Assembly: GCF_963675165.1 (NCBI RefSeq)
Contig: NC_087384.1
Span: 5,387,182 to 5,451,181 of the forward strand
Origin: Halichondria panicea
Lineage: Eukaryota > Porifera > Demospongiae > Suberitida > Halichondriidae
DNA: 64,000 nt
Direction of reading: 5' to 3'
The first letter of the stretch is position 1; the number at the start of each line of letters is the position of its first letter. The translations under genes and the position numbers were made by a program. Shown here piece after piece: positions 1-64,000 of this stretch. Below the pieces are notes generated by a model, which saw only the letters and a program-made list of their open reading frames with translations, had not been told where the DNA came from and did not search any database.

Positions 1-142
1 AGGCTTCTCTCGGAGTTGTTGATTGCCACTTGACTTCTCTGACGGTGGAATGCCTAAACAGTGCATACAAGTATTATGATTATAAGTATTATATAGTCAT
101 GCTATCTGTAATCCACATGCACCGTCACAGAGTGCATGCTGC

Positions 143-469
143 TTACTTGCCTGCACAAAGTTCGCACATTTTCTTAGCAACATTTCCAACTTCGAGATCT
201 AAACAGATATCCACAAAGTCCCGATAGGTGGCGAAGGTTGTGCTCATCCATTTTTTGAGCACCAGCTCAGTTTTCTCGCAATAAGACGAATGTGTGGCAT
301 TGATGTCAGAAATGTCACCTGGATTCAAATGCATCTTAGTAGCAAACGCTGTGTAGTATTTAATATGTTTGGATATTTTTTCCAGGTGTACATCCCTACA
401 CTCTAAATTAAGTTGCCAGTCTTGTACTCCAGTCCGTTTCTTCAACCCATGAATTGTGATTTTCTCCAT
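143..469 (-). CDS. Death-domain exon, probably first exon of a gene leaving the window
   Basis: The frame from the ATG at 469 encodes 108 residues with the helical spacing of a death domain. It opens with a GLKKRTGVQDWQL segment and ends with a Trp-containing helix pair (LKKWMSTTF, then FVDICLDLEVGNVAKKM). It resembles the first exon of the intact gene at 33131-40399, which starts with a similar LKQKTGV segment and also ends after a short Cys-x-x-Cys stretch. A GTAAGC donor lies just before the stop, so the frame may splice on beyond the left edge. ATG 469 was preferred to the longer frame because the residues upstream of it are low-complexity and Tyr-rich. Death domains self-associate in apoptotic and innate-immune adaptors; no specific partner can be named. 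Confidence 0.6.
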   Translation of the reverse strand: MEKITIHGLKKRTGVQDWQLNLECRDVHLEKISKHIKYYTAFATKMHLNPGDISDINATHSSYCEKTELVLKKWMSTTFATYRDFVDICLDLEVGNVAKKMCELCAGK

Positions 470-705
470 TTTGTCAATTTGATAGACTATACTACGCAAC
501 AGTATATAGCTGCAAAGTGACAAAGCATAATTAGAATTTGAGATACCACATCTATAATAATTATAATTGCGGCTATAGCTACCATATACATAAGTGGCAT
601 ATTTATAGTATAAAATTATACTCTGCATGTGCATCAAGTTTTATCAAAAATGTCACATGACTATAATTGCGTTTATATACCATAATTATATAATTATATA
701 GCATG

Positions 706-1412
706 TAGGGCAGGTGGAAACGAATGAAACAGGAAAGCTGAAAACTGAAAGGAAACGGGAAATGGTCGTCATGCAGTATGTTTTTGTGCAAATTGTAAAT
801 TTTATTTTATGATGACACAATAGTGAGTGATAACTGATAACAAGATAAGTCCACACTCTGGGAGTAAAAATGCTGATAGATGGAACCTTGTTTAGAGAAA
901 ACATAAGTCAACCACTACAATGTACACAGTGGGACTATACTATAAACAGGCAATGAACGATAGACAATGTTAAAAGAATTAACACAACTGGCAATACACA
1001 CTTATTATACACGCTAGCAATGGGCGAATGGTCTAGCTCTCAGTAAAGAGGGGGATAACTCACTCCGCATGTGTATCTGGCTCCTATAGAGGACCTCTCT
1101 CTCTTCCATCAGCATGGCCTGGACATAATTATAGTTGGCCGCCCGGACGCAGAATCACACAATGCAGTTGGCTAGTGCATTGTATAGTGAAACCTGTCTG
1201 CCCTAGGTCATCCTCTATAACACAGAGAGCTGAGCCAGGTTAATGGGCCCTCCAGAAGTCTTTCCACAAAAATTAACTACATGTATAGCTAACTTTGATT
1301 TGCTAAAACACAGTTACACACTGGCAACCATTTCCCATTTCCTCTTCAGTTTTCGGCTTAAGTTTATAATTCAGCTTTACAGTTTCCGTTTCATTCGTTT
1401 CCACCTGCCCTA
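706..1412. mobile_element. TIR element (about 0.7 kb), non-autonomous
   Basis: The ends are inverted copies of TAGGGCAGGTGGAAACGAAT, and the similarity continues inward for about 60 bases through AG-rich sequence. The interior has no supported coding sequence. Confidence 0.7.
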
Positions 1413-1417
1413 GCGTG

Positions 1418-1636
1418 TATATTTCGAGGGTATAAATGTTCGCGGTTTTTATAATTAAGCACGTAAAGGCCCTTGACCACAATCTATACTACCGGGCCAT
1501 GTACTGCGAACATTTATACCACAAATTTAATATCGCATACATGCATGCTGGGTGCAGAAAGGCTGCTATTCCGCGAAATTGAAACCTTCGTAACGGTCAT
1601 TCCGCGAAAGTTTATACATTATACCCTCGAAATATA
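1418..1636. mobile_element. Small TIR element (MITE), 219 bp
   Basis: Inverted ends start TATATTTCGAGGGTATAAA. It directly abuts the preceding element. Its interior segment AAAGGCCCTTGACCA also occurs near 16101, so that piece is itself repeated. Confidence 0.65.
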
Positions 1637-1830
1637 TAGACTACCCGCTATACGACATAGTCAACCTCATTAATCAGTTGTACAGCCTGATTGTAGATCT
1701 ACATAGTGACTTTTATATGTAAGTCTCTGCGCTGCATAAACACATTATGGTTATTAGATACATTATGGTTATATTATTTGTCACTGCCACACAAGGAGGG
1801 GGGGATACAATTTGGAACTGAATTTGACAT

Positions 1831-1975
1831 ACCGTAAAACCTCTATTTAAGGCGACCCCCTCTAAATTAAGCGACACTTGGACATTTTACCCATATAAAT
1901 TCTTTTTTATGTGTACATTAAAACTCTACTTTTGCAAAACGTTAAAAGTGTCGCTTTAAATCGAGGTTTTACGGT
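1831..1975. mobile_element. Small TIR element (MITE), 145 bp
   Basis: Inverted ends ACCGTAAAACCTC and GAGGTTTTACGGT bracket a short AT-rich core. The paired inner arms carry a GGCGAC/GTCGCT match. Confidence 0.7.
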
Positions 1976-2405
1976 TAAAAATGATCACAACTTCTGTAGT
2001 CTACTGTTACAGCTATATAATTATAGCACTCACCTTATTATAACTCTACGCTGCTAGACTCCAGTTTAATACAATTATATCATGTATTATTGAAGAGACT
2101 AGACACGTAGCTAGTACATATATGTACCCCAGCTTGCTTGATAAACCTTGGTCTACAATGTATGGATAAACAAAGCGATCATTCCTGACACACCTACTTT
2201 TTGGTGATTTGCACTTGTATAATTATCATCTAGACTCAGTTTCTGTCTAACTCTTCAATCTATGGTCACACCCACTATGCAATTGATATTGATTGGTTTT
2301 TATATTGCCAATAGTTCCATTGCATGGTATATATAGTGACTCCTATCCATAATAATATGCTATTACTTTCTAGTTTTATGGTTCCATTTTCCTCAGAACA
2401 GTTTG
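1976..2405. other. Intergenic, no gene seen
   Basis: AT-rich sequence with no reading frame I can support and no clear inverted or tandem repeat. Confidence 0.5.
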
Positions 2406-2792
2406 TTACCGATATTTTTGTTGCAAGACTGGCTCACAGTTACACTTGCACTCGATCGAGGACTGAATTGGCTTGAGTCGAATAGGGCATGTGCACAAGG
2501 GAAAAGAAACAGTAAAAAGTTGTTTTGAAATGCCCAAATTGATGCATGCCATGGACCCTCTGCATACATAGAGTTCCACTTGAGCATAGCTGTCTTGTGA
2601 GAATACATTGTATATATACTCTAATTCTGTGAACTGATTGCCAACTCTTTGTTCAGCCTGTCCTTCTTTGAGACGACTAACTCCACTTTCAGTGATAACA
2701 GTACCTCGAATCGTGGCATTCAATGGATTTCCAACTTGGTCTACAGCCATTACGATGTCCCTTTGTAACATGTACATATAGTTGCAAATCAA
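2406..2792 (-). pseudogene. Fragment of a large sponge transmembrane-protein ectodomain
   Basis: The frame includes a segment reading FSQDSYAQVELYVCRG, followed by a Cys-rich stretch with CTCPIRL and CKCNCEPVL. I associate this arrangement with the membrane-proximal ectodomain of a large multi-pass family common in sponges and cnidarians, distantly like the gene at 57716-59689. It stops right after the Cys cluster, with no membrane segments before or after, so it is an isolated fragment. An internal exon of a larger gene is the alternative, but I see no joining exons. Confidence 0.45.
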
Positions 2793-3246
2793 TTGAAATC
2801 TGAAGAAAATCTATACCAATATAATTTTTATGAGTTTGAATGTATGGAAATTAATCTTCTGCGCATGTACGTGCCAAAAAATTAAGATCACCAGAGAGAT
2901 TGTGAATTAAGATCACCTGATTGTGATGAATCCATATAAATGCATGGATTGTGAAATATAATAATGTGGAAAGGAAGCATATTTGTTGTACAAAGAAAGA
3001 TGGTGTTGTGTAAAGAATAGTAATTTCTAAACAATGATACTTTTTATATTATGCAACGTTTGGCGCCCCATAGTCCTGACCCGGCTAGCTACACTTGCCA
3101 ATCTCTTTTAATATGTTGGGTTTTGTAGGGAAGGGTCCTAACAATTCTAAAATGAGCCTAGCTATAGTCGTTTGCCATCTGGCTGATTGTTGTGAAGTTT
3201 TAATTATATATTTTTACTGCGATGCTTCCTTTTCAGTGCTGTGGAA
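2793..3246. other. Intergenic, no gene seen
   Basis: AT-rich. A repeated 'aagatcacc' phrase occurs near 2883 and 2911; otherwise featureless. Confidence 0.45.
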
Positions 3247-4037
3247 ATGGACAAACCAACATATAAAGAGTTACTGAAACTATTGGAGCAAGCAGAAGCT
3301 TATTGTTGGAACACAACTGTCCACTGCTGAGTTCTTGATGGCTAAATTCTCCGAACTTTACCTGGGCATAAAAGTAAGCAGACCAGGCCGTTTCTTGGAG
3401 ACAGTTAGAAGGATTAATGCACCTATTAAGAGTGGAAAACTACAAGTAGATGAACAGAGTCTGTACTTGGAAAGAGAATGGATTCCCAGAATTTGCAATC
3501 CAAGCAAAGGTTAGGTTTGTCACCAGTTAAATAGTGTACTTGCCTATCAAAATTATGATGTAGTTTTGTTATCTCTTAATTAGGTCCTGTGACGTTTCCT
3601 GCTGAACTCATGAATTATGGCCTTACATTGGAGCTACTCGATGATGCTATCATGGCAGAATCAGAATGGACCCTCCGTGGAATTCCAAACATTGAATTTT
3701 ACAGAAAGTTGCACAATTTCCTCAAGAAGTGGAGCAAGACTCAGTCCTTGACAAAAACGTGCATTGGAAAGTTCTATCTCTCTATTGACGTGCACCTACA
3801 GGAAAAAGGGAGCACACCTTACAACACGTACAGGTTCATCGACCAGTTGCAATCCTCCAATATTCCAGATACGTCACTCATGTCGTACGGGTCAGGCAAA
3901 AAACTTTGCAAGGTGAGATCCATAAGCAGCAAGGCGAGATTCATAAGCAGCAAGCCGAGATCAAAGAATTGAAAAGTAAACTTCCACCAACCCATGAGAT
4001 CAACTATCAAAGATTTAGTCTAGAAACTAGGAATTGA
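3247..4037 (+). pseudogene. Two-exon gene with two frame breaks and a short coiled-coil tail
   Basis: A start at 3247 opens a short helix (MDKPTYKELLKLLEQAE), but the natural continuation (IVGTQLSTAEFLMAKFSELY) lies in another frame. Exon 1 ends AAAG|GTTAGG at about 3511. It joins in phase to an exon at 3584 that reads on as GPVTFPAELMNYG. Near 3898, at a run of six A, the coherent reading shifts again into two GEIHKQQ repeats followed by KELKSKL, a coiled coil ending at 4037. The first downstream frame instead ends at 3972 in a Ser/Lys-rich tail. Two breaks suggest a recent pseudogene; a missed tiny intron or sequence error could explain either. I do not recognise the globular part. Confidence 0.45.
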
Positions 4038-4985
4038 TTTATTTAGGACTAATGCCTAGCTGGGGCAGGAGCCACCAGAGTTAGTTGTGTTCAGTATCTT
4101 AATGTTTGTTATTACAGTGTGATGCTGTCTACTTAACTTAATTAATTATTGCAGAATTGATTATTGTAATGTTTTATTCTGACTGTCATTATAAAAAATA
4201 CTATCAATGTCGTTCGTTGACTAAATAACACACATTGAATAAGTAAAAAGCACATGTAGATTATTTTACGTCTTTCTTGCGTGTGAATTGAAAGTTCAAA
4301 AACTTCCACGCCTCTAGACTCTATATTATTACGTATATCCTCCTTTAATTAGATCAAAGTATTTTCTCCGTCGTAAACAATCTCGTGCATGTTGGTATTA
4401 TCATTATCATTTATAATATGAAAGCACAGAACCACGAAACAGTTTTTCCAGCAGTCGAGAAACTCCACTAAAGTTCTATAAAAAAATTATCCGCCCCCAC
4501 CTTGCATGAATATGCATCTCGGTATGGAGCACATAGCTACTTAGAGAAAAAAATAAAACGTATTGAAGATGTTCAAAAAATATGCACTGCGAGCCTGCAC
4601 AAAGTCATGGAGCACAAACTATGAATCACACTACTATAGTCTCATGCAATATGGCTGCATGTTCGCCGTAACGTATCACGCCTATATAATTTATATGTCT
4701 ACTCTTTTTAAGAAAATTTCAGGGGATGTGCTCTTTGAATCTCCATCATTCGAGCAAGTATATACCACCAATACCCGCACAGATACCTGAATACCCAACA
4801 ATCATCTGTCCAGTTTGCTAAGACACACCAGTTTCAGTCTTCTTTTTTCTTAGGTACTATCACAGCCTGGAATGGAATAGCCTGAATTTTAATGTGGATG
4901 GGATTTCACTACAAATTTTAAAATTATCTCTCTGGCGTACTCTTTTGTGTATTAACTATACTGTTCTCTGTTTGTGTATTATAGT
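4038..4985. other. Intergenic, no gene seen
   Basis: AT-rich with an unsupported 75-codon frame at 4563-4790. No repeat structure is evident before the element at 4994. Confidence 0.4.
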
Positions 4986-4993
4986 ATCAGGTC

Positions 4994-5552
4994 TAGGGGT
5001 TGGTAGATTATGCTCGAGATATTACCTATTATGCTATTCTTTTATGCTGAAGTAAACAGCCTATATTATTATTCTTTTCAAATTGCCTGTTATTCTTTTC
5101 AAATCGCCCATTATTCCCACATTATTCCCCCAAAGCACAACATAATAATTTTATAGGCCCCATGTCGTCGCATAAGTAACATCAAACTATAAATAATCGC
5201 CACGTGACTCTATCTATTACAGTGGAACCTCCGAATAAAGGACACTTTGGGAGCAGAGCTTTTGCCCTTTTCGGAGGTTATCCTCTGGTGGGAGGTTAAT
5301 TCACTATTTATAGCCACCAAGGAATTTTATAATAGTATGTTCATGTATTGTCTGTATGGAACCTATTTCTTGTAACACTATAATATAGAATTGCAAGGAG
5401 GTAATCTAACCACCAGCAATTCTATACTATGACTCGTACTGACCTGTATTTCTGTGAAAGTTATAAATGTGCCTATTATGCCAGCATAATTCTCACCAAA
5501 AGAATGTACCTATTATGCTCAAAATTATGCTAGCATAATCTACCAACCCCTA
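4994..5552. mobile_element. hAT-like non-autonomous element with 8-bp target duplication
   Basis: The ends are inverted copies of TAGGGGTTGGTAGATTATGC. The element is flanked by perfect 8-bp direct repeats ATCAGGTC at 4986-4993 and 5553-5560. An 8-bp duplication is the hallmark of hAT-superfamily transposition. The interior has no transposase frame, and near 5221 it holds sequence like the end of the element at 56398 (AGTGGAACCTCC), a nested insertion. Confidence 0.8.
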
Positions 5553-5560
5553 ATCAGGTC

Positions 5561-6162
5561 TCAGAGTAGTACTAGCTTACATTTTATAGCTATTTTTTGT
5601 TGACCTCTGCACAAATTTGTTGAAAAAAAAGAAACCATATTTCTCTCCTCACCAGATTCAAGTATAAACTTAGAATGAATCATGCACTTGATGGAAGAGT
5701 TGGTGGTGAAGGATCATGATTGGGATTATCAGCAATCAGCCATTCACTACGTCAACAATGCATGGTCGTTGTTTTCGTATTTTAGAAATACAATGTTTAG
5801 TGCTTGTTTTTCGATAAGATTGCTTCATAGCCTCTTTACACATTGCTTTTATTAATCTTCCTTGTATTCCTCAACTACTTGTTTTCTTCGTTTCACTGCT
5901 AGTTTTGTGATGGCATCTTGGTTTACTGATATAAGGCCGTCATAAGTTAGATAGTCATTCATGATAATTATAGATTCACATAATTATATCGTTATTTCGT
6001 CTTAGGCGTTTTAATCAGTTTTAGCCTCTTCAACTGCTGGTTCTGGTTCCCAATAGATTCCTCCAGGAAACTCATAATTTTTAACTTTTCTTTCATCTTG
6101 GTGGCTCCAGCTTGAGTAGAGAACAGAAACATACCTAGCCTCGATTCCAGGCCGCGAAGAAA
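5561..6162. other. Intergenic, no gene seen
   Basis: AT-rich. Similarity to the segmental-duplication copies begins at about 6163; no supported coding sequence. Confidence 0.4.
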
Positions 6163-7323
6163 AGCATGCAGCATATAGGTGATTATTCATAATTATACTA
6201 TAATTATACATTGCAGAAATTAATTCACGTATCAGTTCACATTATAAACGTTCAGTAAGGAGATCCGTTGAGGATGTGAGCAATCTTGAATGCATCTCCC
6301 AGAAACTCCTCGAAATCTCTCAACAGTTCCCCAGTGGTCCAATTGCATGGCTCCCTCAGCTCTCCCCCAGGCAGTCGCACTCCTTCGATCCCCTCCATGT
6401 AGTAGTACTTGTCTCGTGAGGGGTGGGTGTCACTAATATTTCTTGGGAATATCTTCTGACCCCAAAGCTGCCAAGAATTAGTATATTGCCACTGTAACAG
6501 TCAGTTATGTACTATACTGTCATAAAGTTATAATTATGTGGTGAAATTGACTTATTATCAAATATGTGGCCGCGGCTACTAAATGTTTCATTTTGCTGGC
6601 AGAGGAGGCTACAATTCGAGAGGCCATTATTCAAGAGCAGCGTTTATTAGCCCCAGCTAATTCAACAACCTTTAGTTTATCATTAAAAGTTATTTTCACC
6701 TGCATAAACTCGAACTTTTCCATGAACAAGTATTTGTGAAGCACTAACAAGCTGCTACCTATTTACATGTAGCTATAGCTGCTAAGCACCGCGGGTGCTG
6801 ATGCCTCAGTGTGCCATAACATAAAGTTACTAATAGCTATATATACACATTATTATCATGATGAACATTTCTGAGAGAACTCAAATAGTGGACAAGTTTT
6901 TCTACGCACTCCTCCGAAAAGACTGCAATATGGCATTCGAAGTAAGCTAAACTAGGCATAACTCGAGAACGAAGCATTATTTTGCAAATCCACACATTAA
7001 AATCCAAGAAAACGTGACTAGAAGCCTATAGAAACTCTTAGTTGCACCTCATTGATCCTTGAGCAGCTGCATGTATAGCAGTCTACACAGACAGACACAC
7101 ACACAAACACACTACTGTATACCTCGGTTGTGCATGCGCACTGAGGCATAAATATGGCTTCCACGTGCAGAAATTATAGAGTCAAAGTTCAAAGCAGCTA
7201 CTAAATGTTTCATTTTACTGGCAAATGAGGCTGCTATATACTATTTGAGAGCGGCTTTTATACAAGAGCGGCCTCTAATCAAGCATGTACGGTTACCGCT
7301 TAATCATACGTACAGTGTGCATC

Positions 7324-7557
7324 TACCGTATAGCGAGAAATTTTCGCTACCGTATAGCATGTAATTTTCGTGGGGCAAAATATTCGTGGTTTTCGTGGTT
7401 GGAGCTCTGACCACGAATATTTTACCCACGAATGAAGCGACCTTGCCTACCTTTACCTACAGTGCAAGCTCCAACCACGAAAATATTACCCACGAAATGT
7501 CTCAATATTGCTGAACCACAAATATTTTGTCCCCCGAAAATTACCCGCTATACGGTA
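7324..7557. mobile_element. TIR element of the TACCGTATAGCG family
   Basis: Inverted ends TACCGTATAGCG and CGCTATACGGTA flank several copies of a CCACGAAAATATT phrase in both orientations. Related copies lie at 10340, 34359, 44804 and 47670. Confidence 0.65.
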
Positions 7558-10339
7558 TTTGGCTCCAGAGCGCTCAGCAAAAATTTTTATGGGTCTAATA
7601 TTCGCATTTCAATCCCAGGAAACCACACCCATTAATAGCTTGGGAGTTTTAATTTTCGTGTCTTTTGTTAGCCCTCGAAAAATGGGCACCTCACGAACAT
7701 TTCCCACTAACTGTACATGCTAATTTCAAGCACATCAATTATACATGCATGTAACTGCATGTATTATAGGTTGTGCTTTAATGACACACACCATGCCATG
7801 ATGCACTATAGTGAATGGTGTATGTAATATTAAGCTGTTCCAGTAGATATACAGGAATTCTCAACATACCTCGACTTCTTTTCGTGAGTAGTCAAACTCA
7901 GGAATGTCCACTCCTTCATTCAGTGGGGCAGAGTTAACCTTCACAGTAACATTCTTGTCAGAGTCAAAGACGTCAACATCATACTGGGCCAAAATCCACC
8001 TACATTTTGAAAGAAAGGTATAATATACTCCCGTATATAGTGCAAATTTGAGACACTTAAATTTCGTGGATTGGCCTCTAAAAGTATTTTGTTGATAAAT
8101 TTCGAATTTCAATATTTTGAAATTTCGTGGGTTGACTGGCTGCTTACTGAAAGCCACGCCTTAATCTTTGCAAGTTATAGCAGATAATTCTAATTGAAGA
8201 ACAATTTGTGTGGAATTAATTTTCATGTAGGACTCACTGCTAACCCACGAAAACAGTGAAAATTAAGCCCCTCGAAAATTTCACGCTATATGGTATTAAT
8301 TATTTATTATGGAGCACCTCCAAAAATTATGTGAACTTTACGCGTACTTTTTTCTGGCTTCCATTTATATTGCCTTTGCACTCGCTGACGAATGTACTGG
8401 ACTTTCCAAGAGCTCTCATTGTTTAGAAACGATCCACGAAGAATGACGTGAAGTCTTCTACCGGGACTGTACAAGGGTTATCACATGACCAACATGCATG
8501 TTCTATACATGTAGGTATATAACTCACAGTCTGCACAGAGACTTATAGTAATGGCTTGTGCCATCTGATACGGTTTACTGTTTTGGTGCTCAGCCAGCAA
8601 GATGCATTCGGTACATTCAGATATCCTGAAGTCATACTTGCTGAAGAGAAAAAATGACTGATTGAAAATAAATACCAATCTGATAATACTTACTGTCCTG
8701 GTAAACCAATATTTAACTTTGCTCAATTCTCAAACTTTCGCTTTCTGTACACAGCATCCAGATAAAACACATCACCACCTTCATACGTAGCGATGACAGC
8801 TGAGTAGATTCCTTCATCTTTACCCTCCACTATGAACTTCAAGGTCATTCTGGTGAGCACTTCTTTACCGAGCAGCTCCCTCCCAGCAAACAGTCGCCCA
8901 ATATCAGCTTCTGTCACTCTGGGTGGTAAGGCAAGCAAAAAAAATTCAAAATGCATGTTTTTGCATCTTATTGGGTGTTGAAAGCAGAAAGTACCTTTTT
9001 TCTGGATTTATTTTCCAGTACAACTGCCCAAATCTGTCCAAAAAATGTTCGTTTGGATCAGATTACAGTGGCATTTATGTCCGTTTATAATATGTTACCT
9101 TGCTTCAAGTCCAACCTTGAAGTCACCTTTACTGGTACTCTTTTCGATGCTTTTAAAGAAATCTGCCAAGCTGTTGGGACGTGTATTCTGTAAGAGGTGT
9201 GACAAATTACCTATCCTCGCTGCTGCTGATCTGTGTGTGTTTGCATGTGGGGGGTGGTGGTATAGATGCAGGGTTTGCATTCAGGTACTAGTTGGGGTCC
9301 ATAGCTGGCAATTTTACACAGTTGACCTTTTTTTAGCAAGTTACTTTTCTTATTTCCCCCCTCTACTCAAAATCCTGTATGACACCCTGAGATGCATGCT
9401 GTACATCATATACCTCATCACACATTATACATCACATATATTATGTATAATAGAGTATAGGATTCATAATGATAATACCTTTCAGTAATTGGTTGTACTG
9501 ATTTATCTTCAAGGACGTAGTATTCTAGTCCACGTTTAAGTAGATATAATATTTGTTGGCATTGCATATCAATTTTCTTGGCAGTGATGCGAGTATTTGA
9601 AGCAGCACTTGAGAAGCTATTATTCACGGATACCTATAAATGTAACAGATATCTTTTTAGGATAGACTTATCGCATGCATGACTGTATAACTATGTATAG
9701 ATTCTACACAGCAATAAAGTGCATGAATTGCATGCATATAATTATGTATGAAGCAGTCATAATGACAATTGTGCATATATATATATACCCTTGGATCTAT
9801 CCAGAAGTACTTCTTTTCAAGACTACTAGCTAGAGTGATCTCCTTCATTTCAAACAGAGCAACGGTGACATCCTTCCAGCAAGCATCACGCTTGTTCCTC
9901 AACCATTTATCAAAAGCCTCTTGCTTTTGTCGCTCAATATCATGGAAAATTCTTCTCTATCTTATCGTTTTCAAACTTTTTCACTCCCAAGTTAATCATG
10001 AGCAACTGCTATGTAACGATAGACTCGAGTTCTTGCAGCAGATTCTTCAGTACAGGCTTTGACTTCATATGTGGCTTTTCTGTGAGTATAATTATTAACA
10101 TTAAAGAAGTCTTTCTTGTCAGACCTATAACACAACTCTGAACATGTGTATCATGACGTTCACAGAGATATATTTTCAAGCTCAGAGTAAAATACGGACC
10201 AAAAAGTCAATATTTTAACTCTGTCTGCACGGGTGAAACTGGCTTTACAAGTATATTTAAGTCTTGATCTACATCAAACGTGTATTCTTCTGTATAATCA
10301 TGCTTCGAGGTGCACTCCCCGTGACTGTGAGCTCAGAGG

Positions 10340-10534
10340 TACCGTATAGCAAGAAATTTCGCTATTGGTTCCAGAGCCCTCAGTAGAAATTTTCGTGGGT
10401 TTTAATATTCGTGTTTTAATGTCAGGAAACCATGGCTTTGTATGTGAAATACCGGTAGTTTTAAACTTTCGCGTCTTCTGCATGTCTGCCCTCGAAAAAT
10501 GCGAAATTTTGCACCTCACAAATTTCCCGCTGTT
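10340..10534. mobile_element. TACCGTATAGC-family element, decayed right end
   Basis: The left end TACCGTATAGCAAGAAATTT is clear. The right end AAATTTCCCGCT is recognisable but interrupted. It lies upstream of the death-domain exon of copy A. Confidence 0.5.
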
Positions 10535-10725
10535 CAATATCTTCCTCTGAGATATTTACGGTTGCTGGTTAAGCTAATGATATAGGGTGCATGGAAAAGC
10601 AAAACGGAAACAGAGCTGTCTAAAGTTAATTAAGGACCATTACCATTCATTCTGTGTTTTATGACAACAATGAATAAATGAACATGAAAGCATAGAGAAC
10701 ATTGACTTATTCAAATGCAGCCACT

Positions 10726-11380
10726 CGCTATTCCGTATACTGGTTAGTTCTGGCTATCCCAAACTAGGTTTTTAATTTTACGGTTAGATATAATGTGACG
10801 TTTTGGATATGGTTTGGCAGGTTAATCCGGTCACTCTTATATAGGACAGTGCCATTTGGCCGGAATAGCTAGGTGGCTGCATTTCAGAAAAAGCCGCAGC
10901 TAATTAAAAAGTGACCCTACCTCGAATCTAACGACTAATTTTGCGGTTCTGTCTTGAGGATAATGACTCATTATGCTCTCTATTTTTTCCAATTTTATCT
11001 ACAAACTATACATGCACTCAAAACGTCATTATCCAGCCGTATTAAAATTGCACTAAAAGCCTAGTTTGGGGCAGCAGGAACTGAAACAGAATAGCGAGTA
11101 GTTATACATTTCAGTGTGTGCAATAAAGATCAATTAAGCTAGCAATCTGTGCCAAACGAAACGACCGGTAATCGAGGTGACTATACTTCAAGAGAGCCGG
11201 AGTCTATACATACTGTAAATAGAGAGCATAATGATTCATTATCCCCAAACGGAATCGCAAAATTATAGTCATTAGATTCAAGGTATAGGGTTGCTTTTAA
11301 GCCGCGGCTATTTTCTGAAATGCAGCACTTCGCTATTCTGCACTGTCCCAAGGGTGACCGGATTAACGAGAGAGTCTGTA
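10726..11380. repeat. Inverted-repeat block shared by all three gene copies
   Basis: The block holds phrases on both strands around 'ttaatccggtcac' and 'tttcagaaaatagccgcggct'. Related blocks lie at about 37030-38000 and 48480-48990, always in the first intron position of the death-domain gene copies, so it predates the duplications. Confidence 0.5.
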
Positions 11381-11571
11381 TAAGTTAACATACCACCTAT
11401 AGATGTGCACGGAGGAATATACATGTAACTCTTCTGTGCATGATACCTCTGTGACCGTGATACGCAGGTTGTCTTATGGACTTGGTGTCTGAATTTTGTG
11501 AATTTTGTAGGTTTGGCTTGCCCATAAACATAAACATGCAGAATTGAAGATCTACCAACCTTCATGCTCAT

Positions 11572-12869
11572 TGCTGACAGCTCTTCTTGTTACTCCAGCT
11601 CCCTGAGGGCTTGCCATTTATTATCAACTCTTGGCTTATCCGGTTATATAGACCTATAGCTAGTTTTTATATATATATAGATCTAGCACATCACGTGTAC
11701 ATGGATGAACCCACGTGGATATAAAATTATAATGAAAGTCGATGGTGGTTTCTAGACATGTACTGTACTTACAAGGCACTCAGGGGGTATTAAAAAAATC
11801 AAAATGTGTGACCCCTTTACAATGTTAATAATTATGAAAAGTATTTCTGGATACTTTTTTTGTTATCTTGTCAAAAGTTTATTCATTCAAGCTTGTAATT
11901 TTTGGGCCTTAGTCATTTACATCTTCTTCAAATCTCTCCCTATAACCGAAACGGCACAAAAACCTGGCAATTTTGAGCACTGCAGAGGATGTGTAGATAA
12001 TTATAATAATTATATAGATCTAGCTTATGTATAGCTATAAAGCAACATTAAACCTTTCATCCTAGATGTTGTGACAAAGTCACATACCTCAACCAGAAAC
12101 CGTTAAGTTGTATATATACAGTCTTTTCTCTCACTAACCGCACTATAGTATAACTGTTCTGCCAACTTCTGGATGCACTGTAGTTTGCAGCTTTCGCAGT
12201 GAGTGCAGTGATTTGGCCGGTAGACAGGGGAGTACATGGGCCATGGCACCATTGTAATGTCTACAGCCATTCCGAGTTCTGTCCATAAAAACAGTATTTA
12301 ATTATTCCTGTTTGAACCAAACTATTTCACACTCACTTGACTATTGTTGAGGTATCATGCATGCATGGCGTAGCCAAACCCTGGACTCTGAGGGTTCGGC
12401 TCTGCCCAACTATGTCAACACAAGCAATACACCGTAAAAAATGATGTATGGTTTTCATACAGAGTGCGTGACTATTGTGGCAAATGTGTGTTTTTTCCTG
12501 CGTTTTTTCCTGATAGTTGCCACAATAGTAACGATCTAAAATTTTTGGAAAATGTCTAGTGCATGTTGCAGAATAAATAGCAGTTACAGATTTTCTTGCG
12601 TACAAGTAACAAAACTGCAATCGCCAATGGCCTTCAAAACAACAGTCATAATTCGAGAAAAGCGCTTGATTTCCAAGTCTACGAGTCAAAATCCGTGGCT
12701 GAAGCCTATAGAAGCTACACATAATTATATAGCAACTAAATACGTATATATAGTGCATGTCATTCAGTAAATTTAGTGCATGTACCGTACGTGTTACTCC
12801 TCCTCGCTTTAATCAAAATGTTCAGGTATGATTCTGAGTCCTGCCATGTTTCAAAGTTTCTCAAGTAGA
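11572..12869. repeat. Upstream flank of copy A, part of the segmental duplication
   Basis: The block is similar to about 30020-30860, 40500-41240 and 49580-50700, for example the phrase 'tttgcagctttcg'. No gene is supported. A small hairpin at about 12467-12530 pairs GACTATTGTGGCAA with TTGCCACAATAGT. Confidence 0.5.
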
Positions 12870-14170
12870 TCTCGATTGGGTCTCTTAATTTGTTAACATA
12901 TCTGCCACCATTTCTTCGTTCTCAAGACCAGCAAGTGCTTTCTGAAATGTTTTGGGATCTTCTGCACCCGTATAAGACAGGACGATTCCTGTCTCTAGTG
13001 GAACGCCTATAAGAGGTGGTTCAGCTGGTACTGGTTCTACCTCTTCTGCTGATTCAGGAGTATACAGTCTGTGTCATCAAGTTCTACAAAATGTCTCCTG
13101 TTCTCGACTTCGACTACTTGCTGTTCGACTCGTTTTTTCTTGTTAAAGACGACATCTCGACTGTGGAACACTTTTCCCAGTTTTATATCGTACAGTACAG
13201 TTTTATATCGGTAGTTGGTGATCCAATTTCAGAGGAAGATCGTGTTGTGCACCTGTTGGCTAGTTTACCAGACTGGTATGGAATGCTAGTCACAGTACTG
13301 GAAGCTCATGAACAAGTACCCGAAATGGTTTCTTTTCCATATCCCAGAAAGCCTGCAACCAATGCATCGTTCTCACTATCTGAGCTTTCGGTCTCCAGCT
13401 CCGCATCATTGGCCTTTTCTGTTCGACCAGGTTTCTTGCCGTCTTGGTTCGAGGATCCAAGCAGGGGATAACTTCGTTTAAAATGTCCAGGCTTGCCACA
13501 ATGAAAACACACTTTCTTTGTAGATTGATATCTTGTGCCACGGTTAGCTATTAACGCATTGTCCTTTCTTCCGGCACCTATATACCACTTCCGACATGTT
13601 CTTTCATCTTTCGCTCTTCACTCAACAATCATTCAATTATACTAAGTCCATTTCGGGTACTTGTTCATGAGCTTCCAGTACTGTGACTAGCATTCCATAC
13701 GAGTCTGGTAAACTAGCCAACAGGTGCACAACACGATCTTCCTCTGAAATTGGATCACCAACTACCGAGAGTCCTTCAAAAACCTCCATCATTGTTTTGA
13801 TATGTGCCTGTACTGAGCCACCTTCATCAACTTTCAACGAATACAACCTGCGTCTCAACTCCAACTTGTTAGCCCATGATTTTTTCTGAAACTGATGACC
13901 GAGCTTCTTCCATACTGCAACCGGGTCATCTGGTTCCCCCAGCAAGCACAACAACGAGACCAAACCAAGAGCTTTATCTTTCCTGCCTGCAAACTTGTCA
14001 ATCGCGTTTTGACCTGCATCTCCAGCAGGAACCATCTACAATGCTCCATATATAGTCCGTGCTTCATCAGTGTCATCCGGCATTGCAAATTCCATGTAGG
14101 ATAATTCTATCCACAAAGCGGTACAACCGTAGACTTCGACTCAGCCATCACCACAACCGACAAACGATCA
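12870..14170 (-). mobile_element. Rearranged Ty1/copia retrotransposon remnant
   Basis: Minus-strand frames show several copia-type parts. Gag is at 13637-14150, with an upstream YPTWNLQ start region and a helical UBN2-like domain ending LLASLPDSYGM. A zinc-knuckle fragment near 13470-13512 (CFHCGKPGH) has the last Cys replaced. A pol fragment at about 12915-13200 holds a SRDVVFN phrase and then DPKTFQKALAG, the region entering reverse transcriptase. A second piece of gag lies inverted on the plus strand at about 13207-13326. Frames are broken, no LTRs are seen, and protease, integrase core and most of the polymerase are missing, so it is dead. Confidence 0.75.
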
Positions 14171-14579
14171 CAAAACTTTAAGCTACTGAGTCTGGGCCCA
14201 TAACCTAGCTGTTGCAGAACAACTATACAATGCGTAGCATAAGCTATATAGTTCAAGAAATTTTAAGTTCACATCAAAAGACAAATGTACCAGACTAAAA
14301 TATGTTACAGAACACCATTATACAGTAAACAGTTATTTATTATAATAAATATACCTATATAACACCTACAGTTATCTATACAGTTATGTCTAGCACACAT
14401 AATTGGTACATGATAAAGCGTATAGTATATATACAACAACAACACCATTTCCAATCCCTCTTCCTCTTTAATCTATGATTTGACTACTTCTAAAACTCCC
14501 TATGATATTGTATTGTTTGTTTGGACCTGCACAAAAATCCACACTGCATGCATGTCCAAAAAGTTGTCTATCTATCTAA
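14171..14579. other. Short AT-rich spacer, no gene seen
   Basis: The spacer between the copia remnant and the stop codon of the large gene that follows. It should hold that gene's 3' UTR. Confidence 0.4.
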
Positions 14580-17500
14580 CTACTTTGAGTGTACAAACAT
14601 GTAGTCTCTGAGTTGCTTGGCCACTTCGTCCTGTTCCAGTTGGCTCTCAAACACACCAGCCAACCAGTCACCCACCGCTTGGGGCGGGGCAATCCCGACA
14701 TCCTTCAACCTCTCTTGTCCCTCGGGAGTGTTCAAGACAGAGTCACGGTCTTGGCTGAATGAGAACAGCTGCAATTCATGAGACGGCACATCACCGAGCT
14801 GCTCCTTGATCATCTGTGCATGTACATGGGGTGAGGAGCACCTCTATATACCAAAGTCATGCATGTATACTGTATATAAATCGAGTTATGGCTTATCAAT
14901 ACAATTTACCCTCACATGCATGACACAATTTTGTGCAACACCAAAACAATACTCTGCAATAGGAGGCTTGGGGGCTGCAGCTCTCCCAGTTTATTACCTT
15001 CAATATAAATTATAAGAGTCAGCGCACCTTAATTAGAGCCCCCCTATATACTTACCTATAAAGTTGCCTACAATATGCGTGTTATAATAATTATTATGGT
15101 ACACATATATAGCTAGCTTCTTCTGAACTCACTGAGCACTCTTTAGTGATTCTTTGTTTGATATAGCTGGCATCGGGGTGGGAGCCATCTTTGCCCATGT
15201 GCTCAGCGTAAAGCTTGTCAGCATAAGTGAGGCACACCAGCACAGGAACTGACTTGTCCTCCAGCATCTCAAGCCACTTCTTGGCTGACTGGGTGTGTGC
15301 TTTCCTGAAAGATGCATTATATGACTTTCACCGTACGTTTATAATCTAAATTGTGGGATCAGCTTTAATACACATTCAGCACGCCAATCGCAGTTGCAAT
15401 AGTTCTGTTGTTAGGTAATGAGTATACATGCATGTATACCGATAGCAGGTTATTTTCGTATGCGGTGGAAAATTTCTTATGCCTCAGTGCGCATGCGCAA
15501 GCGAGGTATACGGTAGTGTGTTTGTGTGTGTGGGACTTGTTGCTTGAGTGTGTATTAATTGATAGTGCTTTCAATGATAAATCTATTTAATTTGTAAATC
15601 AATAAGTAGTCCTCACATTATTTACGTCGCAGCCACTGTACTTATCCACATTTATTTTTAACCCACATGTTTAACTAATTTCTTATGAGATTGACTTCGC
15701 CTGAGTGTGTATCCGATCCAAGCCTCAAGTTAATGGGATAAATCTACAGAGCTGAGGTTTTACTTAGCTGTCTCTGTCTACAGTACAGATAGGTAGCCCT
15801 TTCCTTTTTCTTTTTTCTGTTCTTTATCACAATCGTTCAATAAGATAAAACTGTTTTAATTGTTCAATGAGATAAAATACGATAAATAATAAATAAATTA
15901 TCCACCCACGCACCAACAGTGAATACCAGGCCCACTGTTGAAGGGGCTAATCTAGTATATGGAGCAAGTGGTTTCTATGTTCTATGCTGGTTTCTATGTG
16001 TCACAAAATGGTTTTCAAGGAAACAAATTAGTTCATTACATGGCAATTTGTGCCACAAGCAGTTTATTGGCCCTTGTAGTATAGAATGACTCGGGTCTAA
16101 AGGCCCTTGACCAGAATCTACTATACCGGGCCGATAAACAGCTTGTGGCACTCATAGCCATCAGGAGTATATGATAGAGAAGAGAGTATCGAACATAGGC
16201 ATGCTGTACATCAGATGTATGCAGAGAGCAACGTGACTTCCTGTATCTGTCACAAGCTTGGAATTTGCACACTGATCAATCCAAGTGTGGGCGATTTAAT
16301 CTATTTTGTATGCAAATTCCAAGCTCTGACAGATACAGGAAATCACGTTACTCTCCGCATACATCTGATATACAGCAGGCCTACGTTCGATACTCTCTTC
16401 TCTATCATATACTCTTGTAGCCTGCCATGTAATAGTTATAGGGTATATAGCTTAGTCTCGATTGCGAGCAGCCGTCGAAGGGGGAAGGACGTCTGGTCGA
16501 ACCCGCCGCTTTTCCATGGACCTGTTTCAGAATGTTGTCGCACCAACTCAGTCAGATTTACAGATTTAAATATTTTGGGTATGGTTTTACGTAACCTGTA
16601 ATTATAAGCAGCTAGGTCAGAAGCCTATTTATTATTATACCACACTTACATCACCACAAATTGATCTCATTGGTCAACAGCTGTAGGATATATAGAATAT
16701 TAGCATACAGCCCCAGGCATGCACAGTTTTTCAAGTTGTTTTTTAGTTTTTTCATTTGTTCAAGAAAGTAAGCAAAGAGAAAAGAGCCATGCTTGACGGT
16801 ACTAAGACTCAAAGCGACGGCAGAAACACGCTCCAACAAGATGGCTAAGCTTCCATGGGTCCATGGGTGCGGTTTAGATACATTTTATCCAAGAAGAGCT
16901 TGCAACTCCAGTAAGGGACGTCGAATGGTCAACGCTTGGACCAAGGAAACTCTTGAGCATCTGTAGGAGTCAACATGTTGCTCAACTAGCTCTTTGACGG
17001 CTGCAAAATCCGGCATAGTCTTGTTCTTTTTTGCAGTCTGCATCGTGATTGAATTGTTGCTAAGGGGGAGGTCCTTTTATAGTGCTGCGGTCACGTGGTA
17101 TAAGTCAGATATGCCACACCTACTCGGAGGATATGCACCCTATAAATCCTCCGCTACCGTGGTTACATACCCCTCGGCTCCGCCTCGGAGTAACCACGGT
17201 AGCGGAGGATATATGGGTGCATATCCTCCTCTTAGGTGTGGTATATCCTATACTTAGCTAGATTACTCTGCACAAAAAGCATAACTGCTGCTGCTTTTTG
17301 TGACAGTGTTGCTGCCATAAAGCTAGGTTATAAGGAGTTCAAACCCAATCAAAAGCTTACTGTAAAAGTTTTGAAAGAATGTTGTGGAATGGTAGATCTA
17401 GAAACATGCATGTTTGTCTCCATGGGAGCAGCTCTTGAGGGAACTATGCGTCCTGTAGTAGTGATGCTTCGAGAATAATACTCTTTGCAGACTATTAAAA

Positions 17501-20500
17501 TACTGCTTTAAGTTTGTTCAATTTAATATATGACGTGTTCTGACATTAATCAATTATAGTGACTTGTTATGACAACAATAATAATAATATTCATACACAT
17601 ATCACATTCCTGAATATCACGGAAAAGCGGCGGGTTCGACTTCGACGGCTGCTCGTGAGACTAAGGGTAACTTACTTTCTAGCTAGCTAGCTGTCACAGA
17701 GACATCCGGTTACTGAGTGCAGACTCAAATGACTGCCCTATAAGGCGAATTCTCGAATGTACGTGCATGTATAGAGCTCTGCTAGTTATTGACCCCATAC
17801 GCTAATAATCCAGTTTCTACGGTAGTTTAATATACATTGTATACGGTATATAGCAAATACATGTACGAGCAGTCAAAATACATCCTGAAATATACAGAAC
17901 TATTGCATGGTAGATCTGAAGAAAGAATGTGCTGCCATGCATTGATCATATGCAGTTATGTGTGGCAGATAATTCTATTGAGTAAAAAAACTTGCGCTTT
18001 TTGCCTTACTCAAAGAAGTCACTCGATTGAAGCAATAAATATATTCATTGCTTTTTAATAAGTGCTGACATCAGCGTTTTACATTCAAATTGCACAGGTT
18101 GCTGGTTGTCAACGTTTTTCTTGTTTTTGTTTTCTTGTCTGTTCTCTACAAAATCTTTTAGTAGCCTTCTGCAAGCTCTCCTGGTATTCTAGAGTCTTAT
18201 TTCTTTGTCTTTTAGTTCTCCTAAACTCGTCTTCAACTGGGAGAATTTTGTTGCTACGCATCCTTCTGGTTGACAAAGCAACCGCATGTTGTGCATGCAC
18301 AGATTCAACCTGCATTTTGGTTGCTAAGTAATAAATGCATTATCCCATGGATACTGATGATTATCACTCGTCCGTGCCTATAGTAACTGTCACAGACTCG
18401 TGATCATCTTCAGTATCCATAGGATAATATCATAATATCTATGTTCGCTTCGCTCGCCCTCAATGCTCAACATTCTCTTAGTATAATATTAAACTACATG
18501 CACCTGTAGTCCACTACGAAGATGACCACTTGTGCGAGGGCCAGGAGGAGCTCACACAGGTCAGGGATAGTGTCATCTCTGTCATCCACACCAGGGAAGT
18601 CGATCACGTCCATTCCATCAATCACACCCTCAAGATTGTACAGGAACGGGATTGTGGTACGCTTGACAGCTGTGGTACCTACGGGGACCTATACAAGAGA
18701 AGCAACAAACAAAAAAAGTTCATATGCCAATCAATACACACATGCAGCAAAGTAGCAAAAACAATTGACATGCATGCATGCAATTGTATATACCTCAATG
18801 TTGAAGAGGGTGCTAACAAGAAGGGACTTCCCCGAGTTGACGAGCCCCACTACACCCACAGTCGTGTACTTGGCCAGCTCCTCCCTCAGATTGTGCACCA
18901 TGAGAGCCCACTTCATCCAGCAGGCTATCAGAGAGCGGTGTGTGGGAACAACCAGAGAAAGGACGTCTTCCTTGAATAGCTTGTCCCAGTCCCGTACAAG
19001 GACTTCGAGGGGGGTTGATTCGCTGATGTTTAGCTTCTTGCAGAGCTCGATAAGTTGACGCTCGAGTGAGTAGCTAATGTAGTGAGTGTTGCAACTCACT
19101 GTCTTATCCATTCCCTGAATCAAGAACTGGAGCTTGCCAGCGTAGTTGTGATCGGCAGTGGTTGTCTTCTCAGCAAAGATGCCTCTAATGTACTCCTTGA
19201 CTTGCACCAGAAGAGATCCAGAAGGAATTGATTGAATAACTGCATTCATGTCACCTAAGGAGAGACTGAACATTGCCCATACACCAACAGCAGCAGCATT
19301 TACAAGAGCACCTAGTGCCTTAGCTGTGTTGAACTCAGACTTGACTAAAGGAACTTTGATTTGATTTTCCATGAACGCCCCCAAAAGGTATGTGCACATT
19401 TTAAGATCCTTAGAGCGAATGTCATTCACTAAATCCAACATCTTTGAGTTGTACAGCTGGGAGAGCTTTTGTCGTTGATCTTCTTCCAATTGTGTACCAC
19501 TTGAAAGACTGATTGATTGCTGTGATAGTTGTGATAGCTTTTTTCGACTAACAACAAGAATTTCTAATGGTGACTTTTCTTGAGAAGCCAAAGTCGGGTA
19601 GATCATACTGAGTTTTAAATCATTGATAGCATTTATCTGTTCATAATTTTTAGCTTTCGCTAATGCATTGTGAGACAATGCTAGCATGCTAGACAATAGC
19701 TGAGGATTAGGGTGATTCGGTAAAATGTTTTGCAACCTTTCATGTGCATCACTTTGGGTCATTTTTTCCTGATACCTGAGAGGGAGGTTTGTTGCATAGA
19801 AAACCTCCCTGTCAATGATTTCATTAACAGCGGTGGCACCAGTAGCTCGAGAGGTTTGTTTAGCATACTTCTGGTAGTGTGCACGAGCTGTTTCCTTTGT
19901 TACAGTTTTACGTGATTCGGCCTGCTTCCAGGAAAGATAGTGATCTTCATTTGAACTAAATTTTGGAGACTGACCTGGGGAAAGTGTTCGGACAGTATAA
20001 TAAGCACTTTGAGCACCTGTCGACAATAGAAGGGAAGGAGGCAGATTGAGCTGAGAAGACTCCAAAAGGCTACAACATCTGGCCATAATCTCTTGATCAT
20101 CAGATATGACAATTGTATGGAAAATGCTCTCAATCGGAACAACAGAAACTATCTGCTCCAAGAAGTTTTTGACTGTGTTAAATCGATGTGAAAACATCTT
20201 CAGCTTGGTGGCATGAGGGTGTTGTTCGAGCAGAGTGCTTAAATATGCTGTCTCAATCAGCTCCGAGGGAGTGAGTTTAGCCAGCTGCTCTTGTCGAAAA
20301 GTGAAGCGAAATACCTATAATATATACGAGAAAATTCAGTCAAAGGTTGACTTTAATGGTTGGTATGACTATTATTAGAGCCCTATTATAATAACGAGTG
20401 ATGCAAGCTAGCTGCGCTGCACTGTGCTGTGCAGGCCTCTCGCCATGTTTTGCTTCGCTCGAAAAATATCAGATATTGTTATAATTATAAGAGGTATAGT

Positions 20501-23500
20501 AGTATCAAGGGCGTATAAAAGAAGAGAGGGCATGCAACTCCTATATGAGCAGAGTTCAAACGTGGGCGGATGAATGTGCATGACAGCGCATGAAATGCTA
20601 AAAATAGAAATTTCTATTTTTAGCACTTTATGCAAATGCACACATTCCTCCGCCCACGTTTGAACTCTGCTAGCTACGTGTACTGATAGAGTGGAGTTGC
20701 ATGCCCTCTCTTCTTTTATACGCCCTTGGTAGTATAATGTTATGTTATAATAACAATGAACCCACACATATGCAGTCATTATATAGAGCCAGCCGGGCTT
20801 GGAAGCATGTACAAATCTATATCTGATATAGCGATAAATGATCTCTTCTAGGATAGATTGCATTTCCTGTCAATGAATAATTAAAAAAGGGATGGATCAT
20901 CTGTAATGAGGCCAGAGTTCACAAAGGCTGCTTCTGGCAATGCAGCATGCAGCTTTCCAGCTCTTTCCTGACTCTTGTGGCTAACAAACCGCTGCTAACC
21001 CATGAGTTGAATGGAATGTTTGTGTAAACAGATGATGCTATAAAAAGATTCTGAAGAGACTGCATACAACGTACAGCCTTCACTGTGAGTCAAACTAACC
21101 ATAACTCGAGAAAGAAGCTTTAGGCCACTGCAACTTTGACTTTAGTTTCCCGTCCAGCTCCCTTATGCTCAGTAAGCTCACCTCATCATGGATTTGTCAA
21201 TTATTCCTATCGACCTTTCTACCTTGGACAGTACTGCATTACGTAATGCCAAAAAAGCCACATGGGCCGCTAACAAGGACTAAAAATTAAACGTTTATTT
21301 GTCGAAATTTTGTAATTAAATAATTTATATCATAGTAATGGATAATGTAATAGACAGCTTGTGTCCTCAAAAATTTCCTAACAGGAAACTAAAGTCAAAG
21401 TTTCAGTGGCCTATATAGTTTGGCAATGCACATCCATGCAAGGGAGCATGGCTTTCGTCGCATTGCAACCATTGAGCACATAATTATAGTTACAGCTGGA
21501 ACAGACACACAACATGCAGTCAGTATATCCTTACCTACGCCTTGAGGCATAATTATATCAGTCTTAGAACCGGTAGTGTGCTCGCCATGCATGTTTTACT
21601 TTCACTCTAGAGTGTTATAGAAGAGGTAATTATGCAATTGTCAATGAGTTATAGAAGAGGAGCAAACAGAATATCTGATGGCTTGATAATGAATGACAGA
21701 GAATAGATCTGCAATGTATTACGTATTTGCATTTCCTGTCCATGAATAATGAATAATTAAAAAAGGGGTGGATCTGTAATGAGGTCAAAGTTCACAAGGG
21801 CTGCTGGCAGTGTACATGCACGCTGCATGTAGTCTCGCGAGGGGGGAGGACATCTAGTCGAACCCGCTGCTTTTCCATGGCCCTGTTTCGGAATGCTGTC
21901 GCACCAATCAGATTGCCAGAATCAGAAGCCTAGAAGCTAGATTACTCTGCACAAAAACGTCAGCTGCTGCTATTTGTGACAGTGTTACTGCCTTAAAGCT
22001 AGGTTATAAAGAGCTCAAACCCAATCAAAAGCTTACTGTAAAGGTTTTGTGAAAGATTTTGTGAAAGAATGTTGTGCCGGGAATGGTATATAGAGTAGAA
22101 ACGTGTTTATCTGGGAGCAGCTCTTGAGGGAACTATGCGTACTCTTTGCAGACTTCAAATACTGTGCTTTTCTAAGTTTAAGTTTGTTCAATATTTAATA
22201 TGACGTGTTCTGACAATACTTGACATTAATCAATTATAGTGACTTGTTATGACAACAATAATAATGATATTCATACACATGCCACATTCCTGAGTATCAC
22301 GGAAAAGCGGCGGGTTTGACCAGATGTCCTTCCCCCTTTGGCGGCTGCTCGTGATACTATGCTGCATGCTATCGCAGCTTTGGAGCTTTTTTCTGACTCT
22401 TAATTGTAGCTATAACAAACAGTGTTATAAGCGCTCTAGTGCAAAGCCATGCATATGATGCATGTTGAATAGAAAGTTTGTGGGAACAGATGATGCTATA
22501 TGAAAGAATCTGAAGAGACTGCAACAGCCTTCACTGTGAGTCAAACTATATAGCCATAACTAGAGAAAGAAGCTTTAGTTTGAAAATCAACGAAACAAAA
22601 AATCCAAGAGAAGAGAGAAGGTGACAAGAAGCCCAGTTAGTTTTCGTCGCATTGCAACCGTTGAGCAGTTACCAGCTGGAAGACATACACATGCACAGTT
22701 GGCTTTACCGTATCCCTCGTGTGGCTATGCCTTAAGGCATAAAGATGTGTTGATACAGCTAATCTAAAATTATATAATTGCACATCGTGCTGGTAAAGAA
22801 CCTACTTTTACTGATACAGGTAGAACCTCGGCTTGGCAATTTTCTTTTAAAATGGGCATGGCCCTTAAATGCGCATGCACATTGAAGCTGTTACCGTACC
22901 CTCGCGAAAATAAGCCCATCTTGAATAAACGCCCATCCCCTCTTTTGCTTCAATTAAAGTTCTTGCACGAGGGTATTTTCACTCGATTATAAGCCCACCC
23001 AGAATGAAGAGTTTGAGCATGCGCAGTAGCTAAATGCCACATGTTTACTAGGGAAAAAGCAAGTTTTAGGTAGTAGCTAGTAAGACTATACTCCTTGCTG
23101 GACCAAGATCAGACATATAACTTTCTCTGTATATGGATCTGTTTGCCCTTGAAGATGTATATGCAGGGAAAAGAAAACACAAAGTCCAAGAAAGTTATCA
23201 CACAGGCCAATTTTGCAGGTTTAATACCTTGCCTTGGTTTTCTGAAACAAATTACCTGATAGCTGCTCTGTAGAAGTATGACCTACCATCCTTTGGGAAG
23301 TTTTTGCTACATCTGACATCAACACAAGTGACAAGCAACGAATAGAGTCAGAGTCCACTTACTTCATGTTCATTCTCTTGTGCTTTAATCATACTCATGC
23401 ATTAGTTTATATAGTTGTCAATGAAATGTTCATACTAAAATGAAAATACATAAAGAATTGTCATAGAGCCAAGTGTAAACCTCGATTTGAGGCCGCGGGT

Positions 23501-26500
23501 GGGCGTATATTCGAATAAAAACTCGCCGTTCGCGATTAAACGCCCAGTCCCCTAATAAGCCTAAACTTCTTGTAGAAAAGGGTGGGCGTATTTTCGCGAG
23601 GGTACGGTATATATATATACTATGGAGACAGGCCTGCATGCTTATCACAAATGTATAAAATATGCAACAAACCTTTCGTGAGACTTGTACTTTTATGACT
23701 TTCACTGGATTGGAGAAATGACTAGAAACGGCTACTTTCACATGATCAGCATCCATGGCGATCTTTGTATCATTTTCAGCATCATAGTTAAACTGTAGTG
23801 AATGCTGACTGGTATCTTTGGCACAGACCTTTGTCTTATATTGAGCAACTTGAATGTGGTAACAGAACCACAGGTTGTTGCCATTCACTGTCACGGAAAC
23901 CTCCCTACCGTGGCGGCGAAAATCAACAGATGTGATGGATGGTTTTACAACATTCAGATCCTGGAGTGACGAACCAGGCCTAGGTGGTTGCTTGATATAA
24001 CTCCTGAAGATAGCTTGCTGGTACACTTTGGCATCATGCTGAAGTGATCAATAAGCACATTGCATGCATGCATGGAGGTAATTTACACAAGTTTTTTTTA
24101 CCTTTGAGAACATCTCAAATGATAGCTGATCAATGGATGAAAGCGAAGCAAACTCATGTAATGCAGCCAATTCTTGACTTTCAAGAGTCTTGAACATTAA
24201 TCCGTTTAAAGGATCGATCGAAACTGAGTGCACATCTCCTATTGTTATCAACTTAGGTAGACGGGCCAGTAACTGTGGAATAGCTTTGCCCAGTACAGAC
24301 TTAATGGAAGCAAGTGCGTCCAGTGCATCCAAATCGGTACCCTATATATGATTATGTATATATATATACAGTACCAGGGTTTTATCTATAGGATTAAAGA
24401 TTTGGGCGGGGGTAAATACGCCGCAAAATGTTTGAACACGCCCTTATTACATGCTAGTGCATCATAGTAGATATAGTTACGTATATGCACATCATAGACA
24501 GGACTAATGTGATGATGTCATTATTCTACAAATTTGGGAGGGGAGATTCACCCCTGCCCCCCATTACCTGACTACATTAGCAAAAATACATGCACCAAAC
24601 CTTGTAGTTGCCACTGTCCTGGAGGATACCAAAGTTGCGCGTTAAAACAGAGGTAAATAGTCCTTGGAAACTCTGTAAGAAGGTGCGACCTTTGTGTGTT
24701 TAGGAACTAGAGCATGTACGTACATGTATACCTCCAGTGATTTCCAAAGACTGGGGAGCAACACCTCAGAACCCACCTCCTCACAACGGGGGTCCAAAAA
24801 CATGCATAAGTTGGGGATGGGGTCAGAGTCCAACATAATTGAATGGACAGTGCTCCCAAACTGAGGGGTTTCCTCCATTGCAATGGTAACCACAGAGAGG
24901 GTGATCATCGGGGCACCAAGTGTGATGCAAGCAACATTTTCTTGCAAGGCTTCCACACTGAGGAGTGGCTCTCTCCACATCCTAGCAGCTACTGCTTTGG
25001 CCAGCAGTCCCCCAAATGTGAATCCTGATATAATTGCTATCATTAATACAATGATCCAGAAAATTGGTGTGGTGCATGTCCATGCAGTGTTTCTCTCACA
25101 CGTTAAAGAACACCAGTAGCTAATCAAATTTGGGAATCTGTATACAAGTATATGTATAGTATTGTGTGTACAGTGCTAATTTAATTTGGGGGGCTATACA
25201 TCTATTGTTGTCATGTACTGTGCCACTGCATGTGTTTGAGGACGTTGAGAAGCTGTGTGTGTGCCAAATAATGGCAAGAAAATTAGTAGTAATAAAGTAA
25301 CCTCTTTCCCCAAACAAAAATCTGGCCACACCGTTTGACTTTACATGGGAAAAAACAATAACATGCATGCAGCATTCATCGGTACTTACCTGTGAAAACA
25401 ATACGATATCCATCATGCAGTTGACGGACAAAGAATCTCAATGGAATCCTTTCACTTTCAATCTTAATTCCTGTATAGTAAATATTGAAAATACCGTAGA
25501 AACTAGATTATTAGCGCTTACTCGACTATAAGCGTATCTTTATTTTAAGCGCATGCTCAACTGCAGGTTTTTGTACTCGAATTGAAGCGCTTTTCCAATT
25601 ATGCCAAGGATGATTAATTTTGTAAAAATTTAGAGCTAATTTGTTTATTTATATGAGCTAGCTAGCTTGTACAGGCATGGTAGCTATATAGCTGATGATA
25701 TATCCATCTGGAAGGACTCTCTGGGCATGCTGTTACCTTGTCTAATCATGCTGAGAGAATGTAAGACATGGATGAGGTCCTTTTATTTCAAGTTCCTAGT
25801 CATTATGAATGTTTTAATAAAAATTAGAACACACCTAGCCAAGATTAAGTGTTTTAATCTGCCGTCCGCCTCGTGCATTACGTTAACCTCGAGGCCATCT
25901 GAGTGCACCTGCATTAAACACGTGACTTGGCTAGGTGTGTTCTAAAGGATTTAGTGCTGTCACGTGAGCTCTAGCCTCGTGGCAGCTACATTTTAAATCA
26001 GTTGCTGGTGGCTATAGCTATAGCTAGCTAGACGTAATAGCAAGTTTAAGGATCCAGTAACTGATGCAAAGGAGAAAGAGATACGATTTAAAGCTATCTG
26101 GACTGACTGGGCATGTTCTCGACTGATTTCTCCTGCTGACCAACAGTCCCACTACTGGACATGCCTCCATCAGGTGATCTGGCTTACTGGATGGGAAAAT
26201 TTGTGCGTAAACTAAATGGCAATGAGTATCTGGTTTGCTCTTTTGGAACGCTATGATATTTGAAGCACCTTTGATGAAATGATTACATGAATCTGGCTTA
26301 GGTACGTCTTCAAAGCAAGCTGAGCCTATGCTATGGTCAAGTCAGCAATTCGGTACACTATACTACACATGAAACAAGTCGAGACATAACATTCAACTTT
26401 CTAATACTTTTCAGCTTTGCTTGTGTACATATTAAATCTGCTTGTATTATATGATGACATTCAGATTTCCTACTCAGCTTTGCTTTGGTGTACACATTCA

Positions 26501-29500
26501 ATCTGCTTGTATTATGCAATTGTTAAAAAATAGGCATTAATAACTTAAAGCACATGCACTTAAGTGTGGATTAATCCATGGTCATGTGACTCCTTTTAGC
26601 CAAGTTGATTGGCTGGAGATCATATGACAGCACTAAATGATGTAAATGAACTGTATATATATAAAATAAATTGTAACATAATAGTAGATCCAGTTAGGGT
26701 TGCCTGCTTGCTCACTTTCTACAGCTTACGAGTCAGCTCTATAGGCCCTGGCAAATTATGCCGGCATAATTTGGAGCATAATAGATTAGGTCCATAATTG
26801 AGGCATAATACGGTTAATATTTTGAATTTGGTCAATTCGGTACAAATAGGACGGTCCTCTGCTGCTGCTGAATTTGTTTTTTCTCTTTTAAATGACTCTT
26901 TTACATCTAGAAGATTATGTTGAATGTTCAGTTATGTTACAAATGTACAATACAACAAGTAAGAGATAATTTTTTGCTACTATAAAAAGAACGGCACTAA
27001 TAGGTTCTTTTGACAAGCATAATAGGCTGAATTTGGGGCACTGCTCAAAAGACAGAAAAAAAAGAGAATAATTTGCCAGGGCCTAGTCAGACTCAGCTCT
27101 CATCACAGAGACATCCGGTTACTGGGTGGGGCTCGAAAATGACTGCATTAAAGGCGCATTCTCGAATATAAGCGTATAGAGCTCTGCTATTGACCCCACG
27201 AGCGCATGCGCTAATAATCCAGTATACTATATTGTGCACATAATTAAAAAATTATACCATGTGTATACCAGGGGGGTAGAGCGTCTTACTACGCATATGC
27301 AAATCATGCCTATATATGCTGACATTATTCATTGTACTTAAGAATATTCACTATTTACTAGATCAACCACATTATTAGCCACACATGCAACACATGCATA
27401 TATGTGGCTAATAATACATTTGATCTACAGTGGTTTTCCATACCTTTGCAGGCTATACTCCAAGAGCACTGCAACCACAATGTAGTGATTACCTGTCTGT
27501 GTTATTTTAGTACACCCACACATCACAAAAATCAATGATGGGTAAAATACTGGCTATTGCAGACTTTTCACACAACTCAAGGGGTTACTACTCTACTTTC
27601 ATGGCACTCCTTCTATAAAAAAATGCTTGAGGTCAACAAGCTGCTTTCCAATTTTGAGCCTAGTAAATACAGGCCCTCCGCTCCCTATAGCTATACATAC
27701 AAGTTTTAGCTCATATCATTTTGCCACAATGAACCAAGCAACAAGTTAGCTGAGCTACCATCAGAGCTACCATCACTTCAGTCAGATAAAATATGAGACA
27801 CCTGGAACATTTAGCGGCTATTATAATTATTTGGTGAGTGAGCTATTAAAATTTGGCGATTTTTAATTTGACATCTTAGGCTACTACAGCAATTAGGTCC
27901 ACTAATTTGGCAGTTTTGAAATTGCCAAATTAAAACCAGTTACAGTTTGCATTTTGCAGGCCATAGCAAGTAATCTTGTTGGCTTGTTACTAACAATCAT
28001 AACAGAAGCCAACCAAAATACTATATTTACTACATTGTGGTTGCAGTGCTCTTGCAGTATAGCCTGCAAAGGTAAGGAAAACCACTGTAGTAAAATAATA
28101 GGATCATGTGCTAAGTGCTCTGTATACATGTGCAGAACACTTAGCACATTACAAACAAGGAAATGTGGTATATATAGACGATATTGAACCAGCAATACTA
28201 TATATAAGCATAGTAAGACGCTCCATCCCCTCATGTGCTCCTGATATACTATATATACCTTGCTCAAAAGAGGAGAATTTCTTCATCCAGTCTGAGAGTA
28301 AAGACTCGCTCCTAAAAGCAACATAGAACACCTTCCCCTGTCTAGCGATGAGGTAGCGATCGACATCCTCTCTGTCTTGTGATCGAGACAGTGACACTTC
28401 TTCGAGGGAGTGCTCAGGAAACTTTTTGTTGAAGAAATCTTTGTAGTCGGAAATAGTACTAGTGCTAGTAGCTAGGCTACACAGACAAGCATGATAGACA
28501 ATGTCTTTACTAAAGAGTGACGGCATATGTTCTTTAGTGGGGATTTCTTGCTCTTCGAGAGATTTCTCAGACATTTTCTCCACAGACGCAATTTTTCCCA
28601 AAGCCCATTCATAAACACTGTTGTCTACAAGCAGATCATTGCTATACACTTTAGCAAGGACTTTCCTAATGCTGTCGGGCCTGATTCGAGACTTCATTGT
28701 GTTTTTTACAAAGTCAGACAAAGCCTTCTTGTTATTTGACACATTTCGTTCCTCATCCTCTATAGAATCAATGGAGAATGATTTGATTACCTCCAGTTGT
28801 GCTCGCAATTTTTGTGAAAATGCTTCAAGAAGGTGAGAATTGTCTGCATAATTATATTCAAATCACTGCTCCAGCAATAAAGATAAATACTACGTACCTT
28901 CATCTGCAAGGTTTATGTCTTCTCTTTCTGGGTCAGCTGAATTAGATATATAAGGTGTTTATGAATTGAAATGACCATATAAATCTACTGCATGTATTGT
29001 ATCTCACATAGTATGAGGTGATCCTTTGCTATGCTAATAGCATGTGCTCTGTTATTTCCTCCAGCAGAATGCTCCACTGCTTTGATTATATTCAGCCATG
29101 TTGGCTCTCCGTACTTCTTGGTGTTGTAGCCCAAGCGTAAATACTCTGCTACTGTGTCGGCTAGACAATCCTGAACATCTCCCTTATGTGTGCTCTCCAA
29201 CTCATCCAACTTGTTACGCTTTATCCTGAGAGCTGTTCCAATAGCCTTCCATTTTGCGGCAACAGGAGAGAGAGCCTCAATTACGTCAAACATGTCATCC
29301 TCTCCTATGCATATTGCATAGAGCCACAGAGCAGTCAGTACAGTATCAGCGACAATCATATCATAGAAACCATTCATCATTGTGATTCATTCACTTACCA
29401 AGTGTTTTGCTATCCACTGCTGAAAGATCTATAGTTTCGGCTGTAGCTGCCAAAGAAGGTAAAAAAATAAATAGGGAGCTGTTCGCTAGATCAAGCTATT

Positions 29501-29520
29501 AAAGACTTACCTTCAGTCAT
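14580..29520 (-). CDS. Death domain + class-3-lipase-like + GTPase protein (DLG), 1380 aa
   Basis: Fourteen exons join in phase: 29520-29511, 29446-29399, 29304-29008, 28936-28898, 28843-28259, 25470-25390, 25024-24732, 24672-24601, 24341-24102, 24038-23673, 20314-18794, 18688-18504, 15304-15133, 14813-14580 (4143 nt in total, a multiple of three). Order of parts: short N-tail; death domain at about 24-115, ending in a PTWLNIIKAVE helix; helical linker; lipase-like domain at about 245-515 (VAFRSE strand, GFTFGG elbow at 354-359, DSDPIP at 419-424, GDVH at 509-512); probable Ig-like sandwich at 580-677; helical region; P-loop GTPase at about 1160-1380. The GTPase shows GLVNSGKS at 1167-1174, DFPG at 1214-1217 and TYAD at 1272-1275. 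The usual Ser nucleophile is Thr. Exon 2 could start 6 nt later. The join across the 3.4-kb intron 10 rests on phase alone. A role in immune or death signalling is an inference. Confidence 0.85.
16160..16425. mobile_element. Foldback element in intron 12 of DLG
   Basis: Two arms of about 110 bases are near-perfect inverted copies around a roughly 40-base loop. Both arms carry GATAGAGAAGAGAGTATCG or its complement. There is no coding content. Confidence 0.75.
16451..17665. mobile_element. TIR element with a RecQ-helicase-like fragment
   Basis: Inverted ends read CTTAGTCTCG and CGTGAGACTAAG, followed by matching AGCAGCCGTCGAAG and AAGCGGCGGGTTCGA tracts. A shorter relative lies at 21830-22359. 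The plus-strand interior (17290-17440) reads DSVAAIKLGYKEFKPNQ and then a FVSMGA phrase, similar to the start of a RecQ-type helicase domain found in some transposons; the rest of the helicase is absent. A hairpin element (17108-17247) is nested inside. Confidence 0.65.
17108..17247. mobile_element. Nested palindromic element
   Basis: Arms of about 62 bases (GGAGGATATGCACCCTATAA outward to the GATATGCCACACC end) pair around a short GC-rich loop near 17170-17192. It interrupts the larger element around it. Confidence 0.75.
18340..18428. repeat. Imperfect hairpin in intron 12 of DLG
   Basis: CCATGGATACTGATGATTATCAC pairs imperfectly with its complement about 45 bases later, 76 bases downstream of exon 12. 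Confidence 0.5.
20501..20735. mobile_element. Foldback element in intron 10 of DLG
   Basis: Arms of about 110 bases are inverted copies (CAAGGGCGTATAAAAGAAGA at the outer ends, AGCAGAGTTCAAACGTGGGC in the middle). They meet in a symmetrical AAATAGAAATTTCTATTTT centre with essentially no loop. Confidence 0.8.
21121..21413. mobile_element. TIR element of the TAGGCCACT family
   Basis: Inverted ends TAGGCCACTGCAACTTTGAC and its complement, followed by a shared TAGTTTCCCGTCC stretch. The element at 38587-38823 has the same layout (TAAGGCCACTCC and TAGTTTCCCGTC), so they are one family. Confidence 0.75.
21830..22359. mobile_element. Second copy of the element with the RecQ-like fragment
   Basis: It has the same ends and interior phrases as the element at 16451-17665 (GCTTTTCCATGG, AAGCTAGGTTATAA, AAACCCAATCAAAAGC). 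It lacks the nested hairpin and has a disrupted reading frame. Confidence 0.7.
22892..23609. mobile_element. TIR element, about 0.7 kb, in intron 10 of DLG
   Basis: Inverted ends TACCGTACCCTCGCGAAAAT and its complement, then AAGCCCA/GGGCGTA and repeated AACGCCCA phrases inside. No coding sequence is seen. It ends 64 bases from the donor of exon 10. Confidence 0.7.
25824..25945. mobile_element. Short nested TIR element, 122 bp
   Basis: Ends TTAGAACACACCTAGCCAAG and its complement bracket a short core. Confidence 0.65.
26742..27085. mobile_element. TIR element, 344 bp
   Basis: Ends TAGGCCCTGGCAAATTAT and its complement. The interior repeats a GCATAATAG phrase. The end layout resembles the hAT-like element at 4994. 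Confidence 0.7.
27426..28089. mobile_element. TIR element with about 65-bp ends, 664 bp
   Basis: The ends start TACAGTGGTTTTCC and stay inverted copies through CCTTTGCAGGCTATACT and GCACTGCAACCACAATGTAG. It sits in intron 5 of DLG, 170 bases from exon 5. A hairpin of CACATTATTAGCCAC with its complement directly precedes it (27360-27424). Confidence 0.75.
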
Positions 29521-29736
29521 GGTTGGCCGGTAAGTGTTTGGCAAGGTGAAGCGGAAGTAAAATTTACCAGAGCCACTAACTGAAGTGTCCAACGCTGGTC
29601 CTCCTCCTTTTTTGTGTCCAAATGAAAATCTCACCTGATTAGAGCCGCCTCCCTTTGCTTGGAATTATTCATTGACAGGAAATGGCAAAATACTGTAGAT
29701 CTACTGTACATTGTCTACTAGATCTACATGCATGCA

Positions 29737-29818
29737 TAGCCTCGATCCCAGGCCGATCCGTCTCTAATTGAACGCTAGGTCGCCGACCTAGCGTTCAATT
29801 AGAGACGGATCGAGGCTA
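29737..29818. repeat. Near-perfect hairpin 217 bases upstream of the DLG start
   Basis: A 28-base arm at 29755-29782 is a perfect inverted copy of 29784-29811 with almost no loop, and outer TAGCCTCG/CGAGGCTA arms extend it. It could be a small element or a regulatory palindrome. Confidence 0.7.
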
Positions 29819-30976
29819 CATGCGCTATGCATGCATGCATTGCTTCCTTCATCTTGAAGACCATTTATTAAGCCATCACTCATTCATAGACTTTTGTTGC
29901 TCCTCTCCTATATTATAGGCCATAATGACAGTGTGGAATTCAAATTTCAAAAATATTGATCAACAATGATAACGTAACATAATATTAACATAAAATTATA
30001 ATTATACAAAGCAATTATCTCTTCTATATATAACATTTTTGAGTGAAAGCAAAACATGGCGAGAGGCATTAGCATAGTGCAGCTTGTAGCTTGGTTATGT
30101 CTACAGCCACTCTGAGTAGACTCGCAAGCCATCACTGTTGCAGGCGAACAGTAGACTGGTCAAACTCCGTGTAGAGACTCATGTTGCACAGTCAGCATAT
30201 CAGATAAGATTCTAAGTGGCTGCGGTTTTCGTGACGTCAGTATACTGCATGTGATACGTAGAGTTTTCTAGTGATACGTCACTATCAATAATCTTGTGGT
30301 AACCGCATGCGGTTAGTTCCCACAAATATCGTGGCAAACCTTACACGAGTCTCAACACGGAGTTTGACCAGTCTACTATTCGCCTGCAACAGTGACGGCT
30401 TGCTAGTCTAATTGTGAGTTCTGTCCACAAAAAACAGTGATGTATACTATACTGTTTGAACCGAACTATTTCACACCCACTTGATTTTAACAAACAAACT
30501 ATTGAGATATTATTTAGTTTGGCATAGCCAAACCCTGGACGCTCAGATTAGTGGGCGTCTAATTATCGGCCCACGCTCAACGTTACTACAAGGCTAATTA
30601 CTAAATTGAGGTACTCGTGTCGTACCTCCGCCCAACTGTGTCAACACAAGCACTACAGCTCCAACATTTTTTTTTATTCTAGTGCATGTTGCTATACAGA
30701 AAGAATAGCAGTTACGCACGAGTCAAAGAGACTGCAAATCAATGGCCTTGAAAGTAAGCAAAACTAGTCATAATTCGAGAAATACAAATCCATGAGTCAA
30801 AATCCATGGCTAGAGCCTATAGAAGTTACACTTGCATAGCAACAGTAGCCTAGGCATATACATGCATACTTTTACTAGCTGACTGACTGACTGACTGACT
30901 GACATGCATACACGAAAAACACACTATCGTTTGCTTCTAGCTGGTGCACCGAGATATAATGAGATATCTACATGGT
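29819..30976. other. Spacer between DLG and the truncated CENP-Q-like copy
   Basis: No gene is seen. Much of it matches flanks near 12200, 40900 and 50300. It holds the TIR element at 30117-30410 and a (GACT)n microsatellite at about 30879-30902. Confidence 0.5.
30117..30410. mobile_element. TIR element with about 60-bp ends, 294 bp
   Basis: Ends TAGACTCGCAAGCC and GGCTTGCTAGTCTA continue inward as matching CACTGTTGCAGGCGAA and TGGTCAAACTCCGTGT tracts. The related flank near 12280 reads straight through without it, giving an empty site. Imperfect repeats ACTCTGAG and ATTGTGAG flank it. Confidence 0.8.
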
Positions 30977-32435
30977 TTAGGGGTCCAGTAGCTTTGAAAT
31001 GTACTCCTGAAAATTGTTCCTTTCTCTGAGAACCTCTGTTTCCCTGTGTCTAGTGTCACCAGCCCCGGTGGATTGGTGTGCAGCTTCAGGGCGTTGCTTG
31101 ACTGAGCCCTGCAACTGATCTGTTCTTGTCTTGAGCTCATTAATAACCCTGTATGTCGTATAGGTTACAAAATGTGATATAAATTATAATAGTCAGTAGC
31201 TCCTTCATCAAGCGGAAATGCACATTCATAATGGTCCCATGCATTCATTCATCCACTTATGAGTGACTGGGCTTACAGCCACTATTATTGTAACAGCAAT
31301 TATAGTAATCACATGGCATGGAATTGAAGGCTATTGACTTCGATCTATCCTTTTCCTATCCTCATAACGCGTACACGCATCACCTTGTTCTCTCTGCAAG
31401 TCTCTCTTCAAGTTCACCATTTCTCTGCACTAGTGCCACACACTCGGCTTTGAGCGTGTTCTGGGAGAGAGGAGATTATATAATATACATATACCGTACT
31501 CTACCGAGATTGCGGACGCCCACCCCCACTTTTGAGTGAAAGTTCCTGCATACGCTAATTTGATACGCCCACCAGGAAGTGATGCATTTGTTAGTGAGCA
31601 AGTTGTCAAGAAAAGGTTTAGCAGATTATTGTGTAGCTGGTTAGCTGGTTAGCTGGTTATCTTTGTATAGCTATATAAATATAGAGCTATAATATAAGAG
31701 CCGAGGACAATCTAATCTATAAGAGACGAGGACAATCTTCTCTGAATCTCTCTGACAAAGACTGTTTGAGAGAACTAGACACTTTCATGAAATGCTTTAA
31801 CTGCTAAAAAGCTACGTACTTCTAGTTGAAAAACTTTTTGAAGGTGACAAAAACACTGTTTTCCAATTAATCTAATCGTTACTCGATTCACGATTATTCC
31901 CCACAAGGTCAATACAGTAAAAAGTTATTGTGTCTGCTATGGTCACACAAGGTGAATGCTCTACTGAGCATCTTGTTATACAGTTTTTCATTGACAAGCT
32001 TTCGAGAAATGCACAGCCAGTCAGCCATTCCAAGCATGGTTATATACTACTCAGCACCAAATGCAAAGAATTGTTCTTTTGTTCATAATAGGTGTTGCAC
32101 TACAGCCTTGGTTCCAGGCCGATTTTTTTCTACTGGAACGCTGTGTCAAAAAAATGGGAATCTAGTCGTGCACTAATGTAAAATTTTAGCAAATTATACC
32201 GAAAACTAGTCCGTTCACTAGGAATAACCATAATTATAGTTGATCTCCATAACTGAAGCTATGGCTTATAATGCCCTCTATTGGCTTGGCCAAGAAGGTT
32301 TGCATAGGCACCAAGCCGCATTTTTCACTGAGTGTTGCAAACTCACAATAATTATTGCTCCCACTAACTTACTACAGTTTCCATAGCTTTACTGGTCATT
32401 TTGGGCTGCTTTGATCTTGGAGCCATGGAAACCTT
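30977..32435 (-). pseudogene. 5'-truncated copy of the CENP-Q-like gene (fragment 1)
   Basis: The segment matches the last two exons and the 3' part of exon 3 of the gene at 50843-53343. The final exon copy is 31148-30977 and still ends in an in-frame stop after LLDP. Homology stops inside exon 3 at about 32435, where unrelated sequence begins, so no start codon or 5' exons remain. Confidence 0.7.
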
Positions 32436-33130
32436 TCCTTCATCTTTCCCTGCATGTATATACTGTAGGTATATTCAATGGCATAATTCATAAAAAACAA
32501 AACAAAAAAAAAACAGCTTTAAACAAAATAATTGACCTATATAGATCTACCGACTTCCAACTTGTCTTGCAAGACTCAACTTTCCACAGGACTGCATACA
32601 TTCACTAATTTTAAGTTGCAAAAAGTCTCTGAAGCTCCGCCCACATCATGCACATCCATGCATATTCTGGAACACCGTTTAATCCAAAAAGCTTGCAAAA
32701 TTCATGTATTAGATCTAGTACGTCAGCTATACTCTCTACAAACATTAATATTCATTTTCAATTTTGAAGTGCTCTTTAACACCTTTGAAGAATGCTTTTC
32801 GTAGATTGCTGCCCAAATGCATGCATAGTACAAACTCAGTGGCTTCAGTTCCAGCAGATCCATATATTTTCCTCGTCATCATTGCAACATTACTGTTTCT
32901 GAGTTGCAGCAGAATCAGATGTAGATAAAGATAATTTTATTACACGAACGTGTTACCCGACACACGTTGATGTCTGATGGAGTTCGGCTACCGTATATAC
33001 CTCGCTTGCGCATGCGCACCAAGATGACTTTTTGTGTGAACAAAAAATAGAGGCATGCAGCATAGGTGATTATTCATATACTATATACAATGCAGAAATT
33101 AATTCACGAATCAGTTCATGTTATAAAGGT

Positions 33131-36100
33131 TCAGTAAGGAGATCCGTTGAGGATGTGAGCAATCTTGAATGCATCTCCCAGAAACTCATCGAAATCTCTC
33201 AACAGTTCCTCAGTGGTCCAATTGCACGGCTCCCTCAGCTCTCCTCCAGGCAGTCGTACTCCCTCGATCCCCTCCATGTAGTAGTACTTGTCTCGTGAGG
33301 GGTGGGTGTCATCAATATTTTTTGGGAATATCTTCTGACCCCAAAGCTGCCAAGAATTAGTAATGCCACTGTAACAGTCTGTTATGGTACTGTCATAAAG
33401 TTGTTATGTGGTGAAATTTACTTATTACCGTATATGCGGCCGCGGCTATTTCATTTTACTGGCAGAGTAGGCTACAATTCGAGAGAGGCCATTGTTCAAG
33501 AGCAGCGTTTATTAGCCCCAGCTAATTCAACAACCTTTAGTTTATCATCAAAAGTTATTTTCACCTGCATAAACTCGAACTTTACCATGAAAAAGTCTTT
33601 GTGAAGCACTAACAAGCTGCTACCTATTTACATGTAGCTATAGCTGCTAGTATTATGAAAGCACCGCGGGTGCTGATGCCTCAGTGTGCCATAACATAAA
33701 GCTACTAATACCTATATACACATTATTTATCATGATGAACATTTTCTGAGAAAACTGGGTATATAATGATCGACCATGATTGTTGTTAAAAACAATTGAT
33801 GCCAAAAGTTCTAGTCTAAAATTAATGGCTGCATCAGCAGAGCCTTGCAGCTCTCTTCAGTTCTCACTCTTGTAGCTATACCAATAGCTAGCGTTCTAGT
33901 GCAGAGCTAACTACTAAGTAGAGTAGTAACACTACATGGACAAGTTTTTCTACGCACTCTTCCAAAAAGACTGCAATGGCATTCGAAGTAAGCTAAACTG
34001 TGACTAGGAATAACTCGAGAACGAAGCATTATTTTGCAAATCCACAAATTATAATCCAAGAAAACATGACTAGAAGCCTATAGAAACTCTTAGTTGCATC
34101 TCATTGATGCTTGAGCAGCTGCATGCATGCATGTATAGCAGTCTACACAGACACAGACACAGACACAGACACACACTACTGTATACTTCGCTTGCGCATG
34201 TGCACCGAGGCATAAATATGGCTGCCACGTGCAGAAAAGATAAAGTCAAAGTTCAGAGCCACTACTAAATGTTGGCAAATGAGGCTACTAAACTATTTGA
34301 GAGTGGCCTCTGCAAGTATATATACGGTTACCGCCTAATATATCACACAGTGTGCATCTACTGTATAGCGGGAAATTTTCGTTATTTGGCTCCAGAGCGC
34401 TCAGCAAAAATTTTTATGGATCTAATATTCGCATTTCAATCCCAGGAAACCACACCCATCAATAGCTTTGCATGTGAAATACTGGTGCGTGGGAGTTTTA
34501 ATTTTCGTGTCTTTTGTTAGCCCTCGAAAAATGGGCACCTCACGAACATTTCCCGCTAACTGTACACGCTAATTTCAAGCACATCAATTATATACATACA
34601 TGTAACTGCACGTATTATAGGTTGTGCTTTAATTACACACGCATGCACTATATTAAGCTGCTCCAGTAGGTGTACAGGAATTCTCAACATACCTCGACTT
34701 CTTTTCGTGAGTAGTCAAACTCAGGAATGTCCACTCCTTCATTCAGTGGGGCAGAGTTAACCTTCACAGTAACATTTTTTTCAGAGTCAAAGACGTCAAC
34801 ATCATACTGGGCCAAAATCCACCTACATTTTGAAAGAAAGGTATACTACCGTATATAGTGCAACTTTTTGAGGCACTTAAATTTCGTGGATTGACCTCTA
34901 AAAGTATTTTGTTGATTTTGAATTTCAATATTTTGAAATTTCGTGGGTTGACTGGCTACTTACTGAAAGCCACGCCTTAATTGATATCTAATTGAAGAAC
35001 AATTTGCGTGGAATAAATTTTCATGTAGGACTCACTGCTAACCCACGAAAACAGCGAAAATTAAGCCCCTCGAAAATCGCGCTATATGGTATTAATTAAT
35101 TATGGAGTACCTCCAATAAATTATGTGAACTTTACACGTACTTTTTTTCTGGCTTCCATTTATATTGCCTTTGCACTCGCTGACGAATGTACTGGACTTT
35201 CCAAGAGCTCTCATTGTTTGGAGATGATCCACGAAGAATGACGTGAAGTCTTCTATCGGGACTGTACAAGGGTTATCACAAGACCAACATAATTATGCAT
35301 GTTCTATACATGTACACGTATAGGTAACTCACAGTCTGCACAGAGAATTAGTAATGGTACGGGCTATCTGATACGGTTTACTCTTTTGGTGCTCAGCCAG
35401 CAAGATGCATTCGGTACATTCAGATATCCTGAAGTCATACTTGCTGAAGAGAAAAAATGACTGATTGAAAATAAATACCAATCTGATAATACTTACTGTC
35501 CTGGTAAACCAATATTTAATTTTGCTCGATTCTCAAACGCTTGCTTTCTGTACACAGCATCCAGATAAAACACATCACCACCTTCATACACAGCGATGAC
35601 AGCTGAGTAGATTCCTTCATCTTTACCCTCCACTACGAACTTCAAGGTCATTCTGGTGACCATTTCTTTATCGAGCAGCTCCCTCCCAGCAAACAGTCGC
35701 CCAATATCAGCTTCTGTCACTCTGGGTAAGACAAGCAAAAAAAGTCAAAATGCAATGTTTTTGCATCTTACTGGGTGTTGAAAGCCGTTTTTCTTAGCAA
35801 CTTGGATCTTATCCACTCTCGGTGAGTTAAGCTAGCAGAAAGTGCCTTTTCTGGATTTATTTTCCAGTACAAGTGCCCAAATCTGTGTTTATTTGGATCA
35901 GATTACAATGGCATTTACGTTTGCTATATATATGTTACCTTGCTTCAAGTCCAACCTTGAAGTCACCTTTACTGCTACTGTTTTCGATGCTTTTAAAGAA
36001 ATCTGCCAAGCTGTTGGGACGTGTAGTCTGTAAGAGGCGTGACAAATTACCTATCCTCGCTGCTGCTGAACTGCATGTGTGTGTTTGCATGTGAGGGGTG

Positions 36101-39100
36101 GGAGGGGTGGTATAGTTGCAGGGTTTGCATTCAGGTACTGGTTGGGGTCCATAGCGGCAATTTTACATACTAATAGGGTATTGAAATAACGGTTGACCTT
36201 TTTTTTAGCAAGTTAATTTTCTTATTTCCCCTCTCTATTTCAAAATCCTGTATAACACCCTGAGATGCATGCTGTACACCATAATCATAACACCTAGTCC
36301 TCATCACACATTACATCACATGTATTATGTATTATGTATAATAGAGTATAGGATTCATAATGATAATACCTTTCAGTAATTGGTTGTACTGATTTATCTT
36401 CAAGGACGTAGTATTCTAGTCCACGTGTAAGTGGAGGAAGATATTGTTGGCATTGCATATCAATTTTCTTGGCAGTGATGCGAGCATTTGAAGAAGCAGC
36501 ACTTGAGAAGCTATTATTCACGGATACCTATATACACGTAACGAACATTTTTTTAGGATAGACTTATCACACGCATGACAGTATAATTATGTAAAAATTC
36601 TACACAGCAATAAAGTGCATGAATTGTATATAATTATGCATGAAGCAGTTATAATGACAATTGTGCATATAAATGTACCCTTGGATCTATCCAGTAGTAC
36701 TTCTTAGCAAGACTACTAGCTAGAGTGATCTCCTCCATTTCATACAGAGCATCGATGACATCCTTCCAGCAAGCATCAGGCTTATTCCTCAACCATTTAT
36801 CAAAAGCCGCTTGCTTTTGTTGCTCAATATCATTTGGAATATTCTTCTCTATCTTATCGTTTTCAAACTTTTCCACTCCCAAGTTAATCATAAGCAGCTG
36901 CCATGTAACGATAGAGTCGAGTTCTTTCAGCAGATCCTTCAGTAAGGGCCTTGACTTCATATGTGGCTTCTCTGCATGTGAATAATTATAATAAAAAAAG
37001 TCATTTATCCCAATTTTAAACTGCTTGGGACAGTGCAGCTTGGCCGAAATAGCGCATTTCAGAAAATAGCCGTGGCTAAAAAAACGACCCTATACTCGAA
37101 TCTAATGACTAATTTTGCGGTTCTCTCTATTAAAGTGTAATCTGTCAAACTACACCCAAAACATCATAACCGGCCGTAATAAACGTGTAAAATAAAAAAA
37201 CCTAGTTGGGCCAACCCAGTACTGTGCGCGCGGCCATGGCCAGTATATATGGAATAGCGAGTGGCTGCATTTCAGGGCGAGTTTTGTGCAGTAAACATCT
37301 AGCTAGCAATCCGTACCAAACGAAATGGCCAGTATTATCGAGGTGGCCGTACTTCAGAGAGCTGGAATAGTGAGAGTCTAGTGTAGATCTACCCTAAAAT
37401 CAAAAGTTTGACCCCGTTAATAACTCTCGCTAATCCGGCTCTATGCATGAAGTACGGTCACCTCGATACAACGGTCATTTCATTTGGATAGCTTGAACTG
37501 TACTGGACAAAACTCGCCCTGAATGCGGCCACTCACTATTCCGTACTGGTTAGCTCTGGCTACCCCAAACTATATAGGCTTTTAATATTGCATATTACGG
37601 TCAGATATATGAGGTTTTGGGTATGGTTTGGCAGATAAAATTGGACTTTCGTTAATCCGGTCACCCTTAGGCAAAATAGCGAGGTCGCTGCATTTCAGAA
37701 AATAGCCGCAGCTAAAAAGCGACCTTACTTCGAATCTAACGATAATGAATCATTATGATCATTATGCTCTCTATTTAAATTTTATCTGCAAACCCCACTA
37801 AAAACGGCCGTATTAAAATTAAAAGCCTAGTTTCGGGCAGTAGGAACTGACCAGTATACGGAATAGCGAGTAGTTGCATTTCAGTTTGTGCATGCAATAA
37901 AGATCAATTAAGCTAGCAATCCGTACCAAACGAAATGACCGATAATCGAGGTGACAATACTTTAGAGAGCCGGAGTCTATGTACTGTGTCTGGCCCTGTC
38001 TGAATTGATCGACCTATAGTACCGGAGAAAAATTAATAATGAACTCGGCATATGATACTATTATTAATGAAAGCACTGCAGGTGCTGATGTATCGGTGGA
38101 GGTGCCAAAGCTATATAACATAGCTTTATGTGACACACATTATACACACATTATAATTTATCATGATGAACATTTTTGCATTAATGCATGCAGGGCAAAA
38201 TCCAGAATCAGGGAAACTCAAAGAGTGGGTGGTAATGATCGACCATGATTGTTGTTAAAAATGATCGATGCCAAAAGTTCAAGTCTAAATTAATGACAGC
38301 AGCAGAGCCGGCTAGTCTAGTCTCGCGGACCACATTGTAACGGCTGGCTTGCGAGACTAAGCAGAGCTCTCTTCTCACTCTTGCAGCTACCAATAGCTAG
38401 TGTTCTAGTGCAGAGCTGCACTGAAAGCTTCTATCGTTTTATGGACGCTAATGACACCTACTGTATGCCTACACCAGCATCCACGCTTTCGTTGACCAGC
38501 CACTAGCAAGCAACACTCGATGAACATGTTTTTTTGCTACGGACTCTTCTCTTCAAAGAAAAAAGGCTGCAATGGCATTCTAAGTATAAGGCCACTCCAA
38601 ATGAGACTGTAGTTTCCCGTCCAACTCGCACTTCCTGCTTTAGCTACCGCATTATTTTTCTAAATATCCATTGAAATTACTTTTTTTCTTGTTCTTTGTT
38701 TACTGTTTGTGGTTGTATGTGTGTATGGTTACATTTTTGTGGGTGATAATGATAATACTGCTCACACCATATAATTTACTAGAGTCTCTGACGGGAAACT
38801 ACAGTCTCATTTGGAGTGGCCTAAAGTAAGCAAAACAACGAAGCATTATTTTGCATTAAGTCCATGACTATAGAAGCCTATAGAAATGGGTCTGTAGAAA
38901 CTCCTACTTGCACTTCATTAATCCTGTACAGCAGTCTACACACACACACACACACACACACTACGGTATATATACCTCGCATGCGCATATCGATTGTGGC
39001 CATGTCCTCAGGTTCAGTGGCCTCCTCAACCATCTTTTGATATGGTTTAAGAGAAGCTCCAGCTCCAGCTCTAATTATAGGTGCTAAATGACTAACCTGT

Positions 39101-40399
39101 ACATTCTCTTTCGAGTGATAGCTTGAGAACCCCCTTCTGCACCTGGTCACTGATCATTGCTCCTACAGCAGTAGGCACTAGCCATGTAACCAGTAGTGAG
39201 CTTTCCTGGAGGTCAAACAAAGAAAGGGCTAGCGGGGAGAGCAAACACGTTTTGGCAAGACTCTTCCTGAATGTGTCTACTTCCTCGAGAGTTGTAGTAT
39301 GAACATCACAAGCAAATTTTGCTTTTAGATGAGAGTAACCAGCAGGAGGATCTGAATTTCTCGGAAGATAGTTAAGTGTATCTCTAACAGGGGTTTTCAT
39401 TCTGAACTGTCTCATGTCTTCAGCGTAGCTGCTCATGTCTCGTTTCAGACTATCACTACCAAATTGCTCTATGATATGCTCAAGAAGACTGAAATCAATA
39501 AAGCTCAAGTAGAAATTGAGATGCACAAAGATGCTTTCGATCGACTTAGCTTCTTCAAACAAGGAATAGTTTGATAAGATAAAATCTTTGTTTTCACTTG
39601 TGATAGGGCTTGGCAAATTCATGAGTGTTCGGCGGAAATCAGTCACAGGTATTCGTTTCTCAGTTATCTCCTCGAGAGCTATCTGTCGTAGATCCCTGAA
39701 CCTCCTATCAAATTCGTTTATGTGGTCAGCAATTGTAATGCCTAATGAAATGAAATGTAAATTGATTACCATACCAAAAGTACGTTAAAAGATTACCTAT
39801 CGCCAAATTCGGTTCAACTGGGTCACGAATTGGTGGCCCTGTCAGAGGTGATTTTCTATCTATATAACAGAAACAAAAAATTAATATAAATTGCTTGATA
39901 ATAATTCATAATTATATTGAGCTACTAGATTTAACCTGGTGCAGGTGACAAGGACACAGCATCTTCTTTATTCGGCCCACTGGCTTGTGTTTGGATGACT
40001 GGAACACAAGAAATGATGAAAACACAGATTGTAGCTATTTCAAGTATAAATTAACTCACAAGTCCTACACACTTGGTCAGCCAAAGCTCCTTCACGAAGA
40101 CCAATCAAAATCTCCAACAACGACCGATAAGTGAAGTCACGGATAACATTTTCCCATTTCCTTAAAGCTTCATACATGGCCAGTTGATTTCCATTACGCT
40201 TAGAGGCAATGGTTTCCAGATCTGCTATATCGGCATTATTGAGATCAAACCCTGGCTTTCTAACAAACTTATTATAGCTGCCAAGTAAACCAGCCAGGCT
40301 CCACAATTGTTCCTGCTCAATTCTTTGGTCTAGCTGGGTGTCTGTTACTCCAGTCTTCTGCTTCAGAGTAATACAGAGCTGGCTATACCTTGTAGCCAT
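33131..40399 (-). CDS. Double death-domain protein (copy B, intact), 831 aa
   Basis: Thirteen exons join in phase: 40399-40060, 39998-39936, 39859-39797, 39741-39097, 36971-36679, 36527-36370, 36010-35939, 35831-35772, 35721-35497, 35443-35333, 35261-35142, 34822-34693, 33346-33131 (2496 nt). Parts: death domain 1 at about 25-112; Pro/Ser-rich linker to 155; helical module at 156-370, including LLEHIIEQFGSDSLKRDM near 241-258; death domain 2 at about 378-462 (LINLGV-type helix, DKWLRNKPDACWKDVIDAL); then a C-terminal region at 521-831 that I do not recognise, with RRLHVILRGSS and a Pro/Gly-rich end. Every junction follows GT-AG. Exon 5 is the conserved first homologous exon of copies A and C. 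Two death domains suggest an adaptor for assembly of signalling complexes; the C-terminal function is unknown. Confidence 0.8.
34359..34564. mobile_element. TACCGTATAGCG-family element in the last intron of copy B
   Basis: The left end TACTGTATAGCGGGAAATTT and right part ATTTCCCGCTAACTGTA are inverted. The orthologous insertion is at 44804 in copy C and, partly, at 7555-7725 in copy A, so it predates the duplication. Confidence 0.6.
37030..38000. repeat. Inverted-repeat block in intron 4 of copy B
   Basis: Several diverged copies in both orientations of phrases such as GTTAATCCGGTCACC and ATTTCAGAAAATAGCCGC. It corresponds to the blocks at 10726 and 48480. Confidence 0.5.
38587..38823. mobile_element. 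TIR element of the TAGGCCACT family
   Basis: Ends TAAGGCCACTCCAAATGAGA and its complement, followed by TAGTTTCCCGTC. It is a sister of the element at 21121. Confidence 0.75.
38936..38961. repeat. (AC)n microsatellite
   Basis: About 13 AC dinucleotides at the end of a dispersed repeat; the same position in other copies carries ACAGAC repeats. Confidence 0.8.
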
Positions 40400-41380
40400 C
40401 TTGTAATAATAATTTTTAATTGCGTTTTATTATTAGCGCGTATTAATTTAGCGATCATTACAAATTCACTAAAATGAGTACCAGTTTATAATCAATAATT
40501 ATGTGGGTTTCTGGACACGTTTTTTCCAGCTTTTACACTCTTGTAATTTTTGGACCTTAGTCGTTATGTTCTTCAAATCTCTTTCTAACCGAAACCGCAC
40601 AAAAAACTGTCAATTTTGAGAGGATGACTGTGTAGATATAATAATTTTTTAGCCAAACTACCTATAGATATTGTGACAAAGACCTTAATTAGCCAGAAAC
40701 CGTTAAGTTAGTCTTTTCTCTCCCTAACAAATTACCCAGCACTATATATAACAATTGTAATGTTTACTGTTCTGGATGCACTATATAGTTTGCAGCTTTC
40801 GCAGTGAGTGCAGTGATTTGGCCGGTAGATATTATGAGACAGGGGAGCACATGGGCCATGGGCCATGACACCATTGGTCTATAGCCATTCCGAGTTTTGT
40901 CCACATTTATTTGAACCAAACTATTTCACACCCACTTGACTGACTATTGAGGTAAATTATTTAGTTGGGCATAGCCAAACCCTGGACGCTGAGGATTCGG
41001 CTCCGCCCAACTATGTCAAGCAACTGTAACACTAGTGCATGTGGCAGATTTTCTTGCACACGAGTAACGAAACTGCAATCGCCAACGGCCTTCAACGTAA
41101 ACAAACTGTGGTCATAATTTGAGAAATAAGCTAGATTTCCAAATCCATGAGTTAAAATCCACGGAGAAGCTACACCTGCATATAGCAACTAAATATGCAT
41201 AATGGTGCATGCATGTCAGTCAGTCAGTAAATTTAGTACATGTACCGTGTTACTACCGGATCAAAATACAATAATACGGTATAGATATAGATCTATATGC
41301 ATGCACACACACAAACACGCTATAATTATCGTCTGCCTCTGGTGCACCGAGACATAATGAGATATCTACGTGGTTATAGG
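40400..41380. other. Spacer upstream of copy B, no gene seen
   Basis: Homologous to the spacers at about 11800-12780 and 49680-50800. It should contain the promoter of copy B, but no clear element can be named. Confidence 0.4.
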
Positions 41381-42877
41381 GGTCCAGTAGCTTTGAAATG
41401 TACTCCTGAAAATTGTTCCTTTCTCTGAGAACCTCTGTTTCTCTGCGTCCAGTGTCACCAGCCCTGGTGGACTGGTGTGCAGCCTCAGGGCGTTGCTTGA
41501 CTGAGCCCTGTGCAACTGATCTGTTCTTGTCTTGCATGAGCTCATCAATAACACTGCATGTGGGAGGTCATAAATGTGTTATATAAAGTCAGTATAGCTA
41601 CTTCATCAAGCGGAAATGCACATTCATAAATTCATGATGGTCCCATTCATTCATCCACTTATGAGTGACTGGGCTATCGTAACACTGACAGCATATTTAT
41701 TAATCACATGGCATGGAATTGAAGGCTATTGACTTCGATCTATACTTTTCTGGAAACTATCCTCCTAACGCGTACACGCATCACCTTGTTCTCTCTGCAA
41801 GTCTCTCTTCAAGTTCACCATTTCTCTGCACTTTAGTGCCACACACTCGGCTTTGAGCGTGTTCTGGGAGAGAGGAGATTGTGTAATATACATATAAAAC
41901 GTAGTATACCGAGATTGCGGACGCCCACGTCCAAAATTACGCCCACTTTTGAGTGAAAGTTCCTGCATAGGCTAATTTGATACGCCCATGCACTAGGAAG
42001 TGATGCATTTGTTAGTGAGCAAGTTGTCAAGAAAAGGTTTAGCAGATTATTGTGTAGCTGCATGGTTAGCTGGTTAGCTGGTTATCTTTGTATAGCTAGA
42101 TATAGAGCTATAATATAAGAGACGAGGACAATCTAATCTATAAGAGACGAGGACAATCTTCTCTGAATCTCTCTGACAGAGACTGTTTGAGAGAACTAGA
42201 CACTTTCATGAAATGCTTTAACTGCTAAAAAGCTACGTACTTCTAGTTGAAAAACTTTTTGAAGGTGACAAAAACACTGTTTTCCAATTAATCTAATCGT
42301 TACTCGATTCACGATCATTCCCCACAAGGTCAATACGGTAAAAAGTTATTGTGTCTGCTATGGTCACACAAGGTGAATGCTCTACTGAGCATCTTGTTAT
42401 ACAGTTTTTCATTGACAAGCTTTCGAGAAATGCACAGCCAGTCAGCCATTCCAAGCATGGTTATATACTACTCAGCACCAAATGCAAAGAATTGTTCTTT
42501 TGTTCATAATAGGTGTTGCACTACAGCCTTGGTTCCAGGCCAATTTTTTTCTACTGGAACGCTGTGTCAAAAAAATGGGAATCTAGTCGTGCACTAATGT
42601 AAAATTTTAGCAAATTATACCGAAAACTAGTCCGTTCACTAGGAATAACCATAATTATAGTTGATCTCCACAACTGAAGCTATGGCTTATATAATTATGC
42701 ATGCCCTCTATTGGCTTGGCCAAGAAGGTTTGCATCACCCATGCAATAGACACCAAGCCGCATTTTTCACTGAGTGTTGCAAACTCACAATAATTATTGC
42801 TCCCACTAACTTACTACAGTTTCCATAGCTTTACTGGTCATTTTGGGCTGCTTTGATCTTGGAGCCATGGAAACCTT
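41381..42877 (-). pseudogene. 5'-truncated copy of the CENP-Q-like gene (fragment 2)
   Basis: It has the same content and break as fragment 1. The coding stop used by the parent is lost (LLDP reads on as YNHVDI). The exon 4 copy near 41833 has two extra bases (TTTAGTG against TAGTG), shifting the frame. Confidence 0.7.
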
Positions 42878-44803
42878 TCCTTCATCTTTCCCTGCATGTA
42901 TATACTGTAGGTATATTCAATGGCATAATTCATAAAAAACAAAACAAAAAAAAAAACAGCTTTAAACAAAATAATTGACCTATATAGATCTACCGACTTC
43001 CAACTTGTCTTGCAAGACTCAACTTTCCACAGGACTGCATACATTCACTAATTTTAAGTTGCAAAAAGTCTCTGAAGCTCCGCCCACATCATGCACATCC
43101 ATGCATATTCTGGAACACCGTTTAATCCAAAAAGCTTGCAAAATTCATGTATTAGATCTAGTACGTCAGCTATACTCTCTAATATTCATTTTCAATTTTG
43201 AAGTGCTCTTTAACACCTTTGAAGAATGCTTTTCGTAGATTGCTGCCCAAATGCATGCATAGTACAAACTCAGTGGCTTCAGTTCCAGCAGATCCATATA
43301 TTTTCCTCGTCATCATCGCAACATTACTGTTTCTGAGTTGCAGCAGAATCAGATGTAGATAAAGATAATTTTATTACACGACCGTGTTACCTGACGCATG
43401 TTGATGTCTGATGGAGTTCGGCTACCGTATATACCTCGCTTGCGCATGCGCACCAAGATGACTTTTTGTGTGAACAAAAAATAAAGGCATGCAGCATAGG
43501 TGATTATTCATATACTATATACATTGCAGAAATTAATTCACGAATCAGTTCACGTTATAAAGGTTCAGTAAGGAGATCCGTTGAGGATGTGAGCAATCTT
43601 GAATGCATCTCCCAGAAACTCCTCGAAATCTCTCAACAGTTCCTTAGTGGTCCAATTGCACGGCTCCCTCAGCTCTCCTCCAGGCAGTCGCACTCCCTCG
43701 ATCCCCTCCATGTAGTAGTACTTGTCTCGTGAGGGGTGGGTGTCATCAATATTTTTTGGGAATATCTTCTGACCCCAAAGCTGCCAACAATTTGTAATGC
43801 CACTGTAACAGTCTGTTATGGTACTGTCATAAAGTTGTTATGTGGTGAAATTTACTTATTACCGTATATGCGGCCGCGGCTATTTCATTTTACTGGCAGA
43901 GTAGGCTACAATTCGAGAGAGGCCATTGTTCAAGAGCAGCGTTTATTAGCCCCAGCTAATTCAACAACCTTTAGTTTATCATCAAAAGTTATTTTCACCT
44001 GCATAAACTCGAACTTTACCATGAAAAAGTCTTTGTGAAGCACTAAAAAGCTGCTACCTATTTACATGTAGCTATAGCTGCTAGTAGTATGAAAGCACCG
44101 CGGGTGCTGATGCCTCAGTGTGCCATAACATAAAGCTACTAATAGCTATATACACATTATTATCATAATGAACATTTTCTGAGAAAACTGGGTATATAAT
44201 GATCCGACCATGATTGTTGTTAAAAACGATTGATGCCAAAAGTTCTGGTCTAAAATTAATGGCTGCATCAGCAGAGCCTTGCAGCTCTCTTCAGTTCTCA
44301 CTCTTGTAGCTATACCAATAGCTAGCGTTCTAGTGCAGAGCTAACTACTAAGTAGAGTAGTAACACTACGTGGACAAGTTTTTCTACGCACTCTTCCAAA
44401 AAGACTGCAATGGCATTCGAAGTAAGCTAAACTGTGACTAGGAATAACTCAAGAACGAAGCATTATTTTGCAAATCCATAAATTAGAATCCAAGAAAACA
44501 TGACTAGAAGCCTATAGAACTCTTAGTTGCATCTCATTGATGCTTGAGCAGCTGCATGCATGCATGTATAGCAGTCTACACAGACACAGACACAGACACA
44601 CACTATACCGTATACTTCGCTTGCGCATGTGCACCGAGGCATAAATATGGCTGCCACGTGCAGAAAAGATAAAGTCAAAGTTCAGAGCAGCTACTAAATG
44701 TTTATTTTTACTGGCAAATGAGGCTACTATACTATTTGAGAGCGGCCTCTGCAAGTATATATACGGTTACCGCCTAATATATCATACGTACAGTGTGCAT
44801 CTC

Positions 44804-45008
44804 TACCGTATAGCGGGAAATTTTCGTTATTTGGCTCCAGAGCGCTCAGCAAAATTTTTATGGGTCTAATATTCGCATTTCAATTCCAGGAAACCACACC
44901 CATCAATAGCTTTGCATGTGAAATACTGGTGCGTGGGAGTTTTAATTTTCGTGTCTTTTGTTAGCCCTCGAAAAATGGGCACCTCACGAACATTTCCCAC
45001 TAACTGTA
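44804..45008. mobile_element. TACCGTATAGCG-family element in copy C
   Basis: Duplicate of the element at 34359, with the intact left end TACCGTATAGCGGGAAATTT. Confidence 0.6.
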
Positions 45009-47669
45009 CACACTAATTTCAAGCACATCAATTTATACATGCATGTAACTGCATGTATTATAGGTTGTGCTTTAATGACACACACCATGCCATGCACTAT
45101 AGTGAATGGTGTGTAATATTAAGCTGGTACAGTAGATGTACAGGAATTCTCAACATACCTCGACTTCTTTTCGTGAGTAGTCAAACTCAGGAATGTCCAC
45201 TCCTTCATTCAGTGGGGCAGAGTTAACCTTCACAGTAACATTCTTGTCAGAGTCAAAGACGTCAACATCATACTGGGCCAAAATCCACCTACATTTTGAA
45301 AGAAAGGTATACTACCGTATATAGTGCAAATTTGAGGCACTTAAATTTCGTGGATTGGCCTCTAAAAGTATTTTGTTGATAAATTTCGAATTTCAATATT
45401 TTGAAATTTCGTGGGTTGACTGGCTGCTTATGAAAGCCACGCCTTAATCTTTGCAAGTTATAGCAGATAATTCTAATTGAAGAACAATTTGCGTGGAATT
45501 AATTTTCATGTAGGACTCACTGCTAACCCACGAAAACAGCGAAAATTAAGCCCCTCGAAAATTTCACGCTATATGGTATTAATTAATTATGGAGCACCTC
45601 CAATAAATTATGTGAACTTTACACGTACTTTTTTTCTGGCTTCCATTTATATTGCCTTTGCACTCGCTGACGAATGTACTGGACTTTCCAAGAGCTCTCA
45701 TTGTTTGGAGACGATCCACGAAGAATGACGTGAAGTCTTCTACCGGGACTGTACAAGGGTTATCACATGACCAACATAATTATGCATGTTCTATACATGT
45801 ACACGTAGGTAACTCACAGTCTGCACAGAGAATTAGTAATGGTATGGGCTATCTGATACGGTTTACTCTTTTGATGCTCAGCCAGCAAGGTGCTTCGGTA
45901 CATTCAGATATCCTGAAGTCATTTGCTGAAGAGAAAAAATGACTGATTGAAAATAAATACCAATCTGATAATACTTACTGTCCTGGTAAACCAATATTTA
46001 ATTTTGCTCGATTCACAAACGCTTGCTTTCTGTACACAGCATCCAGATAAAACACATCACCACCTTCATACACAGCGATGACAGCTGAGTAGATTCCTTC
46101 ATCTTTACTCTCCACTACTTAGATCAAGGTCATTCTGGTGACCACTTCTTTATCGAGCAGCTCCCTCCCAGCAAACAGTCGCCCAATATCAGCTTCGGTC
46201 ACTCTGGGTAAGACAAGCAAAAAAAGTCAAAATGCAATGTTTTTGCATCTTACTGGGTGTTGAAAGCCGTTTTTCTTAGCAACTTGGATCTTATCCACTC
46301 TTGGTGAGTTAAGTTAGCAGAAAGTGCCTTTTCTGGATTTATTTTCCAGTACAAGTGCCCAAATCTGTGTTTATTTGGATCAGATTACAATGGCATTTAC
46401 GTTTGCTTATATATATGTTACCTTGCTTCAAGTCCAACCTTGAAGTCACCTTTACTGCTACTCTTTTCGATGCTTTTAAAGAAATCTGCCAAGCTGTTGG
46501 GACGTGTAGTCTGTAAGAGGCGTGACAAATTACCTATCCTCGCTGCTGCTGATCTGTGTGTGTTTGCATGTGGGGGGTGGGGGGTGGTATAGATGCAGGG
46601 TTTGCATTCAGGTACTGGTTGGGGTCCATAGCGGCAATTTTACATACTAACAGGGTATTGAAATAACGGTTGACCTTTTTTTTAGCAAGTTACTTTTCTT
46701 ATTTCCCCTCTCTACTTCAAAATCCTGTATAACACCCTGAGATGCATGCTGTACACCATAATCATAACACCTAGTCCTCATCACACATTACATCACATGT
46801 ATTATGTATTATGTATAATAGAGTATAGGATTCATAATGATAATACCTTTCAGTAATTGGTTGTACTGATTTATCTTCAAGGACGTAGTATTCTAGTCCA
46901 CGTGTAAGTGGAGGAAGATATTGTTGGCATTGCATATCAATTTTCTTGGCAGTGATGCGAGCATTTGAAGAAGCAGCACTTGAGAAGCTATTATTCACGG
47001 ATACCTATATACACGTAACGAACATTTTTTTAGGATAGACTTATCACACGCATGACAGTATAATTATGTAAAAATTCTACACAGCAATAAAGTGCATGAA
47101 TTGTATATAATTATGCATGAAGCAGTTATAATGACAATTGTGCATATAAATGTACCCTTGGATCTATCCAGTAGTACTTCTTAGCAAGACTACTAGCTAG
47201 AGTGATCTCCTCCATTTCATACAGAGCATCGATGACATCCTTCCAGTAAGCATCATCAGGCTTATTCCTCAACCATTTATCAAAGCCGCTTGCTTTTGTT
47301 GCTCAATATCATTTGGAATATTCTTCTCTATCTTATCGTTTTCAAACTTTTCCACTCCCAAGTTAATCATGAGCAGCTGCCATGTAACGATAGAGTCGAG
47401 TTCTTTCAGCAGATCCTTCAGTAAGGGCCTTGACTTCATATGTGGCTTCTCTGTGAATATATTAACATTTTCTTACAACTCTGAACATGCACGTGTACCA
47501 TGACTTTCACAGAGATATATTTTCATGTTCAGAACTGCTGAGTCTATAAAATACGGACCGAAGTCAATATTTTAACTTTGTCTGGGTAAAAACTGGACTA
47601 TTCATATCAAACGTGTATTCTTCTGTGATCATGCTTCGAGGTACACTCCCCATGTTGTGAGCTCAGAGG

Positions 47670-47875
47670 TACCGTATAGCGGGAAATTTTCGCGAGTGCA
47701 AATTTTCGTTAACAGAAATTTCGGGGGTTCTAATATTCGTGGTTCAGTGCCAGGAAATGATATCCACCCATAGCGTTGCACGTGATATATGAATGTGCAT
47801 GGGATTTAAATAACGCGAAATTTTGCAGCTCACAAAACCTCACGAAACCTACGAAAATGTCCCACTATAATACGT
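47670..47875. mobile_element. TACCGTATAGCG-family element upstream of copy C
   Basis: Left end TACCGTATAGCGGGAAATTT and degraded right end CCCACTATAATACG. It is in the same place as the element at 10340 in copy A. Confidence 0.55.
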
Positions 47876-48371
47876 TATATCTTCTTTATGCATGTACGGC
47901 TGCTGCATGGTTATATAGGGTGCATGAAAAAGCAGGAAACTGAAAGCGGAAAAGCCGTTACGCGCGGAGCTGTCTTAAGTTAACGACCGTTACCATGCAT
48001 TCTATGTTTTTTTTGCTAATCAGAACAATGAATATGAATAAGAAAATATAATTATAGAACATTGATTTATAGCTATACTACAATATCGGTAAACATACAT
48101 GTGTATGAACTCATTATAACAAAATTCCTTGTCATTTTGATTTGGACAGTCCTTAATGCCCCTGAGCGTGAGCCGGACCATGACTGATGACCGTTAATTA
48201 GGGTTAGGCAGCCCCTCTAGAAGAGTGCAACCCCGCTAATTAGTTATAATATTATTGCTCCCTAATTCAGTACTTATATGTAGTAGTAAAGACGTGGCGC
48301 CTAGCCACTAGTCATAGCCATGCACGGCTCAGTCAATGACTGTCTAATAATATGCCCTCTTTTTGATTCCA

Positions 48372-48398
48372 TGTATATATATATATATATATATATAA
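48372..48398. repeat. (TA)n microsatellite
   Basis: A run of about 12 TA dinucleotides. Confidence 0.85.
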
Positions 48399-49186
48399 TC
48401 CGTTATTATTTTTATGACGCAAATTTTCAACACCCAGTGCCTGTATATACGACTTATTTGATCCATAGCCCTAGTAGAGTATACTCTCGTTAATCCGGCT
48501 ACCCTTGCGACAGTGCAGCTTGGCCGGAATAGTGAGGTGGCCGCAATAGCCGCGGCTAAAAAACGACCCTACCTCGAAATGACGGTTCTGTCTCCGAAGG
48601 ATAATGAATAATAATTGTGCTCTCTATTTAACTATAATCTGCAAACCACATCCAAAACATCAATCCGGTCGTAATAAACGTACATAACCTAGTTGCATGG
48701 GCCAAGCAGTACTTGCCAGTATACGGAATAGCAAGTGGCCGCATTTCAGGGTGAGTCTTGAGCAGTAAAAATCTAGCTAGCAATCCGTGCCAAACGAAAT
48801 GTCCAGTATATAGAGGTGACCGTAACGCATACTTTAGATAGCCAGAATAGCTATGTATAGTGTTGGTAATAATCCATTATCCCTGAGACAAAATTATAGT
48901 CATTAGATTCGATTGGGAGCCGCGGCTATTTTCTGAAATGCAGCACCTCGCTATTCTGGCCAACCAGAGAGTCTATATACTGCATGCATGCATGCTCTAA
49001 CACTTGAACAGTTTTATTTGCATCTGATACTATAACTAAATCAGGTCTTAAGGAGTGACGATTATTGAGGATGGTATTGTAGCTTGAGGTGAATCATCAA
49101 ATCTAAGACCTGGTATATCAACATACATAATTGCTGAGTACCATGTACCAAAAGACTCTTCAGTTGACTATACATGTAGTATAATG

Positions 49187-49230
49187 CGGAGTCCAACCAA
49201 CGCGTGAGCGCGAGTTGGTTGGACTCTGCC
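49187..49230. repeat. Hairpin, about 19-base arms
   Basis: GCGGAGTCCAACCAACGCG pairs with the complement GCGAGTTGGTTGGACTCTGC. Confidence 0.65.
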
Positions 49231-49435
49231 GAACTAGTAACGTACCACCTATAGAATATAGATAATTATGTGTACAGAGGATCTAGGAATATACATGCAC
49301 CTCGATCCACGTGCATGATAGACTACACTTCTGAGATCGTGATAGATCTACACAGGTTATTGTTTTGTGGTGTCTCAATTTTGTTGGTTTGGCTTGCCAT
49401 ACAATAATTATTGATCTACCAACCTTCATGCTCAT

Positions 49436-50842
49436 TGCTGACAGCTCTTCTTGTTACTCCAGCTCCCTGAGGGCATGCCATTTATTGTTATAGACTCAAA
49501 AAAACAGTAATAGCATGCATGGATGAACCACGTGGATAATGTGGTTACAACGAAACTGGCATGTACATATGTGGAGTAGATTCATTGACTCAGGGGGTAA
49601 AAGACATCAAAATGTGTGACCCCTGTCTTTAATACATGTGAACTGCAATGTGTCAAAATTCAAGGTTACATGCACTCTTGTATTAAATTATTGGACCTTA
49701 GTCGTTAGTCTTCAATAGATCTATATGATCTAGATCCTAGCATAATTTTCGGAATAATAGGGAGACTTCTAGCAACTAGCATATTAAATTGAGGCACTAA
49801 ATTAACATAATTTGACCCTCAGAGTCTGGTAGACCTAATTTTACATCTTATAATGTAGCTAGATAGACATCTATTACTGTATACTGTAAGCACTAGCCAT
49901 GCACTTAGGCAGGCATGGAGGAGTATTTTCTCTTTTGGCACTATAGAGGATTATATTTCATGCACTTTCTGTATAAATGCTACCTCAGGTACGTGTGCCG
50001 ATTTGTTTTTAATAGAATGAAGTTGAATAATACTAGCTATAGAGACAACGAAGCTACCTCAGGTAGTGCTATTAATATACCACTACAAAAAATTGATGTC
50101 TTTAAACTGAAACTGGCTGACTTTTTGAGAATAGTCAAAAAGAATAATAGGCAAAATAAAAAGCCAAGCCCTATAGTGACAAAGTCCCAGACCTTAGCCG
50201 GAAACTATTAGTCTTTTCATAACCAATTGATTACCCCACACTATACATTTACTGTTCCGGATGCACTGTAGTTTGCAGCTTTCGAAGTGAGTGCATGCAA
50301 TGATCTGGCCGGTACATATTATGAGACAGGGGAGTACATGGGCCATTCTATAGGTCTACAGCCTTTCCGAGTTCTGTCCACAAGTGATTTACTCCTGTTT
50401 GAACCACATGCACCTACTAGACTATATTGAGGTTATCATAACAAATTATTTAGTTGGGCGTAGCCAAACCCATGCATGAACCGTGGAAGCTTAGGGTTCA
50501 GCTCCGCCAACTATGTGTCAACACAAGCAATACAGCTCCAACAAAAATTCTAGTGCATGTTGCTATACAGTCAACGAGACTGCAATGGCCTTCAAAGTAA
50601 GCAAAACTATAATAATAGAGAAATAAGCTTGATTTCCAAATCCATGGCTATAGAGCCTATACGAGCAGAACCTACACCTGCATAGCCAATGAAAAGCAGG
50701 ATCTAGATAAGGTATATCTATGTGTTATAGTGTCCCAAAGCACGAGGGCGTACATAGATAGATCTATAAACATGCACACACACAAACACACTATCGTCTG
50801 CCTCTGGTGCACCGAGACATAATGAGAGATCTACATGCAAGG
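49436..50842. other. Spacer upstream of copy C, no gene seen
   Basis: Homologous to the spacers upstream of copies A and B. A plus-strand frame at 49915-50211 has no supporting features. Confidence 0.4.
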
Positions 50843-53343
50843 TTAGGAGTCCAGTAGCTTTGAAATGTACTCTTGAAAATTGTTCCTTTCTCTGAAAACC
50901 TCTGTTTCCCTGCGTCCAGTGTCACCAGCCCCGGTGGACTGGTGTGCAGCCTCAGGGCGTTGCTTGACTGAGCCCTGCAACTGATCTGTTCTTGTCTTGA
51001 GCTCATCAATAACCCTGCATGTGGGAGGTCATAAATGTGTTATATATAAAGTCAGTATAGCTACTTCATCAAGCGGAAATGCACATTCATAAATTCATAA
51101 TGGTCCCACTCCTTCATCACTTATAGGGGGTGACTGGGCTATCGTAACACTGACAGCATAATTTTAGTACCGTATATCTTCTAATTTATCGGACAGCAAA
51201 AAATAATTATTTTGGAAATTGTCCGGGTATATAATTGGAACTGATTTTTATAGAGCACGCGAAGTGTCCGGAATAATTAGAACAAGCAAGCAGCTGCATG
51301 TGAGTTAGCTAAGTTTAATAGAACAGTACGACTGAATAGTTGCACTAGCTATCTAAAACTAGCCACTCAAAGCTGCAGCACTCTAAGTCTTACTTGCCGT
51401 CTATGAATGGTAACTCAACTTTTCAAGGCATTGTCCAGATATTTAGAACAAATGTAATATTAAAGTACTGGAGTGTCCGTTGTATTAGAACAACGAAAAT
51501 TGCCCAAAAGAATGTCCGGGGTATTTAGAAGTGTCCGATAAATTAGAAGATATACGGTAATCACATGGCATGGAATTGAAGGCTATTGACTTCGATATCC
51601 TTTTCTGGAAACTATCCTCATAACACGTACACGCATCACCTTGTTCTCTCTGCAAGTCTCTCTTCAAGTTCACCATTTCTCTGCACTAGTGCCACACACT
51701 CGGCTTTGAGCGTGTTCTGGGAGAGAGGACATTGGATAATATCAAGAGTTCATTAGGAAAAGTATGCAACTCCAATAACAAAAGGCATTCCGTCTGACCT
51801 ACGTCACAGATAACTCATAGCGTAACCGCAGTTAGTAGGAAAGGCAATAAATGACAAGCTTTTGAGAAATGGAAATGTACAGCCAGTCAGCCTTTCCCAG
51901 GCGTGGTTACTATTCTGCACCAGACACAAAGAATTATAGGTGTTGCACTAGCTTGGTACCAGGCCTAATTGAATGCTGTGTCGAAAAAAGGACACCCATT
52001 ACATGGGGTGTTAGCTGAATCTAATCGTTCACTAACGTAAAACTTTAGGAAATTATACCGGAAACTAGTACGTTCACTAGGATAGTAAATCTCTATAACT
52101 GAAGCTATGGCTTATATAATTATGCCCTCTATTGCCTTGGCCAAGAAGGTTTGCATCACCCATGCATACAATAGACACCAGGCCGCATTTTTCGCTAAGT
52201 GTTGCACCAAAGGGGTACATGCGTCACAAATAGCTAATAGTTATTGCTCCCACTAACTTACTACAGTTTCCATAGCTTTACTGGTCATTTTGGGCTGCTT
52301 TGATCTTGGAGCCATGGAAACCTTCAGCTCAGCATTCACCTCTCTAATGACCCGCTGGATTTGCTGCTCTGCCTGTCTTTTAGTTGCTCCCCTCAGATCT
52401 CCAGTACTTTGTCTAATTGGGGTTAGGGGGTTGAGGGGGTGGGGGGGGGTAGAGCATGAAAATACAGTACATTAATCGAATATATACAGTGTATATACAC
52501 AGCGGAAACATGCATGCAATTTGCAGTGTGTACGTGACTCTGAGTGTGCAGAGTTGGGTATTTTACTCAACCCTAGATCTGGTTTGCCCCTTTGGAATTT
52601 AAAACTCAAACATAATGCAACTAAAATCTGTTTTGCCTCCTCTTGAAAATAACTGGAAAGCACACATGTGAACAGGACTACGACACTAAAATGGATGTAT
52701 CATACCCATTGAGGTCTGGGGGCATGCACAATTGCACACTAACAATTCTTTATACAGCTAGAGTGACTCACTCCAGAGCAGCCATGACAATGTTGTTGAG
52801 CAGTGTGAGCATCTCTTGTGGAATGGGCTGCCACTTCCCTCTCTCGGATGAACTGAAGACCACCTCCTTTGTTAGACTGGCTTCTTTCTTGGGTTGGGTC
52901 TTGGTCACTCTACTCCTGAATGTAGACAATCACATTGTGAGTGGAGAACGTAACCATTCTTAAAACAGATACCATATAAAATATAAGAGATACCTTTCGT
53001 TCTTTCTCACTCGACTATCAGCTTCGGATCCATAGCAATCGACCAGCTCTGCTTTCTTCGCTAAAGTTGAGCTCTTTCCCTTGTTCTCTCTCTTTTTTGT
53101 ACGACCTTCATGTTGCTCGTCTACTTCAAAAGATATGACATGTTTCGAAGTCTTACTTGCAAGCGTTGTCTTGCGCTTGATGGGTGATTTGTGAGGTGAG
53201 AGAGAGTAATTTCTACCTCGAATGATAGTGATTCCTCGATCATCTTCACTATTTGAAGCTGTTCGAGCCTTTTTTGGAGAAGATAAGGACAACCTCTTTG
53301 ATGGATACTCCTCTTCACTGAAATCACTTTCACTTATTTCCAT
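50843..53343 (-). CDS. Coiled-coil protein resembling kinetochore CENP-Q, 297 aa
   Basis: Five exons join in phase: 53343-52994, 52915-52772, 52412-52262, 51716-51640, 51014-50843 (894 nt). The first 116 residues are Ser/Lys-rich and disordered (SLSPHKSPIKRK). Next come GKWQPIPQEMLTLLNNIVM, an Arg/Gln-rich helix (KRQAEQQIQRVIREVNAELK) and a long coiled coil (ALVQRNGELEERLAERTR, VIDELKTRTDQLQ). CENP-Q, a subunit of the CENP-O/P/Q/U/R inner-kinetochore complex, has the same plan of basic disordered N-terminus, a W-x-P motif before a helix, and coiled coil; its human form has about 268 residues. The match is by architecture and motif memory only. The start could lie further upstream, since the frame stays open to a possible acceptor near 53380. 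Confidence 0.55.
51168..51559. mobile_element. TIR element in the last intron of the CENP-Q-like gene
   Basis: Inverted ends TACCGTATATCTTCTAATTT and its complement, with GTCCG phrases repeated inside. The equivalent introns in fragments 1 and 2 (31270-31310 and 41690-41710) lack it, so it inserted after the duplication or was never in those copies. Confidence 0.8.
52417..52451 (+). repeat. G-rich tract with G-quadruplex potential
   Basis: Runs of four to nine G separated by short TTA, TTGA and T spacers on the plus strand. On the coding strand this is the C-rich polypyrimidine tract directly before the exon 3 acceptor. Confidence 0.6.
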
Positions 53344-53428
53344 CTCAAGCACTTCAGAAGTGGTATAGGTCCCCTCCTCTATAGGTCAGAAGTGGGCGTA
53401 AGTCTTTTTGAAGTGCTCAAGAAACGAC

Positions 53429-54434
53429 CCGGTGTCATAAAATTTTGGGCCCCCCCATGTTTAGGCCCCCCGGGCCTAGAATTTTAAAATTTTGGGCCTC
53501 CCGGCCCCCCAGGGGGTCCAAACTGTTAACATTCTAGGCCCCCCTCTTCTGCTATCCTTTTCTGCACGATAGAATGAAGTCAAAGAGATATAATAATATG
53601 GTAAGGTTAGCTCTATTAGTTGACAAAGCATCAAAGAGACTGCATGCATGCAAAGACTCTGTATCAAAGTAGCAAAAATGTTTGCATTATTATTCTATCA
53701 AAGTGAAGGAAGATTTATCTTTCAAGTTACTCATGCTTTACCTATAAGAGCTTTGATGCAGCTCTGCAATGTTGGATCTGCCTGTAAGACAATCGATGTT
53801 GTTGTATAGCTATCGCCATATTTGCAACTTTGTGCTTACTTTCTCAGCCAAATTTCAGGACAAAAAAGTATAAAACACACAATTTCAGTGCAAAGACAAC
53901 AATTCATATCTTCCTCCATGTTTTCCTATACATAGAAGATGTAAATTGTTGTGGGGATGCCCCAATAGCATCACTGGCTCAGCTCTCAAGTAATGTGGAA
54001 TCACAGATAGAAGTCAAGAGAGAAACTGTTGTATCATGGTGGAATCACAATAGCAGTTTCCTTTCGGAACAAGGGTAATCTTGGACAGTCCTGACCAATT
54101 CGGGACAGTTGGCACCTATGTGCTTCGTGCTGCATGAGGCCTGATTCATAGAATGACATGGTGCAGTGTGATGGCTGTGAGACCAGTGGTATATACTACT
54201 GTACATGCATGAAATGTGTGTGTGTGAGGAGAGCTGCATTCAGTAACTGGCACTGCATAGACTGTGAAGACCATAGAAGACTGTATTGGTGTATTTTGAG
54301 AATGCACTGTCACATAATGTTACCGCTGTTGTGCTGTTAATGGGGGGCCTAAAATTTTAAGAGGGGGCCTAAACTGTTAAAATTCTAGGCCCGGGGGCCA
54401 ATCTCATGGGGGGCCTAAAATTTTATGACACCGG
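53429..54434. mobile_element. 1-kb DNA transposon with GC-rich ends and a PHD-like finger remnant
   Basis: Terminal inverted repeats are CCGGTGTCATAAAATTTT followed by GGCCCCCC. Inside each end are further inverted blocks of TAGGCCCCCC and AATTTTAAAATTTT. The plus-strand interior has frames at 53830-54078 and 54158-54340; the latter begins MVQCDGCE and includes WHCIDCE, the spacing of the first and last Cys pairs of a PHD finger, with the His part altered. No catalytic transposase core is visible. It sits between two divergent genes, 43 bases from the dehydrogenase start. Confidence 0.7.
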
Positions 54435-54476
54435 CCCCATTGACATACATCAACCTCTGGTGCAGAACTAGAAACC

Positions 54477-56694
54477 ATGGCAAGTTACCCTGGAATAGAG
54501 AGGTGGAGAGGTAAGGTTGCTCTGGTGACAGGAGCATCATGTGGGATTGGCTATGACCTGTCCAAGCGTCTCTGTGAGCTGGGAATGAATGTGGTGGGCT
54601 GTGCAAGGACTGTCGACACAATACAGGTACGTACATCTAACCGTACTCCCCTCCCTCCGGCCCGTCCCTTTCCCAAAATTGCTTATCACTTTTTGGTCAC
54701 TTCTGTTTGCAGCCTAATACACCATTCGTTACATTTGTGCATGCACGGAAAATCTGGTAGGGGTGTAATGTTTAATAGCTACAGAAATGAGCTGGGAAAA
54801 TCTTACAACCTTGACTCTGGCCGTAGTGTAGCTGCACAACCTTTTAGAGACATGTGCATTAACGAGGAAGGTTAGGTGTTAGAGGCGTAGCCAGGATTTT
54901 GGGGGAGGGGGCGGGGGCTTTGTATTGAGAAAATCCTGACAATGCCCTAGCTGTGATTCTAATACAGTAACAGGTATACTTTCCCGCAGGCTCTATCTGC
55001 TGAGCTGGGTGGTGCTGGGTGTGGGAGGTTGGTGGCTGTCAAGTGTGACGTGAAAAAGGAAGAAGATGTCAAAGCCACGTTTGAGGTAGCCAAGAAAGAG
55101 TTTGGTGGAGTGGACGTTTGTGTTAGCAATGCTGGCTTGGGACACAATGCTCCTCTGCTTACTGGCAGCACTCAGGACTGGAGGGACATGTTGGAGGTGG
55201 GTATTGCGTGTAGAAATCCTGTTTCACATGTGGACTGCCTCTGTGCTGCCCTTCAAACCGTTAATGAACTTTTGCTTTTTCCTGCAGGTGAATGTTCTTG
55301 GTCTGTGTATCTGCAACCGTGAGTTCATGACTCAGCTCAAAGAGAGGGGAGTGAATGAGGGACACTTGTTCCTCATTAATAGGTATATATGTACGTTTAT
55401 ACACGTTTGACTTATTTATTTGCTTTCAGTATGTCTGGGCAGCGTGTTCCCCAGTTGCAAGCTGGGGGGACAAACGTTCACTTCTACTCTGCTACGAAGC
55501 ATGCAGTGACTGCACTTACTGAGGGGGTGAGGAGGGAGCTGAGGGCAATGGACTCCAAAGTCAGGGTCACAGTAAGTGCAATCCGTTGGTATTATGACAC
55601 AACAATAGTCTCCATAATTATGTCAGCCAACTAAATTAATTATTTGAGAGTGTTTGCATGTGCTTTTTCATTTTCACAGTCCATTTCTCCTGGGGTGGTC
55701 CGTACTGAATTTGCTGCTCGCTTGAAGAAGAATAGTGATGTGAAAACTGTGCAGGACGCTATGGGAGATGTATGTACTGTATGTAATGTACAGTAAGTAG
55801 ATGGTATAGGATAGACAAAATGAGACATTCCATTGCCTATTCCCCTACCAAACTTTCCTAACTGATTGACAATGTATGTATGGTAGCGTGGCCGAGCGGT
55901 CTAAGGCGCTGGTTTAAGGCACCAGTCATTTCGATGGCGTGGGTTCGAATCCCACCGCTGCCATTTTTGTGTTTTGTTATTAAACAAATACGTACATAAT
56001 TACAATTTATATAGTATACGTATACATGTACAGACCAGGTGTAATTCGTACAACAATAAATAATGTAGTAATTCAAAGTTCCAATGTTTCAAGGGAGAGG
56101 GTCTGCGAGTCCATTGTGCCCATCACTAACGTACATAATTATGTTTTTTAATTATGTTTTTTATTGCAGGTACTTGAGAGTGAGGACATCACCAGCTCCA
56201 TCGTATATGCCCTGGCTGTCCCACCCAGGATGGAGGTGTGTTTATAGTGTGTCTGTTTTATTCGGTTAAGTGGGCCTGCTAATAACGGAATGCTACCCCA
56301 TATATTGTGGTAGGAGATCAACGTATGTACTCTGTAATTTTCCCTGTGTGGGTTCCCTTCATGATACAGTATTTAGTATAATTATGCATTATCTAAGTAC
56401 AGTGACGTGGAACCCCTCTATAACGGACACCTTTGGGGAACAATGTTTTGGCCTTATACAGAGGTGGCCTTTGTTGAGAGCTTGTTTTGTACACAAACTG
56501 TTCATTATTTTGGGACATGGGTGACTGGCCGTTATAGAGCAGCTGGCCTTTATTTGGAGGTGGTTGTTAACGTACAGAGGTTCCACTGTATTTCTTACGT
56601 CTCTCACTTATATACTTGTACATGTGTAACACTACGTTTACATACACTACAGATCAATGATATCTTGATAAGACCAACTATCCAAGTGACCTGA
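54477..56694 (+). CDS. DHRS11: Short-chain dehydrogenase/reductase, DHRS11-like, 263 aa
   Basis: Seven exons join in phase: 54477-54626, 54990-55196, 55288-55382, 55430-55571, 55680-55769, 56170-56235, 56653-56694 (792 nt). The N-terminus MASYPGIERWRGKVALVTGA carries the Rossmann Gly motif TGASCGIG at 18-25. VSNAGLG is the NNAG-type motif with Asn replaced by Ser. The catalytic Tyr-x-x-x-Lys is Y170 and K174 (FYSATKHAVTALTEG), with Ser in INSMSG near 151-153. The SPGVVRTEF loop and C-terminal RPTIQVT match the DHRS11 family, cytosolic NADP(H)-dependent oxidoreductases acting on ketosteroids and other carbonyls (human form 260 residues). The closeness of the ends makes this the firmest orthology in the window. 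The preceding transposon crowds its promoter. Confidence 0.92.
55882..55963 (+). tRNA. tRNA-Leu (anticodon AAG)
   Basis: The acceptor GGTAGCG pairs with CGCTGCC (one G-T pair). The anticodon stem CTGGT/ACCAG holds the loop TTAAGGC, anticodon AAG at 55914-55916. It has a long variable arm (type II, as expected for Leu) and a T arm GTGGGTTCGAATCCCAC. Pol III box A (TGGCCGAGCGG) and box B (GGTTCGAATCC) are present, and a T-run terminator follows. It lies in intron 5 of the dehydrogenase on the same strand. Confidence 0.95.
56398..56590. mobile_element. Tc1/pogo-like MITE in intron 6 of the dehydrogenase
   Basis: Ends read TACAGTGACGTGGAACC and GGTTCCACTGTA. CAGTGGAACC termini with TA flanks are typical of pogo-type elements. 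The interior repeats GGCC and GTTATA phrases in inverted order. Confidence 0.65.
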
Positions 56695-56942
56695 GCAATG
56701 AGCCTCCATGCCATGCATGACTAGAACCGTGTAGTTGTACGTACGTACAATGTATGCGTGTACACTTTTTCAAACAAGAATTATTGGTTTTGTTTGTACA
56801 TAATTATTGTGGTGTATATAAGTATTACATTGTATTGTTGATGTTATCTCATGACGGTTGTATGCCATAGTAACAACTAATAACGACTTGCTATTCTTGG
56901 AGAATTTAATATTTAACTTGCATGAAATAATTATGCTATAAT

Positions 56943-57290
56943 AATGAAAGCACCGCGGTGCTGATGCCTCGATGGAGGTGCCAAAGCTACATAACATAAA
57001 AATAAAACTACTAATAGCTAGCTTTTATACACACATTGATTATGATGAACATTTTTTATTTTGCTGCATGCGAATAGTGGGTAATGATCAACCATGATTG
57101 TTGTTAAAAACGATGATGCCAAAAATTCAAGTCTAAAAATCCAAGTAAACATGACTAGAAGCCTATAGAAACTCTTACTTGCACTTAATTCATCCTTGAG
57201 CAGCTGTAGCGGTCTACACACACACACACAGACACACAAACACACTACCGCATACCTTGCTTGCGCATGCGCACCGAGGCATAATAATAC
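56943..57290. repeat. Dispersed repeat ending in TTGCGCATGCGCACCGAGGCAT
   Basis: It starts GAAAGCACCGCGG and ends after an (AC)n tract with a palindromic GCGCATGCGC. Copies or parts occur near 6785-7155, 33655-34215, 38070-38990 and 44090-44645, and in inverse near 15480-15530. No coding sequence. Confidence 0.6.
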
Positions 57291-57715
57291 AGGATACATG
57301 TGCATGGTCTATTCTTCAATCAACCCTGTATAGGTGTAGGTTGTCTCTATTGAGGGATAAAAACAGCTTTAAGAACATTTGAGCTTCATCCGTTGCTTTT
57401 TTCTAACTGACTCACTGAATAGGAATACAGTGCATGATTACAGTGGTTACTAAAGAAAGCTGGAATTACACCAGTCACATCTTTACACCCATTTACAATT
57501 CTCGATCATCTGGATCTATTCTGGAGGGAAAATCAAGGAGAATTACTTCCATTGAAAATGTATGGCTCAATCAGTCAAGCCGAATAAATCAATTATTCTA
57601 GACACACACAAAAAACTTTGCACAAACGCCAACTTGTATGTATAATTATATGAAGGGAGCTTGCTATACACTGACAGTGCACTGACTCTACACAGTCCGA
57701 TTTAGTATGCAACCA

Positions 57716-59689
57716 TCATGGCTTTGTGAAATCAGCACAAGCAACTGAGCCATACTTTGCATCTTTTCTTGGGGCAGAAATCAGTGGGGTATTTGGAGAG
57801 GAGTAATCTGATGGATTCTCCAACCGGTGTGGAATATCACTATCTGAAAATGACTCTTCAATTTGTGGGATTTCAGGCTGAGCTCTAAAGCTACGAAATT
57901 TGCTTATGCACCAAGTTTTGAGTTGTTTCTTTACCAGAAGCCACCAAATGATCAACGCAAAGAAATAGATCGCTGGGACAATTCCAATGAGTGCTAGAAA
58001 CGAATAAGAAAGTGTACTGAAGTAGGAAGCTTTGATGTCAGCTTCATCTCCTGCGATTGCCATAATGAACACTCCACTAAGAATCAGTAGCATGAAGGCA
58101 TCAGTTATGTCGTACACTTTGAATTCTTCCTTGTATGGTCGTAATGAGAGTTGCATAAACATGAGAGTAACTGTGACTAACACTCCAATAGAAAAACAAT
58201 AGATACTTGGCGAGACTGTGAATAGTACGAACATAATCAGCTGAAGAAAAAAGTATGACACAGAAAACCATCGATAATCTCTGGTGCCATTCGTTCCATC
58301 TTTGTAGTAACCTTGATAACAGTTGACAAACATGTCAAGACGTTGACGCTGAATATTCAAAGAATTGAGACATTTCTGAAACCATTTCATTGGATATACG
58401 ATCAGAAACACTATAGGAAGTATTACAGCAAAAACACCGACAAACAAAGCTACTATTGCGTACGGAAGATGTTCTTGTCCCAAGTATTTCATCGTGGCAT
58501 CATAGTAAAGTACATGCTTTATAACGTATTCTTCGCTGTTGTCCTTCAGTACATATACTGTCGTGAATATTAGCAACTCAACAGTTGTGTTGATAAATTT
58601 TAAGTAGGAGAGTAAAAAGAAGGTAGCAAAAGCATTCACAGTCGATCCTTCCAGATCCCAGCTTTGACCAACTAAACTGAAAACCTTATGAAAAGGTATC
58701 CACAACCAAACAACTATGCGTACATCACGGCTATGCAAACTAATGAGAAAGTAAGTCAGAATAACCAGTACCAATGGATAAAAGGCAATAGCATAGTCCA
58801 AAGCAAGCACTTGTATTTGACTGATGTCCGTCGCACAAATAGGTGGAATGACTGTACGGAAGAAATCCAAATTCCAGATGCCATAAAAGCTACCTAAAGC
58901 TCTAGTGAAATTCTCAATATAAGCTTTCCTTGAAATAACAGAAAGAAAAGCTCTTGCAGATAGAGGTGAAACAAGTCCTTGGGAAATACTAATGAAACCT
59001 TTCAGCATTGGTGAAGTTCCATTGAATTTGAAGATTACAACGAAGAAAAAGAAGAATGTTAAAGGAAAATAAGCAACTGCTATGTACTTGATCCAGTTGT
59101 AGGTCATGTTCTCTCCTGTGCAGTTCATGCATTTCATTTCATACGAGTACAAGAGTGGTGAATATCCTGGTAGACACTTCCCACACAGTGTTGAATCACG
59201 GTTCACTTTTTTACAAGAGTATTTGTTAAGATCGTCTGTGCTATTTGGAAGTGGATAAAACACAGTGTCTCTTTTATGTCCGCAACCATACACACATTTT
59301 CCTAGTTGAGTTTCATTGCGCTCACTATCGTAAGTCATACAATAGCAATCAAGAATGGATGTCCTGCTGATTTCAACATCACATAGTACAGAGCGATATG
59401 GAATGTTACTACATTCACATTTTCTATTTATGGGATTGCGAAACATCCACGGATAACAGTCCATGACATCGTGGTTATTGAGGACCGTTGACCCAATAAA
59501 CTTCTTTGAGTTGAGATCTTTCATTAAACCAGTTTGTGTCGTTGATGAAGTTTCACAGGGTATACATACCTTTGTCCAGCAAGTATTGTTATCCACTGCT
59601 TCAGTATTTGCTTCTACTGGTACAGAATTAGCAGTAGCAATCATAAGAAGCGAAGTGAGTGTTAACATTAGGAGATAGAAGAAATCCAT
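57716..59689 (-). CDS. Intronless multi-pass membrane protein, 657 aa
   Basis: A signal peptide (about 1-20) precedes a Cys-rich ectodomain to about 200 with N-glycosylation sites (NET, NST, NCT, NMT) and a CGKCLPGYSPLLYSYEMKC Cys module just before the first membrane span. About eight to nine hydrophobic spans follow: about 203-221, 296-316, 351-378, 408-432, 476-494, 498-513, 530-546 and 557-586. Marked phrases include IWNLDFFR, DYAIAFYPL, NAFATFFLLSYLKF, YDGT-like YYDATMKYLG and YKDGTNGTRDYRWF. The cytosolic tail is acidic and Ser-rich (EESFSDSDIP). I associate this layout with an expanded sponge family of unknown function, perhaps receptors or channels. One uninterrupted frame and a nearby truncated copy fit expansion by tandem duplication. 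Confidence 0.85.
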   Translation of the reverse strand: MDFFYLLMLTLTSLLMIATANSVPVEANTEAVDNNTCWTKVCIPCETSSTTQTGLMKDLNSKKFIGSTVLNNHDVMDCYPWMFRNPINRKCECSNIPYRSVLCDVEISRTSILDCYCMTYDSERNETQLGKCVYGCGHKRDTVFYPLPNSTDDLNKYSCKKVNRDSTLCGKCLPGYSPLLYSYEMKCMNCTGENMTYNWIKYIAVAYFPLTFFFFFVVIFKFNGTSPMLKGFISISQGLVSPLSARAFLSVISRKAYIENFTRALGSFYGIWNLDFFRTVIPPICATDISQIQVLALDYAIAFYPLVLVILTYFLISLHSRDVRIVVWLWIPFHKVFSLVGQSWDLEGSTVNAFATFFLLSYLKFINTTVELLIFTTVYVLKDNSEEYVIKHVLYYDATMKYLGQEHLPYAIVALFVGVFAVILPIVFLIVYPMKWFQKCLNSLNIQRQRLDMFVNCYQGYYKDGTNGTRDYRWFSVSYFFLQLIMFVLFTVSPSIYCFSIGVLVTVTLMFMQLSLRPYKEEFKVYDITDAFMLLILSGVFIMAIAGDEADIKASYFSTLSYSFLALIGIVPAIYFFALIIWWLLVKKQLKTWCISKFRSFRAQPEIPQIEESFSDSDIPHRLENPSDYSSPNTPLISAPRKDAKYGSVACADFTKP

Positions 59690-60629
59690 ACCTATACGTA
59701 TCTCTTATGTCTTACTCTATAAATTCCTTAACTGATGTCTTACTTTTAATCTAGCAACAACCTGCAGCAGTATTAAATTTTAGATGAAGTTGATAACAGT
59801 TTTTGTATTTCATTTGATAGTTCCGTTGTGAATGGCTCGTTTTGGGAGAGTAAATTTTACTAAGCCTGATTAAAAATTAATAATTAACTATAGATGTAAT
59901 ATGATAGTGGTCTCAAAAATTTCAAATGGCGTAATATTATTATAGCCATAATTATAACATAGTCACTGACTGTGTACTGCCAGCTCAAAATATTCAATAG
60001 ACAGATAAGTAGTCTATAGTCGGCTACATGTGGGGCATTCCACATCAAATAAAATTGCAGAAAATTTGCTATAGTCTTCGTGTCCATGCATATTCTATCT
60101 GTAGTTAGCCATAAATCCTGCAATCTGATTGGCTAAAGGTAGTGTTCTATCCAACTTAGAAAATCATTAAACAATCATACTTCACTTTACACAATCATGT
60201 AGTGAAGATTAGATAAATCTGATTGGCTATAGCTGGAGACTCATGGTTGCTATGATCTAGACACTGTTTAGGACATGATTTAGAAGCCCTCAGGGCTAGT
60301 AGAACCCCCACTATGTTCGGACTGCAACAAGCCCTTTGAGTTTCTAAATTATATAAATTTCTTCAACTATTATATGTTGACAGCATCTTAGATGAAGTTT
60401 AATTGATCCGCCCTTAGCAGAAAATTATATGGTGGGTTTCTGTGCTCAAATAAACTGCAAATATTACTGACAGGTGTAACAGATCAGCATTCCAGTGGAG
60501 TGTTTGAGAGTATGGGGGGTGATTCAGCACAGAAGGTGGGAAAAAGACTGTTGACAACAACACACTGCAATGTTTTTGTACACTATGCTTTGTTTTTGCC
60601 TCCGAAATTAACTATATGCACTATATAGA
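59690..60629. other. Intergenic, no gene seen
   Basis: It should contain the promoter of the membrane-protein gene. AT-rich, no clear repeat, no supported reading frame. Confidence 0.4.
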
Positions 60630-61078
60630 AAGTAGATATTATCTTAATACGGTATCTATTAAGTGTATCGAGGGTTAATCTTAATACGGTATCTATTAAG
60701 TGCACCGAGGGTTAATCTAATAATTATGGTATTATATATAATTATTATGTGTACCGAGTTAATTTTGGTATACCTTAAGGTGACATATTTTCACAGGTAG
60801 ATTTGTTTGCGTTTTTACAGTTTTGTACATTTTGCGGTATAATTTTTTGCGAAATGTCAATCTGGATACATTAAACAAGAGGGCGGCCAATTATTTGCGA
60901 GTACTAATTTTTGCGATTTTACTCTCATTCGCAGAAATAGCAGAAATTAATACACGCGAAAATATGTCACCTTAAGGTATATTAAGTGTACCGAGAGGTT
61001 AATCTTAATACGGTATCTATTAAGTGTACCGAGGGTTAATCTTAATACGGTATCTATTAAGTGTACTGAGGGTTAATG
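60630..61078. repeat. 37-bp minisatellite split by a TIR element
   Basis: Units of CTTAATACGGTATCTATTAAG plus TGTACCGAGGGTTAAT are repeated at least four times, two before and two after the insertion, with degraded partial units near the break. Confidence 0.8.
60769..60981. mobile_element. TIR element inside the minisatellite, 213 bp
   Basis: Ends TATACCTTAAGGTGACATAT and its complement bracket an AT-rich core with TTTTGCG phrases. Confidence 0.75.
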
Positions 61079-61575
61079 CATTGCAAGTAATGCCATGACA
61101 AAGCAGGTGTATAATTATACTGCAAAATGGAATACCTGGTGTGAAGGCTGATATCATTTACACCTAAACTTTATATTGCTTCATGATTGACACTTTGATC
61201 CCTCGCCGAATCTCTAATAGACCTGCATATATACAAATTCTCCTTCATTAAATGCACATGCACAAAGTGTTAATGCATTCCTTGAAGGGGAGCTACACTT
61301 CCAGTATATGTTGAGATAATTCTGAGAATTGTGGAGAAGGTATATAGTTTTCATGTTCCATTTGTATAAATTTTATTACACGGATAATTATGTATGTCGG
61401 AAAGATTACAACTCTTGAGGTACCGTATGGCCAAAGTGATGTAATCTGCTTTCTTTCGCCTCTTTGTGGGTCAACTGAAAGCTGCTTTGTATATATTCAT
61501 GTCCAAGACGATAACAAAAACTATACCCCTATATAGGGTATGTATACATTACATAACACTATGCACATGAAAAAG
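61079..61575. other. Intergenic, no gene seen
   Basis: AT-rich and featureless at this level of reading. Confidence 0.4.
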
Positions 61576-61929
61576 TAGTCGAGCGCCGCCGCCCTCCTTG
61601 AAGGCCAGGAGGTCGGGAATCAAGCCTATCCACAGTTTTGTTCTGGCCTGTTACGCAAAGTATCATGAATATCATTCATTCTATGTGGGTGCTAACCAAT
61701 AGCAATGAATATCATTTATTAAAGTGGGTGTTGGCCTCGCCTCTCAGTCAATCCAACGTGTGCAAAATTCACACGTGGTACAGTTGAGTGGGTGTGATCA
61801 CTCCCCTTGAGATACTGCAATCTGATTGGAGCTGGTGGAATTGTTGGATTTCCAACAGAATAAAACTGTGGATAGGCTTGATTCCCGACCTCCTTCCGGG
61901 CAACGGTAGAGGGCGGCGGCGCCCGACTA
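61576..61929. mobile_element. TIR element with GC-rich ends of about 75 bp
   Basis: Ends TAGTCGAGCGCCGCCGCCCT and its near-complement continue as matching AGGTCGGGAATCAAGCCTAT tracts. The GC content of the ends stands out in this AT-rich region. Confidence 0.8.
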
Positions 61930-62162
61930 ATGAAAAAGCTCCCCTTGCATTGATGTGTTAGCTTGTAAATAAACGTCATGCCCTCGTGATGTACTGTTAA
62001 TACAACTCTTTTCCTCATGTTGTGTATAATTATAGCTGTACACACGGTGGCCGAGAAGGGACACTCACGAGCGCCTACCGTCACAATTAACCATGTACAT
62101 AATGATTTTCTACCATTAGTAAAATTACTTGAATAACGTATCTATCGTATTATTTTGATGTC

Positions 62163-63445
62163 ACAGAAATCAGCGGGGTATTTGATGAGGAGTAATCTGA
62201 TGGATTCTCTAACCTTGTGACGGTTAGAGAATCCATCAGATTACCGGGTGTGGAATAGCACTATCTGAAAATGACTCTTCAATTTGTGGATTTTTAGGTG
62301 TAGCTCTAAAAGCTGTGAAATTTGCTTATGCACCAGGTTTTGAGTTGTTTCTTTACCAGGAGCCACCAAATGATCAACACTGATTATTGGGACAATTCCA
62401 ATGAGTGCTAGAAACGAATAAGAAAATGTACTGAAGTAAGAAGCTTTGATGCCAGCTTCATCTCCTGCGATTGCCATAATGAACACTCCACTAAGAATCA
62501 GTAGCATGAAGTTATGTTATACACTTTGAATTCTTCCTTGTATGGTCGCAATGAGAGGTGTAAAAACATGAGGATGACTACAACTAAGACTCCGATTGAA
62601 TAAAAATAGATAGTTTGTGAGACTGTAATAAGAATTAGATGAAGAAGAAAGCCAGTCACAGAAAACCATCGATAATCTCTGGTACCAATCGTTCCATCCT
62701 TGTAGAAACCTTGGTAGCAGTTGACTAACATGTCAAGACGTTGACGCTGAATTTTCAAAGAATTGAGACATTTCTGAAACCATTTCATCGGATATATGAT
62801 CAGAAATACTACAGAAAGTATTACAACAAAACTCCGACAAAAAGCTACTATTGCGTACGGAAGATGTTCATGTCCAAAGAATTCCACTGTGGCATCATAG
62901 TAAAAAACATGATTTATGGTGTATTCTTTGCTGTTGGCTTTTATATGTATAATTATTTTGGTGAATATAAAAGCAAGTCAACAGTAACATTGAAGTAAGA
63001 AAGTAAAAAAATAGGTGCAAAAGCATTCACAATCGACCCTTCCTATCCCAGCTTTGACTAACTAAACCGAAAACCTTATGAAAAGGTCTCCAACTATACG
63101 TATACATCACGGCTATGCAAACTAATGAGAAAGTAAGTCAGAATAACCAGTACCAATGGATAAAAGGTAATCGCATAGTCCATGCAAAGCAAGCACCTGT
63201 ATTTGACTGATTTCTGTTGCAAAAATAGGTGGAATGACAGCACGAAAGAAATCCAGATTCCAGATGCTATAGGGGCAGCCTATAGCTTTAATGAAATTCT
63301 CAATGTACGCCTTCCCTGAAATGACAGAAAGAAAAGCTCGAATGGAAATAGGTGAAAAAAGTCCCTGGGACACACCAATGAACAACTTCAGCGAAGGAAA
63401 AGTTCTGTTATAACAAAGAAAAAGAAGAATGTTAAAGGAATGTAA
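62163..63445 (-). pseudogene. Truncated, frameshifted copy of the multi-pass membrane protein gene
   Basis: The segment matches the membrane half and tail of the gene at 57716-59689 (shared phrases RDYRWFSV, GDEA, MKWFQKCLNSL). The signal peptide and ectodomain are missing. Lesions include a short deletion near 62511 where the parent has GGCATCAG, loss of frame near 62498 and 62890-63120, and an inverted duplication at 62193-62244. Confidence 0.85.
62193..62244. repeat. Inverted duplication inside the pseudogene
   Basis: AATCTGATGGATTCTCTAACC is followed, after a seven-base gap, by its exact complement. The parent gene has this sequence once. Confidence 0.85.
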
Positions 63446-64000
63446 GCACGCATGTCTGGCCTCCTCTGCATGGGTACTGCCATCACTCATTACCAACTAA
63501 GTGTAGTAGTGCCTTTGCCCTCGAGGCCTGCGGCCCTCGGGCCTAAGTCACTACTGAGCCAATATATCCCATGTGGCACTTGTGCATGTGTCACAACTAT
63601 ATCATGCATGCATGTATAATACTGTATACACACCGTCGCTATAGCAAGTAGGGTCGTCGCCCGGTTTCTGTGAAAGCATTGTCGTCGCTAAATAAATATT
63701 TCCCTAGCTCAAGTTGAATGTAGTTACCTTGCATGTAAACACAGTATGTCGTATATAACACAGAGCAATTCAATTAAGGCTCAGCAAATGCATTGTAAAA
63801 TAATGTACAAACAGTTGTGTTTGCGTCAGCTACCATGTAAGCTAAGCAGAATGCAGGCAATAGTAAGCAAATTTCAAGATGCATGCACTTGATACACTTT
63901 TTTAATGCACTCGTCTGTATGGGTATAGTGGATACAAACAAACCAACTCTGCAGTTAACCATGCTGTGGCCAAAAAAAATACGTAGAACCATTTTAAGAA
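63446..64000. other. Right edge, no gene seen
   Basis: AT-rich sequence with a GC-rich palindromic patch near 63515-63545 (CTCGAGGCCTGCGGCCCTCGGG). A 72-codon minus-strand frame at 63774-63992 has no support. Confidence 0.4.

What the first reader, a model, noticed from the sequence alone, without database searches (positions are those of the whole stretch)
14580..29520. A single gene joins a death domain, a lipase-like fold and a GTPase
Seen: fourteen minus-strand exons keep phase over 15 kb and give one 1380-codon frame with a death-domain pattern, class-3-lipase landmarks and P-loop GTPase motifs (GLVNSGKS, DFPG, TYAD). Known: death domains build signalling platforms; class 3 lipases hydrolyse acyl esters; plant EDS1/PAD4 are lipase-fold immune regulators; large GTPases such as GBPs and dynamins act on membranes in immunity. 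Inference: this is an immune or cell-death effector in which a death-fold platform could control a lipid-binding or lipid-acting domain with GTPase-driven assembly. I know of no named vertebrate counterpart.
Basis: partly seen in the sequence, partly recalled or inferred. Interest (0 to 1): 0.9.

Follow-up and report, generated by a model that had tools for sequence, protein, structure and literature searches.

The report
Sponge death-fold, EDS1-like lipase, GTPase gene
A sponge gene really does join a probable death domain, a lipase-like domain whose closest solved relatives are the plant immune proteins EDS1 and PAD4, and a GTPase in one protein; it belongs to an uncharacterised sponge gene family that may be an NLR-like immune or cell-death switch built from different parts.

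The parts
14580..29520 (-). Whole coding span, 14 exons, 1380 aa (residue numbers below are of this 1380-aa form)
29008..29304 (-). Exon 3: N-terminal death-fold domain, about residues 20-117
   Evidence: Pfam Death 14.9 bits, below cut-off; hhalign 86.7% to sponge Death domains; model pLDDT 43-65 per ten-residue block here
28563..28843 (-). Helical bundle, about residues 132-225, no family named; the fastest-changing part between paralogues
   Evidence: secondary structure; dN 0.17-0.29
23991..28526 (-). Class-3-lipase-like domain, about residues 238-571, exon 5 to exon 10
25017..25019 (-). Codon ACA, Thr356, at the nucleophile place of the elbow TGFTFGG; TCA (Ser) in the three C4 paralogues
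24822..24824 (-). Asp421, aligned with the class-3 lipase acid (SDPIP)
24036..24038 (-). His556, candidate triad His; the family profile's last aligned column, a His, meets His340 of rice EDS1 (alignment confidence there low)
24732..24776 (-). 15-codon optional end of exon 7, absent from NCBI isoform X2
23673..23951 (-). Beta-sandwich, IPT/TIG-like, about residues 585-677, with conserved GxxLWF
   Evidence: strands; Foldseek EBF1 IPT/TIG prob 0.98, E 0.086; no Pfam TIG hit; GxxLWF invariant in 12 of 12
18896..20314 (-). Helical middle region, about residues 678-1150, with YISYSLE stretch; no family named
   Evidence: YISYSLE invariant in 12 of 12; helices
15133..18868 (-). GTPase core, about residues 1160-1303, end of exon 11 and exons 12-13
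18824..18838 (-). G1 / P-loop NSGKS, residues 1170-1174
   Evidence: NSGK invariant in 12 of 12; place
18590..18601 (-). G3 DFPG, residues 1214-1217
   Evidence: invariant in 12 of 12; place
15217..15228 (-). G4-like TYAD, residues 1272-1275; T and D invariant, the usual Lys is H, Y or F
   Evidence: 12 of 12; place
14580..14813 (-). Exon 14: C-terminal tail and stop

Best explanation
It is a member of a sponge gene family of modular, probably cytosolic switch proteins: an N-terminal death fold (Death or CARD) for recruiting partners, a class-3-lipase-like domain of EDS1/PAD4 type that binds (and in most members could hydrolyse) a small ligand or lipid, an IPT-like sandwich and helices as a connector, and a C-terminal EngB/Era-like GTPase as the nucleotide-dependent switch. 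Most likely the GTPase state controls oligomerisation, and clustering of death folds recruits downstream death-fold proteins in immune or cell-death signalling. The copy in the window, with Thr at the nucleophile place, most likely works as a non-catalytic sensor or partner of its Ser-bearing paralogues, much as lipase activity is dispensable in plant EDS1 (recalled). Shown: one frame, lipase-like and GTPase domains, EDS1-type fold, paralogues, purifying selection. Likely: the death fold. Inferred: ligand binding, switching, partners, immune role.
For: Gene model and NCBI identity. Of 16 homologues scanned with Pfam, 15 pass MMR_HSR1, 8 pass Lipase_3 (P0002, P0003, P0004, P0005, P0009, P0012, P0014, P0016) and 7 pass both; some are predicted proteins filling most of a contig of 4-5 kb (P0003, P0009, P0012), which argues against a false join. 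N-terminal death folds: Death over cut-off in P0013, CARD just under cut-off in P0005 (23.1 against 23.9), which also has ZU5 over cut-off after the GTPase. EDS1/PAD4/SAG101 are the top PDB matches of family profiles and of P0005 and P0012 alone, and of the fold; the DAGL-like lipase of the same genome finds other lipases and no EDS1. At least eleven further copies in this genome. dN/dS between the window gene and its three C4 paralogues 0.23-0.25, lipase 0.17-0.21, GTPase 0.06-0.08. At least 148 Death matches in the genome and three Death-like ORFs in the window, one over cut-off.
Against: No expression, interaction or infection data. No single homologue passes the Pfam cut-offs for a death fold, Lipase_3 and MMR_HSR1 together: P0005 comes closest, P0013 has Death and GTPase without Lipase_3. 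Death is below cut-off here and model confidence there is low. CARD is not found by Pfam in the three C15 N-termini tested nor in P0003 and P0014. The window protein alone finds no EDS1 at E<=1, and Foldseek interleaves EDS1 chains with Rhizomucor lipase. G4 lacks the usual Lys, so nucleotide choice is uncertain. Thr here, and loss of the elbow and His in Amphimedon P0007 and P0010, show uneven constraint on the lipase part. Domain company does not prove an immune role.
Confidence: 0.45

Rival explanations
1. Active lipid-hydrolase effector: on activation the lipase domain cuts membrane or signalling lipids to kill the cell, as proposed for SesB-like or patatin domains of fungal NLRs; the window copy would be an inactive regulator or decoy.
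For: Ser nucleophile in 10 of 10 other lipase-bearing copies read in this genome; in eight aligned members Ser in 7, Asp in 7, His in 7. Fungal NLRs with SesB-like or patatin lipase domains are described in PMC4986451 (passages seen).
Against: Closest solved relatives EDS1/PAD4/SAG101 are lipase-like signalling proteins, not lipid-cutting effectors; the window copy has Thr; Amphimedon P0007 and P0010 have lost the motif while keeping the rest.
Confidence: 0.25
2. Intracellular membrane or organelle GTPase (trafficking, mitochondrial or lipid-droplet) whose death fold is only an assembly adaptor, with no part in immunity.
For: In the fold comparison IRG, EngB and eIF5B are tied and EHD, mitofusin and LeoA follow within 2 Z; P0009 passes Dynamin_N; a lipase-like domain suits lipid work.
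Against: Tandem expansion, different N-terminal domains in the C8/C4 and C15 genes, Death, CARD or ZU5 in some members resemble immune or death receptors. Membrane segments were not tested for.
Confidence: 0.2
3. Artefact: the reader joined separate genes.
For: Two introns over 3 kb.
Against: NCBI protein identical over all its residues; same order in the C4 and C15 paralogues and in homologues.
Confidence: 0.02

Closest known systems
Plant EDS1 / PAD4 / SAG101 (EDS1 family)
   Different: No EP domain seen; joined to death-fold, IPT-like and GTPase parts; an animal protein. Nonseed plants have no EDS1 family members (PMC9153377, passages seen). The window copy lacks the Ser.
Animal and fungal NLRs (NACHT/NB-ARC STAND receptors)
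   Same: General plan: N-terminal death fold or effector-like domain plus a nucleotide switch; tandem copies.
   Different: The switch is a TRAFAC-type GTPase at the C-terminus; no NACHT or LRR match.
EngB/YsxC and Era/EngA GTPases
   Same: MMR_HSR1 match; EngB (YsxC) chains head the Foldseek list (E 0.002-0.01, none at 0.001 or better); TYADK resembles the TKADK of EngB (recalled).
   Different: G4 Lys replaced by H, Y or F; part of a 1,380-aa protein.
IRG (p47) immunity GTPases
   Different: Tied within 1 Z with EngB and eIF5B; no IRG among the sequence matches at E<=0.01.
PIDD / UNC5 type ZU5-Death proteins
   Same: Homologue P0005 has ZU5 over cut-off after the GTPase, P0006 below it.
   Different: The window gene has none; a C-terminal Death domain in P0005 was seen by eye only and Pfam did not find it.

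Membership tests
Lipase_3 (PF01764) superfamily | Profile match over curated cut-off | tested here: met
   25.4 bits against 22
Lipase_3 (PF01764) superfamily | Ser nucleophile in GxSxG | tested here: not met
   Thr356 in the window gene; Ser in the 10 other lipase-bearing copies read
EDS1 family | Lipase-like domain closest to EDS1/PAD4/SAG101 | tested here: met
   For the family; control. Only solved structures were compared, and the window protein alone gave no hit
EDS1 family | C-terminal helical EP domain after the lipase-like domain | tested here: not met
   EDS1 chains align only up to about their residue 330 (353 in one chain); a beta-sandwich follows instead; no EP match in Pfam at E<=5 for the window protein or E<=1 for P0002-P0006 and P0012; that Pfam has an EP model is recalled
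Death domain (PF00531) | Profile match over curated cut-off | tested here: inconclusive
   Only Pfam match of the N-terminal fragment but 14.9 of 22.6 bits; hhalign 86.7%; no PDB hit
TRAFAC GTPase, EngB/Era type | MMR_HSR1 match, G1 and G3 intact | tested here: met
   35.1 against 21.9 bits; motifs invariant in 12 of 12
TRAFAC GTPase, EngB/Era type | G4 [NT]KxD | tested here: not met
   TYAD here; T-[HYF]-[AG]-D in the other 11 rows
Dynamin superfamily | Dynamin_N over cut-off | tested here: not met
   18.8 against 27 bits; over cut-off in one homologue, P0009, 34.3
NLR (NACHT + LRR) | NACHT or NB-ARC and LRR domains | tested here: not met
   No such Pfam match at E<=5
IPT/TIG domain | IPT beta-sandwich | tested here: inconclusive
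   Foldseek EBF1 prob 0.98, E 0.086; no Pfam TIG match

The most novel reading that the evidence does not exclude
Sponges have an EDS1-type signalling module of their own: the lipase-like pocket senses a small immune signal (for instance a TIR-made nucleotide, or a lipid), the GTPase licenses assembly, and Death or CARD domains pass the signal on. That would make an EDS1-like lipase fold a shared or twice-invented immune part in plants and animals.
Probability: 0.12. Interest if true: 0.92.

Novelty: new variant of a known kind. Interest (0 to 1): 0.62.

Why it matters
If right, it adds a GTPase-switched, lipase-bearing class beside NLRs to the death-fold signalling proteins of an early animal lineage, and puts an EDS1-like lipase domain, otherwise known as a seed-plant immune part, into an animal protein with death folds. 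Whether EDS1-type lipase domains were recruited to immunity once or twice becomes testable with these genes.

Tried and rejected
Separate genes wrongly joined: rejected by the NCBI protein and the paralogues. Decaying pseudogene: rejected by an open frame and dN/dS 0.23-0.25. Dynamin or GBP GTPase: Dynamin_N below cut-off for this protein, though see P0009. Prokaryotic or viral relatives: pattern scans confirmed none in bacterial and archaeal genomes (31 pattern matches, 0 confirmed) or viral contigs (16 and 55 matches, 0 confirmed); such scans reach only relatives that share the short patterns used. PADLOC (P0001, P0003 and P0007 scanned): LeoBC 0.0016 for P0003, a 4TM effector 0.068 for P0001, nothing for P0007. 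CARD in three C15 N-termini, P0003 and P0014: no Pfam match, though the pattern by eye is CARD-like. N-terminal profile against the PDB: one meaningless match at 0.4. Window protein alone against the PDB: only EngB at 0.16. Pfam for TIG in the sandwich and for the C-terminal Death of P0005: no match.

Literature: nine searches of the open PMC library; I saw no paper describing this architecture in the listings (in I opened only some of those listed). Passages only were seen of PMC8195603, PMC12909245, PMC9153377, PMC12345144, PMC6208332 and PMC4986451. Most subscription papers, and preprints, are not in the library.

Full report
What was claimed and whether it is there. I rebuilt them from the sequence: 4,143 nt with a stop only at the end, all 13 introns beginning GT and ending AG. 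The best database match is NCBI's LOC135340244 isoform X2 from the sponge Halichondria panicea. It is identical over its 1,365 residues; the single difference is a 15-residue gap at the end of exon 7, which fits an alternative donor. I saw no transcript data myself.

Domains. Pfam finds MMR_HSR1 at residues 1162-1271 (1.6e-8) and Lipase_3 at 345-427 (1.5e-5), both over their cut-offs; Dynamin_N is under its own. The N-terminal fragment gives Death as its only Pfam match but under the cut-off (0.029; 0.013 in the paralogue P0002). A profile of four Halichondria N-termini against a profile of two Amphimedon Death domains and two Death-like ORFs of the window aligns at 86.7% probability, P 4.4e-6; the profile is shallow (Neff 1.09) and I ran no negative control. 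AlphaFold models: in the lipase domain 16 of 19 ten-residue blocks of model residues 241-430 are at pLDDT 80 or more, later blocks lie at 59-83; the N-terminal death-fold region lies at 43-65; in the C-terminal half most of the GTPase is at 70-91 but its switch region (model residues about 525-557) is under 50.

The active site. In eight aligned members Ser is present in seven, His in seven and the Asp in seven; the window gene is the one without Ser, P0003 the one without His, P0009 the one without Asp at that column. In this genome the ten other copies whose lipase part I read all have Ser (three on C4, seven on C15); the remaining C15 copy showed only its GTPase half in the stretch fetched. 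The window gene has ACA where the three C4 copies have TCA. The Amphimedon proteins P0007 and P0010 have lost the GG of the elbow and the His, P0007 also the Ser. The lipase part of the window gene is nevertheless constrained (dN/dS 0.17-0.21 against the C4 copies; 0.18-0.20 among those copies). So loss of the nucleophile has not led to visible decay, which fits a binding or structural role.

The family. One search gave 13 homologues among the 7,989 candidates scored; six carry an organism name, all sponges (Halichondria, Amphimedon, Geodia), and seven are unnamed JGI proteins. One search gave 42 (three of them already) and one search gave 20; the only organism named in them is Geodia, of P0011 again. 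The limits of that search (length window, shared words, candidate cap) mean absence elsewhere is not shown. Of the 8 without Lipase_3, P0010 and P0013 (Amphimedon) cover the region, P0006, P0008, P0011, P0015 and P0035 begin after its core, and P0017 begins within it. N-termini vary: Death over cut-off in P0013; CARD at 23.1 against 23.9 bits in P0005, with ZU5 after the GTPase in P0005 (over cut-off) and P0006 (under it). None passes the cut-offs for all three parts at once. In Halichondria the C8 and C4 genes share the Death-like N-terminus, while C15 genes have another helical one, CARD-like by eye but without a Pfam match. Five C15 copies stand in tandem within about 42 kb. The genome has at least 148 Death matches (150 of 503 candidates scored), and three more Death-like ORFs lie in the window, one of them over cut-off.

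How it most likely works. An N-terminal death fold, a variable middle and a nucleotide switch are the plan of NLR-type receptors. Here the switch is a GTPase and the middle holds an EDS1-type lipase fold. I therefore favour a regulated assembly: ligand or partner binding at the lipase-like domain, GTPase-controlled oligomerisation, then death-fold recruitment. The steps after domain identification are inference. The rival of a true lipid-cutting effector is strong for the Ser-bearing members but weaker for this copy.

Membership and novelty. It is a class-3-lipase-fold protein with a TRAFAC-type GTPase, but not an EDS1 family member (a beta-sandwich, not the helical EP domain, follows; EDS1 definition from passages of PMC9153377), not an NLR, and not a dynamin by Pfam. 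The domains are known; the combination is, as far as nine literature searches of an open library reach, undescribed, although NCBI lists these sequences as uncharacterized proteins. I rate it a new variant of a known kind.

Noticed in passing
36649-37089 (-), 40040-40426 (-), 143-640 (-): Further Death-domain-like ORFs around the gene (4e-6, 1.1e-3, 5.2e-3; only the first over cut-off): the window lies among death-domain genes.
   Followed up: partly
39092-39784 (-): 230-aa ORF next to a Death-like ORF with no Pfam match at E<=0.1; by eye and from memory it recalls a region that follows Death domains in other sponge proteins.
   Followed up: no
13637-14035 (-): Copia-type gag fragment (Retrotran_gag_2, 1.4e-28) just downstream of the gene's last exon.
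   Followed up: no
57716-59704 (-); 62498-62977 (-); 63122-63496 (-): 662-aa ORF, multi-membrane-span by eye, no Pfam match, with what look by eye like partial near-copies at the other two places.
   Followed up: no
28563-28843: The helical segment between death fold and lipase domain has far higher dS (0.6-1.2) and dN (0.17-0.29) between paralogues than the rest: a variable region, or gene conversion elsewhere.
   Followed up: no
G000:C15:4332001-4372000 and 4552001-4602000: Tandem related genes whose N-terminal domain differs from that of the window gene: domain exchange within one family and genome.
   Followed up: partly
homologues P0005 and P0006: Extended members with a ZU5-like domain after the GTPase, recalling PIDD and UNC5.
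   Followed up: partly
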